Origin: Crocinitomicaceae bacterium
GTDB taxonomy: Bacteria; Bacteroidota; Bacteroidia; Flavobacteriales_G; Salibacteraceae
NCBI GenBank assembly: GCA_002705995.1
Contig: PAJI01000006.1
Location: 456,394-517,766 of the forward strand
Length of the DNA: 61,373 bases
Reading direction: 5' to 3'
How positions within the stretch are numbered: the stretch's first letter is position 1; each line of letters starts with the position of its first letter. Below are positions 1 through 61,373 of the stretch, piece after piece. A program made the position numbers and the translations under genes. The notes below the pieces were generated by a model, which saw nothing but the letters and a program-made list of their open reading frames with translations, made no database searches and had not been told where the DNA came from.

Positions 1-486
1 ATTGACTTCATATGTTAATGTACCTGATTTAGAAACGATACCTACTTTTCCTGGTTTGAAAACGAAACCTGGCATGATACCTACTTTCGCTTCGCCAGCA
101 GTGATTACACCCGGACAGTTAGGTCCGATAAGTGTACATCCTTTATCTTTAATGTAGTTTTTCACTACAGTCATATCGTTTACTGGAATACCTTCTGTAA
201 TCGTTACAATTACTTTGATACCAGCTTCTGCAGCTTCCATAATCGCATCAGCAGCGAACGCAGGCGGAACGAAAATGATCGAAACATCAGCTCCGGTTTC
301 TTTTACTGCATCTGCTACAGTGTTAAATACAGGACGATCAAGGTGTGTTTGACCACCTTTTCCAGGAGTTACACCTCCTACAACGTTGGTTCCGTAAGCT
401 ATCATTTGCTCAGCGTGGAAAGTACCTTCGCTTCCCGTAAATCCCTGTACGATTACTTTAGAATCTTTGTTTACAAGTACACTCAT
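1..486 (-). CDS. sucD: Succinyl-CoA ligase (ADP-forming) alpha subunit, 5' part
   Basis: Catalyses, with the beta subunit SucC, the reversible conversion of succinyl-CoA to succinate with ATP/GTP formation in the TCA cycle, in the cytoplasm. The first 162 residues are present. They show the CoA-binding Rossmann domain with the hallmarks [10 protein letters not shown] near residue 16, GGVTPGKGG near 40, ITEGIP near 97 and GPNCPG near 119. The gene runs off the left edge, so the active-site phosphohistidine in the C-terminal half is not visible. The ATG (reverse complement of 484-486) follows a textbook Bacteroidota promoter. Identification is secure from the strong conservation of this family. 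Confidence 0.97.
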
Positions 487-528
487 CGTATTCTATTGAA
501 ATTGGCGTTTTTAATCTATTTTGGTGCT

Positions 529-559
529 CAAAATTAGTTTTTTAAATCACGAAACCAAA
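529..559 (-). promoter_or_regulatory. Bacteroidota-type promoter of sucD
   Basis: On the minus strand TTTG (559-556) is separated by exactly 19 bases from TAATTTTG (536-529), matching the primary sigma consensus of this phylum (TTTG-N19-TAnnTTTG). It lies 43 bases before the sucD start codon. It also serves as an internal marker that the host is a member of the Bacteroidota. Confidence 0.8.
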
Positions 560-599
560 TAAAATACAAGTCAGTAAAACGCACTTTAATAATCTTTTA

Positions 600-1793
600 A
601 TGTCCCGCATTTTCAAGGTTTCTATTGTTTTAATCTTCTCATTAGCAAGCATTTTATGCACTGCTCAAAATCGGGCACACTCTATTGACGGTAGTGTTTT
701 ACGCGGTCCTTTATTAGATATTTTCCCGAATTCGCCTGCTACAACGGGTGTTTGGGGCGGACAAATCTCTTGGTTATCGCATGCCAAAGACTCTTCTTCT
801 TATGCTTTTCAGTATGGAAATCCGTTAACGGGAATTACGCTGGGCGGATACGATTTAGGCAATAGTTCCATTCTCGGACAAGCTTTTTCGCTGCAATATT
901 CCATTACTTTTCCGAAAAGAATTTCGCAACGGTTTTCATGGGAACCGGGCTTACACATGGGTGGTGCTTATTTTAACTCGCCTTACCATTACATCGATAA
1001 TCCAGACAATATTGTTATGGGGTCTCACCTCGCCTTTTGGATTTCGCTCTCGGCCAATGTTTTTTACCAGATCAATCCGCACTGGCAACTTTATCTGGGC
1101 GGACGTTTTCACCATTCTTCCAACAGCCATACCACATTGCCTAACGTTGGCGCTAACATTCCGGCTTTACACATTGGGGCACGGTATCAACTCAATTCTA
1201 CACCCATCACTCCCCGAAAATTGCACCTCACAGCCAACATTCCGCAAAACTGGCAATGGGGCGGTCGTGTTGAATATGGGATTTTTGAATTGGGTGAAAC
1301 TACGGCTCCTACCAATGGCCCTCTATATGATGTGTATACGGTTGCACTTTATGCCCAAAAAAGTACGGGCAACATCGGACGTGTGCGTTTGGGGGTAGAA
1401 GGTTATTACAACCGTGGCTTTCGCGATTTATTGGAAATGAGCGAATACAACAACGGTGATGTTTCCTTTATGAATAGCTCTATCATCACTCCTTTTGTGG
1501 GCTATGAATTGTTGTATGGCAGATGGGCGTTATATACCCAATTGGGGTATAATGTGCACAACACGGGCTTGGCCTATTGGGTAGATGGCACTTCTGAAGG
1601 TTCTACGATGGACGAGTTGAAAAAGGTAATTTCAGGACGGTATGGCGTGCATTGTTATTTGTTTCATCCTTATGCTCAACCCAACTGGAATGTATATGTA
1701 GGGATGCACGTAAAAAGTATGGTGTTGCAAGCCGATTTTCTAGCGTTTACGCTGGGCGCACATTTTGGAAAAACTAAAGCGGATAAACAATAA
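600..1793 (+). CDS. PagL-like acyloxyacyl hydrolase / outer membrane beta-barrel protein
   Basis: Predicted outer membrane enzyme related to lipid A 3-O-deacylase PagL, which removes a fatty acid from lipid A. The 397-residue product starts with a signal peptide (about residues 1-22, ending CTAQ) and continues with alternating aromatic/polar beta strands. Residues 170-175 read FHHSSN, which fits the family's H-x-S-N catalytic signature, followed by PNVGANIP as in PagL-type barrels. It is longer than classical PagL (about 150-170 aa), so the C-terminal half (about residues 205-397) adds more strands. Its last 20 bases overlap the convergent gene at 1774-2799. The fold is likely; the deacylase activity is inferred. 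Confidence 0.7.
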   Translation: MSRIFKVSIVLIFSLASILCTAQNRAHSIDGSVLRGPLLDIFPNSPATTGVWGGQISWLSHAKDSSSYAFQYGNPLTGITLGGYDLGNSSILGQAFSLQYSITFPKRISQRFSWEPGLHMGGAYFNSPYHYIDNPDNIVMGSHLAFWISLSANVFYQINPHWQLYLGGRFHHSSNSHTTLPNVGANIPALHIGARYQLNSTPITPRKLHLTANIPQNWQWGGRVEYGIFELGETTAPTNGPLYDVYTVALYAQKSTGNIGRVRLGVEGYYNRGFRDLLEMSEYNNGDVSFMNSSIITPFVGYELLYGRWALYTQLGYNVHNTGLAYWVDGTSEGSTMDELKKVISGRYGVHCYLFHPYAQPNWNVYVGMHVKSMVLQADFLAFTLGAHFGKTKADKQ

Positions 1794-2799
1794 TTCTTCC
1801 CTGTCCGCCTATCCACAATTGATCGTTTAATTCGATAAAATCATTGAGGTCATCGTCTACACTCAAGTGCATTAACTCCCATGATTTTCCTTTGGGTTTG
1901 ATGGCCAATGAACCATTATTTCCCACTGCAGCAGCTTCATAGTCTGTATGGTTCAACAGCTTGATGCGTTTTAGGTAAAAAGGTGAGCGCAAGGTGCTAA
2001 TGCTGGTTTGTTCCTTTTCCCAGTTCTCTCCGTTGTCATCTGAGTTGTAAATCGCGCCCTGAAAAGTAGTCATCCAACCTTTCCCGGTGGTTGTATCCAT
2101 ACACACCGATGTGAAATAGCCACTGGCCGAAGATTTCCTGTCCCAAGTTTCGCCCAAATCATCAGATGTAATTTGAATGCCGTTTCCAACTGCCAACAAA
2201 TGCTCTCCTCCCAAGCTCACCATTGAGCGCAATTCGCTTTGGTATTCTACCGGAACAAACTGATCGTTGTCCAATTGTTTACGGATAACACCAAATTGCA
2301 AATCGCCACCACCAATGAAAAACAAACGGTTTTGAATGATGTGCCCTTCGTACAACGGTTGCTTCTTTTGATCGTTGATCCAATATTGTTCTTCGGTATA
2401 ATGAGGCGTTACGTTTCCCAAATTGTCTACCGTCAACAAATCCGAATTGCTCATACCAATGTACAATTCACCGTTCAACGGATTTCTGGCCACACTGTGA
2501 AAGCCTTTGCTATAACCGGAAATGATGGTTTTCGATTGATCGGCAATGGTAGAGTACGCCACTAAAAAACCGTTGGATTCTTTTTCTCCTCCTGCAATGT
2601 AAATGGTATCTCCTTCTTGCCAAAATGCCCTTACCAACTCGTTTTCCGGTAAGGTAATGAGGCTGTAATTATCGGTTTCTTCCACCTTCTCGCATCCTGC
2701 AAAAAGTACCAACATTGCCAACATCAACAAGAAGCTGAGGCAGTTCAGACTAACAAACCGTGGATTTTTATCAACTTTGCAACTTTCAATCACAATCAA
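1774..2799 (-). CDS. Lipoprotein with Asp-box (BNR) beta-propeller repeats
   Basis: Predicted membrane-anchored lipoprotein with a beta-propeller fold. A basic, hydrophobic N-terminus ends in the lipobox LFAGC, with the lipid-modified Cys at residue 36 counting from the TTG at 2799. Two Asp-box motifs are visible, SDDLGETW near residues 212-219 and SDDNGENW near 253-260, typical of sialidase-like or YCF48-like propellers. The start is uncertain: no ATG gives a sensible signal peptide, so TTG at 2799 or GTG at 2793 is likely, only about ten bases from the divergent mnmE start. No substrate can be named. The 3' end overlaps the PagL-like gene tail to tail. Confidence 0.7.
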   Translation of the reverse strand: MIVIESCKVDKNPRFVSLNCLSFLLMLAMLVLFAGCEKVEETDNYSLITLPENELVRAFWQEGDTIYIAGGEKESNGFLVAYSTIADQSKTIISGYSKGFHSVARNPLNGELYIGMSNSDLLTVDNLGNVTPHYTEEQYWINDQKKQPLYEGHIIQNRLFFIGGGDLQFGVIRKQLDNDQFVPVEYQSELRSMVSLGGEHLLAVGNGIQITSDDLGETWDRKSSASGYFTSVCMDTTTGKGWMTTFQGAIYNSDDNGENWEKEQTSISTLRSPFYLKRIKLLNHTDYEAAAVGNNGSLAIKPKGKSWELMHLSVDDDLNDFIELNDQLWIGGQGRIIVYPL

Positions 2800-2809
2800 G
2801 CAGTTTTAC

Positions 2810-4198
2810 ATGCAAACATTTACCGATGATACTATTTGTGCGTTAGCTACCGGTTCAGGGCCGGCTGCCATTTCTGTTATCCGACTTTCCGGGCCGGAAG
2901 CCGTTACCATTTGTAACCGCGTGTTCAAAGGTAAAGACTTAACGCAAGTTTCATCGCATACCATTCATTTTGGCACCATTCGCAATGACGATAATTCGAT
3001 TCTTGACGAAGTGTTGGTGAGTGTTTTCCTCAACCCGAATTCGTATACGGGAGAAGATGTGATTGAAATTTCGTGTCACGGTTCGCCCTTTATCCGCCAG
3101 GAAGTGATCAATTTATTGATGACAAAAGGTGCGAGAATGGCCAAGCCAGGTGAGTTTACATTGCGTGCGTTTTTGAATCAGAAGCTAGATTTATCGCAAG
3201 CCGAAGCGGTGGCCGATTTGATCAATGCAGATTCTGAAGCTTCGCACCGTTTGGCGATGCAACAAATGCGCGGTGGCTTTTCTAACGAGATTGGAAAATT
3301 GCGTCAGCAGTTGATTGATTTTGCCAGTTTAATTGAGCTGGAGCTCGATTTCAGTGAAGAAGATGTGGAATTTGCAGATCGGGATGCGCTGAACCGTTTG
3401 TTGCTAAAATTGCACCAATTGACGTATGATTTGATTCGTTCGTTTAAGGTGGGTAATGTGATGAAAAATGGTGTTCCTGTGGTAATTGCCGGAAAACCCA
3501 ATGCCGGAAAGAGTACCTTACTGAACCAGTTGTTGAAAGACGAACGCGCCATTGTTTCTGACATTGCCGGAACTACCCGCGATGTGATTGAAGACGAAAT
3601 GGTATTGGATGGCATTGTATTCCGCTTTTTCGATACGGCTGGCATTCGTGAAACGCAAGACACGGTTGAAGCCATTGGTGTGCAAAAAACGCTGGAGAAA
3701 ATTCATGCGGCTGCCATTGTGATCTATTTGTTTGATGTGAACGATATGGAACCGGATGAACTCCAAACCATTGTAACCGATCTGCAACAACAAACCGATC
3801 AGAACAATGCGCAATTGTTGGTAGTGGCCAATAAAATTGATGGTCACAGTACTGAAGAATTGCAACAGCGTTATCCATTCATTGAAAACCCTGTATTTAT
3901 TGCTGCCAAAAGCGGTACAGGCATTACTGAACTGGAAAAGCGCTTGACTGATTTTGTAAACACTTCTGCCGTGGGCAACGAAGATGTGGTAGTGACCAAC
4001 TCACGCCATTACGAAGCCTTAGTGAATGCCAATGAAGCTTTATTGCGTGGACACCAAGGATTGGAAAATGGCATTACCGGAGATTTCATAGCGATGGACA
4101 TTCGCCAAGCTTTACACTACCTAGGCGAGATTACCGGAGAAATTACCAACGATGATTTGCTGGGCAATATTTTCGCTAATTTTTGTATCGGAAAGTAA
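2810..4198 (+). CDS. mnmE: tRNA uridine-5-carboxymethylaminomethyl(34) synthesis GTPase MnmE
   Basis: With MnmG it modifies the wobble uridine of certain tRNAs in the cytoplasm. The 462-residue protein has the N-terminal folate-binding domain (SYTGEDVIEISCHG), a helical domain and an inserted GTPase with G1 GKPNAGKST (about 228-236), G2 GTTRD, G3 DTAG and G4 NKID. It ends in the invariant tail FCIGK, whose Cys is needed for modification. The ATG at 2810 is chosen because MQTFTDDTICALAT is the family N-terminus; the ATG-like start at 2777 lies inside the divergent gene's 5' end. The last codons and stop lie in attL (4183-4202): the island uses this gene as attachment site and leaves it intact. 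Confidence 0.97.
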   Translation: MQTFTDDTICALATGSGPAAISVIRLSGPEAVTICNRVFKGKDLTQVSSHTIHFGTIRNDDNSILDEVLVSVFLNPNSYTGEDVIEISCHGSPFIRQEVINLLMTKGARMAKPGEFTLRAFLNQKLDLSQAEAVADLINADSEASHRLAMQQMRGGFSNEIGKLRQQLIDFASLIELELDFSEEDVEFADRDALNRLLLKLHQLTYDLIRSFKVGNVMKNGVPVVIAGKPNAGKSTLLNQLLKDERAIVSDIAGTTRDVIEDEMVLDGIVFRFFDTAGIRETQDTVEAIGVQKTLEKIHAAAIVIYLFDVNDMEPDELQTIVTDLQQQTDQNNAQLLVVANKIDGHSTEELQQRYPFIENPVFIAAKSGTGITELEKRLTDFVNTSAVGNEDVVVTNSRHYEALVNANEALLRGHQGLENGITGDFIAMDIRQALHYLGEITGEITNDDLLGNIFANFCIGK

Positions 4199-4202
4199 TT
4201 AC
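4183..4202 (+). repeat. attL: left attachment core of the integrative island
   Basis: A 20-bp sequence, TTGTATCGGAAAGTAATTAC, recurs exactly at 44100-44119. With one mismatch the match extends to 25 bp (4183-4207 against 44100-44124). The copy covers the mnmE codons for Cys-Ile-Gly-Lys and the stop, so integration restores the gene. The tyrosine recombinase gene starts about 590 bp further in, the usual int-proximal arrangement. Confidence 0.9.
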
Positions 4203-4263
4203 CTTTCCCTTTGTTAGCTAATCACTTCTTATAGTGCATTTTAGGCTGTTTTTCTTTCTCTTA

Positions 4264-4318
4264 TTTGTTACTGATTTGCCTATTTTTTCGTATCTTTCGT
4301 TACTAATTTGTTACTAAG
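4264..4318 (+). repeat. Integrase arm-type repeats, left end
   Basis: TTTGTTACTGATTTG at 4264-4278 is repeated exactly at 44039-44053, inside the right end. A one-mismatch copy, GTTACTAATTTG, lies at 4299-4310 and a shorter one, GTTACTAAG, at 4310-4318. Direct repeats just inside both att cores are what lambda-type integrases bind with their N-terminal arm domain. The binding role is inferred from position and repetition. Confidence 0.65.
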
Positions 4319-4370
4319 AACACCATTTTTGTTTCTAGCAACAGATTAGAAGTATCAAGGGGGAGATTAT

Positions 4371-4416
4371 GTTACATACAGATACATTCTGATACATAGC
4401 GATACACCCTGATACA
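4371..4416 (+). promoter_or_regulatory. Helically phased GATACA iterons before the excisionase-like gene
   Basis: GATACA occurs at 4381, 4391, 4401 and 4411, exactly 10 bp apart, with a related GTTACA at 4371. Five hexamers one helical turn apart place identical faces on the same side of the DNA. They lie 22-67 bases upstream of the ATG at 4438. They may be a cooperative binding site for the adjacent HTH protein (recombination directionality or autoregulation); that role is inferred. Confidence 0.6.
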
Positions 4417-4437
4417 GAAACACGAAAGAGAGAGAAC

Positions 4438-4791
4438 ATGAGTAGCAATCTTCGTATTCCGAAAATCTGTCAGGATTGTGGTAGCGATTTTATCGCCAAA
4501 ACCACCGTTACTCAATATTGCAGTGACAAATGTGCCAAGCGAGCTTATAAGAAGCGCAAGCGCAAACAGAAGGTTGAAGCTGTTCCCACCCTTTCACAGC
4601 AAAAGGTCAATCACTCCAAAGAGATAGTTGGCGACAAAGAGTTTCTAAGCATTAAAGAAACCTGTCAGCTATTAGGCACAAGCAGAATGACGATTTACCG
4701 CCAGATCAAGAGCGGAACAATCCCTGCGGCCAAGGTTGGAGCCCGTACCATTATTAAGAGAACCGATATTGAAAAACTGTTTACAGTATGA
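4438..4791 (+). CDS. Excisionase-like protein: zinc ribbon plus MerR/HTH_17 domain
   Basis: Small DNA-binding protein of 117 residues. Cys11, Cys14, Cys28 and Cys32 form a probable zinc ribbon, followed by a basic linker (KKRKRKQK) and, from about residue 65, an excisionase-family winged helix (LSIKETCQLLGTSRMTIYRQ). Its last four bases overlap the integrase start (ATGA at 4788-4791), so the two are translationally coupled. This order, a small HTH protein immediately before a tyrosine integrase at the att end, suggests a recombination directionality factor. It could equally be a regulator of the integrase operon. Confidence 0.75.
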   Translation: MSSNLRIPKICQDCGSDFIAKTTVTQYCSDKCAKRAYKKRKRKQKVEAVPTLSQQKVNHSKEIVGDKEFLSIKETCQLLGTSRMTIYRQIKSGTIPAAKVGARTIIKRTDIEKLFTV

Positions 4792-5882
4792 AAGTAACAT
4801 TGAGAGAACGCCACCAGGGCGGCAAGATCAGCTTATACCTTGACTACTATCACAAAGGCAAGCGCAAAGCTGAGTACCTGAAACTATACATTGAGCCAAA
4901 CCCGAAATCCAAGGCAGAAAGGGAACTCAACAAAAAGACTATGCAGCTTGCAGAATCAATCCGTGCTAAACGCCTGATTGAAATTCAAAACGGTGTGTAT
5001 GGCTTCCGAGACAATGAAAAACTGAAAGGCAGTTTCCTAGAGTATATTCAACTCTTAACCAACAAGCGTCACAACAGTAAGGGCAACTACGGGAATTGGG
5101 ACAGTATGCTCAAACACTTGAAAGGCTACATTCCTTATGATAAGACCTTTGAAGAAATAGACCGACAGTTTGTAATGGGTTTCAAGGAATACCTTGACCA
5201 TGATGCAAAGAAGTCAAGCGGTCAACCGCTTTCCCAAAACTCAAAGTACTCCTACTTCAACAAGCTCAGAGCAGCGCTCAAACAAGCAGTAAAGGACGGT
5301 ATTATACCAAGCAATCCAAGTGAAGGCGTTGAAGCCTTTAAGCAAGGTGAACCTCAGCGAGAGTTTTTAACATTAGAAGAACTGCAAGCTGCAGCGCAAG
5401 CAGAATGTGAAATTCCTGCGATTAAGACAGCCTTTTTATTCTCAGCCCTCACAGGGTTAAGATGGTCCGATATTCAGAAGCTACTTTGGTCAGAAGTACA
5501 GCATTCAAATGATAACGGGTATTACATCCGATTCAGACAAAAGAAAACCAAAGGAGCAGAAACCCTCCCTATTTCAGAACAAGCCTTTGGCTTGCTTGGT
5601 GAAAGGCAAGCACCCGAAGAACGAGTATTCAAAGGATTGAAATACTCTGCATGGCATAACCTGAAATTGCAACAATGGATGATGAAAGCTGGTATCTCCA
5701 AAACCATCACTTTCCACTGTGCTCGTCATACTTATGCCACTTTGCAGCTTACGGCAGGAACTGATATTTACACAGTCTCAAAGCTCTTAGGCCATAAGGA
5801 ATTGAAGACCACCCAAGTCTATGCCAAAATCATAGATGAAAAGAAACAGGAAGCAGCCAACAAAATCAAACTTGACCTATGA
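4788..5882 (+). CDS. int: Tyrosine recombinase / integrase of the island
   Basis: Site-specific recombinase expected to join attP to the 3' end of mnmE. The 364-residue protein has an N-terminal arm-binding domain (about 1-60), a SAM-like core-binding domain (about 75-185) and a catalytic domain. The catalytic residues are visible: Arg225 in TGLRWSD, a Lys around 253-255, His310 and Arg313 in HCARHTY, His336 in LLGHKELKTTQ and the nucleophile Tyr345. All are intact, so the enzyme should be active. It resembles the phage/conjugative-transposon integrases common in Bacteroidota. The gene overlaps both neighbours by 4 bases. Confidence 0.95.
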   Translation: MKVTLRERHQGGKISLYLDYYHKGKRKAEYLKLYIEPNPKSKAERELNKKTMQLAESIRAKRLIEIQNGVYGFRDNEKLKGSFLEYIQLLTNKRHNSKGNYGNWDSMLKHLKGYIPYDKTFEEIDRQFVMGFKEYLDHDAKKSSGQPLSQNSKYSYFNKLRAALKQAVKDGIIPSNPSEGVEAFKQGEPQREFLTLEELQAAAQAECEIPAIKTAFLFSALTGLRWSDIQKLLWSEVQHSNDNGYYIRFRQKKTKGAETLPISEQAFGLLGERQAPEERVFKGLKYSAWHNLKLQQWMMKAGISKTITFHCARHTYATLQLTAGTDIYTVSKLLGHKELKTTQVYAKIIDEKKQEAANKIKLDL

Positions 5883-6895
5883 GCAATCAAACCAAATTAC
5901 TTGATGACATCCTATACCAAGAGCTTCGCCCTTGGTTAGGAAAAAACAGCATTGATCAAAAGTATGCTTCCAAACTCAGCAGCGTAAAGGAAGCCTCCAC
6001 AGATTTTCAATTCAAATATGAGATCAATTTTCACAGGCCATTCGATCACAAAACAAAGTACTATTCCAAACTGATATTGAATAATGTCAAAGCGGAATGT
6101 GTCAGGCTTGTGGAACTAATCAAGGAGGACAACAACGAAAACTTAATCAAGTATTGGCTTGAAGACACACTCAACAAGCGGATTAAAACGCGTTTAAAAG
6201 ACCTTGGAAAACTCATTAAAGAAAAGGACTATGCACTGACGTACATAGATCCTAAAAAAACATCCTTTGAATTAGACCAAACCCACAAGGCAAACACATT
6301 CATCTTACAGCTTCTAAAGCTTGCATACATGCAGCTATATTTAGAAATCCAAAATGCTTTCAGCACTTGGATAGATGATCAATTCATACTGGAGGACTTT
6401 TACAGCCAACTACTATTAGAACCAGTCCCGGACAAACATTTCTTGAAACCAGTTCACGTAATTGAAGTTGAATCCAAACCAGTACCAGCAGCCAAAACGG
6501 AATCCACAGCAACGGTAAATTCATTTCATTCATTTACCTACAAACAGTTACCCACCAACCCAGATAAATTGACCGATCTATGGGATAGTCTAAAGCTGAA
6601 TCATTTCATTAGCAAATCCACAACCCTACTCAACTTCAAAAAGGTATTCTCAGGAGGTGAAATCAAAACGCCTATAGAATGGACAGGAAATATCAGCGAG
6701 CTATTCTATTTCATTAAGCTGATATACTCTGAGCATAAGTTGGTGGAGGATCTAAAGCAAAAGCAATGGGAAGTGACTTGCCTATGCTTCGTTGATACTG
6801 ATGGGAATTCCTTTGACAGGTCAAAGTTCAGGTCTTTAAAAAGACCGAACCTATCAGGAGATAAAATAGAAAAGGCAGTTTCGCACCTGATATAG
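5879..6895 (+). CDS. Island protein of unknown function, loosely RteC-like C-terminus
   Basis: A 338-residue soluble protein overlapping the integrase stop by four bases, so probably co-expressed with it. The C-terminal third has a pattern (FKKVFSGG, IEWTGNISELFYFIKLIY, then a conserved FVDTDGNSF-like stretch) seen in proteins encoded next to integrases in Bacteroidota elements. It loosely recalls the end of RteC, the regulator of CTnDOT excision genes. The N-terminal 200 residues are helical and charged with no motif I recognise. A regulatory or excision-accessory role is suggested only by position. Confidence 0.5.
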   Translation: MSNQTKLLDDILYQELRPWLGKNSIDQKYASKLSSVKEASTDFQFKYEINFHRPFDHKTKYYSKLILNNVKAECVRLVELIKEDNNENLIKYWLEDTLNKRIKTRLKDLGKLIKEKDYALTYIDPKKTSFELDQTHKANTFILQLLKLAYMQLYLEIQNAFSTWIDDQFILEDFYSQLLLEPVPDKHFLKPVHVIEVESKPVPAAKTESTATVNSFHSFTYKQLPTNPDKLTDLWDSLKLNHFISKSTTLLNFKKVFSGGEIKTPIEWTGNISELFYFIKLIYSEHKLVEDLKQKQWEVTCLCFVDTDGNSFDRSKFRSLKRPNLSGDKIEKAVSHLI

Positions 6896-7126
6896 TCCAC
6901 TCTGCACTATACTCCTTTTATCTTTTTTCTGTTTTTGTTTAGTCCTCTTTTACCTTAAAAGTGGGCTATCAATTTTTACAGCCCACTCTGCACTCTGCAC
7001 TCTACACTGCACCATGCTTTAGAGCCTCATAACGCCCCTTTTAGCCTCATACTTTAGCATCGTATTCGACAATCGGATATGACTTTTGGCCAAGAGTCCA
7101 TTCATTAATTCTTAATACGATTTAAG
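6896..7126. other. Intergenic region with CACTCTG tandem repeats
   Basis: No gene is seen here. It contains short tandem copies of the 7-mer CACTCTG (around 6981-7010, with another near 6898), an AT-rich stretch and the leader of the small HTH gene at 7127. No clean promoter can be assigned. Confidence 0.5.
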
Positions 7127-7426
7127 ATGGACGAAATAATTGAACGTCTTGAAAATCTCCAACGCCTAATTGAGAGCCAGGGGATTTATACGAAAGAAGT
7201 TTTAAACTTCAATGAGGCTTGCCAGTACTTGGAACTTTCACAGTCACACTTGTACAAGTTGACAAGTGCAGGGAATATTCCACACTACAAGCCAAATGGA
7301 AAAAAGCTCTATTTCAAGAGAACTGAGTTAGAAAGCTGGTTGCTACGCAACCGCAATGCCACTCAGGAAGAAATAGACCGTAGAGCTGCGGATTACCTAA
7401 TCAAGAAAGGGAGGGTAAAGCTATGA
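7127..7426 (+). CDS. Small HTH_17 (excisionase-family) DNA-binding protein
   Basis: A 99-residue protein. A short N-terminal helix is followed by a winged helix of the excisionase/MerR type (about 25-75): FNEACQYLELSQSHLYKLTS, then IPHYKPNGKKLYFKRTELESWL. Pairs of such proteins ahead of primase-like genes are usual in Bacteroidota integrative elements, where they are thought to control excision or replication genes. It overlaps the next gene by four bases. Exact role unknown. Confidence 0.75.
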   Translation: MDEIIERLENLQRLIESQGIYTKEVLNFNEACQYLELSQSHLYKLTSAGNIPHYKPNGKKLYFKRTELESWLLRNRNATQEEIDRRAADYLIKKGRVKL

Positions 7427-7719
7427 CAGAGGGTTTCGATATGCTCTTGACAGTAGCTCAAGACATAAAAACAATCAAAGCATACCTCCTCAATTTCCAT
7501 AAGTCACGATTGGAGCAATTCAGTGACGAATGGATTGATGGTCAGGTAGTGATGCAAACGCTGCACGTTAGTAAAAGAACCCTTCAATCCCTTCGGGATA
7601 GTGGGGTTCTTCCCTACAGCCGAATCAATGGCAAGTTCTATTATAAAGTTTCCGACATGGAGGCTTTATTGGAATCCAACTACTCACCTTCAAAATCAAA
7701 GCATTATGGAGATCAGTAG
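7423..7719 (+). CDS. Second small HTH_17 DNA-binding protein
   Basis: A 98-residue protein with a helical N-terminus and a winged helix at about 38-90 (MQTLHVSKRTLQSLRDSG, LPYSRINGKFYYKVSDMEALL). It is similar in layout to the preceding protein but clearly diverged. It starts within the ATGA overlap at 7423 and overlaps the primase-associated gene by 14 bases, so the three form one translation-coupled unit. It probably acts as a regulator or accessory of the replication/excision module. Confidence 0.75.
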   Translation: MTEGFDMLLTVAQDIKTIKAYLLNFHKSRLEQFSDEWIDGQVVMQTLHVSKRTLQSLRDSGVLPYSRINGKFYYKVSDMEALLESNYSPSKSKHYGDQ

Positions 7720-8626
7720 AGAGGCCATTTTGAGTAAGACACACTATGGGCTAAATATCTATGCCCATGTGTTACGCCACTACTATCAGGGTGAAACAGT
7801 TCTTTCCCTTTCGGGAAGGGACTGTAAACCTGCTAAGAATCCATTCAATGCGGACAAGCCCACATTGATGGTGAAAATAGTTGATGGTATTGCTACGCAT
7901 ACCGATACAGAAGAAGCCATTGCACAAGGCAATGTCTTTGATTTTGCTTCATTGCATTTCAGCCTCGAAGGGCAAGCCCTTCTCGATAAGATCAATGAAG
8001 AACTATACCTGAGAATTGGAAAGGAAAGAGGTTTTTATCATCAAGAGGAAACGCAACCTGCGGTTGCTATTCCTGAAATTCAAAAGCCTACACCGCCAGT
8101 TTTTAGCTATTTCAAAAAGCCTGTATCCAATGTGAAGCCAAGTCGCCAAGTCTCCTTGATTGAGGTGTACCACCTCATCAAAGGCAATGATTTTGCTTCG
8201 TGTACAAGTACACTTCGCAACATCTCAGAGCCAAAGGATGCCCGAAAGTACAAGGCTCAAAACTTCGATTATGTGACTTTCTCAGGCTCATTCTCTAAGC
8301 GGAATGATGGAAACCTCCAAAGACATTCAGGTTTGCTCACAATCGATTTTGACCACATTGAGGACATCCCTACACTCAAGCAATCATTACTCAGCGACCA
8401 TTATTTTGAAACGGAGCTACTGTTTGTATCTCCTTCAGGCGATGGATTGAAATGGGTAATACCGATTGACTTGACGCAGGCAAAACACCAGGACTATTTC
8501 AAGGCAGTGGCAAACTACGTTTCCCACACCTATCAATTAGAAGTAGACCAATCAGGAAAGGACATTTCAAGAGCATGTTTCCTTCCGCACGATACAGACA
8601 TATTCATCAACCCTAAATACATATAG
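7706..8626 (+). CDS. BT4734-like / VirE N-terminal domain protein (primase-associated)
   Basis: A 306-residue protein of the replication module. The C-terminal half (about 145-300) has features of the BT4734-like domain that accompanies primases in Bacteroidota elements: LIEVYHLIKG, HSGLLTIDFDHI, LLFVSPSGDGLKWVIPI and ISRACFLPHD. The N-terminal part is variable. The start at ATG 7706 keeps a short overlap with the HTH gene; extending upstream to 7601 would read through most of that gene's C-terminus. It ends three bases before the DUF3987 gene, so the two very likely act together, probably in initiating element replication (inference). Confidence 0.8.
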   Translation: MEISREAILSKTHYGLNIYAHVLRHYYQGETVLSLSGRDCKPAKNPFNADKPTLMVKIVDGIATHTDTEEAIAQGNVFDFASLHFSLEGQALLDKINEELYLRIGKERGFYHQEETQPAVAIPEIQKPTPPVFSYFKKPVSNVKPSRQVSLIEVYHLIKGNDFASCTSTLRNISEPKDARKYKAQNFDYVTFSGSFSKRNDGNLQRHSGLLTIDFDHIEDIPTLKQSLLSDHYFETELLFVSPSGDGLKWVIPIDLTQAKHQDYFKAVANYVSHTYQLEVDQSGKDISRACFLPHDTDIFINPKYI

Positions 8627-8629
8627 GTT

Positions 8630-10453
8630 ATGGAGCGAAAAACATTCAATCCGTTGGAATGGCTTGATAAGCCTGACCAACAAGTAAAAGTTACAGAGCA
8701 AAGCAATTACACTACAAATACACAACTCGAAGAAGTTGAACGAATCATTCAAGGCATTGAGGCCAGCCGTATAGATGTTACCTCCGCTTACAGCGATTGG
8801 GTAAACATCGGCTTTGCCTTTGCGGATGAGTTTGGTGAGACAGGTAGAAACCTGTTCCACCGTGTTAGTCAATATCATCCTGAATATTCTACACAGGAAT
8901 GCGACAAGCAGTTTGATAATTGCATGAAGGCAAGAGGTCAGGGAGTTTCCCTGAAAACCTTCTTCTATCATGCCAAGGAAGCAGGAATACCATTGACTAC
9001 CCCAAAGCAGGAAAGACAGACTTACAGCCCTGCTAGCAGGTCTGAGAATCAAAGCAAGAATCTCAATAGTCAGGCAGAAATCAAGAAAGAACCAGAGCAA
9101 ATGCCAACCTTTCCTGATTCCTTGTTTCCTGAACTTCCTGAGTTTTTGCAAAAGGTAATACAGATAGCCACTTCTAATGAGGAAAGGGATATTCTACTCC
9201 TTGGCTCCTTAGTGGCTATTAGTGCCTGTTTACCCAAAGTGTCAGGCATCTATGATGGCAAGCGTGTCTATTCCAATCTGTTTCTATTCATTACCGCCCA
9301 AGCCTCGGCAGGTAAAGGTCGTTTGGTGCATTGTCGTCAACTAGTGAATCCAGTACACAAAGAGTTCAGAAAGCAAGCCAAACTCCACAAGCAACATTAC
9401 GAACTGGAATTGGCTGAATACAACGCCAACAAAGGGAAAGTTGAAGGAATAGAGAAACCCGAGAAGCCACCCGAAAAGATGCTCTTTATCCCTGCCAATA
9501 ACAGCTCCACAGGAGCTTATCAATTATTAGGTGATAGTGATGGTAAAGGACTGATATTTGAAACTGAGGGTGATACACTTGCACATGCTTTTAAGAGCGA
9601 TTACGGAAATTATAGTGACGGCTTTAGAAAAGCTTTTCACCATGAAACCATTTCCTACTATCGCAGGACAGATCGTGAATATGTGGACATAGAAAGCCCT
9701 TGCCTTTCTACTGTCTTGTCAGGTACACCCAAGCAAGTAGCGGCATTAATCCCGAATGCTGAAAACGGCTTATTCAGCCGGTTCATCTTCTATTATATGA
9801 ATGTTCGTCCAGAATGGAAGAATGTATTTGCTTCGCAAACTACAAATGGATTAGACGACTACTTTGATGCGTTAGGTAATGAGTTCTTTAGCCTTTACAG
9901 TTCGTTGAAAGCTGGACAGGATATTCAATTCTTTCTCACCGCTGACCAGCAAGACCAATTCAATCAGTTCTTTGGTCAGATACAAGAAAAGTATATGAGC
10001 ATTCAGGGAATCGACTATATGGCAACCATCCGAAGATTAGGATTGATTGCCTATCGTTTCTGCATGATATTCTCCGCTTTGCGGATCATGGAGACAGGTG
10101 AAACATCATCAAAGATGATTTGTGAAGAAAGAGACTTTCAAGCTTCGCTTGCTATGGTCAAAGTGTTGGTAAAGCATTCGAGTAAAGTGTTTGCAGAACT
10201 GCCAGAGGACATTCAGAAACCTACTCGATTAAATAGGAAAGAGAAATTCTTGAATAAGCTACCCAAGCACTTCAATCGCCAAAAGTATCTTGAAGCGGCA
10301 GCAGCTTTGAGCATTCCTCAGAAAACGGCAGAGGGTTATATCACTGACTTTTGTAAATCAGGACTGATTCACCGTGAGTCTAAGGACAACTACATAAATA
10401 CCTCGATTGAGGAAAGTCAGGATTCTGAGGAAATCAAGGAAGAACAAGCCTGA
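8630..10453 (+). CDS. PriCT-2 and DUF3987 domain protein (replication helicase/primase-like)
   Basis: A 607-residue protein. Residues about 35-117 match the primase C-terminal domain PriCT-2 (YSDWVNIGFAFADEFG, CMKARGQGVS). From about 165 onward it is a DUF3987 P-loop protein: Walker A-like AQASAGKG at 223-230, an acidic strand GLIFETEGD and the conserved region ESPCLSTVLSGTPKQV. Paired with the BT4734-like protein it forms the replicative core found in many Bacteroidota integrative elements, where the two halves resemble a split primase-helicase. The biochemical role is inferred from domain context. Confidence 0.8.
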   Translation: MERKTFNPLEWLDKPDQQVKVTEQSNYTTNTQLEEVERIIQGIEASRIDVTSAYSDWVNIGFAFADEFGETGRNLFHRVSQYHPEYSTQECDKQFDNCMKARGQGVSLKTFFYHAKEAGIPLTTPKQERQTYSPASRSENQSKNLNSQAEIKKEPEQMPTFPDSLFPELPEFLQKVIQIATSNEERDILLLGSLVAISACLPKVSGIYDGKRVYSNLFLFITAQASAGKGRLVHCRQLVNPVHKEFRKQAKLHKQHYELELAEYNANKGKVEGIEKPEKPPEKMLFIPANNSSTGAYQLLGDSDGKGLIFETEGDTLAHAFKSDYGNYSDGFRKAFHHETISYYRRTDREYVDIESPCLSTVLSGTPKQVAALIPNAENGLFSRFIFYYMNVRPEWKNVFASQTTNGLDDYFDALGNEFFSLYSSLKAGQDIQFFLTADQQDQFNQFFGQIQEKYMSIQGIDYMATIRRLGLIAYRFCMIFSALRIMETGETSSKMICEERDFQASLAMVKVLVKHSSKVFAELPEDIQKPTRLNRKEKFLNKLPKHFNRQKYLEAAAALSIPQKTAEGYITDFCKSGLIHRESKDNYINTSIEESQDSEEIKEEQA

Positions 10454-10643
10454 TAGGCTTTTCTTCCGAAGATTCGACCACACCTATAAAATCAATCTCT
10501 TGTGGTCATACTAAGGAAAATTAATCCTTGGTATCCTCCATTTCCTTAAAATCCTGAGTCGTAGTTAATGGATTTATTTTCTTTTTCTAACCTTTTATTT
10601 TCTTATATTAGCCAAATATTGACAAGTCATAAAATAACAGGTC
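10454..10643. promoter_or_regulatory. Hairpins and putative operator before the XRE regulator
   Basis: Behind the DUF3987 gene, GACCACA (10476-10482) pairs with TGTGGTC (10501-10507), and AAGGA/TCCTT form a second small dyad around 10513-10529; neither has a strong U-tract. Just ahead of the XRE start, CAAGTCAT (10623-10630) and CAGGTCAT (10638-10645) are near-identical direct repeats 15 bp apart, the second covering the ATG at 10644. They could be the autoregulatory sites of the controller protein (inference). Confidence 0.45.
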
Positions 10644-10934
10644 ATGCAATTTGGTGAACGAATTAGGCAACTACGGGAGGACAAAGAGCTACTGCAAAGA
10701 CAACTTGCAGCAAGCTTGGAAATAGACACTCCCATGTTTAGCAAGATTGAAAGAGGTGAACGCAGGGCAAAAAGAGAGCAAGTTTTAAAACTTGCCGAAT
10801 TATTGGGTACAGATGTGAATGATTTACTGACACTGTGGCTTGCAGACCAGGTATATGATCTTGTAAAGGATGAAGATACAGCGAATGCAATTTTAAGGGA
10901 GGCAGAAGAAAAGGTAAAGTATGCAAGAAAGTAA
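10644..10934 (+). CDS. XRE-family HTH regulator (R-M controller protein)
   Basis: A 96-residue protein with a canonical Cro/C1-type helix-turn-helix at about 5-60 (RIRQLREDKELLQRQLAASL, FSKIERGERR) and a short helical tail. It is the first gene of a cluster with a methyltransferase and an endonuclease and overlaps the methyltransferase by 14 bases. That is the classic position of a C (controller) protein, which delays endonuclease expression when a type II system enters a new host. The role is inferred from position. Confidence 0.85.
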   Translation: MQFGERIRQLREDKELLQRQLAASLEIDTPMFSKIERGERRAKREQVLKLAELLGTDVNDLLTLWLADQVYDLVKDEDTANAILREAEEKVKYARK

Positions 10935-12522
10935 AGGCATAAAAGTAAATACTGAACTGACTCCAAAAGAAATGGAGTTACCGAGTGATTATGCTGATCG
11001 CTTAGGATTGATATATGCCAAGGAGTCATCTGATGTTGACAAGAAATCAAAGGGTCAGTTCTTTACCCCTCTTGCCATTGCAAAATTCATGGCTTCAATG
11101 TCTACATGTCAAAGTGAAGCTGTTTCCATACTCGATCCGGGTTGCGGTACAGGAGTATTGTCAATCTCTTTAGCCGAACATTTCAAATCCATAAACCCTG
11201 AATTGAAAAACATTCGGCTTGTGGCATACGAAACAGATGTCAAGCTTATAAAATATTCGCAACTCACACTTGCATACTTGAAAGAATGGCTTTCCCAACA
11301 CAATATTAAATTCGAATACATACTTCATATAACTGATTTCGTATTAGATAATCGTGATGCTCTGGATGCTTTTACAAACCTTTTTGGAAAGAAACTTGAT
11401 TCGTTCGATTACATCATTTCAAATCCACCGTATTTCAAACTGCCTAAGAATGATGAAAAGACAAAAGCTGCGAAAGGTGTAGTAAATGGGCATGCGAATA
11501 TCTATTCTATCTTCATGGCAATAGCCGCACAGCTTCTTAAAACCAACGGTGAACTGATTTTCATTACACCCCGCAGCTTTAGCTCTGGGAGCTATTTTCA
11601 AGTATTTCGAAATAACTTTTTCAAGAAAGTTGACATAATTCAAGCTCATCTTTTCCACTCTCGAAAAGATACTTTTAGTCGTGACAAAGTACTGCAGGAA
11701 ACAATCATTATGAAATGCCAGCCTAAGACGCAAGGCACGAATAGAAATGAGATATTAGTTACCTCCTCAAGCGGAACAAGAGACTTAGACAATCTGGAAA
11801 CTTTGACTCTGCCTTCCAATCTCGTCATTGAATATGATTCTGCGGATAAAATTGTTTTCCTTCCAACCACCCAAAGAGAACGAGAAATTGTTGAGTTATT
11901 TCGTACATGGAACGGTAGCCTGAACAAATACAACATACAAATCTCTACTGGACCAGTGGTAGCCCATAGAGCTTGGGATTATATCCAAGAACAGCCCCAA
12001 AATGAATCTTCTGAAATTGTTCCGCTTTTCTGGCTACACAATGTTTCTAAAATGGAGTTAACATGGCCTATTGAAAAACCCAATAAAGGCCAGTACATCA
12101 AGTCTGAACAAAAATCTCGCTCTATCTTGATTGAGAATAAGAACTACCTGCTATTGAGGAGATTCAGCAGTAAAGATGATAAAAGCAGGTTGATTGCAGC
12201 TCCATATTTTAGTAATGCAATCACAGCAAATTTCATTGGAGTAGAAAACAAATTGAACTACATCTATCGTCCAAAAGGGCACTTGGATAGAGCTGAAATC
12301 ATTGGTTTAGGTGCATTATTAAACAGCACTTTATTTGATCAATTTTTTAGAATAATAAATGGAAATGTGAATGTGAGCGCAACAGAATTACGCTTTATGC
12401 CTCTGCCTCCTCATGAGCAGATCATCGAGATTGGCAAACAACTCATTCTTGGCAATTCCTTCGACAATACAACTATTAACAATTTAATCATAGCATCTTT
12501 TGAGCTTGAAACTATTTACTGA
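10921..12522 (+). CDS. Type II N6-adenine DNA methyltransferase
   Basis: A 533-residue class I SAM-dependent methyltransferase. It has the N-terminal signature KGQFFTP (44-50), SAM-binding motif I LDPGCGTGVL (71-80), an acidic residue after VAYETD for ribose binding, and catalytic motif IV SNPPY (167-171), which marks N6-adenine methylation. The C-terminal 250 residues should be the target recognition domain, ending in the family's LRFMPLPP pattern. It protects the island's recognition sites against the adjacent endonuclease. PstI and BsuBI methylate CTGCAG, but the specificity of this pair cannot be read from sequence alone. Confidence 0.9.
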   Translation: MQESKGIKVNTELTPKEMELPSDYADRLGLIYAKESSDVDKKSKGQFFTPLAIAKFMASMSTCQSEAVSILDPGCGTGVLSISLAEHFKSINPELKNIRLVAYETDVKLIKYSQLTLAYLKEWLSQHNIKFEYILHITDFVLDNRDALDAFTNLFGKKLDSFDYIISNPPYFKLPKNDEKTKAAKGVVNGHANIYSIFMAIAAQLLKTNGELIFITPRSFSSGSYFQVFRNNFFKKVDIIQAHLFHSRKDTFSRDKVLQETIIMKCQPKTQGTNRNEILVTSSSGTRDLDNLETLTLPSNLVIEYDSADKIVFLPTTQREREIVELFRTWNGSLNKYNIQISTGPVVAHRAWDYIQEQPQNESSEIVPLFWLHNVSKMELTWPIEKPNKGQYIKSEQKSRSILIENKNYLLLRRFSSKDDKSRLIAAPYFSNAITANFIGVENKLNYIYRPKGHLDRAEIIGLGALLNSTLFDQFFRIINGNVNVSATELRFMPLPPHEQIIEIGKQLILGNSFDNTTINNLIIASFELETIY

Positions 12523-12526
12523 CCAA

Positions 12527-13462
12527 ATGAGCAAACTAGAAGAATCACAACAAATCTTAAAGGAACTTGGGTTACCACCTGCTCAGCAAAATGAAATCTC
12601 TGCCTATACCCTACTTGCATTGGCAAGTATTACAGAAGAGGACAATTGGAGTGATGCTACTAAAGAGAGTAAGAAAGTCACCAAAGGGATTATGCAGTTC
12701 ATTGCAGAAGTCTATAAAAGAGAATATGCTCCAAATACACGTGAAACTGTTAGAAGACAGGTTCTTCACCAATTCGTTCAAGCAAGAATTGCCGACCTCA
12801 ACCCCGATATTCCTGACCTGCCAGTAAACAGCCCAAGGACTCATTATGCTTTAACGGATGAAGCTCTTGAAGCTATCAAAACCTTTGGTTCAAAAGCATG
12901 GGAGAAGGCTTCAAAGGCCTTCGTAGAAAGTGTAGGCTCTCTACAAAAGCTGTATGCTAAGGAAAGGGAAAGCGCATTAATTCCTGTCAAGCTAAGTGAT
13001 GATACTGAAATCAACCTTAGTCCAGGCAAACACAATGAAGTACAGAAAGCCATAGTGGAAGAATTTGCACCCCGATTTGCCAAGAAATCGAAAGTGCTGT
13101 ACCTCGGAGATACCGCTAAAAAAGACTTGTATGTAGACAATGAGTCATTAGCTTCATTAGGTATTCCAATAGACCAACACAGCAAGTTGCCCGATGTTGT
13201 GATCTATGATGAAGAAAGAAATTGGCTATATCTTGTTGAAGCTGTTACCTCACATGGCCCGGTTTCACCAAAAAGAGTGATTGAGCTTGAAGCTTTCCTA
13301 ACAGACTGCACTGCTGGGAAAATTTATGTGACCGCATTTCCTGATTTCTCAGAATTTAAAAAGCACTCAAAAGAAATTGCTTGGGAAACCGAGGTTTGGA
13401 TTTCTGAAATGCCTGATCATATGATACACTTCAATGGTGACCGTTTTATGGGGCCGAGATAA
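12527..13462 (+). CDS. BsuBI/PstI-family type II restriction endonuclease
   Basis: A 311-residue nuclease of the BsuBI/PstI family. The N-terminal 130 residues form the helical/winged DNA-binding part (QNEISAYTLLALASI, VRRQVLHQFVQARI). The C-terminal catalytic part has LGDTAKKDLYVD, LPDVVIYDEE (221-230) and LVEAVTSHGPVSPKR (236-250), an arrangement of the PD-(D/E)xK type with Asp223 and Glu238 as likely metal ligands. The ATG at 12527 is chosen over an upstream TTG because it lies just past the methyltransferase stop. Motifs are intact, so the R-M pair looks functional. The pAgo gene follows 35 bases later on the same strand. Confidence 0.9.
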   Translation: MSKLEESQQILKELGLPPAQQNEISAYTLLALASITEEDNWSDATKESKKVTKGIMQFIAEVYKREYAPNTRETVRRQVLHQFVQARIADLNPDIPDLPVNSPRTHYALTDEALEAIKTFGSKAWEKASKAFVESVGSLQKLYAKERESALIPVKLSDDTEINLSPGKHNEVQKAIVEEFAPRFAKKSKVLYLGDTAKKDLYVDNESLASLGIPIDQHSKLPDVVIYDEERNWLYLVEAVTSHGPVSPKRVIELEAFLTDCTAGKIYVTAFPDFSEFKKHSKEIAWETEVWISEMPDHMIHFNGDRFMGPR

Positions 13463-13497
13463 TTAATTTGTTAGCCATGAAATAATCAAATAGCACA

Positions 13498-15597
13498 ATG
13501 TCCAACCATACCTTCAACATACTCACATTCAATCACCCTCAGGAAGAGCAAACCTTTTACTTCACTGACCAGGAACAAGCCAACCTCACAAGGATGTACA
13601 AATCGCTTGTACCTGATGAGGTTATTGAAAAGTATGGAGAGCAAGACCATTATTACACATCATTTACAGTCGAGGAGGAAGGTTTTTTAGCAATATCAAA
13701 ACCAACAAGTCCGAAGTTTGAAACCAAGACGAATGAGCAAGGTGAAGAACGTTCATATACCATCCGTAATTCTACCTTTTCCACTTCAGTACTAAAGAGA
13801 TATTATAATTCGCTCATACATAGCCATTTCAAAGAGAAGGGCTTTTTAGTAAAGCCCAATTTTGTAAGTGATACAGAAGTTTGGCTTCCAAGTGCCAAAC
13901 AAGACACCACAGGCAAGTACAAGATATTCGACCGCTTCTCCCTCAAAGTACAATTTAAAACCGTTTCCGACAGTCTTGAATTGTTGGTGACATTTGAAGG
14001 TAAATCCAAAATCTTCAAAGTTCCTGTCTCCACTCTTTTAGAGGATGTATCTCCGACAGATATTAATTGGGTAGTGTACGAAAAGGGTCTGTACCGATTT
14101 GATGAGTTGCCTGATAGTGGCAAAAGAGAATATGACAAGGTGTATCCAGTATGGAATTTCGAAATCAGAGATGCATTAATGCAAGGAACGGAAGCCCCGG
14201 ACAAAACCAATAAGTACAAAAAGTTTAGAGAGGGAATCGACAAGTTCTACAATCAATACCTGAATACAGAGGAGTTCAAAGCCATCATTCCAATTACCTC
14301 CAATGGATTCATACCAGTTAATAAAATCAATATCGGGTCAGTCAATAATTCCAGTAACCGCCTTTTATTCGGTGAACAAAAGTCTGGTATTGTGCCAATG
14401 GATGGAATGAAAGAGCATGGCCCCTTTGATTTCAGCTCTACTTCTAAAATCCACTTCTTTTTCATCTTCCATAAAGATGATCAACACATCGCCCAGAAGA
14501 TGGACGGTTATTTCAAAGGATCAGAATTTGGCTTTAAAGGATTGGTCAAGTTTATTCATACAACTTACCACACCGAAAAAGGATTCAGTATAAGGTTTGA
14601 TGACAGAGATGATCCATGGCCAGAAATCTATGAAGCCATTACCAATAAACACTTTGAATCTGACATTCAGTACATCGCCATTTATATCAGTCCATTCTCC
14701 AAAAATGCTCCAGACAAATCAAGAAGGAAGATATACTACAAGCTGAAAGAATTGCTACTGAAAGAAGGCGTATCCTCACAGGTAATTGATGGAGAAAAGG
14801 TAATGACTAATGAAAAGTACTATTACAGCTTACCAAATATTGCAATTGCCATTTTAGCCAAATTGAACGGCATTCCGTGGAAACTGGATACCAAGCTCAA
14901 GAACGAATTGATTGTAGGGATTGGAGCATTCAGAAACTCAGAGGTAGATATACAATACATTGGCAGTGCTTTTAGCTTCGCTAACAATGGGAAATTCAAC
15001 CGTTTTGAGTGCTTCCAAAAAGACCAAACAAAAGAGTTAGCAGGTTCAATTATCAGAGCAGTAAAAGAGTATGCAAATGTAAATACAGGCATCAAACGGC
15101 TTGTGATCCACTTCTACAAGAGTATGAGGCAAGATGAACTACAACCGATAGAAGACGGCCTCAAAGACCTTGGATTAGACATTCCAGTATTTATAGTTTC
15201 CATCAACAAGACAGAATCCTCAGACATTGTTGCATTTGATAACAGTTGGAAAGACCTTATGCCAATGAGTGGCACTTTCATAAAGGTTGGATACAACAAG
15301 TTCCTGCTATTCAACAACACAAGATACAGCCCAAAATTCTACAGCTTCCATGACGGCTTTCCGTTCCCGATAAAGCTGAAAATCTTTTGTACAGAAAAAG
15401 AGCTGGTAGAGGAATATAAGACAGTAAAGGAACTGATTGATCAGGTATATCAGTTCAGTCGAATGTATTGGAAATCAGTAAGACAACAGAACTTACCAGT
15501 TACCATCAAATACCCTGAAATGGTAGCAGAAATGCTCCCTCATTTTGATGGCAATGAAATACCTGAATTTGGAAAAGACAATCTTTGGTTTTTATGA
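13498..15597 (+). CDS. Long prokaryotic Argonaute, PIWI active site probably degenerate
   Basis: A 699-residue pAgo. N, L1 and possibly a reduced PAZ occupy about 1-370. The MID domain (about 380-465) has a Y-K-Q-type 5'-guide-binding pattern (YYKLKELLLKEG, then SSQV, and AILAKLNGIPW). PIWI follows from about 470 to the family-type hydrophobic end WFL. At the first catalytic position, usually Asp in VGID, residue 476 is Gly (IVGIGAFRN). At the second, the usual Asp after the beta-strand ending in His is replaced (LVIHFYK, 536-541). Near the end IKYPEMV has no Asp at the usual place. It therefore probably binds guide and target without slicing. It sits directly behind the R-M genes and its stop overlaps the Fur-family start. 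The family is certain; inactivity is an eye alignment. Confidence 0.88.
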   Translation: MSNHTFNILTFNHPQEEQTFYFTDQEQANLTRMYKSLVPDEVIEKYGEQDHYYTSFTVEEEGFLAISKPTSPKFETKTNEQGEERSYTIRNSTFSTSVLKRYYNSLIHSHFKEKGFLVKPNFVSDTEVWLPSAKQDTTGKYKIFDRFSLKVQFKTVSDSLELLVTFEGKSKIFKVPVSTLLEDVSPTDINWVVYEKGLYRFDELPDSGKREYDKVYPVWNFEIRDALMQGTEAPDKTNKYKKFREGIDKFYNQYLNTEEFKAIIPITSNGFIPVNKINIGSVNNSSNRLLFGEQKSGIVPMDGMKEHGPFDFSSTSKIHFFFIFHKDDQHIAQKMDGYFKGSEFGFKGLVKFIHTTYHTEKGFSIRFDDRDDPWPEIYEAITNKHFESDIQYIAIYISPFSKNAPDKSRRKIYYKLKELLLKEGVSSQVIDGEKVMTNEKYYYSLPNIAIAILAKLNGIPWKLDTKLKNELIVGIGAFRNSEVDIQYIGSAFSFANNGKFNRFECFQKDQTKELAGSIIRAVKEYANVNTGIKRLVIHFYKSMRQDELQPIEDGLKDLGLDIPVFIVSINKTESSDIVAFDNSWKDLMPMSGTFIKVGYNKFLLFNNTRYSPKFYSFHDGFPFPIKLKIFCTEKELVEEYKTVKELIDQVYQFSRMYWKSVRQQNLPVTIKYPEMVAEMLPHFDGNEIPEFGKDNLWFL

Positions 15598-16001
15598 GCG
15601 AATTAGAAAACAGACTTGAAAAGAGAAAAATCAAACCCACCACCATGCGCCTCTTAGTGCTCAGAAAACTGGTTGAATCTGGTTCTGCTATCAGTTTGAG
15701 TGATTTGGATGCAAAGTTTGAGCAAGCCGATAAAGCTACGCTTTACCGTACGCTCAAAACATTTGAAGATAAAAAGCTAATCCACAGTATCGAGGACGGT
15801 ACAGGCTCTATGAAGTATGCCCTTTGTGAAGAGGGTTGTGAATGCGAACCACAAGACCAGCATGTACATTTTCATTGTGTGAAATGCGGTGAAACCTATT
15901 GCCTAACACAGTCTAAAATCCCACAAACCCAAATACCCTCTGGTTTTAGAGCTTCCAGTGCCAGTATGGTATACAAAGGGGTTTGTGCCAATTGTCCCTA
16001 G
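15594..16001 (+). CDS. Fur-family metalloregulator (Zur/PerR-like)
   Basis: A 135-residue Fur-type repressor. The winged helix is at about 5-65 (ITHMR-type segment TTMRLLVLRKLVESG, then ATLYRTLKTFEDKKLI). The dimerisation domain carries HVHFHC (90-95) and two structural Cys pairs, Cys95/Cys98 and Cys131/Cys134. It starts at the ATG overlapping the pAgo stop (ATGA, 15594-15597), so it is translationally coupled to pAgo. It precedes the Czc-type efflux genes, so zinc or a similar divalent metal is the likely signal. TTGCA repeats just downstream may be its operator. Confidence 0.9.
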   Translation: MSELENRLEKRKIKPTTMRLLVLRKLVESGSAISLSDLDAKFEQADKATLYRTLKTFEDKKLIHSIEDGTGSMKYALCEEGCECEPQDQHVHFHCVKCGETYCLTQSKIPQTQIPSGFRASSASMVYKGVCANCP

Positions 16002-16006
16002 CAACT

Positions 16007-16044
16007 TTGCAAACAGGTTGCACTCTTTTTTCATTATTGTTGCA
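16007..16044 (+). promoter_or_regulatory. Phased TTGCA repeats, putative Fur/Zur operator-promoter
   Basis: TTGCA occurs at 16007, 16018 and 16040, spaced 11 and 22 bp, i.e. on one face of the helix. GCAAC (16001-16005) and GTTGC (16017-16021) also form an inverted pair. A weak -7-like element (TATTGTTG, 16035-16042) ends five bases before the GTG at 16047, which would make that transcript leaderless. Regulation by the adjacent Fur-family protein is inferred. Confidence 0.5.
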
Positions 16045-16046
16045 TA

Positions 16047-16355
16047 GTGAAATTTCTAACTATCATACTATCCTTTTTCCTGCTAGGACTATCACTAGTG
16101 CCCTGCGCGGATGAAACCGAACCGGATAGTGTTGAAATTTCATATGAAGAATCGGGATCAGATCATGATCACAATAAATCAGAGGATTTGTGCTCTCCTT
16201 TCTGTGTCTGTAATTGCTGCCATTCACACCTGATTGTTCAGCAAATCTTCATAAGTGAATTAGGCGCGCTTATATTTCCCCTTAAAAGAAGTGCCTACAA
16301 TGCCCCGATAACATCAGGGTTTATCGGCTCACTGCTACAGCCACCACAGGTTTAA
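16047..16355 (+). CDS. Small secreted Cys/His-rich protein (DUF6660-like)
   Basis: A 102-residue exported protein with a signal peptide at about 1-20, an acidic/His linker (DHDHNKSEDL) and a Cys cluster SPFCVCNCCHSH near 50-60 that could bind metal. It then has a hydrophobic stretch. This family of unknown function is found ahead of heavy-metal RND operons in Bacteroidota. The start is GTG. A role as periplasmic metal sensor or chaperone is plausible but inferred. Confidence 0.65.
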   Translation: MKFLTIILSFFLLGLSLVPCADETEPDSVEISYEESGSDHDHNKSEDLCSPFCVCNCCHSHLIVQQIFISELGALIFPLKRSAYNAPITSGFIGSLLQPPQV

Positions 16356-16446
16356 TATCAGTTTCATAAGGACAATTCCGTCCAATCGATCTTACTCTAA
16401 AGGATCGAAACAGAATCATTTTAACTGATACTAAATCATTTCATAC

Positions 16447-19400
16447 ATGATCAATAAAATCATATCGTTCTCGATAAAGAACAAATTCATTGTGGGCTTA
16501 CTCACACTTGCACTCATAGGTGTGGGGATCTATTCCATGTCCACGGTCAATCTGGGTTCCGTCCCGGATATCACCAATAACCAGGTGCAGGTGATGACTG
16601 TATCACCCAATCTGGCTACTGAAGATATCGAGCAGTTCGTCACCTATCCGGTCGAGTTGGCCATGGGTAACCTTCCGGGAGTAGATGAGATTCGCTCTGT
16701 TTCAAGATTTGGCCTGTCGGTGGTGACCATCGTCTTTGAAGATGACATGGGCACCTATTTGCCACGCCAACTGGTGCAGGAAAAACTGAACGAACTCCAG
16801 GAGACCATTCCCCAAAAATTCGGAAGTCCCACTATGGGACCAATTTCCACAGGTTTGGGGCAGATTTACGAATACACCATCCAACCTCAGGAGGGTTTTG
16901 AAACAAAATACTCGCCAACAGACCTGCGCACTATCCAGGACTGGATTGTAAAACGACAACTCACGCTACTGGATGGAGTAGTTGAAGTCAACTCATTTGG
17001 GGGTTACATCAAGCAATACGAGGTAGCCATCAATCCTGAAAAACTCAACGCACAAAAAGTTAGCATATCGCAGGTATATGAAGCACTAGCGAGAAACAAT
17101 GTCAATACCGGAGGGGCTTATATTGAGAAGAATCGAATGTCCAACTTCATAAGAGGAGAAGGATTGATTCGCTCATTAGACGACATTCGAAAAATTGTTA
17201 TCAAAACCGAAAATGGCATTCCTGTCACGATTGGTGATGTTGCTTCTAAAGTCCATTTTGGACACCAGGTACGCTATGGTGCATTCACACAGGATGGCCG
17301 TGAATCGGTGGGCGGCATCATCATGATGCTAAAAGGCTCTAACCCCAATGCGGTCATACAAAATGTGAAAGAGCGAATGGAAGAGGTTGAGAAATCGCTT
17401 CCTGAAGGATTGGAAATCAATACCATCATTGACAGAAGTGATCTTATTTCCAGAACGACCAGTACAGTGCAAACCAACCTGATCGAAGGAGCACTCATCG
17501 TCATATTTGCGCTCGTCATTCTATTGGGAAGTTTGCGTGGTGGTATCATCACGGCCACTACTATTCCACTTTCACTGCTTTTTGCATTCATACTGATGAA
17601 GCAATTCAATGTCTGGGCCAACCTGATGAGCTTGGGTGCCATTGACTTTGGAATTATTATAGATGGTGCGGTGATCATCATAGAAGGAACGGTCTATGAA
17701 ATCCAGAAACGCATACGCTCTGGTAAAATTAAGTTCAACCAGGGTGTCATGGACGAGGTAGCTTTTGAGTCCGGAAGCACCATGATGGGTTCTGCCTTTT
17801 TCGGTCAGATTATCATTCTCATTGTGTTCGCTCCGATCCTGTTTCTGACAGGTGTTGAGGGTAAGATGTTCCAGCCGATGGCCTACACCTTTGGTTTTGC
17901 CATGATTGGTGCAATCGTGCTTTGTCTAACCTATGTACCCATGATGTCAGCGCTGCTTATGAAGCCTGTTCAGAACAAAAAGAATTGGTTTGGCCGCTTC
18001 GAAAGATCATTGGAAAAAGTTAGTGACAAAATTATTGGAGGGATTCAACGAGCCTACCTTCCAGTTTTGAAAAGTGCTTTACGATTAAAGGCTATAGTAA
18101 TCCTGATAGCCGTTTTACTTCTTGGAATTGCAGGCTTTACTTTTTCCCGAATGGGAGGTGAATTCGTTCCGCAATTAGATGAGGGAGATATTGCTATGCA
18201 GGCATTGATACGACCGGGAAGTTCGCTCACAGAGTCTAATGAAGTCTCCATGAAAATTGAAAAGCTCTTGCTTGAAAACTTTCCTGAGATCAAAACGGTC
18301 ACCTCACGCATTGGTGTTGCAGATATACCCACAGACCCAATGCCCATGGACATAGCGGATATGTACATCATTCTGGAAAAGGACAAAGACAAGTGGGTTT
18401 CCGCAGCAACCAAAGACGAGCTAATTGATCAAATCAAAGACAAACTCGATGAACAGCTCGTTGGGGTTAACCTCGTCTTTACCCAGCCTGTGGAATTACG
18501 GTTCAATGAATTGCTTGAAGGAGTACGGGAAGATATTGCGGTCAAGCTATACGGTGAAGATTTAGAGGTTTTAGCCACCAAGGTTCAGGAGATGGCGGAG
18601 ATCATTTCCACAGTACCGGGTGCCGGAGATGTCAATGCTGAGCGGACCTCAGGACTTCCCCAAATGACAGTGAATTACAATCGTAATAAGATAGCTCAAT
18701 ACGGGTTAGATATTCAAAAACTCAATGAGTATGTCAGCTCAGCTTTTGCAGGTGGGGTGGCCGGAGTGGTTTTTGAAGGCGAGAAGCGATTCGATCTGGT
18801 CATACGCTTTGACGATGCACATCGCAAAAGCATAGATGACTTACGGACACTCTATATCGATCTACCGGATGGGACTCAAGTTCCCATAAAAGAGGTAGCA
18901 GATATTAGCTATGTACCTGGACCGATGCAGATCTCCAGGGACAACACCTACCGTAGAACGTATGTTGGAGTGAATGTGAGAGGACGCGATGTGGAGTCGG
19001 TGGTGAATGACATACAGGCCAAATTGGATGCGCAGTTGGATCTGCCGGCCGGGTACTACATCACCTACGGTGGAGAGTTTGAAAACCTGCAAAGAGCGAA
19101 AAGCAGATTAATGATCGTAGTGCCAATAGCCCTCTTTCTGATTTTCGTTTTGCTCTACTTTGCCTTAGAGTCATTTTCTCAATCTATTATGATATACATG
19201 GCTATTCCCCTAGCGGCTATTGGGGGCGTATTTGCTATGTGGTTGAGGGATATGCCATTTAGTATTTCTGCTGGTGTCGGGTTCATTGTACTGTTTGGTG
19301 TGGCTGTACTCAATGGTCTTGTATTGATCAACCGCTTCAATTCATTGAAGGAAGAAGGGGTGACAAGTATCAGAGAGAGAATTTTAACAGGAACAAAAGA

Positions 19401-20862
19401 ACGAATCAGACCTATTATGTTGACAGCAACTACAGACATTTTCGGATTTTTACCCATGGCATTTTCAGCTTCCGCAGGAGCGGAAGTGCAACGACCATTG
19501 GCTACCGTGGTGATTGGTGGTATGCTCACTGCCACCCTACTTACTCTAGTGGTACTTCCGGTGCTTTACACGTTTGTAGAAGGCAGAAGTGACAAAAGAA
19601 AAAGCCTGAAAGCACCGAATGCCAATGTGATTATTGCCCTGATCGTTTGTGGTGGATTGTTTGGATTACCAGCTGTGGGAAATGCGCAGGAAACCAAGTC
19701 TGTGAATACGCTGGAAGAAGCCATTGAAATAGGATTGGCCAATAATGGAAACGTCAAGGTGGCCAAAACTAACATTGACGTTCAACGGCAAGGAAAGAAG
19801 GCCGCATTCAACCCGGGCAAGACAGGTATTGGCATGCAATACGGACAATACAACAGCTTTGAAAATGATTTTTCTTTCAATGTTGGCCAGTCCTTTGAAT
19901 TTCCTACGGTTTACGGAAAACAGCGCAATCTGGCAAATGAACGGGTTGAGGGGAGTCAAAAACAGCTAGCTGTTACAGAGAACGAACTCAAAGCGAGTAT
20001 CCGACAAGCCTGGTACGAGCTGGCCTATTTGCACGAGACCAGAAACCTGTTGCTTTACCAGGACTCCATCTATGGAAGGTTCCTCAATGCCGCAACTATC
20101 CGGTTTGAGACGGAAGCTACCAGTTATTTGGAAAAAGCGGCCGCAGAAACGCAGGTGATGGAAGTCCAGAATCAGTTGAAGCTATTGGAAGCCGATATGA
20201 TCATCCAGGAAAAACAGCTTCAGATCCTGCTTAATGACACCACGGATTTGGCTTTTGCGCCCTCCGGTCTGGAGGAACGACAGGTTTTGGCACTCCAGGA
20301 TCGTGCACTGATTGCAAACAATCCATTTCTGCAGTTTACACAGCAGCAGGTGGAGATTGCGGATGCGCAGAAATCCGTTGTTTCTTCCAAATTAATGCCT
20401 GAGTTTTTTGTGGGGTATTTCAACCAGTCACTGATTGGTGGTGAAACAGCAGATGGTGGTGTTGCAACATCTTCTGACCGGTTTGGAGGCATACAGGCAG
20501 GCATTGCCATTCCATTGTTTTTTGGCTCCTATAAGGCAGACATTAAGGCCGCTAGCCTGCGTGAACAAATGGCTAAAACCAATCTGGAATACTTCCAGAC
20601 CACCGTTCAGGGACAATTTAGTCAGCAGGTGGAAGAAGTAAATAAATTCCGCAATAGCCTGAATTATTACAATGAAAAAGCAATTCCACAGGCGAATTTA
20701 ATTCTGGACAATGCCCAGAAGAGCTTTGAGAGCGGAAACATAGGTTATGTAGAATACTTTCAAAACCTCAACCAGGCCCTGAACCTCAAATTCAATTACC
20801 TCAATACATTAAATGGATACAATCAGGCGGTCATCAACCTGGAGTTCCTGATCGGTCAATAA
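16447..20862 (+). CDS. czcA: CzcA-type heavy-metal RND pump fused to a CzcC/TolC-like domain
   Basis: A 1471-residue fusion. Residues 1 to about 1040 are a complete HME-RND permease with 12 membrane segments and two periplasmic loops. TM4 carries the divalent-metal signature AIDFGIIIDGAVIIIE with Asp400, Asp406 and Glu413, the equivalents of the proton/metal residues of CzcA (Zn/Co/Cd), not the CusA pattern. From about 1060 a hydrophobic, signal-like segment (ending GNAQE) leads into a TolC/CzcC-type outer membrane factor of about 400 residues (TLEEAIEIGLANNGNV and coiled-coil repeats). Pump and exit duct are thus one polypeptide, or are separated by processing at the internal signal. It is followed by the adaptor gene. 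Such fusions recur in Bacteroidota. Confidence 0.93.
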   Translation: MINKIISFSIKNKFIVGLLTLALIGVGIYSMSTVNLGSVPDITNNQVQVMTVSPNLATEDIEQFVTYPVELAMGNLPGVDEIRSVSRFGLSVVTIVFEDDMGTYLPRQLVQEKLNELQETIPQKFGSPTMGPISTGLGQIYEYTIQPQEGFETKYSPTDLRTIQDWIVKRQLTLLDGVVEVNSFGGYIKQYEVAINPEKLNAQKVSISQVYEALARNNVNTGGAYIEKNRMSNFIRGEGLIRSLDDIRKIVIKTENGIPVTIGDVASKVHFGHQVRYGAFTQDGRESVGGIIMMLKGSNPNAVIQNVKERMEEVEKSLPEGLEINTIIDRSDLISRTTSTVQTNLIEGALIVIFALVILLGSLRGGIITATTIPLSLLFAFILMKQFNVWANLMSLGAIDFGIIIDGAVIIIEGTVYEIQKRIRSGKIKFNQGVMDEVAFESGSTMMGSAFFGQIIILIVFAPILFLTGVEGKMFQPMAYTFGFAMIGAIVLCLTYVPMMSALLMKPVQNKKNWFGRFERSLEKVSDKIIGGIQRAYLPVLKSALRLKAIVILIAVLLLGIAGFTFSRMGGEFVPQLDEGDIAMQALIRPGSSLTESNEVSMKIEKLLLENFPEIKTVTSRIGVADIPTDPMPMDIADMYIILEKDKDKWVSAATKDELIDQIKDKLDEQLVGVNLVFTQPVELRFNELLEGVREDIAVKLYGEDLEVLATKVQEMAEIISTVPGAGDVNAERTSGLPQMTVNYNRNKIAQYGLDIQKLNEYVSSAFAGGVAGVVFEGEKRFDLVIRFDDAHRKSIDDLRTLYIDLPDGTQVPIKEVADISYVPGPMQISRDNTYRRTYVGVNVRGRDVESVVNDIQAKLDAQLDLPAGYYITYGGEFENLQRAKSRLMIVVPIALFLIFVLLYFALESFSQSIMIYMAIPLAAIGGVFAMWLRDMPFSISAGVGFIVLFGVAVLNGLVLINRFNSLKEEGVTSIRERILTGTKERIRPIMLTATTDIFGFLPMAFSASAGAEVQRPLATVVIGGMLTATLLTLVVLPVLYTFVEGRSDKRKSLKAPNANVIIALIVCGGLFGLPAVGNAQETKSVNTLEEAIEIGLANNGNVKVAKTNIDVQRQGKKAAFNPGKTGIGMQYGQYNSFENDFSFNVGQSFEFPTVYGKQRNLANERVEGSQKQLAVTENELKASIRQAWYELAYLHETRNLLLYQDSIYGRFLNAATIRFETEATSYLEKAAAETQVMEVQNQLKLLEADMIIQEKQLQILLNDTTDLAFAPSGLEERQVLALQDRALIANNPFLQFTQQQVEIADAQKSVVSSKLMPEFFVGYFNQSLIGGETADGGVATSSDRFGGIQAGIAIPLFFGSYKADIKAASLREQMAKTNLEYFQTTVQGQFSQQVEEVNKFRNSLNYYNEKAIPQANLILDNAQKSFESGNIGYVEYFQNLNQALNLKFNYLNTLNGYNQAVINLEFLIGQ

Positions 20863-20890
20863 AATTTAAAGAACCTTAAAATATTAAATA

Positions 20891-22102
20891 ATGAAAAAGC
20901 AAATCATATATATACTGGCGCTGGTACTGATGGTATCGGTATTTACCGGTTGCGGAAGCAAGTCTGCTGATAACTCGGAAGATGCTTCTCATGAACATAA
21001 AGAAGGTGAAGAAGGACATGAAGAAGAAGGAATGAGTGAACTACACCTTTCGGATCTCAAATTTGAAAGTCTGGGAATAAAGATTGATGCGCTACCGACT
21101 CGCGCACTATCTGATGTAGTAGAGGCCAACGGTCAGCTGGAGGTACCACCCCAGCATGAAGCAACTGTTACAGCTATTTTGGGAGCCAATGTGACTTCCA
21201 TCAAAGTGATAGAGGGAGACAAGGTAAGAAAGGGTCAGATATTGGCCTACCTGGCTCACCCCAATCTGAGCAGCATTCAATCCAACTATGTAAGGGCATA
21301 TAGCCAGTTGCAATACCTGGAGAAAGAACACGCACGTCAAAAAAAGCTCTATGAAGAAAATGTGGGCTCGGGAAAGACCTATCAGCAAACCTTAGCTGAC
21401 TATCAAACCACAAAAGGTGAAGCAAAAGGCTATGAAGCCCAGCTCAAACAACTCAGTTTGAATGTAGAGAAGATACGGCAGGGAGAAATATATGAGCAAG
21501 TGCCTGTGGTTAGCCCTATAAGTGGCTACATAGAAAAAGTAGAAGTTCAGTTAGGGCAGTTCGTAGATCCTCAGACGGTGATGTTCAGGGTTGTTAATAC
21601 CGATCACATCCATGCCGACCTGATGGTGTTTGAAAAGGATGTTTATAAAGTAAAAAAAGGACAAAAAATAACCTTCACCGTGGAGTCGGTTCCCGGAGCT
21701 ACATTGACGGCCGATATTTATTCTGTTGGCAAACAATTCGAGCAAAACCCCAAAGCGGTACACATACATGCCGAAATTGATCAAAAAGAAGATTTTCTGA
21801 TTCCCGGGATGTACATCAATGGAAGAATCCATACCAACAGCCGGGAAGTTATGGCCTTACCGGAAGATGCCATCATAGAAGAAGAAGGCAAGCCTTATAT
21901 TTTTATTGCGGAATCTCATCAGGAAGACGGAGAAACCGAATGGGCATTTAAACCAGTGGAAATTCGAACAGGCATTATCGATGAAGGATGGGTAGAGATC
22001 AAGCTGCTGGAGGCGTTACCTGAAGGGGCTAAAGTCGCTTGGAATAATGCGTACTATCTCGTATCGGAAATGAAAAAGGGAGAAACAGAACATGAACATT
22101 AA
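20891..22102 (+). CDS. czcB: CzcB/CusB-family periplasmic adaptor of the RND pump
   Basis: A 403-residue membrane fusion protein linking the CzcA permease with the outer membrane duct. It is a lipoprotein (lipobox FTGC near residue 21), with a His/Glu-rich segment (HEHKEGEEGHEEEG) that may bind metal. It then has the lipoyl/barrel-sandwich halves (VEANGQLEVPPQ; VVSPISGYIEKVEVQLGQFV) around an alpha hairpin, the beta-barrel and a membrane-proximal domain. It lies 28 bases after the pump gene in the same operon. Confidence 0.92.
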   Translation: MKKQIIYILALVLMVSVFTGCGSKSADNSEDASHEHKEGEEGHEEEGMSELHLSDLKFESLGIKIDALPTRALSDVVEANGQLEVPPQHEATVTAILGANVTSIKVIEGDKVRKGQILAYLAHPNLSSIQSNYVRAYSQLQYLEKEHARQKKLYEENVGSGKTYQQTLADYQTTKGEAKGYEAQLKQLSLNVEKIRQGEIYEQVPVVSPISGYIEKVEVQLGQFVDPQTVMFRVVNTDHIHADLMVFEKDVYKVKKGQKITFTVESVPGATLTADIYSVGKQFEQNPKAVHIHAEIDQKEDFLIPGMYINGRIHTNSREVMALPEDAIIEEEGKPYIFIAESHQEDGETEWAFKPVEIRTGIIDEGWVEIKLLEALPEGAKVAWNNAYYLVSEMKKGETEHEH

Positions 22103-22114
22103 ATAACCTGAATC

Positions 22115-22504
22115 ATGAAGTTTTACACTAGAATACCAGAAAGCCTTGCCCCATACTTCGATCAAGAATTAGTGGAATACAAAAGGTATTTCGATGCAGG
22201 GCAACTTCAATCGGCATGGCATCATTTAGAGCGGGCACACATTATCGGTCAGGCGTACCCATACCATCACAGTTATGTACACTGGAAAATGCTCTTGTTC
22301 GGAATCCATATTAAAAACACGAAAGAAGTGATTGGCCAGATTCCTCGACTATTGGTTGGAGGAGTTAAATCTTTTGTTGGTCATATTCCGGTGGGGAATA
22401 CTGGAGGGGCTGATGTACCACCTCTAATGCTAATGGATATGCCTCATGAGATCAGAGAAATATTCAAAAAGGCAGGCGTGAAACCAATTAAACAGGAAGT
22501 ATGA
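22115..22504 (+). CDS. DUF3703 family protein
   Basis: A 129-residue cytoplasmic protein matching DUF3703, a small family often encoded beside heavy-metal efflux genes. Typical features are an N-terminal YxxELxxYKxxxDxG-like helix, LERAHIIGQAYPYHHSYVHW around 50-70 and the glycine/proline stretch PVGNTGGADVPPL near 95-107. The several His residues could bind metal, but the function is not established. Its stop overlaps the next ATG (22501-22504). Confidence 0.8.
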   Translation: MKFYTRIPESLAPYFDQELVEYKRYFDAGQLQSAWHHLERAHIIGQAYPYHHSYVHWKMLLFGIHIKNTKEVIGQIPRLLVGGVKSFVGHIPVGNTGGADVPPLMLMDMPHEIREIFKKAGVKPIKQEV

Positions 22505-23295
22505 AAAAATCGACTTTCCACATCTCCAAAATGGATTGTCCCTCAGAAGAGCAGATGATTCGTATGAAGCTGGAACCTTATAAAGAGGTAAAGCAGCTTT
22601 CTTTTGACATTCCCAATCGTAAATTGGAGGTATATCACACGGGAGAAGTGGACAATATCTATCAGGCCCTCAGTGAACTCAAACTCAATGACCGGTTGGA
22701 AAATACGGAAGATGAAGTTGAGTTGCCACTGGCTTCTGACGATTCTCACCAGCGCAAAATATTGTGGTGGGTGCTGGGAATCAATTTCGGGTTCTTTGTG
22801 ATAGAGATGACTACCGGCTGGATATCCCGCTCTATGGGTCTGGTGGCTGACTCGCTGGATATGCTGGCAGATTCCATCGTCTACGGCCTGAGCTTATTTG
22901 CTGTCGGTGCAGCTATTTCAAGGAAGAAAAAAGTAGCCAAAATCAGTGGCTATTTTCAAATGGGATTGGCGCTCTTAGGTTTCTCAGAAGTATTGCGGAG
23001 GTTTTTCAGCGAAAGCGAAACACCTCTCTTTCAGTGGATGATCGTCATAGCAATACTGGCCCTCATAGGCAACCTGGTTTCGCTCTGGCTGATCAATAAA
23101 GCCAAAAGCGAAGAAGCCCACATGCAGGCCAGCGCCATATTCACGTCTAATGACATTATCGTAAATGGTGGGGTGATTTTGGCAGGAGTGTTGGTTTATT
23201 TTCTCGATAGTAAATGGCCGGATCTGGTTGTTGGTGGTGTTGTTTTCTCCTTTGTTATGCGTGGTGCTTTTCGAATACTGAAATTGGCAAAATGA
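22501..23295 (+). CDS. Cation diffusion facilitator-type transporter with N-terminal HMA-like domain
   Basis: A 264-residue inner membrane protein. Residues 1-75 form a ferredoxin-like domain resembling HMA (ISKMDCPSEEQMIRMKL) but with one Cys in place of CxxC. Residues 85-264 carry about six membrane helices with the CDF metal-site motif SLDMLADS near 120. It probably exports a divalent cation. A diverged second copy lies at 39425-40222. It overlaps both neighbours by four bases. Confidence 0.85.
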   Translation: MKKSTFHISKMDCPSEEQMIRMKLEPYKEVKQLSFDIPNRKLEVYHTGEVDNIYQALSELKLNDRLENTEDEVELPLASDDSHQRKILWWVLGINFGFFVIEMTTGWISRSMGLVADSLDMLADSIVYGLSLFAVGAAISRKKKVAKISGYFQMGLALLGFSEVLRRFFSESETPLFQWMIVIAILALIGNLVSLWLINKAKSEEAHMQASAIFTSNDIIVNGGVILAGVLVYFLDSKWPDLVVGGVVFSFVMRGAFRILKLAK

Positions 23296-24185
23296 TTATG
23301 GGACATAATCACAATCATTCACATAATCATTCAGAGGGCAATGTAAAAGTAGCCTTCTTTCTCAACCTTGCCTTTACAATCATTGAGATCATTGGTGGTC
23401 TCTATACCAATAGTTTGGCTATCCTTTCCGATGCACTGCATGATCTGGGAGATAGCCTCAGTTTAGGACTTTCGTGGTACTTTCAGAAGCTATCCAAGAA
23501 AGGTAGAACCAAGACATTCTCTTACGGGTACAAACGATTCTCATTGCTTGGTGCGATAATCAATTCGATTGTGTTAGTGGCAGGGTCAATATTCATCCTG
23601 ACAAAAGCGATTCCTGAACTCTTTAATCCTGGGGAAACAAATGTTGAAGGCATGCTCTATCTATCGATTTTGGGAATAGTAGTAAATGGTGCAGCTGTTT
23701 TCAAACTCCGAAAAGGAGAATCTCTGAATGAAAAAGTAGTTTCACTACATCTTTTAGAAGATGTCTTGGGATGGGTGGCCGTTCTTATAGGTAGTGTCAT
23801 TATGATGTATACAGATGCACCATTTATAGATCCGTTACTCTCAGTACTAATCTCGCTTTTTGTTTTGTACAATGTTTACAAAAACCTCAAAAAGAGCCTT
23901 TTAGTAATTCTTCAGGGCATTCCCGAGGAAATTTCCATTGACGACATTCGGCAAAAGCTCAAGAACATATCAAAAGTTACTGACATCCATGACTGCCACG
24001 CATGGTCGATGGACGGCCAGTACAACATTCTTACACTTCACCTTCGACTAGATAAAGACTACAAACTTTCAGAACAAGCTAAGCTCAAAGAGCAAGTAAG
24101 AACACAATTAAAAGATGAATCGATTAATCACATTACCATAGAGTTTGAAGCACAGGGTGAAAACTGTGAGTTGGAGGATTGTTAG
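23292..24185 (+). CDS. czcD: CzcD-type cation diffusion facilitator (zinc/cobalt exporter)
   Basis: A 297-residue CDF transporter that exchanges cytoplasmic Zn2+ (or Co/Cd) for protons. A His-rich N-terminus (GHNHNHSHNHS) is followed by six membrane helices. The TM2 site is SDALHDLGDS and the TM5 site is HLLEDVLGW. The C-terminal cytoplasmic domain includes DIHDCHAWSMDG. The ATG at 23292 overlaps the previous stop (ATGA). An upstream in-frame start at 23214 would merely translate the end of the previous gene in another frame. It completes the divalent-metal block. Confidence 0.93.
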   Translation: MIMGHNHNHSHNHSEGNVKVAFFLNLAFTIIEIIGGLYTNSLAILSDALHDLGDSLSLGLSWYFQKLSKKGRTKTFSYGYKRFSLLGAIINSIVLVAGSIFILTKAIPELFNPGETNVEGMLYLSILGIVVNGAAVFKLRKGESLNEKVVSLHLLEDVLGWVAVLIGSVIMMYTDAPFIDPLLSVLISLFVLYNVYKNLKKSLLVILQGIPEEISIDDIRQKLKNISKVTDIHDCHAWSMDGQYNILTLHLRLDKDYKLSEQAKLKEQVRTQLKDESINHITIEFEAQGENCELEDC

Positions 24186-24190
24186 AGCTC

Positions 24191-24257
24191 TATTTTAGCA
24201 TTCACTTAAATACTGAATCTTTTTTATTACCTTAGTATTTTAGTATTTACTTAAATA
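24191..24257 (+). promoter_or_regulatory. Twin ArsR/SmtB-type operators, copy 1
   Basis: Two 22-bp dyads of the form TATTTAAGT-N4-ACTTAAATA, each with a perfect right arm, lie at 24191-24212 (two mismatches in the left arm) and 24236-24257 (one mismatch), 45 bp apart centre to centre. They sit just ahead of the ArsR start at 24265. The same sequence and layout precede the second ArsR gene at 41248. Repressor binding is inferred. Confidence 0.75.
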
Positions 24258-24264
24258 TTAAAGT

Positions 24265-24633
24265 ATGAGTAATACTTGTATCAGAGTATTGGCAGATCCG
24301 GTTCAGATCAAAGAATGTAAGGAAGCGATCCAGTCATTGGAAGAACCGCTAGCGGATGTAACTAAAGTCTTTAACCTGGCAAGAAATGCTGCAAGATTAA
24401 AAATTCTCTATCTGTTATCCCGTGAAGGTGAAATGTGTCCATGTGACTTCAGTGACATTCTGGAAATATCTGTTGGAGGAGTTTCACAGCACCTTAGAAA
24501 GTTGAAAGATGGTGGTATAGTCAGGGATAAGAAAGTAGGACAAACCATTTTCTATTCATTGGTGAAGGAAAATATGGAAATGATCAAACCCATACTTGAC
24601 TCACTTTCTAATCAGAAAGAACCTGTATCATGA
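24265..24633 (+). CDS. ArsR/SmtB-family metal-responsive repressor (copy 1)
   Basis: A 122-residue winged-helix repressor. The recognition region includes ARLKILYLLSREGEMCPCDF; the Cys-Pro-Cys-Asp motif lies at the start of the DNA-reading helix pair, the same place as the metal-binding Cys of ArsR/CadC. It then has GGVSQHLRKLKDGGIVRDKK. Cys5 near the N-terminus may be a further ligand. It should repress its own operon with merTP and the GDCCxC gene until a thiophilic metal such as Hg or Cd binds. Its stop overlaps the MerTP start (24630-24633). Paralogue of 41248-41616. Confidence 0.9.
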   Translation: MSNTCIRVLADPVQIKECKEAIQSLEEPLADVTKVFNLARNAARLKILYLLSREGEMCPCDFSDILEISVGGVSQHLRKLKDGGIVRDKKVGQTIFYSLVKENMEMIKPILDSLSNQKEPVS

Positions 24634-25259
24634 GTACCACGAACATATCATCGAAAAGTGCAGGTGCAGGATTATTTGCCGCAATCATAGCTTCTTTATG
24701 TTGCATCACTCCTGTGTTCTCATTATTAGCAGGAATTGGAGGTATTGCTGCCACCTTCTCCTGGATGGAGCCATTTAGACCTTACCTGATTGCACTGACC
24801 ATATGTATTTCAGGTTTTGCCTGGTATCAGAAACTAAAACCGCGATCTGCAGAGGAAATAGCATGCGCATGCGAAGATGATGGAAAGCCGTCTTTTTGGC
24901 AGTCAAAAAGATTCTTAGGAGTAGTTACAGTGCTTGCAGCCATCATGCTCACTTTCCCAAGCTACTCGCACATGTTCTATTCCAATGGTGCAGGCCCAAA
25001 TACATCGGTTATCGTAGCTCAAGACACAACGAAAACAACCAAGATCGTACTTGAGGTAAAAGGAATGACTTGTGCTGGTTGTGAAAATCATATCGAACAT
25101 GAAGTTGGATTACTCGAAGGAGTCAAATCAGTGGATGCCATCTACTCAGATGGTTCAGCCACGGTTGAATATTTGCCTTCCGAGCTTGAAGAAAGAATAA
25201 TTATTGAAGCGATTAACAAAACTGGCTATACTGTAATAGAGAAGCCAAAAAATCAATAG
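24630..25259 (+). CDS. MerTP-type mercury transporter: MerT membrane part fused to MerP-like HMA domain (copy 1)
   Basis: A 209-residue protein. Residues 1-115 give three membrane helices of MerT type with the vicinal cysteines in SLCCITP (TM1) and a loop CACED. Residues 130-209 form an HMA domain with GMTCAGC. In classical mer operons MerT and MerP carry Hg(II) to MerA; here the two are fused, as is common in Bacteroidota, and no merA is present in the window. The substrate could be mercury or another soft metal. Nearly identical gene order occurs at 41613-42221. Confidence 0.88.
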   Translation: MSTTNISSKSAGAGLFAAIIASLCCITPVFSLLAGIGGIAATFSWMEPFRPYLIALTICISGFAWYQKLKPRSAEEIACACEDDGKPSFWQSKRFLGVVTVLAAIMLTFPSYSHMFYSNGAGPNTSVIVAQDTTKTTKIVLEVKGMTCAGCENHIEHEVGLLEGVKSVDAIYSDGSATVEYLPSELEERIIIEAINKTGYTVIEKPKNQ

Positions 25260-25260
25260 C

Positions 25261-25476
25261 ATGGAGAAACCAGTAGTTTTAGAATCAACGATCACCTGTC
25301 CAAATTGCGGACATCAGAAGGAAGAAACCATGCCCACAGATGCATGTCAGTACTTTTATGAGTGTGAAAGCTGCCACCAAGTACTGAAACCAAAGCAAGG
25401 TGATTGCTGTGTGTATTGTAGCTATGGAACTAAGAAGTGTCCACCTATTCAGCAGGGAGAAACAAAATGTTGTTAA
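25261..25476 (+). CDS. GDCCxC domain protein (copy 1)
   Basis: A 71-residue Cys-rich protein. It has one CxxC zinc-ribbon pair near residues 13-16 (CPNC), a second pair (CESC), the name-giving GDCCVYC near 47-53 and a terminal CC. This small family accompanies MerT-like genes in Bacteroidota and probably handles soft metal ions in the cytoplasm; the exact role is not known. It starts two bases after the MerTP stop. Confidence 0.88.
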   Translation: MEKPVVLESTITCPNCGHQKEETMPTDACQYFYECESCHQVLKPKQGDCCVYCSYGTKKCPPIQQGETKCC

Positions 25477-25479
25477 TCA

Positions 25480-26046
25480 ATGAGAACCACCCTCTACATA
25501 AAAAACATGGTCTGCCCTCGCTGCATAATGTCAGTGAAGTCCATTTTGGAAGAACTCTCTATCCCTTTCAGTAACATAACTTTAGGACAAGTAGATTTAG
25601 CAGAAGAATTATCGATAAAGCGAAGTGATTCATTATCACAACGGCTTCATGCTATCGGCTTTGAATTACTCGAACCAGGCAAATCATCTCTAATATCTAA
25701 AATCAAAACTGCCATAATTGAACAGGTTCACTACGCTAAAGAGCCAATTACTGTCAATTTTTCAACATTAATCGCTGATAGGCTACATCATGAGTATACC
25801 TACCTTAGTCGCTTATTCTCCTCCGTTGAAGGGATTACCATTGAGAAATTCATTGTCCTTCAAAAAATTGAGAAGGTCAAAGAGTATTTGATTTACAACC
25901 AAATGACCTTATCGGAGATAGCTAATGAAATGAACTATAGCAGTGTAGCTCATCTTTCTTCTCAGTTCAAGAAAGAAACGGGAATGACCCCTACTCAATT
26001 CAAAGGTCAAACGAGCCACCACAGAAAGCCCTTAGATAAGCTCTAA
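25480..26046 (+). CDS. AraC-family regulator with N-terminal HMA-like metal-binding domain
   Basis: A 188-residue protein. The first ~65 residues form a ferredoxin-like HMA domain with Cys12 and Cys15 in NMVCPRC. The C-terminal ~100 residues carry an AraC-type double helix-turn-helix (LSEIANEMNYSSVAHLSSQF, KETGMTPTQFK). It lies three bases after the GDCCxC gene and directly before copA. The domain joining suggests that copper or another soft metal bound by the CxxC switches on transcription of copA. The sensing role is inferred. Confidence 0.88.
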   Translation: MRTTLYIKNMVCPRCIMSVKSILEELSIPFSNITLGQVDLAEELSIKRSDSLSQRLHAIGFELLEPGKSSLISKIKTAIIEQVHYAKEPITVNFSTLIADRLHHEYTYLSRLFSSVEGITIEKFIVLQKIEKVKEYLIYNQMTLSEIANEMNYSSVAHLSSQFKKETGMTPTQFKGQTSHHRKPLDKL

Positions 26047-26134
26047 GCGTAATTTCATAAACCAAAGTCAATATTGTGTAACAGCCTTTGATGCCTTCCT
26101 TCTCATTTTTGTAGTGTCAACAAAATAGAAAGAT

Positions 26135-28387
26135 ATGGCAGCTGCGAACGTAATAGAAAGTAAAGACGATCAGAAGGCAAGAGCATCTATCAGTAATAGT
26201 TTTCCAGTCACTGGAATGACCTGTGCTGCCTGTGCATCTAGCGTAGAGTCTATTTTAGGTCACACCGATGGCGTAAAAAATGCCAGTGTCAATTTTGCCT
26301 CTTCATCTGTGTTGGTCGAATACGATGCAACTCTTGTACCTGAAGACTTGCAGAAGGCCCTACAAGCAGTAGGGTATGATTTGATTGTAGATGCAGAAGA
26401 TCCGGCAGAAACACAGGAAAATCTGCAAAAACAGCATTATCAGGATGTTAAACAACGAACCATTTGGTCAGCCATTTTAACTCTGCCCGTATTCATCATA
26501 GGCATGTTTTACATGGAATGGATTCCAGGGCGATGGATTTCAATGCTATTCAGTATACCGATCCTTTTCTGGTTTGGCCGCAGCTTCTATAGCAACGCTT
26601 GGAAGCAAGCCAAGCACGGAAAAGCCAATATGGATACCTTGGTTGCCCTCAGTACCGGAATTGCTTTTGTTTTCAGTGTGTTCAATACATTTTTTCCTGA
26701 TTTCTGGCACGATAGGGGCATTCACCCACATGTTTACTATGAAGCAGCTACGGTCATTATCACTTTCATTTCACTAGGTAAATTGCTTGAAGAGCGTGCC
26801 AAGTCGAATACCTCATCAGCCATTAAAAAATTAATGGGGTTACAGCCTAAAACACTAAAGGTTATCCAAAATGGTGAAGAAGTAGAGATGCTTATCTCTT
26901 CTGTCCAAAAAGGATATACCATCGTGGTAAAACCTGGGGAAAAAATACCCGTAGATGGGGAAGTTTCTGAAGGTAGCTCATTTGTGGATGAAAGTATGAT
27001 TACGGGCGAACCCGTTCCTGTAGAAAAATCCAAAGGTGCCGAAGTATTTGCAGGAACGGTCAATCAAAAGGGTAGTTTTCAGTTTATCGCCAAAAAGGTG
27101 GGTGGAGAAACTTTGCTTTCACAAATAATTAAAATGGTGCAGCAAGCACAAGGAAGCAAAGCACCTGTTCAGAAATTGGTTGATAAAATTGCTGGTGTAT
27201 TTGTACCGGTCGTAATCACAATCGCAATAGTCACATTTATCACCTGGATCATCATAGGGGGTGATGACGCTTTAACACATGCACTGCTCACGTCTGTGGC
27301 GGTATTAGTAATTGCGTGTCCTTGTGCTTTAGGTTTAGCCACACCAACGGCCATTATGGTAGGCATTGGTAAGGGAGCTGAAAACAATATCCTAATCAAA
27401 GATGCCGAGAGTCTGGAATTAGGACATCAAACCAATGCCATTGTATTGGATAAGACAGGTACGGTAACAAAAGGTAAACCGACCGTCACTAATTGGCATT
27501 GGGAAAATAGTAATGACTACCACAAGCAGGTGCTTTTAGCCATTGAGTCTCAGTCGGAACACCCTTTGGCTGATGCAGTGGTAGTCGGGCTAAAAAAGGA
27601 TGGACTTAAACCTGAAAGTATCAAGGATTTTCACAGCATCACTGGAATGGGTGCAGAAGCCCAATCACCAGATGGTGAAAAGTTCTACATTGGTAATCAA
27701 CGATTGCTAAATAGCAAAGACATCACGCTTTCATTGGCTACAGAAAGGCAGGCCAATGAATGGAGAGACAAGGGAAAAACAGTAATCTTTTTTGCCAACC
27801 AGTTGACCGTCCTGGCTATTCTTGCCATCGCTGATGAAATAAAGGAGAGTTCATCAGCAGCCATTAAAACGTTGCAAGATCGCGGCATAGACGTGTATAT
27901 GCTTACGGGCGATAATGAACAAACGGCAAAAGCTGTCGCTAAACAAGTAGGAATAGAGCATTTCAAAGCCGAAATGATGCCTTCAGACAAGGCCGATTTC
28001 GTGAAGGAATTACAAGAGCAAGGAAAAGTAGTTGCTATGGTGGGTGACGGAATCAACGATTCTCATGCATTGGCCCAGGCAGATGTCAGTATTGCAATGG
28101 GAAAAGGTTCTGATATTGCCATGGATGTGGCTAAAATGACATTGATCACATCTGACCTTCAATCCATTCCCAAAGCTCTGAAATTGTCCAGTAGAACAGT
28201 TCAAGGCATCAGACAAAACCTGTTTTGGGCATTTATCTATAATGTAATTGGTATTCCGATAGCTGCCGGGGTTCTCTACGCCTACAACGGATTCTTACTT
28301 GACCCGATGATTGCCGGAGCGGCCATGGCATTTAGTTCTGTATCAGTAGTAGCCAATAGTCTGCGGCTTAAAGCAGCAAAACTTTAA
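26135..28387 (+). CDS. copA: Copper-exporting P-type ATPase (P1B-1, CopA)
   Basis: A 750-residue inner membrane ATPase exporting Cu(I) or Ag(I). The N-terminal HMA domain has GMTCAAC (Cys30, Cys33) and is followed by eight membrane helices. The actuator is TGEP (290-293), and the ion-binding CPC is at 395-397 in ACPCALG. The phosphorylation motif DKTGT has its Asp at 439, the nucleotide domain has SEHP, and the hinge is MVGDGIND with the unusual continuation SHALAQAD in place of APALAQAD. All catalytic residues are present. It is preceded by the HMA-AraC regulator and followed by a soluble HMA chaperone. Confidence 0.96.
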
Positions 28388-28415
28388 TTCATGTTTAATT
28401 CAAAATAATCATAAA

Positions 28416-28625
28416 ATGAAAACACTAAAATTCAAATCAAATATTAATTGCACAGGTTGCCTATCTAAAGTTTCACCAGTACTAAACGAAGAAAAAAACA
28501 TTCATAAGTGGGATGTCGACCTAGAGCATGATGACCGTATTCTTACCGTTGAAACGGATAATTTAAATTCGGATGACATCAAACAAACCGTGCAAAAGGC
28601 AGGCTTTATTGCTGATGAAATATAA
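28416..28625 (+). CDS. HMA-domain copper chaperone
   Basis: A 69-residue ferredoxin-fold protein with CTGC near residues 12-15, similar to CopZ/Atx1 chaperones that deliver Cu(I) to the N-terminal domain of CopA. The usual MxC before CxxC is replaced by NINCTGC, so the Met is lacking. It lies 28 bases after copA and is probably co-transcribed. Confidence 0.85.
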   Translation: MKTLKFKSNINCTGCLSKVSPVLNEEKNIHKWDVDLEHDDRILTVETDNLNSDDIKQTVQKAGFIADEI

Positions 28626-28650
28626 GAACCACACATTCAAATGATCTCAG

Positions 28651-28684
28651 GCTCTTGTTCAATTTCCTTGAATAAGGGCTTTTT
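28651..28684 (+). terminator. Probable intrinsic terminator after the copA operon
   Basis: An imperfect stem pairs GCTCTTGTTCAA (28651-28662) with TTGAATAAGGGC (28668-28679), with some G-U pairs, over a TTTCC loop, and is followed by TTTTT. Confidence 0.65.
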
Positions 28685-28754
28685 CATGTTCAAGGGGAAC
28701 CCAATTATATAAACAAAAGTCAAAATTTTATAAAACATGCTTCTTTTAATTTCC

Positions 28755-28762
28755 TATTTTTG
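28755..28762 (+). promoter_or_regulatory. -7 element of a possibly leaderless promoter
   Basis: TATTTTTG fits the Bacteroidota -7 consensus TAnnTTTG. It ends six bases before the GTG start at 28769, so the transcript would begin at or very near the start codon. No clear -33 TTTG is seen 19 bases upstream, hence moderate confidence. Confidence 0.45.
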
Positions 28763-28768
28763 CTTTAG

Positions 28769-29188
28769 GTGAAAAGAATAATCTCCATATCGCTTGCTTT
28801 GCTCATGTTGTTTTCCAGCGTGGGTTTCTCTATGAACACACATTTTTGTGGTGGCGTAGCGGTTGAGACCTCTTTTTCAATCGGGCTTCATAATCCTGAT
28901 TGCGGAATGTCCGACATGGATGGAGACTGCAAAAAAGAACCATCCTCAGAAGAACAGGTAAAACCTAAACCCTGTTGTGAAAATCAACATGAGGTACTTC
29001 AATTAGATGAGAATGCAAATCTTCAAGCCTTCTCTGTTGATGTGAATCCTGTTTTCTTTGTTGCTTTCATTCACACTTATGTTCAGCCGATTCTATTTGC
29101 TGATCAAGCTTTTGTTCATAACACTTATTACTCTCCTCCCATACCTGATAAGGATATTCAAGTCCTTTTTCAGACCTTTTTAATTTAA
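28769..29188 (+). CDS. HYC_CC_PP family exported protein
   Basis: A 139-residue small exported protein with a signal peptide at about 1-22. It has the family pattern HFCGG near 27, then PDCGM, a second Cys pair PKPCCEN near 67-73 and a hydrophobic end. This family sits at the head of Cu/Ag efflux operons in Bacteroidota and is thought to act in periplasmic metal handling; no activity is known. The GTG start immediately follows a -7 element. It probably opens the long cus/copB operon. Confidence 0.82.
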   Translation: MKRIISISLALLMLFSSVGFSMNTHFCGGVAVETSFSIGLHNPDCGMSDMDGDCKKEPSSEEQVKPKPCCENQHEVLQLDENANLQAFSVDVNPVFFVAFIHTYVQPILFADQAFVHNTYYSPPIPDKDIQVLFQTFLI

Positions 29189-29251
29189 TCCGCATAGTAC
29201 AATTTGATGTTCCTGGTCTTGTGACTATGGAGCATAGTGGCATTTCCAGCC

Positions 29252-29276
29252 ATTGAACAATCCTTTTCTGTTCAAT
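29252..29276 (+). promoter_or_regulatory. Inverted repeat upstream of cusA
   Basis: ATTGAACA (29252-29259) and TGTTCAAT (29269-29276) are perfect inverted arms separated by nine bases, ending 16 bases before the cusA start. It may be an operator or an RNA hairpin affecting translation; there is no U-tract for termination. Confidence 0.5.
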
Positions 29277-29292
29277 CAAATTCAATTGTATT

Positions 29293-32200
29293 ATGCTCAA
29301 TAAAATCATAAAATATTTCTTAGAGAATAAGTTGGTCACTGTTCTCGTCCTTACAGGTTTTGTAGCCTGGGGAATTGTAACTGCTCCATTTGGATGGCAA
29401 GTGGGTGCATTGCCTTCTGATCCCGTTCCGGTAGATGCCATACCAGACATAGGAGAAAACCAACAAATCGTTTTTACCCAATGGGCTGGCCGTTCACCAC
29501 AAGATATTGAAGATCAAATCTCTTATCCTTTAACTACTTATTTACTAGGAATCCCAGGAGTAAAATCTATCAGAAGTTCATCCATCTTCGGTTTTTCCAG
29601 TATCTATATCATCTTCTCAGAAGATGTGGAGTTCTATTGGTCACGATCCAGAATACTCGAAAAACTCAACTCACTACCCTCTGGCTTACTCCCTGATGCC
29701 GTACAGCCTGCATTGGGGCCAGATGCTACCGCCTTAGGGCAGGTGTATTGGTACACCATTGAAGGAAGGGACAAAAACGGAAATCCAACTGGCGGTTGGG
29801 ACTTGCACGAAATCCGTACAGTTCAGGACTTCTATGTGAAGTATGGATTAAATGCAACAGAAGGCGTTTCAGAAGTTGCTTCCATTGGCGGTTTTATTCA
29901 GGAATACCAAATTGATGTAAATCCTGACGCATTAAAAGCCTACAACATCCCCTTGCATAAAGTCATGCAGGCAGTACAAAAATCCAATAAGGATGTTGGT
30001 GCAAAGACCATAGAAATCAATCAGGCTGAATATTTAGTTCGTGGTTTAGGATATGTCAAGAAAGTAGAAGACATAGAAAAGGCAGTAGTTGCAGTACAAG
30101 ACAATGTGCCTATAAGGATAAAAGACATTGGTGTAGTATCTCTTGGCCCCGCTACAAGACGAGGTATTTTGGACAAAGATGGTGCTGAAGTAGTAGGTGG
30201 CGTTGTAGTAGCTCGATATGGAGCGAATCCCTTGCAGGTCATCAACAATGTAAAAGCCAAAATTATTGAAATAGCACCCGGCCTTCCCAAGAAAACATTG
30301 GCTGACGGTAGAGAAAGCCAGCTTACAATTGTCCCGTTTTATGATCGCTCAGAATTGATCTATGAAACCTTAGGTACACTGGAAGAAGCCTTGTCGCTGG
30401 AAATTCTCATTACCATTCTGGTGGTGATTGTGATGGTATATAACCTAAGAGCTTCATTCCTTATTTCCAGCCTTTTGCCCATTGCCGTGCTCATGGTGTT
30501 TATTGCCATGCGATACTTTGGTGTCGATGCGAATATTGTAGCACTATCAGGAATAGCCATTGCCATCGGAACAATGGTGGACTTAGGTATTATTCTTTCT
30601 GAAAATATCATCAAGCATATTGATGAAGCCCCACCAAGCCAAAAACTAATTGATACCATTTACAATGGAGCATCAGAGGTGGCCACTGCGATATTAACGG
30701 CTGTCTCTACCACAATTGTGAGTTTTGTCCCTGTATTTACCATGCAGGCAGCAGAAGGCAAGCTGTTTGGTCCTCTGGCTTTTACAAAGACTTTTGCCCT
30801 TTTAGCTGCATTGATCGTTTCATTGCTGATTTTACCAACGCTGGCACATTGGTTTTTTGGATTCAATATCAAAAACAAGTTTTTAAGAAAGTATGGTCAT
30901 TACGGCTTAGTGCTTATTGGAATTATTAGCCTCTTTATTGGACAGGTTTGGACGGGAGTGTTACTAATTCTATTTGGAATCATCGGTATTGTAAAAAACA
31001 TTGAACAGCTCAAAAATGCTTCACTTCCGACTGTAATAAAGTTCTTACTCAAGTATGCGGAATTAATCATTGTCCTGTTGGGAGTCATTTGGTTGCTGGC
31101 AAAATATTGGTTACCACTAGGTGCATCTAAATCCCTTCTCCTCAACTTTGTTTTTGTTGCCCTATTGGTCGGTGTTATACTCGGTGCGTTTAGGCTATTG
31201 GAATTTCAATACAAAAAAATCCTCACTTGGTGTTTAAATAACAAAATCAAGTTTTTGATTATCCCGACTATACTCATCCTATTAGGTGCAAATATTTGGC
31301 TTGGCTTCAATGCTGTTTTTGGTTTTGTCTCCAAGGGTTTTGAGAAGGTTGGATGGAATTTGGATCAGACCAAAGGATGGTCAGCCATGTCCCAAACCTT
31401 TCCAGGTATAGGAAAGGAATTTATGCCTTCTCTGGATGAAGGCAGCTTTCTGTTGATGCCAACCTCAATGCCTCATTCCGGAGTAACATTCAATCGAAAG
31501 ATAGTAGGCCAGTTGGATATGCTACTAACCAGTATCCCCGAAGTAGAGCTAACGGTTGGTAAACTCGGACGGGTAGAATCAGCCCTTGACCCAGCCCCTA
31601 TTTCGATGTACGAAAACATCATCAATTACAAGTCAGAATACATCCTAAACAAAAAAGGACATAGACAAAGGTTTAAGGTGGACAAAGACAATCGGTTCAT
31701 TACTATTTCGGGAGATGCCCTTACTAACAAAGAAGGTTTGGAACAGGGCATAGAAGCGACTGCATTAATTGCAGATGATAATGGCGAGTATTACCGCAAT
31801 TGGCGTGATCACATTCAATCTCCCGATGATATTTGGAATGAGATAGTAAAAGCCACCAAACTACCAGGTGTCACCTCAGCACCTAAGCTTCAACCGATTG
31901 AAACTCGGTTGGTCATGCTCCAAACAGGGATGCGAGCTCCTATGGGAATCAAGGTATATGGCCCTGACCTGAAAACAATAGAGAACTTTGGATTGCAGTT
32001 GGAGAACGTTCTAAAAGGAGTGCCTTCTGTAAAGGCAGAAGCAGTATTTGCGGATAGAATTGTAGGTAAACCCTACATACACCTCAACATAAACAGGGAT
32101 GAAATCTCACGATATGGATTGAATATAGAAGATGTTCAGCGGACCATAGAAACTGCAATTGGTGGAATGAAAATCACTTCCACTGTAGAAGGTCGAGAAC

Positions 32201-33117
32201 GATTTCCTGTCAGGGTACGCTATCCAAGAGAATTGAGGGATGACCCTGAAGCATTGGGTAAAATACTAATGCCTACACCCACAGGTGCTCAAATTCCATT
32301 ATCTCAAATCATAGACTTTGAATATGTAAGGGGTCCACAAGCGATAAAAAGTGAAGAAACCTTTCTGGTTGGCTATGTACTGTTTGATAAACGTGCTGGT
32401 TTCTCGGAAGTCACCGTGGTAAACGATGCTCAACGCACAATTCAGGATAAAATTGATTCAGGTGAACTGACCGTACCTGCTGGTGTCAGCTATAAGTTTT
32501 CAGGGAGTTATGAAAACCAGGTGAGGGCAGAAAAACGGCTTTCTATAATAGTTCCTTTGGTATTAGGAATTGTGTTTCTCATTCTTTATTTCCAGTTCCG
32601 TTCGGTATCTACTTCATTAATGGTATTTACTGGAATAGCAATGGCCTTTAGTGGTGGTTTTATCATGCTATGGCTCTATGGGCAAAATTGGTTTGCAGAC
32701 TTCTCAGTCTTCGGCACAAACTTTCGTGATTTATTCCAAATACATACTATTAATTTAAGTGTGGCAGTTTGGGTTGGCTTTATTGCCCTTTTTGGAATAG
32801 CTACTGACGATGGTGTATTGATGGCTACCTATCTGGATCAAAGCTTTGATAGAAATAAAACAGATAATATAAAAGGAATAAGAGCGGCAACAGTAGAAGC
32901 AGGGCAGCGCAGAATAAAGCCAGCAGTAATGACAACTGCCACGACCATCATTGCTTTACTACCTATCCTCACTTCAACAGGAAGAGGTTCAGATATTATG
33001 ATACCCATGGCATTGCCTGCTGTTGGAGGGATGCTATTTGCTGCCATCACTTATTTCATCGTTCCGGTGATTTACTGCTGGAGAGAAGAACGTAAAATTT
33101 TAAAAGGCCAATCATGA
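29293..33117 (+). CDS. cusA: CusA-type Cu(I)/Ag(I) RND efflux permease
   Basis: A 1274-residue inner membrane pump. The TM4 segment reads SGIAIAIGTMVDLGIILSEN (about 419-438), the monovalent-metal (CusA) pattern, in contrast to the DFG...D...E of the first pump. Methionine-rich periplasmic stretches (EFMPSLDEGSFLLMPTSMPH; VMLQTGMRAPMG) match the Cu-binding methionine positions. Between the first six helices and the second periplasmic loop (about 530-680) it has extra hydrophobic segments, making it some 200 residues longer than E. coli CusA. Its stop overlaps the TolC-like start (33114-33117). Confidence 0.94.
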   Translation: MLNKIIKYFLENKLVTVLVLTGFVAWGIVTAPFGWQVGALPSDPVPVDAIPDIGENQQIVFTQWAGRSPQDIEDQISYPLTTYLLGIPGVKSIRSSSIFGFSSIYIIFSEDVEFYWSRSRILEKLNSLPSGLLPDAVQPALGPDATALGQVYWYTIEGRDKNGNPTGGWDLHEIRTVQDFYVKYGLNATEGVSEVASIGGFIQEYQIDVNPDALKAYNIPLHKVMQAVQKSNKDVGAKTIEINQAEYLVRGLGYVKKVEDIEKAVVAVQDNVPIRIKDIGVVSLGPATRRGILDKDGAEVVGGVVVARYGANPLQVINNVKAKIIEIAPGLPKKTLADGRESQLTIVPFYDRSELIYETLGTLEEALSLEILITILVVIVMVYNLRASFLISSLLPIAVLMVFIAMRYFGVDANIVALSGIAIAIGTMVDLGIILSENIIKHIDEAPPSQKLIDTIYNGASEVATAILTAVSTTIVSFVPVFTMQAAEGKLFGPLAFTKTFALLAALIVSLLILPTLAHWFFGFNIKNKFLRKYGHYGLVLIGIISLFIGQVWTGVLLILFGIIGIVKNIEQLKNASLPTVIKFLLKYAELIIVLLGVIWLLAKYWLPLGASKSLLLNFVFVALLVGVILGAFRLLEFQYKKILTWCLNNKIKFLIIPTILILLGANIWLGFNAVFGFVSKGFEKVGWNLDQTKGWSAMSQTFPGIGKEFMPSLDEGSFLLMPTSMPHSGVTFNRKIVGQLDMLLTSIPEVELTVGKLGRVESALDPAPISMYENIINYKSEYILNKKGHRQRFKVDKDNRFITISGDALTNKEGLEQGIEATALIADDNGEYYRNWRDHIQSPDDIWNEIVKATKLPGVTSAPKLQPIETRLVMLQTGMRAPMGIKVYGPDLKTIENFGLQLENVLKGVPSVKAEAVFADRIVGKPYIHLNINRDEISRYGLNIEDVQRTIETAIGGMKITSTVEGRERFPVRVRYPRELRDDPEALGKILMPTPTGAQIPLSQIIDFEYVRGPQAIKSEETFLVGYVLFDKRAGFSEVTVVNDAQRTIQDKIDSGELTVPAGVSYKFSGSYENQVRAEKRLSIIVPLVLGIVFLILYFQFRSVSTSLMVFTGIAMAFSGGFIMLWLYGQNWFADFSVFGTNFRDLFQIHTINLSVAVWVGFIALFGIATDDGVLMATYLDQSFDRNKTDNIKGIRAATVEAGQRRIKPAVMTTATTIIALLPILTSTGRGSDIMIPMALPAVGGMLFAAITYFIVPVIYCWREERKILKGQS

Positions 33118-34346
33118 AAAAAATAATCATAATCATATTCACGGCATTTGGCTTTTCCACATTAACAAATGCTCAGTCGTTAGATGACTATTTCAAGTTA
33201 GCGGCAGAAAACAATCCGGGATTGCAGGCTAAATACAAATCCTTTGAAGCTGCCATGCAAAAAGTGACACAAGTTAGCAGCTTGCCAGACCCCAATCTTT
33301 CCTTCGGTTATTTCGTGTCTCCGGTGGAAACAAGAGTGGGGCCGCAACGAGCAAGGTTTTCTTTGACACAAATGTTTCCATGGTTCGGCACTTTAAAAGC
33401 CCAGGAAAATGCTGCTACTTTAATGGCAGAAGCAAAATATCAAGAGTTTTTAGATGCCCGAAACAAATTGTACTACCAAGTATCAGCATCATATTATCCA
33501 CTCTATGAGCTGCAAAAGTTGATTTCAATTGAAGAAGAAAATCAACGCATCCTATCCTCATACAAAGAGATAGCCACTATTCAATTTCAAAACGATAAAG
33601 GCTCAATGGTAGATGTATTGAGGGTGGACATTATGCTCAAAGATGCAACTACTAATTTGTCTATACTGGAACAAAAGCAAAAACCTCTTGTAACTCGTTT
33701 TAATAAGCTTTTGAATCGGTCTGATGACGACAATATTGTTGTTCGGGACTCTTTATTCACTTTTAGTTTACCTGCAAACTATCGTAAAGACTCGTTACTC
33801 GCGTCCAATCCTATTCTGGATGAATTGGAGTTGAAAATTGAAGCCAGTAAAGCAAGTGAACAAGCCGCAATCAAGCAGGGTCTTCCAAAACTTGGTGTAG
33901 GCTTAGATTATGTAATCGTAGGTCAACGAACGGATATGTCTGTGCCTGACAATGGAAAAGATGCATTTATGCCAATGGTGTCTGTGAGCCTTCCAATTTT
34001 CAGAGGAAAATATAAAGCAGCACAAAAAGAAGCTCAACTCATGCAAGAATCTTATTCCCTGCAAAGAGAAGAAGCCACCAACAGGCTAACCAGTTCCTAT
34101 GACATGATTTGGTTCGAGATCCAAAAACAGGTTGAGCTGATTCAGTTATACGAAGAACAAATACAGGAGTCTGGTCAATCATTAAACCTTTTATTCTCTG
34201 CTTACAGCAATTCGGGAAAAGACTTTGAAGAAGTACTTAGGATGCAACAGCAAATATTAAAGTATCAAAAAATGAAAGCTACTGCCTTGTCGGAATACCA
34301 CATCGCATTAGCAGAACTGGATTATGTCACAGCTAAATCGAAATAA
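33114..34346 (+). CDS. cusC: TolC/CusC-family outer membrane efflux protein
   Basis: A 410-residue outer membrane factor forming the exit duct of the Cus pump. It has a signal peptide at about 1-20 (ending NAQS) and two structural repeats with long alpha-helical coiled coils. The N-terminal part includes [12 protein letters not shown], the second [14 protein letters not shown]. It lies between the permease and the CopB ATPase with no gaps and is clearly part of the same operon. Unlike the first pump, this duct is a separate protein. Confidence 0.9.
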
Positions 34347-34348
34347 TC

Positions 34349-36406
34349 ATGGAAAATAAACATCATAATCATACAAACGAAGATCACAAGCATAGTCATG
34401 AACACCATGACCATAGTAATCATAATAATGGCCATGAATCTCATGACCATCACCAGGGACATCATGCCCACATGATTGAAGATTTCAAAAAACGCTTTTG
34501 GATTTCTTTAGTCATCACCCTGCCTATCGTAGTGCTTGCACCAATGATACAGGGATTAATCGGTTATGAACTTCGCTTCAATGGTGATCGATATGTTCAA
34601 TTCGTGCTTTCATCCATTATTTTCTTTTATGGAGGTTGGCCATTCCTAAAAGGTCTCGCAGATGAAGTAAAAAAGAAAGCTCCGGGTATGATGACTTTGA
34701 TTGCTTTAGCTATTTCAGTAGCCTATTTCTACAGTTCAGCTGTAGTATTTGGACTTGGTGGCAAAATCTTCTTTTGGGAACTCGCCAGCTTAATCGTCAT
34801 CATGCTATTAGGCCACTGGATAGAGATGAAATCCGTTATGGGAGCTTCCAATGCCTTGCAGGAATTGGCCAAAATGATGCCTTCAACAGCTCGCAGAATT
34901 AAAGAAGATGGGGAGCATGAAGATGTGCCTATTGATAATTTAAAAGGCAATGACACCATACTGGTAAGACCAGGCGAAAAAATCCCTGCTGATGGTATCG
35001 TATTGGAAGGTGAAAGTCATGTAAATGAATCCATGCTTACTGGGGAATCAAAACCAGTAACCAAACATAGAAATGATCAGGTTATTGGTGGTTCGGTCAA
35101 TGACAATGGCACCTTAAAAATCAAAGTGAAGCATACGGGCAAAGATTCCTACTTGTCTAAGGTGATAGAAATGGTGAAAGAAGCTCAGGAAACGAAATCC
35201 AAAACCCAAAATCTGGCAGATAAAGCCGCTGCATGGTTATTCTACATCGCTTTAGGAGCAGGTATGACCACACTTGTAGTATGGTTGAGCCTCGGTAAAG
35301 ACTTTGAATATGCATTAGAACGTATGGTAACCGTCATGATTATCTCATGTCCTCATGCTTTGGGCTTAGCTGTCCCTTTAGTAGTGGCCATTTCCACGGC
35401 TGTTTCTGCTAAAAATGGATTATTGATCAGAAACCGAACAGCATTTGAGAATGCAAGGAAACTAACCGCAATCATATTCGACAAAACAGGCACTTTAACC
35501 AAAGGTGAATTTGGGGTAACACGGTTTAAAAGTACTTTAGACAATTACTCGGACAATGAATTACTTCAAATTGCTGCGTCTATAGAAAATAGTTCTGAGC
35601 ATCCTATAGCGGCAGGTATCGTTCGTAAGGCAAAAGCAAATGATTTGACTTTACAAGAGCCTGAGAACTTCCAAAATATTACAGGAAAAGGAATCAAGGC
35701 AAACCTAAAAGGACAGGAAATCAAAATTGTTAGTCCAGGAATGCTTACAGAGCAGGGATTTGACACTCCAGCTGATGCTTTTAAAACAGAGGATGAAACG
35801 GTAGTATTTGTTTTGATTGACAATTCATTGGCAGGATACATTGCCCTTGCAGACGAAATTCGACCAGAATCTTTATCAGCAATAAATACGCTAAAAGAGA
35901 GAGGTATAAAAGTTTACATGGCAACAGGTGATAACCAGCAAGTGGCAAAAGCAGTTAGCCAGCAACTCTCTTTGGACAACTTCTATGCAGAAGTACTCCC
36001 CGAAGACAAACAACGCATCATTAAAGAGCTTCAGGAAAAAGGTGAATTTGTAGCCATGACGGGTGATGGTGTAAATGATGCCCCTGCTCTTGCACAGGCT
36101 AATGTGGGGATTGCCGTTGGTTCGGGCACAGATGTAGCAGCCGAAACGGCTGATATTGTTTTGGTCAACAGTAACCCGAAAGACATTGCCAATTTGATTC
36201 TTTTCGGTGCGGCTACTTACAAAAAAATGATGCAAAACTTATGGTGGGCAGCAGGTTACAACATTGTAGCCGTTCCTTTAGCTGCTGGTGTTTTGGCAGG
36301 TGTTGGGATTATTCTCAGCCCTGCCATCGGTGCGGTTCTAATGAGCCTTAGCACTGTGATAGTTGCTTTCAATGCACAATTATTAAAAAGACAAATCAAG
36401 AATTAA
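34349..36406 (+). CDS. copB: CopB-type copper/silver P-type ATPase (P1B-3)
   Basis: A 685-residue inner membrane ATPase. The first 42 residues are extremely His-rich (runs such as [11 protein letters not shown]), replacing a CxxC HMA domain. The transmembrane metal site is Cys-Pro-His (334-336 in ISCPHALG), which marks the P1B-3 class transporting Cu(II)/Cu(I) or Ag(I). The actuator TGES is at 231-234, DKTGT has its Asp at 378, followed by SEHP and [16 protein letters not shown]. Complete. With CopA it gives the island two different copper ATPases. Confidence 0.95.
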
Positions 36407-36407
36407 G

Positions 36408-38186
36408 ATGAAAAATATAAATAAAACAACAGTAATTATAGCCATAAGCACAATGGCTATCGGCTTGCTACTTGGCTGGATAATTTTCGGAAGATCCAAT
36501 GAAAACCAAACGGATGAACATAACCATACTGCAATGGCAGATTCCGAAACAATTTGGACATGCTCTATGCATCCACAGATCAGGAAGAGTGAATCAGGCG
36601 ATTGTCCTATTTGTGGTATGGACTTGATTCCTTTGGAATCCACAGATGGTGAATTAGACCCTATGGCAGTGAGCATGTCACCAACTGCCATGCAGTTGGC
36701 ACAGATTCAAACTATGGTGGTTAATAAGGGTAAGGCTGATAAATCAATTCGTCTAAATGGAAAAGTACAGGCAGATGAACGTTTGCTATCTACCCAATCT
36801 TCACACATCCCAGGCAGGATTGAAAAGCTTTCAGTCAATTTTACAGGAGAATTTGTGTCGGCAGGTCAGGTTTTGGCAAATGTGTATTCCCCTGAATTGG
36901 TGACTGCACAAGAAGAATTGTTTGAAGCCAAAAAAATAAAAGAAACACAGCCTGCATTGTTTAATGCTGCCAAAGAAAAATTGAAAAACTGGAAACTCTC
37001 AGACAAACAGATTGATCAGATAGTCAAATCAAATAAGACCATAGAACAGTTTCCAATTCTCGCCAATGTTTCAGGATATGTAACTAAAAAAATGGTCAAT
37101 CTGGGTGACTATATCAAACAAGGGGAAGCCTTATATGAAATAGCGGACTTATCTAAAGTATGGGTGCTTTTTGATGTGTATGAGACAGATATGACTTGGA
37201 TAAACAAAGGTGATGCGGTGATATACACAGTGCAATCAATACCTGGTAAAACATTTAAGGGAAAAATTAGCTACATCGATCCTGTTATCGATCCAAAGAC
37301 CAGAGTGGCAAAAGCAAGACTTGAAGCAACAAACAAAGGTTTAATGCTCAAACCAGAAATGTTCACAACTGGAACGATAGAAGCAAAAACCAATACCAAT
37401 TATACATCCTTAACTGTCCCTAAAACTGCTGTAATGTGGACGGGCAAACGCTCTGTAGTTTATGTGATGCAAATGTCAGCTCAAGGTATAAGTTTCATCA
37501 TGCGAGAAGTTACTTTGGGTCCAGAATTAGGTGAAAGTTATGTGATTGAAGATGGCTTGCAGCCTGGTGAAGAAATTGCAATCAATGGTACCTTCAGTAT
37601 TGATGCAGCAGCACAATTAGCAGGCAAACCAAGTATGATGAACCCGGAAGGTGGTGTAGCCATGACTGGCCACAACCATGGGGGAAATACCAATTCAAAT
37701 ATGGAAAAAATGCCTGTTTCATCTAAGAAAACAACAATATCAGAGGATGCCAAAAAGTCTTTACAACCACTTTTTGACAACTACTTCAAATTGAAGATTG
37801 CATTGGCCAGTGATGATTTTGAAAAAGCAAAAGCATCGGGCGTGGCGATGAACAACTCCTTAGGAAAGATTGATATGAACCTTTTTAAAGGAGATGCACA
37901 CTCTTTATGGATGCAACAATCCACTGCATTAAAACCTAGTTTACAGCATATTGAACATCTCGGTGACATCAAAGCCATTAGAGGAAAGTTCATCAGCATA
38001 TCCAATTTAATGATTGCAATAGCAGAATCTTTTGCCCCATTATCCACTGCTATTTATATTCAGAATTGCCCTATGGCAGACTCTAACAAAGGAGCAGATT
38101 GGTTGAGTCTGGATAAAGAAATTCAAAATCCTTATTTCGGAGAGTCAATGCTTTCTTGTGGCGAAAACACCAAAACAATAAAATGA
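36408..38186 (+). CDS. cusB: CusB-type periplasmic adaptor with heavy-metal-binding and DUF3347 domains
   Basis: A 592-residue adaptor of the Cus pump. An N-terminal membrane anchor (about 8-27) is followed by a heavy-metal-binding domain (TCSMHPQIRKSESGDCPICG: Cys52, His55, Cys66, Cys69). It then has the membrane-fusion core (lipoyl halves AGQVLANVYSPEL and ANVSGYVTKKMVNLGDYI) and the barrel. From about residue 445 to the end lies a DUF3347 domain, a small helical module that recurs as a separate lipoprotein at 38326. Its stop overlaps a tiny membrane protein gene. Confidence 0.92.
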   Translation: MKNINKTTVIIAISTMAIGLLLGWIIFGRSNENQTDEHNHTAMADSETIWTCSMHPQIRKSESGDCPICGMDLIPLESTDGELDPMAVSMSPTAMQLAQIQTMVVNKGKADKSIRLNGKVQADERLLSTQSSHIPGRIEKLSVNFTGEFVSAGQVLANVYSPELVTAQEELFEAKKIKETQPALFNAAKEKLKNWKLSDKQIDQIVKSNKTIEQFPILANVSGYVTKKMVNLGDYIKQGEALYEIADLSKVWVLFDVYETDMTWINKGDAVIYTVQSIPGKTFKGKISYIDPVIDPKTRVAKARLEATNKGLMLKPEMFTTGTIEAKTNTNYTSLTVPKTAVMWTGKRSVVYVMQMSAQGISFIMREVTLGPELGESYVIEDGLQPGEEIAINGTFSIDAAAQLAGKPSMMNPEGGVAMTGHNHGGNTNSNMEKMPVSSKKTTISEDAKKSLQPLFDNYFKLKIALASDDFEKAKASGVAMNNSLGKIDMNLFKGDAHSLWMQQSTALKPSLQHIEHLGDIKAIRGKFISISNLMIAIAESFAPLSTAIYIQNCPMADSNKGADWLSLDKEIQNPYFGESMLSCGENTKTIK

Positions 38187-38314
38187 AAGAGTGTTGCAAA
38201 ACTGGAGACAATGCACCTCCCTCAAAATTTAAAAAATGGGCTTCCAGAATAATATGGGGTATCATATCCTTCATCGTTCTTGGCTTATCACTAATTCAAA
38301 TGTTTAACTTCTAA
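38183..38314 (+). CDS. 43-residue single-span membrane protein in the cus operon
   Basis: An open frame starting in the ATGA overlap with cusB. It encodes an N-terminal Cys pair (KECCKTGD) facing the cytoplasm, a basic patch KFKKW and one membrane helix (IIWGIISFIVLGLSLIQM). Tight coupling to cusB and the coherent hydrophobic layout support translation. It may be a small metal-binding subunit; no family can be named. Confidence 0.65.
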   Translation: MKECCKTGDNAPPSKFKKWASRIIWGIISFIVLGLSLIQMFNF

Positions 38315-38325
38315 ATTTTAACACA

Positions 38326-38943
38326 ATGAAAAAATCAAATTCAATCTTAACACTCGCTTTAGTAGCAGGTATCTCATTTTCATTAATTGCATGTGCCAAT
38401 AAAAAATCTACCGATCATGAAAATGGAAATGGTGTCCATGATCATAGTGCCATGAATCATAAAGCAGAGGATGAAATGTCAGATGGTTCAGTTGTGGAAA
38501 CGAGTGAAAATAAGTCCATTTCTCAATTAATCGATCAATACCTGGTAATTAAAAATGCCCTGGTTCAAGACGATGCAAGAACGGCTGCCAGCGCAGGTCA
38601 AAAACTTGCAGAAACGTCTTCAAGTATAGACCTTAACACTTTTGAAGCATCCAAGCAGTCCGAGATTAAGGAAATATTGGAAGTAGTAAAAGAACATGGT
38701 GAACACATTGCAAAAAGCGAAATAGCTCATCAACGTGAGCATTTTGAAGGCATGGCAAAAGATTTCATGGACTTGCTTGCAATCACAGGAACGGACAGAA
38801 CACTTTATCAACAGTATTGCCCGATGTACGACAAGGGAAAAGGGGGTAGTTGGCTGAGTGATTCTCAAGAGATCAAAAACCCATTGTTTGGCAGCAAAAT
38901 GCTGACTTGTGGTTCGGTGAAAGAAACCATTTCAATGAAATGA
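38326..38943 (+). CDS. DUF3347 domain lipoprotein
   Basis: A 205-residue lipoprotein with lipobox SLIAC near residue 23 and a His-rich linker (HENGNGVHDHSAMNHK). DUF3347 follows from about 65 on (YLVIKNALVQDDARTAASAG, then YCPMYDKGKGGSWLSDSQEI, ending with MLTCG). The domain repeats the C-terminal part of the CusB protein, including the YCPM/NCPM and LTCG/LSCG metal-site-like motifs. It probably binds copper in the periplasm, as a chaperone for the pump (inference). Confidence 0.85.
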   Translation: MKKSNSILTLALVAGISFSLIACANKKSTDHENGNGVHDHSAMNHKAEDEMSDGSVVETSENKSISQLIDQYLVIKNALVQDDARTAASAGQKLAETSSSIDLNTFEASKQSEIKEILEVVKEHGEHIAKSEIAHQREHFEGMAKDFMDLLAITGTDRTLYQQYCPMYDKGKGGSWLSDSQEIKNPLFGSKMLTCGSVKETISMK

Positions 38944-39401
38944 AAAAATGGCTTAAATTATCTCTATGGATAGTTTTAATTGTGTTGGTGGGGATTCAAT
39001 TTGTCCCCGTCCAACGCAATGAAATAGAACCAGTTACCAATGCTGATTTTATTGAGCATTACGAGTCCCCTATTGTCATTGGAAATATTATCCGAGCATC
39101 CTGTTATGATTGCCATAGCAACCAAACCAAATACCCATGGTACAGTAATGTTCAACCTATAGGCTTTCTTTTACAGAATCATATTTCAGAAGGAAATTCT
39201 GAATTAAACCTATCAGAATTTGGTCTTCTATCAAATCGAATGAAACGGACAAAACTAAAATCAATTCTAAGTCAAATTGATAACGATAAAATGCCAATGC
39301 CATCCTACCTATTTCTTCATTCAGAAGCCAAACTGGATTCGCTAAAAAAAACTCTTTTGGTTAGTTACTTTGATTCAATATTAGTTGATATTGATAGGTG
39401 A
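38940..39401 (+). CDS. Heme-binding-domain (CxxCH) membrane-anchored protein
   Basis: A 153-residue protein with an N-terminal membrane anchor (about 5-22) and a cytochrome-like CYDCH motif near 55-59 followed by SNQTKYPWYSNVQP, the signature of the Bacteroidota heme-binding domain family. Its ATG at 38940 overlaps the stop of the DUF3347 gene. In this copper operon it may take part in periplasmic redox chemistry; that role is inferred. Confidence 0.82.
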   Translation: MKKWLKLSLWIVLIVLVGIQFVPVQRNEIEPVTNADFIEHYESPIVIGNIIRASCYDCHSNQTKYPWYSNVQPIGFLLQNHISEGNSELNLSEFGLLSNRMKRTKLKSILSQIDNDKMPMPSYLFLHSEAKLDSLKKTLLVSYFDSILVDIDR

Positions 39402-39424
39402 AAAAAAAACCTTTGTTTTTTATA

Positions 39425-40222
39425 ATGGAAAAATCTGTATTCAAAATATCACAAATGGATTGCCCTTCTGAGGAACAAATGATTCGGATGAAATTGGATG
39501 GAATAAACGAAATCAAACAACTTGAATTTGAGATACCTCAAAGGAAACTAACCATATTTCACATTGGCAATACTACGGAAATTGAAAGGATATTAGCAGA
39601 ACTAAAATTAGGTTCAAAACTAATATCAAACACACAATCACAGGTAGTAATTGATGTAGAATCAGACCCAAGCAACCAACGAAAAATCCTTTGGGCTGTT
39701 CTTATCATCAATTTTGTCTTTTTTGTTCTTGAAATGCTATTCGGCTTGATTTCTAAATCTATGGGGTTGGTGGCAGATTCTTTGGATATGCTAGCAGATT
39801 CGTTAGTGTATGCATTAAGCTTACTGGCAGTAGGTCAAACATTAATTCGTAAAAAGAAAGTAGCTAAACTAAGTGGGTACTTTCAAATGTCATTAGCTCT
39901 ATTTGGTTTATTGGAAGTCATTAGACGTTTTGTAGGATCTGATGGCATACCGATTTTTCAAAACATGATTATCATATCCTTTTTAGCTCTTTTGGCAAAT
40001 TCCGTTTCACTTTACCTGATTCAAAAGGCGAAGAGCAAAGAAGCACACATGCAAGCTTCTGCAATTTTTACTTCCAATGATATTATCATCAATTTAGGTG
40101 TAATTTTGGCTGGAGGCTTAGTCTACTATTTTGAAAGTAAAATACCTGACTTAGTTATTGGTTCTGTTGTTTTCATTATTGTATTTAGAGGAGCAACAAG
40201 GATTTTAAGATTAGCGAAATAA
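39425..40222 (+). CDS. Cation diffusion facilitator-type transporter with HMA-like N-terminus (second copy)
   Basis: A 265-residue paralogue of the transporter at 22501-23295. The same N-terminal module (ISQMDCPSEEQMIRMKLDG) precedes six membrane helices with LVADSLDMLADSLVY and the conserved end KAKSKEAHMQASAIFTSNDI. The proteins are clearly homologous along their full length but diverged at many positions, so the duplication is not recent. A GTG at 39398 overlapping the previous stop is an alternative start; the ATG is preferred because it matches the paralogue's N-terminus. Confidence 0.85.
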   Translation: MEKSVFKISQMDCPSEEQMIRMKLDGINEIKQLEFEIPQRKLTIFHIGNTTEIERILAELKLGSKLISNTQSQVVIDVESDPSNQRKILWAVLIINFVFFVLEMLFGLISKSMGLVADSLDMLADSLVYALSLLAVGQTLIRKKKVAKLSGYFQMSLALFGLLEVIRRFVGSDGIPIFQNMIIISFLALLANSVSLYLIQKAKSKEAHMQASAIFTSNDIIINLGVILAGGLVYYFESKIPDLVIGSVVFIIVFRGATRILRLAK

Positions 40223-41167
40223 CCCCACCCTCACCCATGTGCTTCCAGTAGGTTCATTGCATTCGTTCGTACCTCACTCTTTACATTCACCCACTTCCTG
40301 CACCACACAGCAAGAGCACTCCTTCATTCCTTTCCGTTGCACTCCAATCCATTCAGTCATACACTTGCTTTTCCCAACGCACACCCCAACGCAGGTAAAG
40401 CGGTGTTCGTCAATCGTTCCGTTTTGTTCCGCAAAAACATATCTGCAAGGGTAAAATGTACTCCCTTCGGTCGCCCTTGCATATACCGTTCACTTACCAG
40501 GTGGTTTGTGCTCCAGTAGGTGCTCACCACCTGCCGTTCACTTGTTTTGCTTCACACACTACTCTCAACCCTCACTTGCAGCTACTTCATCCCCCCAAAC
40601 CCCAATAAGGTGTTCGCTGTACTCACAGAAGAATTAAATTGGGGGTCTGTCGCTGCATGTGTTTTTGCTCGCCTGCGGGTCGCTGCGGGCTAATCGGGCT
40701 GTCATGCTTTTTGCAGTTAATCCAGTGCCTACAGTCGCTTCATTCCAGTCTCTCGTTCCTCTTTCCTTTCATTCAGCCACTTTCAGCACCCCACGCAAGA
40801 GTAGCTCATTCACTTCACTACACGAGCCGACACAGTTCCATACCGCAATCCGTCTGTTACGCCTTCAATTAGTATTTGGTGGATTGATTATATTGTCAAA
40901 TACTCCAACCCTAATAACAGCCAGTAATTGCTCCATTCCACCCAACAAATCGTTTCGTTCCGTTCAATCGCTACCCTTGCCTTTCCCGACCCTAAAGCAA
41001 AAAATCACGCCAGCCCTGCCGTAAACGGTAGCTGTCTGCCGCCCTCATTCTTCGGGCTTTTGCAGCCACCACCCTTGCTCCACTCGCAGGCGGCTCGCAT
41101 AAATGGCTACGCCTTAGTTTACCTGCGTTCACACAGCAATTACATTTAAGCATGTCAATTACTCTTG
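40223..41167. other. 1-kb non-coding, pyrimidine-rich, repeat-bearing region
   Basis: No credible gene: frames here have no family features, biased Ser/Pro/His composition and overlap each other. The plus strand is rich in C and T throughout. It contains a near-repeat TGTGCTTCCAGTAGGT (from 40239) / TGTGCTCCAGTAGGT (from 40507), CCGTTCACTT twice, TCGTTCCGTT-type repeats (near 40410 and 40960), and an 8-bp inverted repeat CAGGTGGT/ACCACCTG (40498-40505, 40526-40533). It sits where the czcD gene would be if this cassette matched copy 1. Its right part (41085-41126) resembles 54632-54672. It may be a transfer or replication origin region or a relic. Confidence 0.5.
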
Positions 41168-41238
41168 TATTTAAGTATTTGCTTAAACATTAAACTAAAT
41201 TTCTTTTCTTTGCGTTTATTTAAGTAATCACTTAAATA
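41168..41238 (+). promoter_or_regulatory. Twin ArsR/SmtB-type operators, copy 2
   Basis: TATTTAAGT-AATC-ACTTAAATA at 41217-41238 is a perfect 9-bp inverted repeat. A second dyad with two mismatches in its right arm lies at 41168-41189, 49 bp away centre to centre. The perfect dyad ends nine bases before the ArsR start at 41248. The motif and layout match those at 24191-24257. Confidence 0.8.
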
Positions 41239-41247
41239 CGATTCATT

Positions 41248-41616
41248 ATGACCAAAACATGTATTAGAGTTTATGCTGATGAAAAACAGATCAAGCAGTG
41301 TAAGCAAGACATTGAAAAAGTAGGTGATGCAGTAAACCGAATAGCAAGGGCACTTAACCTTGCTGGCAATGAGGTACGCCTAAAAATTCTGTTTCTATTG
41401 GACAAGGAATCCAAAATGTGTCCATGTGATCTAAGTGATATTCTGGGCATGACAGTTCCTGCCATTTCTCAGCATTTGAGAAAGCTAAAAGATGCGGGAC
41501 TGGTTGAAACAAACAAAGTAGGACAAACAATATTCTACTCTATTTCCGAATCAAACGACCTCATACTGAATCCAATATTAGGGTTATTAACACCAGAAAA
41601 AGAATCAACAATATGA
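41248..41616 (+). CDS. ArsR/SmtB-family metal-responsive repressor (copy 2)
   Basis: A 122-residue repressor, full-length paralogue of 24265-24633. The motifs are conserved: TCIRVYAD at the N-terminus, MCPCDLSDIL before the recognition helix, PAISQHLRKLKDAGLV and KVGQTIFYSI. Two operator dyads lie directly upstream and are likely its own targets and possibly cross-regulated by copy 1. Its stop overlaps the next start (41613-41616), as in copy 1. Confidence 0.9.
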   Translation: MTKTCIRVYADEKQIKQCKQDIEKVGDAVNRIARALNLAGNEVRLKILFLLDKESKMCPCDLSDILGMTVPAISQHLRKLKDAGLVETNKVGQTIFYSISESNDLILNPILGLLTPEKESTI

Positions 41617-42221
41617 CGAATAAGAAATCAAGCTCATTAGTAATGACAAGTGTACTGACCGCTATTAGTGCATCACTTTGTTGCATTACCCCAGTGTTGG
41701 CACTACTTGCAGGATCAAGCGGAGTAGCCGCAACATTTTCTTGGTTAGAACCTTTTCGACCTTGGTTGATTGGAATAACTGTAGTCGTTTTGGCATTTGC
41801 ATGGTATCAGAAATTGAGACCAAGAACGGAGGAAGAAATTGCCTGTAATTGTGATGAGGAAAAACCTTCTTTTTGGCAGTCAAAGAAATTCCTTGGTATA
41901 GTGACGGTATTTGCAGCGATCATGCTTGCATTCCCTTATTACTCGGATGCCTTTTACCCTGAAACCAAACTATCAGTATCAGATAATGTCAATCTCGAAT
42001 CAACCTACAAAATCAATATTACTGGAATGACCTGTACGGGATGTGAAGAACATGTGAAACTTGAAATTGGAAAACTACCTGGTATTTCAGGTTTAGAGGT
42101 TTCTTATGAAAAAGCGAATGCAGTGGTAACTTTTGATGAATCTAAAACAGACATTGAGAAAGTAAAATCGGCTGTTGACAAAACAGGTTACAAAGTAGAA
42201 TCAGTAAACAAATCAAAATGA
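41613..42221 (+). CDS. MerTP-type mercury transporter (copy 2)
   Basis: A 202-residue MerT-MerP fusion, paralogue of 24630-25259. It has the SLCCITPVLALLAG motif in TM1, a Cys pair in the loop EIACNCDEE, three membrane helices and a C-terminal HMA domain with GMTCTGC. Conservation is high in the MerT part and lower in the linker before the HMA. As with copy 1, no mercuric reductase gene is present nearby. Confidence 0.88.
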   Translation: MTNKKSSSLVMTSVLTAISASLCCITPVLALLAGSSGVAATFSWLEPFRPWLIGITVVVLAFAWYQKLRPRTEEEIACNCDEEKPSFWQSKKFLGIVTVFAAIMLAFPYYSDAFYPETKLSVSDNVNLESTYKINITGMTCTGCEEHVKLEIGKLPGISGLEVSYEKANAVVTFDESKTDIEKVKSAVDKTGYKVESVNKSK

Positions 42222-42436
42222 GTGAAGTAGTTCTTAAATCAACAATTACTTGTCCTAAGTGTGGACATCAAAAAGAAGAAACCATGCCAACAGATGCATG
42301 TCAGTATTTCTATGAATGCGAAAACTGTAAAGAAGTACTTAAACCCATACAAGGTGATTGTTGCGTTTATTGCTCTTATGGTACAGTAGCTTGCCCACCA
42401 ATCCAAGAAGGTGGTAAAAGTTCATGTTGTGGGTAA
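42218..42436 (+). CDS. GDCCxC domain protein (copy 2)
   Basis: A 72-residue Cys-rich protein, close paralogue of 25261-25476, with CPKC, CENC, QGDCCVYCSYG and a terminal CC. It overlaps the MerTP stop by four bases. It is the last gene of the duplicated cassette. Confidence 0.88.
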   Translation: MSEVVLKSTITCPKCGHQKEETMPTDACQYFYECENCKEVLKPIQGDCCVYCSYGTVACPPIQEGGKSSCCG

Positions 42437-42696
42437 ATCAGACAATCAAAATAAAGAGAGCAGCAAAGTTAGGTGGGTTCGCACATGACCACCGCACAAC
42501 CGGATTGTCAAGGTCAAGCCCTACGGGTTTTGATAAAAACCTCCACCCTTCGGGTAGTATTTTTTCCAAAAACCTTGACAGCCGAGCCGCACCCGCCTGA
42601 AAGACAGCTTTCTCTTTTCTTTTTTTCCCTTTTTTCTTTTCTCTTTTGAAAAAATATATGCGAAGCGCAGCGAGCATAATTCTAATGGCTTGCTAT
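42437..42696 (+). other. Non-coding region with nested hairpins and a conserved leader
   Basis: No gene is seen. TGTCAAGGT (42506-42514) and ACCTTGACA (42572-42580) are 9-bp inverted arms enclosing two small hairpins, CCC-TAC-GGG (42519-42527) and ACCC-TTC-GGGT (42545-42555). A long pyrimidine tract follows (42609-42645). The last ~60 bases (from 42636) match the leader at 54840-54898, with CGAAGC exactly 36 bases before the start codon in both. The structured part is a candidate origin of transfer or structured RNA; function unproven. Confidence 0.5.
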
Positions 42697-43113
42697 ATGA
42701 AAACGCTTCTGCTAAAGACACACAGACCGACAAACACCTATACACAGCCCCATTTCTTTATTCTGAATAAAGGATTGAATAGCGGTAAACCGTTGAAAGC
42801 ACCCTGCCCGAATTGCTTTGTTTGCCTCCTCGAAAATCCTGATTCGGTTGACCAGGTGTATTGGATAGCATACGCACTTTGGAAGTCAAGACAGCTTGAA
42901 ATATTTCTACGTGGTTCAGTGATTCCATTCCTAACCATTGGAGAATACAGAAAGCATTTCCTAAGGACCATAAAGGCCGCTGAAGAGAAAGAACAACAAC
43001 TTGAAAAACTTATTCAGACCTTCAAGCTCTTAGAGATTCAAGAACAAAAAATCCATGTTTCATTAAAAATGATTGAAACCGCAAGAATGGCATTTTTTAG
43101 GGAGTTGCTATGA
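42697..43113 (+). CDS. DUF6943 family protein
   Basis: A 138-residue protein matching a Bacteroidota-restricted family of unknown function, with the pattern HFFILNKGLNSGKPL, CPNCFVCL near 40-47, DQVYWIAYALWKSRQLE and FLRGSVIPFLTIGEYRK. The C-terminal 45 residues are a coiled coil. The start at 42697 is supported by the conserved leader shared with 54899 and because residues upstream of it do not resemble the family. Such genes are frequent in Bacteroidota mobile elements. Function unknown. Confidence 0.72.
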   Translation: MKTLLLKTHRPTNTYTQPHFFILNKGLNSGKPLKAPCPNCFVCLLENPDSVDQVYWIAYALWKSRQLEIFLRGSVIPFLTIGEYRKHFLRTIKAAEEKEQQLEKLIQTFKLLEIQEQKIHVSLKMIETARMAFFRELL

Positions 43114-43289
43114 CCTGTATTCCCTTTTGTCATAGGCGATTAAGCAAACCGAAGCAAGAAAGAGCTAAGAAACCGAAAGAAACCACTTTGCCTAATTATT
43201 GACGTAATCTTGGTGGAAAGTGACAAGGCCGTACCAAGTCCGAGTCAAGTCCAAGTAACTAATGTTTAACCCCTAAAAATTTAAAGATC

Positions 43290-43928
43290 ATGGGTAAAAT
43301 TTCACAAGGTGTCTTAGGCGGCTTCTCCGGCAAGGTCGGAAATGTCGTAGGTGGTACATGGAAAGGTATTGATTACATGAGAATCAAGCCTGCCAACGTA
43401 TCGAATCCAAGAACTGCAGGTCAGGTTGACCAACGTTCTAAATTCTCAACTACTCTTAAATTCTTGCAGTCAATGACTGACTTCTTGAGAGTAGGTTTCA
43501 AGTTGTATGCAAACAAGATGACGCAGTTCAACGCTGCAATGTCTTACAACTTGAATAATGCAATCACGGGATCATATCCCAACTTCACTATTGACTACGC
43601 CAATGCGCTTGTTAGTCGTGGTGGATTAGTAGGAGCAGCAAACGCAACTGTTAGTTCTTCAGGTGGATTGGTTGAGTTCACATGGGACGACAACACAGGC
43701 AGCGGAAACGCTCAGGCAACTGACAAGGCGTTGCTAGTTGTTTACAACCCAACCAAGGACGAATCAATCTATGATTCCGCAGGAGCTGTAAGAAGTGCCA
43801 CTTCTCAGAACTTAGGAATGCCTGCAAGCTATGTAGGTGATGATGTAGAAGCCTTCATAGGTTTCTTATCAGAAGACGGTAAAGAAGTCGCTAACAGCGT
43901 TTATATCGGTTCTGTAACAGTTGCTTAA
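43290..43928 (+). CDS. DUF6266 family protein
   Basis: A 212-residue protein of a Bacteroidota family of unknown function. The conserved N-terminus is MGKISQGVLGGFSGKVGNVV, followed by GGTWKGIDYMR and the strongly conserved SNPRTAGQVDQRSKF near 38-52. The rest is mostly beta with small residues, without a signal peptide, Cys or catalytic motif. The look, a repetitive small-residue beta protein with a basic N-terminal segment, would fit a structural or self-assembling protein, but this is speculation. It has its own leader with CAAGTCC repeats and a strong terminator, so it is a single-gene unit at the island's right end. Confidence 0.8.
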   Translation: MGKISQGVLGGFSGKVGNVVGGTWKGIDYMRIKPANVSNPRTAGQVDQRSKFSTTLKFLQSMTDFLRVGFKLYANKMTQFNAAMSYNLNNAITGSYPNFTIDYANALVSRGGLVGAANATVSSSGGLVEFTWDDNTGSGNAQATDKALLVVYNPTKDESIYDSAGAVRSATSQNLGMPASYVGDDVEAFIGFLSEDGKEVANSVYIGSVTVA

Positions 43929-43950
43929 TAGCAATTGGTTCTCTCTCGAA

Positions 43951-43979
43951 AACCGCTCTAATTCTAGGGCGGTTTTTTT
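43951..43979 (+). terminator. Intrinsic terminator of the DUF6266 gene
   Basis: AACCGC (43951-43956) pairs with GCGGTT (43968-43973) across a loop and is followed by a run of T. It lies 22 bases after the stop codon. Confidence 0.85.
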
Positions 43980-44038
43980 ATTCCCTTACCTTTGTGTTTG
44001 CACTTGTTTAGCGGTTAATTAGCTCTATTTCAGGACTT

Positions 44039-44053
44039 TTTGTTACTGATTTG
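44039..44053 (+). repeat. Integrase arm-type repeat, right end
   Basis: TTTGTTACTGATTTG is identical to 4264-4278 and lies 46 bases inside attR, in the same orientation as the left copy. Confidence 0.65.
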
Positions 44054-44099
44054 TACCTAGAAGCACATAACTAACTGATAATCAATAGTGCTTTAGATA

Positions 44100-44119
44100 T
44101 TGTATCGGAAAGTAATTAC
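44100..44119 (+). repeat. attR: right attachment core of the integrative island
   Basis: Exact 20-bp copy of the attL core at 4183-4202. It reproduces the mnmE codons for Cys-Ile-Gly-Lys-stop but has no mnmE sequence before it, as expected for the distal junction after integration. The distance between the cores gives an island of 39.9 kb. Confidence 0.9.
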
Positions 44120-44214
44120 TTTTCTAAACAATCTTTTATTGACTCTTTGGCTTTTACCTCTTACTAATTATTGATTCACCTATTTTATTTTTTTACCATT
44201 AAAATATTTTTTTC

Positions 44215-44838
44215 ATGTCAATTTCAAAATATCGCATAGAGGCATTTAGCGATGGCGTCATTTCCATCATTATTACTATTATGGTTCTAGAAATTCCATT
44301 ACCAGAAACTTTTGAGTTGTCGGATTTATTGGCTTTTTCTTCCTCGCTAATTATCTATTTACTTAGCTTTTTGGTGGTAGGTGCATTTTGGAATCAACAT
44401 CACCAAGCCCTTTCATACCTTGAGCAGGTAAATCATAAGATTATCGTAGCGAATATTTTCTTTTTATTTTTTCTATCACTAATACCACTCTTCACAAAAT
44501 GGGTCATTCAGAATCAAGGATCACTCATTCCAGTAATCGGTTATGATGTAGTTTATTTAATCGTCAGTTTTATTTACTTGTTGATGTTCCGCCTAGTTGT
44601 AAAGTTCGGAGACGAGGAGAGAGTAAAGCATCTAAATGACATTTTTCAATCCAGAAAGGCTTTTCGCCCGTGGAAGTCTTTAATCATTTTATTATTGATA
44701 GTAATTATGGTGGTAATTGGATCTATCTACTTACCGAATGTCGCAAATATAATCCTCATAGGACTACCGATTTTATCTTCAATTTTCAATTTGTTTGTTT
44801 CCAAACAGAGGAAAATTGCACACAAAAGTATTAGGTGA
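44215..44838 (+). CDS. TMEM175-family (DUF1211) potassium channel-like protein
   Basis: A 207-residue membrane protein with about six helices. The first helix begins RIEAFSDGVISIIIT with Phe11-Ser12-Asp13, the FSD signature of TMEM175 channels, followed by TIMVLEIPLP. Bacterial members form tetrameric K+ channels. It precedes the MarR gene on the same strand and is first after the island's right junction. Ion selectivity is inferred from the family. Confidence 0.85.
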   Translation: MSISKYRIEAFSDGVISIIITIMVLEIPLPETFELSDLLAFSSSLIIYLLSFLVVGAFWNQHHQALSYLEQVNHKIIVANIFFLFFLSLIPLFTKWVIQNQGSLIPVIGYDVVYLIVSFIYLLMFRLVVKFGDEERVKHLNDIFQSRKAFRPWKSLIILLLIVIMVVIGSIYLPNVANIILIGLPILSSIFNLFVSKQRKIAHKSIR

Positions 44839-44880
44839 ACAGCAAGGATTGAAATTGATCTGAATGAAACAACCAAAACA

Positions 44881-44911
44881 GTTGACAATATCAACATTCT
44901 TATTACATTTG
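44881..44911 (+). promoter_or_regulatory. marR promoter with overlapping MarR-type operator
   Basis: TTG (44882-44884) and TACATTTG (44904-44911) are spaced by 19 bases, a full Bacteroidota promoter. The -33 element lies inside the inverted repeat GTTGACAATATCAAC (44881-44895). The same motif recurs at 45394-45408 before the efflux operon. A MarR dimer bound here would block the promoter. Confidence 0.78.
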
Positions 44912-44936
44912 CACTTCTATATACTGCAAATACATT

Positions 44937-45365
44937 ATGCACAAAGATGAATTGGGTCTTGATTTGACCATTACATTGAGAGCAATTGGCTCAAGAATTA
45001 TCAAAGAAATAAGGAATCAAGGCATTGAACTTCCTGGCGAACAGATTCATGTGCTAGAAGTTTTGGCCACTAACAAATCACTAATACAGCAAGAATTGTC
45101 TGATCTTCTTCATAAGGATAAATCTGCTGTATTACGCATAATAGATAGCCTTGAGAAGAAAGGACTTGTAGTCCGGGTACCCGATGAAACGGATCGGAGA
45201 AAGAAAAACATTGTCATTACCAATAAAGGAATAGCACTTCGCGATCAAATTAAGGGAATAGGAAGAAAAGTGATCACTTTGAATGTATTTAAAGATTTCA
45301 GCGATGAGCAGCTTACAGCATTTGATACCTTTCTAAAAATGATCCGTAGTAATCTAACAGAATAA
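44937..45365 (+). CDS. MarR-family repressor
   Basis: A 142-residue winged-helix regulator. The central region has VLEVLATNKSLIQQELSDLL, then KSAVLRIIDSLEKKGLVVRV and the wing DETDRRKKNIVIT. It sits between a promoter with a matching dyad and the RND operon with a second dyad, so it most likely represses itself and the multidrug pump until an inducer binds. Confidence 0.9.
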   Translation: MHKDELGLDLTITLRAIGSRIIKEIRNQGIELPGEQIHVLEVLATNKSLIQQELSDLLHKDKSAVLRIIDSLEKKGLVVRVPDETDRRKKNIVITNKGIALRDQIKGIGRKVITLNVFKDFSDEQLTAFDTFLKMIRSNLTE

Positions 45366-45393
45366 TTTCAAAAAAATTTTTCATACCCAATTA

Positions 45394-45408
45394 GTTGACA
45401 TTATCAAT
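45394..45408 (+). promoter_or_regulatory. MarR-type operator before the RND operon
   Basis: GTTGACATTATCAAT matches the marR promoter dyad (44881-44895) at 13 of 15 positions. It lies 20 bases ahead of the TolC-family start at 45428. Confidence 0.7.
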
Positions 45409-45427
45409 AATATACAAGTAAGAACTT

Positions 45428-46783
45428 ATGGAATTGAAATCAAATACACTTAAAACAGGAAGACTATCCTTTTTATTTGCTCTACTTATCTCATCTGTAG
45501 TACATGCCCAATCCGATCCATTCAGCTTACAGGATTGTATTCAATATGCGCTCCAGAACCACCCGAATAGCACGATTTACAGAAATGAAAAGATCATCCA
45601 GGCCCAGAAAGTGAAAGAGAATGTCGGTGTGTACCTACCTTCGGTAACTGCCAATGCAAATACCGATTACAACATTAAACTACAAACCACGGTCGTTCCT
45701 GCCGGCACCATCAGTCCGGAAGAAACCCGGTTGCAATTAGGCAATAAATACAGCAGTGGTGCTAGTATACAATTGGATCAAAAAATATATGACCGCTCAG
45801 CGATCCTTAAGGTAAGCGCATCAAGAGTTGAAGAGAAAATCAGTGACATCCGCGTACTACAAGCCAATGAGGAGATCATTTACAACACGACCCGGTACTA
45901 TTATGAGCTCACAAGCCTGACCGAGGAACGAAAACTACTTCTTGAAAATCAATTGCAATATGAAAAACTTATTACCATCCTGAGACTACAGCTTGATCAG
46001 GGTGTCTCAAAGAAAAGTGACTATAATCAGGTAAGGGTAAACCTCAACAATATTGAAGCTGATCTGGCGATAAACGAAAATAAATATGAGTTAGCAATGA
46101 ACCAATTGAAGAATGCTATGGGCATGGATCTTAACCTGATATTGGACGTCAGCGACAGTATCGATTATAGCCAGCAACCTGAAATGCCAACCATTGGCAA
46201 TGTGGAGTACGACAGCCTCTATGCCCACCAAATTGACCAACTAAATTTGGAAAAGCAAAAAATAAGCATTCAGCAGAAAAACGCGGCATTTCAACCCACT
46301 CTGTCGGCTTATGCCAAATACGGAGCTACGGTGTTTGGAACGGAGTTTTCGAATGCATATACGGATTGGTTTGATTATTCAGTGATCGGCCTTAAGCTGA
46401 GTGTTCCTATTTTTAGCGGTTTTCAGAAGAGCAGTCAACTGCAACAAAGCAAGCTCAGCTATTCCAATCTGAAACTTTCGCAGGACATCAATGATCGCAA
46501 CTATCAGCTAAACCATCAAAACGCTGCACAACAGTTGTTCAGTTCATATACTGATCTGGGCAAAAACAAAGAGAACCTCGAGCTTGCCAAAGAAGTTTTT
46601 GAATCATCCACCATAGAATATCAAGAGGGAAGATCAACACTTTCAAACTTCCTGAATGCCAGCTACTCTTACAAGGAGTCGCAAACCAATTATATCAACT
46701 CCTTACTGGACTTTTTACAAGCGCGCATCGAGTTTGAAAAAACAAAGGGTACACTGGTAACTTATGCCAACACATTGAATTGA
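45428..46783 (+). CDS. TolC-family outer membrane factor of an RND multidrug pump
   Basis: A 451-residue outer membrane efflux protein with a signal peptide to about residue 28 (VVHAQS). Two homologous halves have long coiled-coil helices (DCIQYALQNHPNSTIYRNEK; LNLEKQKISIQQKNAAFQPT) and the beta segments that close the barrel. It is the first gene of the operon outer-membrane factor, adaptor, permease under the MarR-type operator. Confidence 0.92.
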   Translation: MELKSNTLKTGRLSFLFALLISSVVHAQSDPFSLQDCIQYALQNHPNSTIYRNEKIIQAQKVKENVGVYLPSVTANANTDYNIKLQTTVVPAGTISPEETRLQLGNKYSSGASIQLDQKIYDRSAILKVSASRVEEKISDIRVLQANEEIIYNTTRYYYELTSLTEERKLLLENQLQYEKLITILRLQLDQGVSKKSDYNQVRVNLNNIEADLAINENKYELAMNQLKNAMGMDLNLILDVSDSIDYSQQPEMPTIGNVEYDSLYAHQIDQLNLEKQKISIQQKNAAFQPTLSAYAKYGATVFGTEFSNAYTDWFDYSVIGLKLSVPIFSGFQKSSQLQQSKLSYSNLKLSQDINDRNYQLNHQNAAQQLFSSYTDLGKNKENLELAKEVFESSTIEYQEGRSTLSNFLNASYSYKESQTNYINSLLDFLQARIEFEKTKGTLVTYANTLN

Positions 46784-46818
46784 TCAAAAATTAGAGAGAA
46801 CCATTTAATAATAAAGAC

Positions 46819-47877
46819 ATGAAACGTATTATATACATCGTATTAGGGGTATTACTGATAGGAGCTATTACCGTAATTCTTATTAAAAATAAAAAATCCA
46901 TTACCGAGAAAGAGCAGGTGATAGATAGGTCCGAAATCCCAGTTACTGTAAAAGTATATCATGTGGATTCTGTAAAAATCAATACAGAATTCAGGTTACC
47001 GGCAACACTCGCTGCATACGAAGAAGCCATTATTTCCGCTACCACATCGGGTACTATTAAGTACCTGGACTTTGACCTTGGGACACGTGTTACCAATGGT
47101 CAGACCATTGGCCAGATCGATGTAGATCAGAAACAACTGGAACTCAAATCGCTCGAACTCACCATCGAAAAGCTAGAGCGCGATTATAAAAGAAATGAAA
47201 CCCTGCTAAAGGGAGATGCGATCAGCGAAAATGAAGTCATCGAATCAAAATATGATCTTGACCTGAAAAAAATAGAGGCTGAAAAATTGAGAGAGCAAAT
47301 AGCAGATGCCACTATTTCAGCCCCTATCACAGGAGTCATTGTTGAAAAAAGCAAGGTGAAGGGCGAATACTTAACTGCTGGTGAAGAGCTGGGTAAAGTA
47401 GTTGACTATCAGAGATTAAAAGCAAAAATCTATGTCCCGGAAAGTAAAGTGTTCAAGCTCAACAAGGGCATGAAGGTCTTGTTTACATCTACAGTTTACC
47501 CTACTTCTGAATTTTCCGGCACCATTACTTATATCAGTCCTAAAGCAGATGCAAACTATAATTATCCGGTAGAAATTTCCATGAATAACGATCAGGGAAA
47601 GAAACTAAAAGCCGGCATGTACATCCAGGTTCTTCTGAATAGAGATAAGCATGTGAAATCCATGCTCATTCCTAAAACCGCACTAATAGAAGGAGTTCAA
47701 ACCCCACACGTCTTTGTAGTTCAAAATAGCAAAGCCGTGGATACAAAAATCACATTAGGAGAAGAATATGGTGAAAATGTAGAGGTAATCTCAGGACTCA
47801 AAAGTGGTGATGAGGTCGTGACCACCGGACAGATCAATCTGATCAATGGCAGCAACATTAAGATAATCAACGAATAA
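46819..47877 (+). CDS. RND periplasmic adaptor (HlyD/AcrA family)
   Basis: A 352-residue membrane fusion protein with an N-terminal membrane anchor (about 3-22), lipoyl halves (ATTSGTIKYLDFDLGTRVTN; ISAPITGVIVEKSKVKGEYL) around a short alpha hairpin, a beta-barrel and a C-terminal membrane-proximal domain. It links the inner membrane pump at 47903 with the TolC-like duct. Confidence 0.92.
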   Translation: MKRIIYIVLGVLLIGAITVILIKNKKSITEKEQVIDRSEIPVTVKVYHVDSVKINTEFRLPATLAAYEEAIISATTSGTIKYLDFDLGTRVTNGQTIGQIDVDQKQLELKSLELTIEKLERDYKRNETLLKGDAISENEVIESKYDLDLKKIEAEKLREQIADATISAPITGVIVEKSKVKGEYLTAGEELGKVVDYQRLKAKIYVPESKVFKLNKGMKVLFTSTVYPTSEFSGTITYISPKADANYNYPVEISMNNDQGKKLKAGMYIQVLLNRDKHVKSMLIPKTALIEGVQTPHVFVVQNSKAVDTKITLGEEYGENVEVISGLKSGDEVVTTGQINLINGSNIKIINE

Positions 47878-47902
47878 TTCACCACTACAAAAATTTCGAG
47901 AT

Positions 47903-50900
47903 ATGACAATTACCGAATTATCAATTAAGCGACCCCTGCTGATCACAGTGATTTTCGTTGGGCTCTTACTATTTGGATACCTCAGTTACAAAAGTCTGAA
48001 CTATCAGCTTCTGCCAAAATTTGAAGTAAACATGCTTACGGTCAGGACCACTTATATTGGGGCATCACCTGAAGAAGTACAGACCAGTGTGACCAAACCG
48101 ATCGAAGATGCCCTGGCAGCCGTAGAGGGTGTGGATTTAATATCTTCTTCGTCATCCGAGGGGGTTTCAATCGTAATTTTGGAACTGACCGATGATGTAG
48201 ATTCAAAAGATGCACAACTCGATGCAGAAAGAAAAGTAGATCAAATCAGGACTCTTCTGCCAGATAATGCCGATGACCCGGTCGTAAGCCGTTTCGGAAG
48301 TGACGACAGCCCGATTATGAAAATAAGTATCACTTCTTCGGAAGTCGGGGGAGCTTTATATGAATTTGTAAACAACGAAATTAAGCCTTTGCTTACAAGT
48401 ATTTCCGGAGTGGCTGACATCTCGCTTATGGGCGGTACAGAGCGGCAGATCAATGTTTCTGTAAACAATGATAAGCTAAAAGCACTTAATGTATCCATAG
48501 CCGAAGTAAACGCAGCGGTAGCGCTAAGTGGAGTAAGTTATCCAGCCGGGGATGTCAAAAATGAGAAAAGCCGTTTTTCCATTAACCTTAATGCGGATGT
48601 GGCAAGCGTAGACGAACTCAGAAATGTGATCGTCCGTGATAATCACAAAGGCAGCCGGATACTACTCAGGGATGTGGCTGAAATTACTGATGCCGAAGAG
48701 GAGCCAACCCAGATCAGCAGAATCAACCAGATGCCTGCCATTGGGATAGAGATCAAAAAGCAGTCAGATGCCAATGCAGTAGAAATCAGCGAGCAGGTAA
48801 AAGCCAAACTGGCACAAATCAAAGCTGATTTCTCAGATAAAGATTTTGACTACCAGATCGCATCCGATCAATCTGACTACACGCTGGACTCGGCCAACGA
48901 AGTGATTTTTGATTTGTTCCTAGCCATTGTCATCGTGTCCATCGTCATGTTGTTTTTCCTTCATAGTCTCAGGAGTTCCACATTTGTGTTGGTGGCCATA
49001 CCTTCTGCTATGATCCCTACATTCATAGCCATGTGGGCGTTTGGCTTTTCCCTGAACATGATGACGCTCATGAGCCTTTCCCTGGTGGTTGGGATTTTGG
49101 TGGATGACAGCATCGTGGTACTGGAAAACATCTATCGCCACCTGGAAATGGGCAAGGACAAAAAGAAGGCGGCACTGGAAGGTAGAAACGAGATCGGTTT
49201 TACGGCAATGGCCATTACGCTGGTCGATGTAGTAGTGTTCCTTCCATTGGCCTTGGCTGGTGGCATGATCGGCAACATTCTTAAAGAATATGCTCTCGTT
49301 GTAGTGTTTTCCACACTAATGAGTTTGATGGTTGCTTTTACCCTTACTCCTCTTATGGCTTCCCGATGGGGTAAATTACCCCACCTTAACAAGAATGCTC
49401 TTTGGGGACGGGTCAATCTTTGGTTTGAATCCATCATTGATGAAATAAAACAAAGCTATACCATCGTATTGCAATGGGCATTGGGGCACAAGCGGTATGT
49501 CTTTATCTCCATAACCTTGTTGTTTTTTGGTTCAATTGCATTGCTTCCTGCTGGATTTATCGGGGCTGAGTTTATACCTGCTCCGGATCGTGGCGAACTA
49601 AACATTGCCATCGATCTTGCGTCAGATGCATCTCTGTATCAGACCAATCAGACGGTTCAAAAAATAGAAAAAGCAATATTAAAGCATCCGGAAGTAAAGA
49701 ATGTTTTCTCGAGTGTGGGCTCACAGTCCGGAAATGTACTGACTGGTGGAGCCAGCTCTAACAGCAACCTAGCGGAAATATCAATCGTGCTGGTAAAACC
49801 TAAAGAAAGATCGATATCCACAGCCGAATTTGGCAATATAATTCGCGAAGAAATAATTGAGATCCCTGGTGTAAGACCTACTATAAAAATGGTAAGTCTG
49901 ACTGGTAATGCATCATTCGACCTTGAGATCTCCATCAGCGGAACCAATCGGGATTCCATCCGTCAAGCCGCCTCAATTGTGAAAGAGGTAATGGTACAAA
50001 CCCCGGGCACAGATTATGTACAGTATAGCACCAAAGACCCGAAACGAGAAATATCCATCACGCTGGATCGTGATAAAATGGCCTTAATGGGGATTGACGT
50101 AAGTGATGTGGGTCGGGCGGTACAAAATGCTTTTAATGGGTTTGACAACACAAAATACCGAGAAAATGGAGAAGAGTATGATATCAATCTGGAGCTCTCC
50201 CAAGAAAATCGAAAAACGATCGAAGATGTAAGGTCCCTAAGCATTTCTACTGGTAACGGGGGAACTATTCCGCTTATTGAAATTGCAAAAGTTGAAGAAA
50301 CCATCGGGCAGGCCGTGCTACAGAGATACGCTAGATTGAACTCTATGAAAGTCCAGGCGGCTGCCGTAGGACGTCCCAGTGGAACGATCATGGAAGAGAT
50401 CATGGCAGAACTGGAAAAGCGTGAAATGCCTGATGGGGTAAGTATCACCCAGGAAGGAAGATCCAAAAACCAGGGAGAGGCATTTGGAAGCCTCCTGCTG
50501 GCCATTGTTATAGCAATCACACTGATGTATTTGGTCATGGTGGGATTGTACGAAAGTGTAATCTATCCCTTTGTCGTATTGTTTGCTTTACCCATGGCTC
50601 TGATCGGTGCATTACTGGCACTGGCACTTACTCTAAACACGCTGAACCTATTTTCGATTTTGGGAGTCATCATGCTGTTTGGTCTGGTGGCGAAAAATGC
50701 CATCCTACTTGTAGATTTTGCAAATAGCGAAAAAGCAAAAGGAGTTTCTGTGAAAGACGCACTTATTGAAGCAGGAAAAGAACGTTTACGTCCTATTTTG
50801 ATGACCACACTTGCAATGGTATTTGGGCTTTTGCCTATGGCATTGGCATCAGGAGCAGGTTCGGAAACTAAAAATTCCATGGCCTGGGTAATCATCGGAG

Positions 50901-51034
50901 GTTTATTGACATCTATGGTGTTTACATTGGTATTGGTTCCCGCTATTTATATGGTAATTGAAAGATGGAGATTGAAAGTCAATAGTTGGTTTTCTTCTCG
51001 ATCAAGGCAATCAACAGCAACCAACCAACATTGA
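47903..51034 (+). CDS. HAE-1-type RND multidrug efflux permease
   Basis: A 1043-residue inner membrane proton/drug antiporter with 12 membrane helices and two large periplasmic loops. TM4 carries the Asp-Asp pair (SLVVGILVDDSIVVLENIYR) equivalent to Asp407-Asp408 of AcrB, which marks the HAE-1 class rather than the metal pumps of the island. Complete, with the usual conserved KNAILLVDFAN near TM10. The substrate range is unknown. Confidence 0.94.
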   Translation: MTITELSIKRPLLITVIFVGLLLFGYLSYKSLNYQLLPKFEVNMLTVRTTYIGASPEEVQTSVTKPIEDALAAVEGVDLISSSSSEGVSIVILELTDDVDSKDAQLDAERKVDQIRTLLPDNADDPVVSRFGSDDSPIMKISITSSEVGGALYEFVNNEIKPLLTSISGVADISLMGGTERQINVSVNNDKLKALNVSIAEVNAAVALSGVSYPAGDVKNEKSRFSINLNADVASVDELRNVIVRDNHKGSRILLRDVAEITDAEEEPTQISRINQMPAIGIEIKKQSDANAVEISEQVKAKLAQIKADFSDKDFDYQIASDQSDYTLDSANEVIFDLFLAIVIVSIVMLFFLHSLRSSTFVLVAIPSAMIPTFIAMWAFGFSLNMMTLMSLSLVVGILVDDSIVVLENIYRHLEMGKDKKKAALEGRNEIGFTAMAITLVDVVVFLPLALAGGMIGNILKEYALVVVFSTLMSLMVAFTLTPLMASRWGKLPHLNKNALWGRVNLWFESIIDEIKQSYTIVLQWALGHKRYVFISITLLFFGSIALLPAGFIGAEFIPAPDRGELNIAIDLASDASLYQTNQTVQKIEKAILKHPEVKNVFSSVGSQSGNVLTGGASSNSNLAEISIVLVKPKERSISTAEFGNIIREEIIEIPGVRPTIKMVSLTGNASFDLEISISGTNRDSIRQAASIVKEVMVQTPGTDYVQYSTKDPKREISITLDRDKMALMGIDVSDVGRAVQNAFNGFDNTKYRENGEEYDINLELSQENRKTIEDVRSLSISTGNGGTIPLIEIAKVEETIGQAVLQRYARLNSMKVQAAAVGRPSGTIMEEIMAELEKREMPDGVSITQEGRSKNQGEAFGSLLLAIVIAITLMYLVMVGLYESVIYPFVVLFALPMALIGALLALALTLNTLNLFSILGVIMLFGLVAKNAILLVDFANSEKAKGVSVKDALIEAGKERLRPILMTTLAMVFGLLPMALASGAGSETKNSMAWVIIGGLLTSMVFTLVLVPAIYMVIERWRLKVNSWFSSRSRQSTATNQH

Positions 51035-51127
51035 TCTAAAAATCAGGAATTTGGAAAAAGAGAGACAAAAGTCTATTACATTGATTTTCAACGCTCATAC
51101 TTTATTAATCATTTAAACAACATAATT

Positions 51128-52255
51128 ATGGAAAAAGTAAGAATACTAGACGAACCAGAAGATTTCAAAAGACTGGGAATTAACCCAGATGCAGTGGAAC
51201 TCTGGGAAGATGGGAGAAGACGAGAACAGATACCAGGAGCAATGGAAAACTGGTATTTCGATGCTATTATGGAAGACGGCACAAAAGTCGTTGTGGTATT
51301 CCTTACCAAATTGGGGGAAAAGCGGCAAATGGCAACTAATTCACCCAATTTACGGATACAGATTACCACTCCTCAAGGCAAATTGTTTGAAGATTCAATA
51401 ACTGTTCCTGTAGAAGAAAGTGAAGTTCGGAAAGGCGAATGTCACGTACAATTTGGGCAACACAGTTTCATTGGAAATCTTGTGGATTATGACATCAAAG
51501 TCAGTCCTGTAAATGGGATTGGTTGTGATTTACATTTGAAGGTTTTGGTAAAACCATTCAGACCTGGTACAGGGTATGTTGCTTTTGGTGATGATGAAGC
51601 AAAAGAATACACTTGGATTTGCTTCCCACGAGGAAGCGTATCTGGAACCATCGTTTATGACGGTAAGAATCAAGAAGTAAAAGGAATGGGGTATCACGAC
51701 CATCAATTTCACAACACAGACTCAATGACGACAATACACCATTGGATTTGGGGACGTCAATCGCTAGAAAGCTATACCATTGTCATCTTTGACATTGTGT
51801 CCAATGAGAAATATGGTTTCAAACAAATCCCAATTTTTGGTTTGATAGACAATAAAACTGGGGATGTTATCTTTATGAATACCAAGAATGCGAAATGCGA
51901 AATCAAGGAATTGTATTTGCAGAAAGAATCTCAAAAACTTCATCCCAAAGTGGTAAAATTCAGCTACGAACATAGCGGTATGAAAATAGAATATACCATT
52001 AAATGGAAAGAAGAAATAGAAGTACGTACTTCTAAAGACATTTTTGGAAAAGAAAATGTAAAAGTCAAAGAAAAACTGGAAAAATTGGGACTTGACCCTT
52101 CCTATATCCGTTATCATGCAGATGCGGAAATTATTTTTACAAAAGGAAATCAAACCAGAAAAGAGTCAGGTGATATGATTTACGAATTTGCATATTTCGG
52201 GAAGCCAGATAAAAGAGCCCATGTAGACCTATTTAATACGTCTCCTGTTGATTAA
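51128..52255 (+). CDS. AttH/CrtC-like lipocalin-fold protein
   Basis: A 375-residue protein without signal peptide or membrane segment. Features recall the carotenoid 1,2-hydratase (CrtC)/AttH superfamily: EQIPGAMENWYFDAIMEDG near 35-53, a mid-region GTGYVAFG, VKGMGYHDHQFHN near 180-192 and HHWIWGRQ near 199-206. In this fold the His/Trp-rich strands form a ligand cavity. The substrate may be a terpenoid or other hydrophobic molecule. The gene is separate from the pump operon by 90 bases. Enzymatic activity is not certain. Confidence 0.68.
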   Translation: MEKVRILDEPEDFKRLGINPDAVELWEDGRRREQIPGAMENWYFDAIMEDGTKVVVVFLTKLGEKRQMATNSPNLRIQITTPQGKLFEDSITVPVEESEVRKGECHVQFGQHSFIGNLVDYDIKVSPVNGIGCDLHLKVLVKPFRPGTGYVAFGDDEAKEYTWICFPRGSVSGTIVYDGKNQEVKGMGYHDHQFHNTDSMTTIHHWIWGRQSLESYTIVIFDIVSNEKYGFKQIPIFGLIDNKTGDVIFMNTKNAKCEIKELYLQKESQKLHPKVVKFSYEHSGMKIEYTIKWKEEIEVRTSKDIFGKENVKVKEKLEKLGLDPSYIRYHADAEIIFTKGNQTRKESGDMIYEFAYFGKPDKRAHVDLFNTSPVD

Positions 52256-52979
52256 TTACTATTCTTTTTAATGTTATAGCTTTATCGATATGCTTTATTT
52301 CATCAAACAATCTTATTAACCATCATGCATGATTTACTTAATTTTTAAATAAAAGTAATACAATAACACATCTATGGATGTATAATAATTATTAGCATTT
52401 ATGGGAGCACTTTTTCTGAAAAAATCATCATATCGATAAGCGAAAAAGTATTTTTTTACTTGATAAAGCAAAATAATTAGCTAAAAAAAAGGAGGACTTA
52501 TTGCAAACAAAAACCTACAAATCCAAAAGTTCATTGTATAATTAGCGGAAGCAGTATTGGACTTATAAACACCTCTATTAGAAGCAAGCGAATTGTCATG
52601 TTTCATACAAAAAAAAACATTCCTTTTGTGGGGCATATATTTCTCAAAAACAAAAATAATGTTGTACTCTATTCAATCATGGCAAATGAAAACACAGAAT
52701 TAATAGAGATATATTTGAAATTTATTGAGAAATTAAAAAGCGATTAGTATTCAATTAATTTATTACACAAACCAGCATGAAACATCGCTCAATAACGAAT
52801 CAAATATACCATCATTTAACAGGAATTTTCAACGAAGACTTTTTCAATGGTTTCTAAAAAAATATCGTTTCATATTCAGCGTTTATTATTACCTAAATGC
52901 ATGGACATTTTTACTGGAATTAAACCTGTATATGTAAGCTGCTTAAAATGAATTTTTCTTAATAAAGATTGCAAATATC
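52256..52979. other. AT-rich gene-poor region with a short open frame
   Basis: About 720 bases of very AT-rich DNA. The only coherent frame is a 49-codon ORF at 52598-52747 (described separately). No promoter, RNA gene or repeat could be assigned. Confidence 0.5.
52598..52747 (+). CDS. Possible 49-residue hypothetical protein or gene relic
   Basis: ATG-initiated frame encoding a basic/hydrophobic N-terminus (KKNIPFVGHIFLKNKNN), a short strand (VVLYSIM) and an amphipathic acidic/lysine helix ending in KLKSD. It resembles the C-terminal end of a larger cytoplasmic protein more than a complete one. No family is recognised and nothing shows that it is expressed. Confidence 0.25.
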   Translation: MFHTKKNIPFVGHIFLKNKNNVVLYSIMANENTELIEIYLKFIEKLKSD

Positions 52980-53798
52980 ATGAATCATAAATCATTAAAA
53001 AACAAACAATTAAAAATCGAAGTATCTATAGACGGGCAACAGTATACCAAAGAACAGTTGGATAGATTCGAGTACGAGCGCACACTTCATGGGCTTCACG
53101 AACTAAAGCAACTTGGTGCTACAGTTTTAGATGGGGAAAAAGAACTCTCTCATTTAGACATAAATTGGCTTGAACCTGAAAAAGCGAAAGACATATCATT
53201 TGAGGTTAGACGTAAACTAGGTGAAAATGGCACTTTAGCACTTTTCAATGAAGTGCTAAAAAACTCCGATAAAAAATGGAAAGAATACAATAAAATACCT
53301 ATATACGAACAAGGGGTTTGGATTAGCCAAACAGACTATAAAATTACTGGCTTCACTATCCAAGAACGAGCCGCTCACACAACTACAGAAGATGATGGCA
53401 TTAAACTTTCTGGTTTAACGGTAATGCCAGAGCATTACATAGTAAAGGGAACAGTATCAAAAGGGCAAGAAGGAATGGAAACATTTGGAATGTTCGGAGA
53501 GCCTACATATGTTAGAGGCGAGCTGTCGGGAATACCCAGTTATGTACCTGTTAAAAGAGACGAAGAATACCCCATTTGCCAAGCTGCCGATTTACAACTA
53601 CACAGTGATGGAACACCTATTCACGTTGGAGCTATACATCAGTTTAAACCTATAGAAAATGGTTTTCTAATCAGGTCACATTTCTTTTGCCCAAAGAATG
53701 CTCCTAAATCAATAGCCGATGGTCATAAGATTCATTTTGCCATCGAAATGTGCAATGATATTAGGGTTGCTTTTAACAAGACAAATAGCAACAATTAG
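52980..53798 (+). CDS. Unrecognised 272-residue soluble protein
   Basis: No family recognised. The N-terminal ~115 residues are charged and helical (DGQQYTKEQLDRFEYERTLH, ISFEVRRKLGENGTLALFNE). The C-terminal 150 are mostly beta with clustered Cys and His (CQAADLQLHSDGTPIHVG, SHFFCPKNAP, HFAIEMCND). There is no signal peptide. It lies alone between two gene-poor stretches on the plus strand. The coding character is good (even codon use, long frame), so it is probably a real orphan gene. Confidence 0.6.
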   Translation: MNHKSLKNKQLKIEVSIDGQQYTKEQLDRFEYERTLHGLHELKQLGATVLDGEKELSHLDINWLEPEKAKDISFEVRRKLGENGTLALFNEVLKNSDKKWKEYNKIPIYEQGVWISQTDYKITGFTIQERAAHTTTEDDGIKLSGLTVMPEHYIVKGTVSKGQEGMETFGMFGEPTYVRGELSGIPSYVPVKRDEEYPICQAADLQLHSDGTPIHVGAIHQFKPIENGFLIRSHFFCPKNAPKSIADGHKIHFAIEMCNDIRVAFNKTNSNN

Positions 53799-53959
53799 CA
53801 CTATGTAGTAAAAAACACACATGCTGACAAACACGCAAAAGAAACAGTTTGGGATCAGTCCTATAAAACAGCGTTTACTGGATTCTATTCACTTATACAT
53901 TTTCATTCAGTGTCAAGTTAATTTATTACCGTTTGGAAACTAGTAAGATATTAAAACAT

Positions 53960-54544
53960 ATGACTAAAACATATAGAGTAACTCGAGAAGAAGAACGCAT
54001 ATTTATGTTCATTGATCTTAAATCATCAACAAGCATAGCAGAACAACTGGGACATGTTCGTTACAGTCATTTTTTAAATACAAGCTTCAACTTCCTAAGT
54101 GAAATGATAGCAGATTATCAAGCGGAAATTTATCAGTTTGTTGGTGACGAAGTGGTGCTTACATGGTTAATTGATATCGGGAAAAAAGATGAGCAGTGTA
54201 TAAAATTATTTTATAATTTCAAAAATACACTCTCACTAAGACAAGACATCTATCAAAAAAAATTTGGAATAATTCCTGAATTCCGAGCTTCAGTTCATTC
54301 AGGTATAGTTTCCGTATCAGAGTCGAAAGAACCCAATCGGGAACTTTTGTATCATGGAGATGTCCTTAACACTTGCTCTCGTATTCTAGAGTTGTGTAAC
54401 CGTTATAATACAGAACTAATGGTTTCTGACATCGTTGCCATTTGGCTACAGTCATCTCTTGAATATACTGTCCAATATATTAATAAATTCATTTTACGCG
54501 GAAAAAAACACTACACTGACATTTTTATAATTTCACAAGTATAG
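53960..54544 (+). pseudogene. Class III adenylate/guanylate cyclase, N-terminal membrane domain missing
   Basis: A class III nucleotide cyclase domain of about 194 residues. Metal-binding Asp19 lies in FIDLKSSTS and Asp63 in VGDEVVLTW, and HGDVLNTCSRILELC carries the transition-state Asn and Arg, so the catalytic part looks intact. Close relatives carry six membrane helices before the cyclase domain. Here, upstream in the same frame (53867-53959), codons for a hydrophobic helix like the last of these (WILFTYTFSFSVKLIYRL) are still readable, but a stop at 53864-53866 and no further homology end it. It is thus a 5'-truncated gene, possibly translated from the ATG at 53960 or TTG at 53933. A Crp-family regulator lies at 55965. 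Confidence 0.7.
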
Positions 54545-54898
54545 CTGTAATTATTAGTTCCATTTAGTCCTACAAAATATATCTTCAAGAGCCTACTGCC
54601 CAACTTTTGTAATTACCATCCTTACTCAACCCGCAAGCGGCTTTAATAAATAACACCCCTTAGTTTACCGGCAACCAAAACCCACGTTCCAACAATGGTT
54701 TACAATTGATTTAGAATCCTTTAAAAGGCAATTAAATCCAGTCCATTAAAAAGAGACACGCAATGTCTGCCGGCTTCTCACAAACTCAAGGCACATTAGG
54801 GATGTAACACCCTTCCCACACACCCTCTTCAAGAGTTATCTTTTCTCATTTGAAGTATCTAACGAAGCATAGAAAGAATAATTCTAATAACTTGATAG
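54545..54898. other. Non-coding relic of an element-type leader region
   Basis: No gene. 54632-54672 resembles 41085-41126 of the island's non-coding block (shared CGCA-GCGGCT and CCTTAGTTTACC). 54840-54898 resembles 42636-42696, including CTTTTCTC-TTTGAA, CGAAGC and ATAATTCTAAT. The two similarities have the same order in both places, suggesting a decayed copy of the same module. Confidence 0.5.
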
Positions 54899-55201
54899 GT
54901 GAAATTGTTTCTCTTGAATACACACAGTCTAGAAACCACTTTATATCTACTACGAAATTATTATTGGCACAAAAAATCATTAAACTCAAAACCTACTGTC
55001 TCTGTCGACTATGGTGAAGAAACCAGCTTGTGGAATGACTCCAGAATCAAAGATGAAATTAGAAATGTTCAAATTTTCAACTCCATGGTAAATGCTCTAA
55101 ATTACATGGGGCGATTTGGTTGGGAAATTGTGCAAGCCTATGCAGTTTCACATGGAGATTCAAATATATACCACTGGTTAATGAGAAAGAAGTCTGAATA
55201 A
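54899..55201 (+). CDS. Small hypothetical protein, DUF4177-like
   Basis: A 100-residue protein with GTG start. The C-terminal half (VQIFNSMVNALNYMGRFGWE, then VQAYAVSHG and YHWLMRKK) matches a widespread small Bacteroidota protein resembling DUF4177, in which a conserved GWE motif ends the first helix. Function unknown. The start is supported by the leader shared with 42697: CGAAGC lies exactly 36 bases before the start codon in both. Confidence 0.65.
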   Translation: MKLFLLNTHSLETTLYLLRNYYWHKKSLNSKPTVSVDYGEETSLWNDSRIKDEIRNVQIFNSMVNALNYMGRFGWEIVQAYAVSHGDSNIYHWLMRKKSE

Positions 55202-55964
55202 CTCTAGAAATCATAAAATATACTGCCTCAAAAAAACCTGTAAAAACTTGGTCTAATAGCAATACCTTAACGAAGCATATTGACACATTGATCGTAATCA
55301 ATTAATCCTTCGGCATAACCATTAAACCACTGCAACATGGATGTATTGATTTCCTTTTTTGAACGGTCGGTATTCGATATTCAACATATAACTGCCTCGC
55401 CTATTCCAATGTATTCCAATAAATCTGGATTATCACATACTTCAAATGGTAACCACAACCTAACAGATCCCGAAAAGCGCTTAGAAACTATTTGACTGTA
55501 ACTGGCTAAAAAATAATTCTAACTACTCGATCCGCTTGCTTCATCCAATCCTTTGGACTCATGCGCCACACCAAAAATTACTGCGCCACTGTAAAATCCC
55601 TTTTGATAAATCCGTTTCATGAAGAAAATGATTGCTGGGTTATAATTGGGGTCTTGAATGGGCAAGTGAATATCAAAGAAGCTGAGGAACTGGTGAGCAT
55701 GGCTGCAGAGCCGAAAGAACCCTATGGAAATTAGATGAAAAGAGCTTTACTGCTCATATGATGTGTTCATCAGTTTTCTAACCTTTTGAACGGGCTATAG
55801 TTTGTTGAGTGAGTCAATAATGAATTCTTTCACGGCCTGTTTCATTTGCCCCTCCAATTTCTGAACATGAGTATTTTTGAGCCAGACAATCAATCTCAAT
55901 GAAGTACCGTTTTCTATTTAGTAAACACAACCTTTGTTTTGGAATTAGATAATCTCTTGCGACT
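55202..55964. other. Gene-decay region with several open fragments
   Basis: No intact gene. Forward: a 57-codon open frame at 55561-55734 encoding WVIIGVLNGQVNIKEAEELV near its end looks like the C-terminus of a lost gene. Reverse: codons from about 55909 down to a stop at 55787 encode SLRLIVWLKNTH and QAVKEFIIDSLNKL, another C-terminal remnant. 55511-55531 repeats part of the leader at 54880-54900. 55872-55907 resembles the promoter and start of the nuclease gene (59359-59394). Confidence 0.5.
55872..55907 (+). repeat. Imperfect copy of the nuclease promoter/start region
   Basis: 30 of 36 bases match 59359-59394, including the -7-type element (TATTTTTG here, TACTTTTG there) and ATGAAGTAC. 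The frame from this ATG (55899) stops after 17 codons. The element now lies upstream of the Crp-family gene and could drive it. Confidence 0.45.
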
Positions 55965-56555
55965 ATGAATGAAAAAGAAATCCTTGTTGACTATTTCTCA
56001 TCCCTGGCTACCATGTCTTCAGAAGAGAAAGATTTAACAAGGAGCATCATTACCAGAAGTAGATTTAGAGCCAATGACCAAATGCTATTTCAGGGTGATG
56101 TTTGTAATCAGATCTATTACATCGTTAAAGGAATTGTTCGGTACGGTTTTATTGATGAAAATGGCAATGACATTACTTTACTTTTCAGGGCTGAAAACGA
56201 GTTCATAACAGACTACGCTAGTTTTTTGACTAACACCCCCTCTCCCAATTTCATTGAAGCAATTGAAGATATAGAATGTTTAAAATTCGATCAGCAAGGA
56301 ATTGATTTGATTTACAACAAGATAAATCATGGAGATAGAATTGGCAGAAAAATTTCAGAAATGCTCTTTCTTGAAGCTAGTCAACGAATCAACTTCTTTT
56401 ATAAAGCTACGCCAGAAGAGCGTTATAAAATATTCCTTGAATCAAAAGGTGATGTTATTAACAGAGTACCTCAATCTTACATTGCTTCACACATTGGCGT
56501 TCGCCCTCAATCTCTCAGCAGAATTAAAAAAAGGTATTTGGACAATAACTCATAA
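55965..56555 (+). CDS. Crp/Fnr-family transcriptional regulator
   Basis: A 196-residue regulator with a cyclic-nucleotide-binding-type beta roll (about 20-125: FRANDQMLFQGDVCNQIYYI, LLFRAENEFITDYASF) and a C-terminal HTH (VPQSYIASHIGVRPQSLSRI). The cNMP-binding residues of true CRP are not conserved, as is usual for this large Bacteroidota group, so the ligand is unknown. The promoter may be the 55872 element. Confidence 0.88.
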   Translation: MNEKEILVDYFSSLATMSSEEKDLTRSIITRSRFRANDQMLFQGDVCNQIYYIVKGIVRYGFIDENGNDITLLFRAENEFITDYASFLTNTPSPNFIEAIEDIECLKFDQQGIDLIYNKINHGDRIGRKISEMLFLEASQRINFFYKATPEERYKIFLESKGDVINRVPQSYIASHIGVRPQSLSRIKKRYLDNNS

Positions 56556-56709
56556 CAGTCCTTTTCGAGGGGCAATTAACTTCGGTTAATCCATAGCGTT
56601 GTATTAGGTAACTCATGTGATTTGATGTCATCCAAAGTGCATGCAGCTTTGCATAAACAATTAATAATGATTTATGTATATGGCTGTTCCAAATTACTTC
56701 TTGGTTAAA

Positions 56710-57654
56710 ATGAGTTTTACAAAGCTCAGGTTATTGGGCATTCTTTTATGTCTTTTCTTTTTCGCATTAACCTCCAGTGCTCAACTGGCCAATTCTAACT
56801 ACGGTCTTCGTAGCAAAATGGGTATTGCTCTGAGTCATGAAATATCTGAAGGTACTTTTGATTATATCGGCCAAGATGGTGATGACGTTGATTTGTTCCA
56901 GCAAACCACAAACTTTCAAGCAGCATTTCCGCTTATTCTAAAAATCGACACCCTCTCTCCAAAAGTGAAATTAAACATTCTGAAAGCTGAATATACATTC
57001 AGAAATATTGAAAACATTTACACGGGAAATCCTACAGTTGAACAAACCCTATTGGCCGAAAATTTTTATGCCAATTCCGTTAGTCTGGCCTACCTACACA
57101 CGATTGGTTATCCATTAATGATGCAGCACTCTATTAGGGTTACCTATGCAGGAGACTATGGTGACAACAACCCTTTGAACTTGAATGCCTCATCGTTTTT
57201 ACTCTGGCGAGTAAATGACAGGCTGATGTTAGGTGTGGGGGCTTTGTATCAGCAAATGGAAGATCAGATCAGTTTTTTGGTCGTCCCCTACATGGATTGG
57301 AGAGCCTCTGAAAAGTGGTTTGTTGAGGTAACTATGCCCGATAGAATTTTGGTCGGCAGAAACTTTGGTAAAGAAAAGCAAACCCAACTGGCATGGGGTA
57401 CTTATATAGAATTCTTTACCCGATTTGCTTTTCAACAGAATGGTCAAAACCTGATCTATGAAAACTTTGACATTGCTTCTGGTCTCGATTTTAGAACAAG
57501 ACTCAAAGGGAAATTACACCTAAATGCATTCATTGGTAACAACTTCTTAAAAGACATTAGCATTAAAGACAATGACTTAAATGAGCTGAATGCCGTGTCT
57601 TCCAACATTGGTATTAATGCTCGTATCGGACTGAGCTTAAACCTCGAAGACTAA
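56710..57654 (+). CDS. DUF6268-like outer membrane beta-barrel protein
   Basis: A 314-residue exported protein. Starting at the ATG at 56710 gives a standard signal peptide (FTKLRLLGILLCLFFFALTSSAQ-type, cleaved near residue 24). An upstream ATG at 56674 adds 12 residues that spoil it. The rest is a series of amphipathic beta strands (FQAAFPLILKI, HSIRVTYAGDYGDN, LLWRVNDRLMLGVGALYQQM, ending NIGINARIGLSLNLED), as in outer membrane barrels of the DUF6268 type. Function unknown. Confidence 0.7.
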   Translation: MSFTKLRLLGILLCLFFFALTSSAQLANSNYGLRSKMGIALSHEISEGTFDYIGQDGDDVDLFQQTTNFQAAFPLILKIDTLSPKVKLNILKAEYTFRNIENIYTGNPTVEQTLLAENFYANSVSLAYLHTIGYPLMMQHSIRVTYAGDYGDNNPLNLNASSFLLWRVNDRLMLGVGALYQQMEDQISFLVVPYMDWRASEKWFVEVTMPDRILVGRNFGKEKQTQLAWGTYIEFFTRFAFQQNGQNLIYENFDIASGLDFRTRLKGKLHLNAFIGNNFLKDISIKDNDLNELNAVSSNIGINARIGLSLNLED

Positions 57655-57675
57655 AAACCTTTTTATTAAACACAT

Positions 57676-58824
57676 ATGAACATGAAAACAAAGAAAACCT
57701 TAATTCTTTCATCAATCGTCTTAATAGCCGGATACTTCTTACTGGTTTTTATCAGCAATTTAAAAGATCATCCCATACCGTTTCCTGCTTCCGAAGAAGT
57801 TTTAGCCATGGGATTCAATCCTCAAAAGAGTTTAAAATTTTGCGTCTATCAAGACAAATCAAAAGGTCGTGTTTTGAGTACGGTTATCGTTAAAAATAAT
57901 CAGGAATACTTGTTACCCTTAGCCAGCAGTTATCTCTCTTTATTTGATACCAGCATAACTTATTTTGAAAACAGCCATGCATTAATCAAAAACATAAAAG
58001 AAGCTAAACCTTTGGTTCGCAAGTTGATAAAAGAAGCGTCTGCATTAGGATTTCCAAACGCTACCCTTCAAGAAAAAGATGTTGATCTACAACCTTTTAT
58101 GGAGATACCAACCAAATTATTGCATGGCACTCAATCAATGGATCATTATAGAAATGCAAAAAGGGCAGCTGTAAAAAGAGGTCTTCCGAATTTGGGCAGG
58201 TTTATTTTAATCCCTTACAACTTTGTTACAAACGATGACTTCTATTCTACTTCAGAAGAAGATCAAAAATTCGATTTTTTCCACGGAAATAATACAGGGC
58301 TTTACACCACCGGAGATACTGTTCCATTGCAAGAAGGAGTGAAAGAATTGGATGTTGAAGTTGAACTTGCTGTTGTGATCAGCAAACCCGGTAGAAACAT
58401 CGCCAAAGAAGAAGCAAATGAGTACATAGCCGGATATCTTTTTTTCAATGACTTCACCGATCGTGAGGCACAGCGAAAAGAACGCAGTGAAACCTATACT
58501 GGCTATCAAGAATCTAAGTACATCTCTAGCCTAGGAGCCTACTTTGTAACAGACATAGACCCTTCAAAATTTGCTGTTAGAACGCTTATTAACGGAAAGG
58601 AAGTTGCCAGTGCGTGTAATGATGAGATTATTGATTTTATGCCTCTTGACGAGCAAATAGTTAATTATTCAAAATATTTCTTGGCAAGTGGTCAGGTAAT
58701 CGCACTGGGAACAATGCGTGGTGGCTCTCTTTTTGAATTAGACATTCCAATGCTTAGAAAAGGAGATGTAGTTGAGTTTCAGGCCAACCAAGGGCTTGGT
58801 AATACTATACATACAATTCATTAG
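57676..58824 (+). CDS. Membrane-anchored fumarylacetoacetate hydrolase family protein
   Basis: A 382-residue protein with an N-terminal membrane helix (about 8-26), then an FAH domain of the C-C bond hydrolase/decarboxylase superfamily. The metal ligands are visible: Glu228 and Glu230 in DVEVELAVVI, and Asp259 in FFNDFTDREAQ. Near the end, LGTMRGGSLFELD and GDVVEFQANQGLGNT are typical. An FAH enzyme tethered to the membrane is unusual; it probably acts on a dicarboxylate or beta-diketo acid on the outer face. The substrate is unknown. Confidence 0.85.
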   Translation: MNMKTKKTLILSSIVLIAGYFLLVFISNLKDHPIPFPASEEVLAMGFNPQKSLKFCVYQDKSKGRVLSTVIVKNNQEYLLPLASSYLSLFDTSITYFENSHALIKNIKEAKPLVRKLIKEASALGFPNATLQEKDVDLQPFMEIPTKLLHGTQSMDHYRNAKRAAVKRGLPNLGRFILIPYNFVTNDDFYSTSEEDQKFDFFHGNNTGLYTTGDTVPLQEGVKELDVEVELAVVISKPGRNIAKEEANEYIAGYLFFNDFTDREAQRKERSETYTGYQESKYISSLGAYFVTDIDPSKFAVRTLINGKEVASACNDEIIDFMPLDEQIVNYSKYFLASGQVIALGTMRGGSLFELDIPMLRKGDVVEFQANQGLGNTIHTIH

Positions 58825-58841
58825 TGCCTAATGTAAATAAC

Positions 58842-59324
58842 ATGGATAAGAAAGCTAATTTTCTTTTCATTCTGGAAATACATTGCACCGTTCCATCATC
58901 TATTTACGATGCATGGTTGAACAATGGTTATCAACTTACAAAGTTGAACATCGTGGAAGAGCTTAAATCTTCCGCGATGCTTAACCTTCTCAAAAATTTA
59001 GAAGAATGCATCATTGCTCAAGACACAATTATTATCGCAATTGATCTCAGACAGATTGACAAACTAAGCGTTTTATATGTGACTTCAATCTTACACTCGT
59101 TTATTGAACTTCTTAATGTTAGACCTTTAGATCATCTTATAGTCACCTTTATTGGTGAAGATTCTACACGCCTCGACATTTCAGCTTACCTCGAAAAAAT
59201 AACGTCATTAATAAGTAGTCATCTAAACAGTAAAATAAATTTAGCCTACTATTCAATCCCTACATTGATTTCTATGATTAACGTTATAGAGAAACTTGAT
59301 GGTCAGAAATTTAAAAACGAATAA
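58842..59324 (+). CDS. Unrecognised 160-residue protein
   Basis: No family recognised. The ATG at 58842 is preferred; a GTG at 58824 would overlap the previous stop. Alternating strands and helices (NFLFILEIHC, TIIIAIDLRQIDKLSVLYVT, DHLIVTFIGEDSTRLDISAY) suggest a small alpha/beta fold, vaguely like STAS/SpoIIAA domains, without catalytic residues. It directly follows the FAH gene and may be co-transcribed with it. Confidence 0.6.
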   Translation: MDKKANFLFILEIHCTVPSSIYDAWLNNGYQLTKLNIVEELKSSAMLNLLKNLEECIIAQDTIIIAIDLRQIDKLSVLYVTSILHSFIELLNVRPLDHLIVTFIGEDSTRLDISAYLEKITSLISSHLNSKINLAYYSIPTLISMINVIEKLDGQKFKNE

Positions 59325-59358
59325 AAACACTCTATAACCTTAAATTGGTAAACATAAC

Positions 59359-59366
59359 TACTTTTG
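59359..59366 (+). promoter_or_regulatory. -7 element of the nuclease promoter
   Basis: TACTTTTG fits TAnnTTTG and lies 20 bases ahead of the ATG at 59386. No -33 TTTG at the ideal distance. The element is conserved in the relic at 55872. Confidence 0.5.
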
Positions 59367-59385
59367 GGCCTGATAATCAACCTCT

Positions 59386-60390
59386 ATGAAGTACATTGTA
59401 GTTGTTCTCTCCCTGCTTTTTTCACTTCTCGGCTATGGTCAGGAGCTTGACTTTTACCCCATATCTAAAGGTGAGCTAATTACGCACACTTATTACAAAC
59501 TATCTTACCTCGAAGAACACGAACAACCGGAATGGGTTGCTTATTACTTATCTCCTGAAATGCTACACAAGGTGTATGACCGAAAAGATGCTTTTGGGTC
59601 AGATACTTCTGTATCAACAGGGTCTGCCACTTATGAAGACTATAAGGCTGCTCCGGGATTTGATGCCGGCCATTTATTGCCGTGCCGTCAAATGCAGTTT
59701 GATTGTGAGGCAATGGCAGAAACGTTTTACATGTCGAACATGTCGCCCCAGGTTTCTTCTTTCAACCGGAACAAATGGGCTTTTTTAGAAAAACTAGAAC
59801 GCAACATGGCCTGGCGCAACAACGGAATATATGTGGTAACAGGACCTGTCTTAAGTGACATTGATACGGCCATTGGCATTTCCACTAAAATTTCCGTTCC
59901 GAAATTCTACTACAAGGTTTTTCTCAGTTACCATGAAGAGAACATGAAAGCCATTGCATTTCTACTTCCCAACCGAAAAGATCCTATTTCATTGGAAGAT
60001 TATGTTGTTTCCATTGATTTTCTGGAGGCTTTTACCGGCATTGATTTCTTTCCTGCACTCGAAGATTCATTGGAAAACAGTTTAGAAAAAGAATCTGTTA
60101 AAGCGCTTTGGAGTTTCAAAAACCCCAACGATAGATATGGCTATGATGAGCCTGCCATCAAATGCTCTGCACTTACCTCTTCTCCTACTCCAAATTCTAC
60201 ACAACCTTTAATCAACATTAATACAGCTTCCAAAAATGAATTGGAATCACTTCCGGGGATTGGTTCATCCAAGGCTGATGCAATCATTTCTATGCGGCCG
60301 TTTGCCTCCATTGAAGAGATCACAAAAGTATCGGGCATCGGAACAGAAACTCTCCGAAAAATAGAACCACTGATTACCGTTGAGGAATAA
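59386..60390 (+). CDS. Secreted DNA/RNA non-specific endonuclease with helix-hairpin-helix tail
   Basis: A 334-residue exported nuclease of the NUC1/EndA (beta-beta-alpha metal) family. It has a signal peptide to about residue 19 (GYGQ). The active site reads DAGHLLP with general-base His96; most relatives have DRGH, so the Arg is Ala here. The metal ligand Asn127 is in SSFNRNKW. The C-terminus (about 275-330) is a ComEA-like double helix-hairpin-helix (ININTASKNELESLPGIGSS, KVSGIGTETLRKI) for DNA binding. It probably degrades extracellular nucleic acid. Confidence 0.9.
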   Translation: MKYIVVVLSLLFSLLGYGQELDFYPISKGELITHTYYKLSYLEEHEQPEWVAYYLSPEMLHKVYDRKDAFGSDTSVSTGSATYEDYKAAPGFDAGHLLPCRQMQFDCEAMAETFYMSNMSPQVSSFNRNKWAFLEKLERNMAWRNNGIYVVTGPVLSDIDTAIGISTKISVPKFYYKVFLSYHEENMKAIAFLLPNRKDPISLEDYVVSIDFLEAFTGIDFFPALEDSLENSLEKESVKALWSFKNPNDRYGYDEPAIKCSALTSSPTPNSTQPLININTASKNELESLPGIGSSKADAIISMRPFASIEEITKVSGIGTETLRKIEPLITVEE

Positions 60391-60507
60391 CGGTTATTGG
60401 ATATTCTTCTCTTCTTCCAAGGCCTTTGGTTTTATTGATTGAAAAGAATCTGGAGCTTCAAAACATACTTTTTCCGATTCTTACAATTTTAACGCTCAAC
60501 ATGTGCG

Positions 60508-60515
60508 TAATTTTG
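60508..60515 (+). promoter_or_regulatory. -7 element upstream of the YceI gene
   Basis: TAATTTTG fits TAnnTTTG and lies 22 bases before the ATG at 60538. No convincing -33 element is seen at N19. Confidence 0.5.
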
Positions 60516-60537
60516 ATGCATACTTACACATCAAATT

Positions 60538-61077
60538 ATGAAATCATTATTGCTTACACTGAGTGCTTTTATGCTCTTTTTACACCCTGTTGAACAAACA
60601 ACGGAAACAAAAAATGAAGTTCACTTTTCCATCCCTAAATTCTTTTGGTCGGTTGAAGGTACATTTCATAACATTGAGGCTTCAGCTCATTTTGATCCTG
60701 AGCACCTCGATCAGTCTACCATTTCAGGAAAAGTCTACATAACCAGTATAGATACGGAGAATAAAACCAGAGACGGCCACTTACAAGGAGAAGACTGGCT
60801 GAATAGCGAAACCTATTCTACCATTGGTATCAAATCTACTTCTTTCCAAAAAGTAAGTGAATTGGAGTACAGCGGCATTTTTGAAATCACCATCAAAGAC
60901 GTTACGCAAACAGATACCATCCCCTTCACGGTTGACCGTGCTATAAATCCTACCCTTGTTGCAGCAGATTTCTCGCTTCAACTTACAGATTATGGCGTAG
61001 GAAGCGGTAAAGGTGCAGACTGGGTAGTAGGTGATCAAGTTGATATAAGTGTTTCGTTGTTGAATCAACCCCACTAA
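60538..61077 (+). CDS. YceI-family periplasmic lipid-binding-like protein
   Basis: A 179-residue exported lipocalin-like protein. It has a signal peptide (about 1-18) and strands typical of the YceI fold: FSIPKFFWSVEGTFHNIEAS, the central GEDWLNSETYSTIGIKS with the family's conserved D-x-L pattern, and a C-terminal DFSLQLTDYGVG. YceI proteins bind isoprenoid-like molecules; the ligand here is unknown. A bidirectional terminator follows. Confidence 0.9.
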   Translation: MKSLLLTLSAFMLFLHPVEQTTETKNEVHFSIPKFFWSVEGTFHNIEASAHFDPEHLDQSTISGKVYITSIDTENKTRDGHLQGEDWLNSETYSTIGIKSTSFQKVSELEYSGIFEITIKDVTQTDTIPFTVDRAINPTLVAADFSLQLTDYGVGSGKGADWVVGDQVDISVSLLNQPH

Positions 61078-61161
61078 AACAAAGACTGTTTCACCTTCTG
61101 ATCAACTGATTAAACACTATTTCTACCTCCAAAATTATTGACAAACACGTTTCTTAAAACG

Positions 61162-61191
61162 AAAAAAGCCCCGATTACTCGGGGCTTTTTT
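61162..61191. terminator. Bidirectional intrinsic terminator
   Basis: GCCCCGA (61168-61174) and TCGGGGC (61179-61185) form a perfect stem with a TTAC loop, flanked by A6 on the left and T6 on the right. It can stop both the YceI transcript and the convergent gene at 61211. Confidence 0.95.
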
Positions 61192-61210
61192 ATTGGTTAA
61201 GTTGATGTTC

Positions 61211-61373
61211 TTATTGAACTACAATTCGGGTTGTGAAACTATTGGTTGAAGTTTTTCCGATGAGGAAGTAAACTCCTTGCGCACTTTCACTTAAATCGAT
61301 TTGTTGTTGTTGAACATTACTGTTCATCACTCCTTGTTCGATAATCTGACCGTTGATGTTAACAATCATCCAA
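61211..61373 (-). CDS. T9SS C-terminal sorting domain of a secreted protein, 3' end
   Basis: The last 53 residues of a protein entering from the right edge. WMIVNINGQIIEQGVM, then IDLSESAQGVYFLIG and a C-terminal TRIVVQ match the type A sorting domain used for export by the type IX secretion system (Por). Cargo proteins with this tail are secreted or surface-attached. The cargo domain lies outside the window. Confidence 0.9.
   Translation of the reverse strand, partial: WMIVNINGQIIEQGVMNSNVQQQQIDLSESAQGVYFLIGKTSTNSFTTRIVVQ

Follow-up and report, generated by a model that had tools for sequence, protein, structure and literature searches.

What is the function of five nearly identical hexamers placed immediately ahead of a gene for an excisionase-like protein? 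The array that raises this question lies in a stretch of 61,373 nucleotides from a Crocinitomicaceae bacterium, hereafter the window, and had been described in a sequence-only reading as GATACA-type words with exact helical phasing, possibly the site of the excisionase (Xis), an operator or both. Direct reading of the sequence confirmed the five positions (Table 1) and a unit spacing of exactly 10 bp. With one mismatch allowed, GATACA-N4-GATACA occurs four times in the window, every copy being in the array, a number matched in none of 100 dinucleotide shuffles (shuffle mean 0.23); exact copies number three across the 4.49 Mb genome, all within the array. The longest run of G[ACT]TACA words spaced by 10 bp has five members, while 200 Markov windows gave runs of one (196 windows) or two (four windows). 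The array is also the top-scoring four-unit stretch of period 10 in the window (score 42; the runner-up scored 30), and no second GATACA-type run was found in the window or in the 4.49 Mb genome.

The same reading held that coding sequence does not account for the array. The array does lie outside every gene called here, but an RBS-like box and an ORF of seven codons (4369-4392, MLHTDTF) share bases with its first unit; this GGNGAAATNATG-like box precedes the ORF, at 4361. In 49 of 79 arrays of relatives an RBS-like box and an NTG codon are likewise present at the array, with ORFs of varying length and frame. The array ends 21 bp before the start codon of the excisionase-like gene.

Upstream, the gene ending at 4198 is one that we take from its sequence to be mnmE. 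Since the 20-bp segment at its 3' end recurs exactly near position 44,100, an island of approximately 39.9 kb is delimited, with the array at its left end. The order of elements at this end is attachment core, arm-like sites, array, excisionase-like gene and integrase gene, the array being approximately 170 bp inside the attL core and adjoining the arm-like sites of the integrase; at the island's right end, as seen in the window, no array is present. No sigma-70 promoter was found within 4150-4500. The consensus of the Bacteroidetes-type -7 element is TAnnTTTG, and a candidate for it precedes the array; among the relatives this motif was found upstream of 37 of 79 arrays, compared with a mean of 14.1 and a maximum of 21 in mononucleotide shuffles and with eight on the other strand.

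Table 1. Features of the array, its neighborhood and the island ends (positions in the window).
Feature	Position	Strand	Details
attL core, 3' end of mnmE	4181..4202	+	20 bp TTGTATCGGAAAGTAATTAC at 4183-4202, exact repeat at 44100-44119
Putative integrase arm-type site TTGTTACTGA	4265..4274	+	repeated exactly at 44040, near the right end; role proposed
Possible Bacteroidetes-type -7 element TATCTTTC	4291..4298	+	one mismatch to TAnnTTTG; weak in the window itself
Two arm-type-like sites, TCGTTACTAA (4297) and TTGTTACTAA (4308)	4297..4317	+	11 bp apart; role proposed
RBS-like box GGGAGATTATG	4361..4371	+	directly ahead of the first unit and overlapping it
Array, proposed excisionase filament site and operator	4371..4416	+	GTTACA 4371; GATACA 4381, 4391, 4401, 4411
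Excisionase-like protein, 117 aa	4438..4791	+	N-terminal Cys4 zinc-ribbon-like part; HTH_17 winged helix (residues 69-115); specificity residue Met84
Tyrosine integrase	4788..5882	+	Arm-DNA-bind_5, SAM-like and catalytic domains; start codon overlaps the last bases of the preceding gene
Right-end arm-type-like site	44040..44049	+	copy of TTGTTACTGA
attR core of the island	44098..44119	+	contains the 20-bp repeat (44100-44119)

Other genes of the island were noted in passing. A Piwi-domain protein (13498-15597) is prokaryotic Argonaute-like (PF02171, E 7e-14), its neighbors being, by inspection, a putative methyltransferase gene (10921) and a restriction-like gene (12500). A metal-efflux cargo (16447-38186) comprises two P-type ATPases, cation-efflux proteins and two RND transporters, one of which carries a fused outer-membrane efflux domain; primase-like proteins are encoded as well. 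Two small HTH_17 proteins are encoded in tandem at 7127-7426 and 7423-7719, the first matching Tn916-Xis weakly (E 0.022), and no GATACA-type array was found ahead of these two genes in the window.

The excisionase-like gene (xis) and the integrase gene (int) form a two-gene operon, int starting four bases before the end of xis, and the xis-int order is common to most relatives. Residues 69-115 of the excisionase-like protein (the 4438 protein) match PF12728 (HTH_17, E 4.6e-14) and TIGR01764 (excisionase family, E 2.5e-12), both above the cut-off. Four cysteines in its first half, C11, C14, C28 and C32, are invariant in an alignment of 11 sequences; no Pfam model passes the cut-off on this N-terminal half, and the label "zinc-ribbon-like" is therefore given by inspection. 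The AlphaFold model of the protein has a mean pLDDT of 82.5 and a pTM of 0.47. Its C-terminal domain resembles Pukovnik Xis (Z 8.2), BldC in complex with DNA (8.0), RdfS (6.6), Tn916 Xis (5.9) and lambda Xis in complex with DNA (5.6), and the GIsul2 excisionase is also among the fold matches; by Foldseek the best E-value is only 9e-3, which is weak, and Z scores in the middle range are common for the winged-helix fold. Pukovnik Xis was also matched by profile (E 8.8e-4), in agreement with these fold matches. The locus thus combines features of winged-helix excisionases, or recombination directionality factors (RDFs): a winged helix-turn-helix of the HTH_17/excise family, an adjoining tyrosine integrase and one-turn tandem repeats near the attachment core.

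Conservation of the array before homologous genes, which had been suggested as a check, was analyzed in relatives collected from genome contigs (24 loci), one viral contig and whole-genome searches, with overlaps between the sets. Relatives were found in 46 of 395 genomes sampled over the class, in 21 of 395 sampled over the phylum, which added few new loci, and then in 29 of 291, 1 of 21, 16 of 64 and 1 of 12. Viral, plasmid and phage collections contained relatives only in one viral contig, three plasmids and three phage records, the viral one alone entering the set. Left out were six loci in which no start was found (L023, L075, L081, L093, L108, L131), one with a short upstream region (L142) and four duplicates of the locus in the window (L025-L027, L030); two further places in genome G887 are outside the locus set. 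Removal of redundancy on the basis of shared 8-mers left 92 of the 132 loci as representatives. An mnmE-type FCIGK end was found upstream at 116 of 139 loci, duplicates included, across Bacteroidia. In one locus left out, L023, the excisionase gene is interrupted (5001-5346, 40-aa product), the array and the integrase being retained.

In the 130 bp upstream of xis, the best run of four adjacent units was scored for each period against 300 dinucleotide shuffles. Period 10 was found in 79 of these 92 non-redundant loci at p<=0.05 and in 68 at p<=0.01, while periods 7, 8, 9, 11, 12, 13 and 14 yielded 2, 2, 4, 11, 11, 8 and 5 loci, respectively, at p<=0.05; some of the counted arrays are chance matches in T-rich DNA (for example, L071, L090 and L113), and 13 of 92 loci have no period-10 array. 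In a control region within the excisionase gene, period 10 was found in 4 of 91 loci. Another control region, from -300 to -170, showed an excess (31 of 91), so a period-10 signal exists farther upstream as well, some of it in T-rich DNA and some resembling second arrays with other words. In L058, L060, L061, L063, L064, L117, L120 and others, a second stretch of 10-bp period was observed 130-290 bp before xis, toward the attachment core, with another word such as CGATTATCAA or CGATAATCAA.

The phasing is shared by the related arrays, and the word varies: GATACA, GC(A/T)ACA, GCACCA, G(A/G)CACA, GAAACA and GTTGAC were observed. In the first set of loci the word corresponded to residue 84 of the excisionase: methionine with GATACA or GTTACA; tryptophan with GCTACA, GCAACA or GCACCA; arginine with GACACA, GGCACA or CACTTA; and glutamine with GTTGAC. 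GAAACA is carried by most loci with threonine at this position. The rule for the first four residues and the class models from the first set were fixed before new upstream regions were inspected. The residue class was then predicted correctly for 21 of 26 new arrays (permutation p 5e-5): 10 of 10 for arginine, 7 of 8 for tryptophan, 3 of 3 for methionine and 1 of 5 for glutamine; nine further new arrays, having another residue or none at position 84, could not be scored. Leave-one-out classification with removal of relatives at least 60% identical was correct for 58 of 69 arrays.

Three of the 79 arrays have no residue 84, leaving 76 excisionase-operator pairs, of which 13 are without a near-full integrase. 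For the remaining 63 loci, 463 excisionase and integrase columns were ranked with the identity of both proteins controlled. Excisionase columns 84 (0.326), 99 (0.232, in the wing) and 76 (0.227, in the helix) were at the top; the best integrase column scored 0.184. When integrase identity alone was controlled (35 loci), integrase columns 159 (0.354) and 155 (0.336) had equalled residue 84, but their signal vanished under joint control. Arrays sharing residue 84 are more similar in every band of integrase identity, and 21 changes of this residue are needed on the integrase tree. Independent pairs never pointed in the opposite direction for methionine, tryptophan, arginine and threonine, and were too few for significance.

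Residue 84 lies in the recognition helix of the excisionase. Residues 68..117 of the model align with BldC 10..60, and the offset of these ranges, with one gap unplaced, would make residue 84 the counterpart of Lys26 and residue 88 that of Arg30. In BldC both are reported to be base-contacting residues of the recognition helix, Lys26 with flexible readout and Arg30 at a pyrimidine-guanine step (PMC5859096). R88 is nearly invariant in a small excisionase alignment. Of 55 arrays whose excisionase has R88, 45 include CA (read as TG on the opposite strand) in their consensus unit, compared with 5 of 11 for K88.

The phasing is conserved, contrary to the lack of conservation that had been named as a ground for refutation, and the word follows the excisionase recognition helix and not the integrase. 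"Xis site, operator or both" is therefore still the best reading of the array. Sequence comparison strongly supports the excisionase as the likely binding partner, and the array is very probably the site of a head-to-tail filament of this RDF, which would probably serve both excision and autoregulation. Direct repeats one turn apart, bound cooperatively and head to tail with bending of the DNA, are described for RDFs (PMC7498355, consulted in part), and cooperative binding here is suggested by the one-turn spacing and by the relatives. One winged-helix domain would occupy each 10-bp unit, inserting its recognition helix into the major groove. Adjacent protomers, joined head to tail on the same DNA face, would form a short bending filament lying between the operon and the arm sites; the simplest reading is a filament of five protomers on 4371-4416. 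Located on the attachment arm, the filament could shape the excisive complex and help to build it at the left end; since the probable 5' leader of xis-int contains the array, which is placed between the probable promoter and the xis start codon, the filament could also throttle the operon. DNA bending, stimulation of excision and repression are thus the activities that we would expect of the 4438 protein. A precedent is RdfS, which, in the excerpts of the source consulted, binds attP and its own promoter and autoregulates negatively (PMC11963761).

The same precedent also suits an array that is purely an operator, by which the protein would repress its operon or set the timing of its expression, with no architectural part in excision. 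The place of the array shortly before the xis start and downstream of the probable promoter, and a right end without one, agree with this; against it, the array is on the attachment arm near the core and beside arm-like sites, and both fold and operon are typical of excisionases. We regard an exclusively regulatory role as unlikely, although it is the most serious competitor. Units recognized by the N-terminal domain of the integrase would be a different matter. Arm sites can be tandem, as lambda P'1-P'3 are, and GCAACA in some related arrays is similar to TAGCAAC, the arm-like motif at the same loci. The arm-like motif of this island, TTGTTACTNA, is different, however, and is present at both ends, while the array is present at one; under joint control no integrase column ranks above excisionase columns 84, 99 and 76, and the best column of the arm domain, I18, reaches 0.18 compared with 0.33 for residue 84. 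Near-sister integrases are accompanied by different arrays: L024 (N84) and L133 (R84) have different excisionases and different arrays (fork support 93, not starred). With the best integrase column falling to 0.18 over the 63 loci, integrase arm sites were rejected as a very improbable explanation.

A leader peptide or RNA element, in which translation of xis is controlled by a short ORF that begins with the box GGNGAAATNATG and the first unit, would account for the box and NTG at many arrays and for the six of those 49 whose ORF stops within xis, 1-4 bases from its start. Yet ORF length ranges from 3 to 100 or more codons, the frame relative to xis is unconserved (18, 17 and 14 arrays in the three frames), each 10-bp copy shifts the frame, arrays without a box or ORF exist (L024, L061), and the link to the recognition helix is left unexplained. 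It is improbable as an explanation, slightly less so than arm sites, and a leader peptide is possibly an added feature. Two further possibilities are that the units are iterons from which the excised circle replicates or that an unrelated host protein binds them. In favor are the primase-like proteins of the island; neither possibility predicts a word following the excisionase recognition helix across Bacteroidia, and a family search identified neither gene adjoining the array as a known replication initiator. We consider these two together the least probable of all.

The preferred filament site belongs to a known kind, RDF operator arrays. In the literature searched, which included few subscription papers, we found no description of the zinc-ribbon-like excisionase family, of its arrays, of its breadth at mnmE or of a sharp specificity linked to residue 84. 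Apl and RdfS, both well studied, are poor readers of DNA: Apl discriminates by approximately 4.5-fold and RdfS has no consensus motif in the parts of the sources consulted, so that their choice of sites is difficult to explain. The specificity observed here is decodable, whereas well-studied excisionases have none of this kind: in 76 natural excisionase-operator pairs a sharp word shifts with one helix residue, which makes specificity accessible to single-residue swaps. The combination of a 10-bp array, a zinc-ribbon-like HTH_17 gene and an integrase at mnmE can serve as a marker for the left end of many Bacteroidia islands. Tentatively, and with rather less than even confidence, we suggest that islands competing across Bacteroidia for the mnmE 3' end diversify the single residue 84 (M, W, R, T or Q) along with a multi-unit operator, giving each island a private directionality and a readable specificity code, the leader filament both licensing excision and shutting the operon.

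Among known systems, Pukovnik Xis, lambda Xis and Tn916 Xis share the winged-helix fold, and their genes adjoin that of a tyrosine integrase, as here; the 4438 family differs from them by an added N-terminal Cys4 zinc-ribbon-like part and by occupying Bacteroidia islands at mnmE. SGI1-type islands of Gammaproteobacteria also integrate at the 3' end of trmE/mnmE (PMC8409611, as far as consulted), but belong to another phylum, the likeness considered here being the insertion site. RdfS of ICEMlSym(R7A), an HTH_17-type RDF of similar fold, binds attP and its own promoter (PMC11963761); it differs in having no consensus motif, according to the available part of that paper, and an extra N-terminal helix where the 4438 family has the zinc-ribbon-like part. 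BldC of Streptomyces, close in fold, makes head-to-tail filaments on direct repeats (PMC5859096); it is a developmental regulator without an integrase, and its repeat at whiI is 9 bp. Head-to-tail binding on tandem sites, the role proposed here, is reported for lambda and Pukovnik Xis (PMC7498355). Apl of phage 186, both excisionase and regulator, is likewise similar in its one-turn direct repeats, with seven operators at pR-pL, used at the attachment site and at promoters; in the accessible part of the same source its other sites lie between early phage promoters and it distinguishes specific from non-specific DNA only approximately 4.5-fold (PMC7498355), whereas here a single array precedes xis-int and its sharp units track a residue of the recognition helix.

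Follow-up and report, generated by a model that had tools for sequence, protein, structure and literature searches.

A Predicted Non-Cleaving Long-B Argonaute Beside an Exchangeable Restriction–Modification Slot in an Integrative Element of Bacteroidota

Locus and Question

A 61,373-nucleotide stretch of DNA from a Crocinitomicaceae bacterium (hereafter, the window) encodes an Argonaute protein (pAgo) directly after the genes of a restriction–modification (R-M) system. Is this pAgo the partner of that restriction enzyme, or does the arrangement have another basis? The features of the locus are listed in Table 1.

Table 1. Features of the window and the basis of their assignment
Feature	Position	Strand	Basis
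mnmE	2777-4198		Pfam
attL, 20-bp direct repeat TTGTATCGGAAAGTAATTAC	4183-4202	.	at mnmE 3' end
Tyrosine recombinase (integrase)	4788-5882	+	Pfam Phage_integrase, Phage_int_SAM_5, Arm-DNA-bind_5
DUF6617-like backbone gene	5879-6895	+	slightly below Pfam cut-off; conserved in relatives
HTH protein, cluster HTH17a, probable excisionase type	7127-7426	+	conserved position; putative function
HTH_17 protein, probable excisionase/regulator	7423-7719	+	Pfam HTH_17; conserved position
BT4734-like_N protein (PF08800, formerly VirE_N)	7601-8626	+	Pfam; real start probably 3' of mechanical GTG
PriCT_2 + DUF3987 primase/helicase-like replication protein	8630-10453	+	Pfam
Promoter-like TATATTAG and operator-like TTGACAAGTCAT	10604-10630	+	directly upstream of XRE gene; putative function
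XRE/Cro-type regulator, C-protein-like	10644-10934	+	Pfam HTH_31/HTH_3; PADLOC Control_protein; neighbour conserved in relatives
N6-adenine DNA methyltransferase, slot cargo	10921-12522	+	Pfam Eco57I/N6_Mtase; PADLOC
BsuBI/PstI-type restriction endonuclease, slot cargo	12500-13462	+	Pfam BsuBI_PstI_RE + N domain; PADLOC
Predicted catalytically inactive long-B pAgo, 699 aa	13498-15597	+	Pfam Piwi; PADLOC; alignment; structure model
Second cargo slot: Fur-type regulator, CusA-type efflux, other metal-resistance-type genes	15598-25494	+	ORFs, Pfam
attR, second copy of 20-bp repeat	44100-44119	.	repeat search

Gene Array and Its Regulation

The first-pass annotation had described a regulator, an N6-adenine methyltransferase (MTase), a BsuBI/PstI-type endonuclease and a pAgo as a co-directional array, and all four ORFs were recovered in this order on the + strand. 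The endonuclease domains (BsuBI_PstI_RE, 1e-65, and N domain, 2e-46; PF06616 and PF17728, respectively, in Pfam), together with an N6/Eco57I MTase (Pfam, PADLOC), point to a type II R-M system of the BsuBI/PstI kind. Position 12500 is a mechanical TTG start of the endonuclease gene; the in-frame ATG at 12527 is the likely start and leaves a gap of 4 bases to the MTase gene. The pAgo gene starts 35 bases past the end of the endonuclease gene, and its product matched Piwi (7e-14, Pfam) and, over its full length, the PADLOC profile PDLC02385 (E = 1e-292).

The XRE gene precedes the M and R genes and carries a conserved operator-like site at its own promoter, suggesting a controller (C) protein. 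The 10-bp core of this site (≤1 mismatch) was present in 30 of 40 XRE loci versus 1.3% of random windows. The conserved site was detected through comparison of relatives; a sigma-70 promoter scan gave results not usefully above shuffles. Judging from the sequence, the array is most likely read from a single XRE-autoregulated promoter.

Argonaute Protein

Residues D478, E512, D546, and D660 of TtAgo, each checked in its sequence, aligned to G476, a gap, Y540, and E674 of the window pAgo, respectively. The DEDX tetrad is therefore absent, and the earlier reading of the protein as lacking catalytic Asp at Gly476, HFYK, and KYPEMV stands, with all three sites correctly chosen. Since the tetrad columns were altered across 47 relatives (G in 43, gap in all 47, Y in 45, and E in 41), the loss of activity characterizes the family and did not arise by decay at this locus. 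Strong purifying selection was found as well: dN/dS of the pAgo was about 0.05 (0.04–0.08), with a minimum of 0.006–0.029 in the dead PIWI domain. A recent decay of catalysis was ruled out by the family-wide loss together with this constraint.

The guide-binding pocket was retained. The MID motif Y[X]3K[X]nQ[X]nK is known to bind the guide 5' end (PMC11096173); the corresponding Y413-K417-Q428-K455 was present in the window pAgo and conserved in 46–47 of the 47 relatives. The AlphaFold model of the protein (pLDDT 90.8) had the RsAgo guide-RNA/target-DNA complex as its top PDB match in Foldseek (E 1e-30, TM 0.68). In this model, the full-length fold of N, linker, PAZ, MID, and PIWI regions is nearest to RsAgo, with a PAZ region that is short as judged by secondary structure. 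AfAgo, RsAgo, and EcAgo ranked first in the profile search. Thus, the window pAgo is, as predicted from its motifs and modelled fold, a long-B, RsAgo-like guide-binding protein unable to cut; the long-B label comes from profile ranking, fold, and motifs, and the pAgo tree covers the close family alone. The plasmid search gave no pAgo relatives at high identity, and the search of viral contigs gave one relative with 46% identity.

Exchangeable Restriction–Modification Slot

The neighbours of 82 loci were compared. In 75 related loci the slot was readable, the slot being defined as the interval from the XRE regulator (or the replication genes) to the pAgo. The slot contained type I R-M in 23 loci, type II in 5, type III in 15, and other genes in 13, and it was empty in 19. 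Homologues of the window pAgo do co-occur with R-M genes: these were found in 43 of the 75 readable loci, in every case as the immediate upstream neighbours of the pAgo and in its orientation. The genome had 4 matches to PF02384-type MTases in 4.49 Mb, so the adjacency exceeds chance. R-M genes also precede pAgos on Fibrella and Hymenobacter plasmids.

The content of the slot did not follow the pAgo. R-M type changed 36 times on the pAgo tree, near the random expectation (shuffled mean of 41.7), and pAgos of almost the same sequence stood beside a type I system, a type II system, or no R-M at all. The window and locus L033 are homologous at the DNA level up to the 3' end of the DUF3987 gene and again from precisely the pAgo ATG onwards; between these points, XRE alone replaces XRE, M, and R in L033. 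Locus L036 has a type I system in the slot. In nearly all junction-aligned loci, the pAgo started ≤80 nt after the preceding same-strand gene. A dedicated pair of pAgo and BsuBI/PstI enzyme was ruled out, the remaining 74 readable slots carrying different content. The special pairing with the window R-M, or with a type II enzyme, proposed in the first-pass annotation was thus not upheld. Its other suggestion, that the pAgo simply shares a defence island, came nearer the truth and yet was too weak, the place of the pAgo being fixed beside one exchangeable slot in a single family of mobile elements, downstream of a conserved promoter with an XRE operator.

These data bear on cooperation in a looser form, in which the pAgo would work together with any restriction enzyme that occupies the slot: restriction products could serve it as guides, for instance, or it could mark invader DNA whose methylation had spared it from cutting. 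The frequency, strand, and position of the R-M genes, their adjacency to pAgos on unrelated Bacteroidota plasmids, and the shared XRE promoter region are in its favour. However, the pAgo is still kept and constrained beside the 19 empty slots (dN/dS was 0.084 between two loci without R-M), and pAgo lineage and R-M type do not fit, which makes a contact with one specific enzyme unlikely; we consider such cooperation rather improbable as a whole. The bolder proposal, in which any R-M system entering the slot would gain the dead pAgo as a guide-programmed partner, e.g., with guides from restriction fragments, appears still harder to credit. If it were true, restriction of an invader would prepare the cell to silence the relatives of that invader in a sequence-specific manner.

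Neither a constant nuclease nor a SIR2 or membrane effector gene was found beside the pAgo among the neighbours of the 82 loci, and the genes immediately 3' of the pAgo vary between loci. This counts against a pAgo that works, as in BPAN, BPAS, and BPAM, by setting off a toxic effector whose gene lies at another place in the element or host. Characterized long-B pAgos mostly act through a toxic effector (PMC10620215), and some slots contained small accessory genes of RhuM, DUF5655, Abi_2, and AlbA_2 type; nevertheless, we regard an effector in trans as very unlikely.

Mobile Element

The array lies in an element of 39.9 kb (4183-44119), whose insertion site is the mnmE 3' end and whose boundaries are marked by a 20-bp direct repeat, which had 0 matches in 100 shuffles. 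A tyrosine integrase with direct repeats, one of them at the mnmE 3' end, places it among the trmE/mnmE-targeting integrative elements. The mnmE gene was found upstream of the integrase in 13 relatives, and the elements are an integrative family of Bacteroidota, inserted at the mnmE 3' end wherever the site is visible. The second cargo slot was missing from relatives L034 and L051. No relaxase or conjugation genes were recognized among the element genes scanned with Pfam (part of the ORFs), the Rfam scan of the element did not find structured RNA, and the DUF3987 gene had no close relatives in viral contigs or plasmids.

Most relatives were retrieved with the pAgo as a query; therefore, its constancy in part reflects ascertainment. 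Of the 7 readable backbones recovered without the pAgo query (DUF3987, ≥56% identity), 6 had the pAgo at its usual place. A close backbone without pAgo (G499, L138) carries helicase-plus-methyltransferase cargo instead, and the more distant backbones L126–L130 also have no pAgo. The pAgo is a near-constant gene of the element family, beside one exchangeable slot.

Such constancy could mean that the pAgo serves the element, guarding the island, e.g., by silencing competitors that rely on mnmE or on similar replication modules, or else controlling the element's own replication or excision. The pAgo remains with the backbone while both flanks change, its association with DUF3987/BT4734-type replication genes is conserved, and most close backbones recovered independently carry it. 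Against this stand the backbones devoid of pAgo and the near-identical backbones of L051 and L100, which hold different pAgo alleles, so no tight pAgo–backbone fit exists. This explanation is possible but unlikely.

Proposed Function

The slot is swapped or empty while the pAgo stays under strong constraint; hence, the pAgo has no dedicated R-M partner. On balance, we lean towards a guide-directed DNA-binding defence that is self-sufficient, needs no particular R-M partner, and is expressed together with the exchangeable restriction cargo. The pAgo would bind a short 5'-phosphorylated guide, probably RNA, and recognize invading DNA of plasmids, rival elements, or phages; it may then block replication or transcription of this DNA or expose it to host nucleases. 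The element would bear restriction and guide-directed interference as two separate layers governed by a common switch, which could delay both upon entry into a new cell. The nature of the guide and of the target, the mode of action, co-transcription, regulation, and the defence role of the pAgo are what we infer here. Because no effector gene is constant, a pAgo acting alone would resemble RsAgo, which is the rarer situation.

Several observations count against this self-sufficient defence. Co-occurrence with R-M far above background could mean real cooperation, and so could the R-M genes preceding pAgos on the Fibrella and Hymenobacter plasmids; the partly ascertained constancy of the pAgo, its absence from one close backbone, and the effectors used by most characterized long-B pAgos weigh on the same side. 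The natural series of near-identical pAgos with type I, II, III, or no R-M makes Argonaute–restriction cooperation directly testable.

Comparison with Known Systems

Dead pAgos are already known; we found no description in the literature of a near-constant pAgo place in an R-M-swapping island. Type II BsuBI/PstI R-M systems with a controller share with the window the endonuclease family, the N6-adenine MTase, and the upstream XRE controller-like gene; in contrast to them, a pAgo directly follows the R-M genes here, and the system is one among many cargos at the same place. The element resembles SGI1-type islands (trmE/mnmE 3' end) in the target gene end, similar size, and variable resistance cargo; with regard to the SGI1 family itself the likeness is one of target site only, and the present element differs in belonging to Bacteroidota and in its backbone of DUF6617, BT4734-N, and DUF3987.

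BPAN, BPAS, and BPAM likewise have an inactive long pAgo as a putative sensor, but the constant nuclease, SIR2, or membrane effector gene is missing here. RsAgo of Cereibacter/Rhodobacter sphaeroides shares with the window pAgo the fold, the lost DEDX tetrad, the MID Y-K-Q-K pocket, and no expected intrinsic cutting, although the identity is 18%. A predicted nuclease gene is located directly downstream of RsAgo (PMC10620215), whereas the window pAgo has an exchangeable R-M slot upstream and unrelated genes downstream.

Another close counterpart is the og_54 (VirE-N)-associated long-B subclade of Song et al. 2023, whose function was left open (PMC10620215); with a VirE_N-type gene (PF08800) that lies several genes ahead of an inactive long-B pAgo, it is very probably the same group as the window pAgo family. 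That paper lists the neighbour, while the present analysis places the VirE_N gene inside a mobile element that is bounded by att sites and whose R-M slot is exchangeable. HsdS, type III, and RND efflux genes near long-B pAgos have also been reported and left unexplained (PMC10620215, PMC6299218). One architecture, a mobile element whose pAgo has a restriction slot on one side and a metal-resistance slot on the other, can explain all of these neighbours, VirE-N included.

Mobile element and gene array

The pAgo (Argonaute) gene is carried by a mobile element inserted at the 3' end of mnmE. A 20-bp sequence at this end has an exact second copy downstream, a match not expected by chance; the element therefore spans 39.9 kb. 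The integrase was preceded by mnmE in 13 relatives too, and the FCIGK-stop sequence of the att (the element end repeat) was kept at all mnmE ends read but one, which has masked bases. Genes upstream of the array encoded a tyrosine integrase, HTH proteins, a PF08800 (formerly VirE_N) protein, and a DUF3987 replication protein.

Domain searches identified the four products of the array as an XRE regulator, an N6-adenine methyltransferase, a BsuBI/PstI endonuclease, and a Piwi-domain protein, the last matching the PADLOC pAgo family PDLC02385 over its full length. The ORFs located in the window agreed with the positions of all four genes in the first-pass annotation. The mechanically assigned TTG start of the endonuclease overlaps the methyltransferase gene; the ATG at 12527 leaves instead the 4-base gap reported there.

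Features of the element and its surroundings in the window
Feature	Position	Strand	Remark
mnmE	2777–4198		upstream of the pAgo array
Element	4183–44119		
Site upstream of XRE gene	10604–10630		window copy
pAgo	13498–15597	+	699 aa
Large metal-resistance-type cargo	15598–43200		Fur-type regulator, CusA-type and other efflux, P-type ATPases, MerT
Second copy of 20-bp sequence	44100–44119		

Catalytic state and class of the pAgo

The catalytic residues of Thermus TtAgo (D478, E512, D546, and D660, confirmed in its sequence) served as reference in an alignment that included 47 members of the family. At these columns the window pAgo had G476, a gap, Y540, and E674. These are also the predominant states among the 47 members (G in 43/47, gap in 47/47, Y in 45/47, E in 41/47), so the whole family is inactive; the earlier reading of a probably catalytically dead protein thus extends beyond the window. 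The guide 5'-end pocket (Y413, K417, Q428, K455) was retained in 46–47 of the 47 members. The dN/dS of pAgo was 0.04–0.08, with the minimum in the dead PIWI domain (0.006–0.029 between the window and five relatives); it was 0.084 between L107 and L111, two loci without R-M. These values indicate that the pAgo would be needed as a binder and retained independently of R-M. That such a binder acts through an effector in trans is quite improbable.

The AlphaFold model was good (pLDDT 90.8), its best solved-structure match being RsAgo with guide RNA and target DNA, and AfAgo, RsAgo, and EcAgo ranked first in the profile search. The pAgo is therefore filed provisionally as long-B, on the basis of model match and profile ranking.

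Slot content among relatives

A genome scan gave 354 relatives, of which 80 loci were kept; with one viral contig and the window, 82 loci were compared. The slot, the place of exchangeable cargo before pAgo, was classified by Pfam for representatives and by sequence clustering for the remaining loci. In 75 readable loci it held type I R-M (23), type III (15), type II (5), other genes (13), or nothing (19). The type II systems were BsuBI/PstI (window), AlwI (L045), type IIG (L099), and MmeI-like (L093, L102). The R-M/pAgo co-occurrence proposed earlier holds for R-M of types I–III, which precedes pAgo in 43/75 loci; among the readable slots, the BsuBI/PstI type occurred in the window alone. Methyltransferase candidates were common upstream of pAgo and rare downstream (three loci). 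Since the window's genome has four N6_Mtase matches in 4.49 Mb, R-M at the slot is far above background.

Several loci had peculiarities. In L075 (10262–13003) the pAgo frame was broken into pieces of 457 and 192 aa, separated by ~0.8 kb of additional DNA, a possible insertion. The contig classed as viral (L113, IMGVR_UViG_3300021349_000231), which is probably not a phage but a mobile element, encoded a 46% identical pAgo after a 1075-aa protein clustering with SNF2/PLD-type helicases. L095 and L100, titled Clostridiales and Rickettsiales, carried Bacteroidota-type genes, possibly owing to MAG binning errors. In L045, L049, L050, L054, L055, and L061, the slot downstream of pAgo held a GmrSD-type gene (type IV restriction, ~690 aa) that ends in DUF5655. 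Distant pAgos (~21–23% identity) on plasmids of the Bacteroidota genera Fibrella and Hymenobacter (L145, L146, L148) directly followed R-M genes, which were type III in Fibrella and coded for DNA methyltransferases of ~1115 aa in Hymenobacter; one of these pAgos had a SIR2 gene next after it.

Independence of pAgo and R-M

Slot type required 36 changes over 74 tips of the pAgo tree, with L093 and L102 scored as 'other', versus 41.7 for shuffled labels; its distribution is nearly random, slightly clustered as near-copies would be. Pairwise, ~97% identical pAgos stood behind type II (window), type I (L036), and empty slots (L033, L090), and even closer ones behind type III (L049) and type I (L050). 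DNA homology between the window and L033 ran up to 10422 and resumed at 13498, the pAgo start codon; in L033, 457 bases with a different XRE gene stand in for the regulator, methyltransferase, and endonuclease. On the other side, the DNA alignment showed that L034 and L051 are without the 10 kb of metal-resistance genes that follow the pAgo stop codon. The pAgo gene therefore sits between two sharp-edged cargo slots. Cooperation of the pAgo with restriction in general is improbable. The pAgo alleles can also be exchanged: L051 and L100 had DUF3987 proteins of 96% and 94% identity, and pAgos of 69% and 46% identity.

Backbones were also collected with DUF3987 as the query (at least 56% identity in DUF3987). 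The pAgo was in place in 6 of 7 readable ones; in G499 (L138), the same mnmE-inserted backbone carried helicase and methyltransferase cargo in place of XRE–R-M–pAgo, and no pAgo of the window's family was found in that genome. The contig of an eighth (G551) stops within the slot, the pAgo of this genome being on another contig. More distant backbones were without pAgo, several with R-M. These elements thus carry R-M as general cargo, and pAgo typifies a single branch of them without being obligatory. That it serves the element itself is unlikely.

Of 40 loci, 30 had in common the sequence TATATTWG...TTGACAAGTCA immediately in front of the XRE gene, its core with at most one mismatch, found in 1.3% of random windows. 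It occurs with slots of all three R-M types (I, II, III) as well as with empty ones. This shared site and the short gaps to pAgo suggest one XRE-controlled operon including pAgo.

Proposed function and comparison with known systems

The most likely function of the pAgo, each step of which we infer, is RsAgo-like: it would direct guide-dependent interference against DNA that invades the cell, from a gene next to exchangeable restriction cargo and with one regulator over both. In the open-access papers searched, neither the element nor its slot was found described. Song et al. (PMC10620215) reported a subclade of inactive long-B pAgos that have a VirE-N gene 2–8 genes upstream, and left its function open. 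Ryazansky et al. (PMC6299218) listed genes for HsdS, type III endonuclease, and RND efflux in the neighbourhood of long-B pAgos; they were unable to define operon types and called the efflux link unknown. Makarova et al. (PMC2743648) linked pAgo statistically with R-M and other defence genes.
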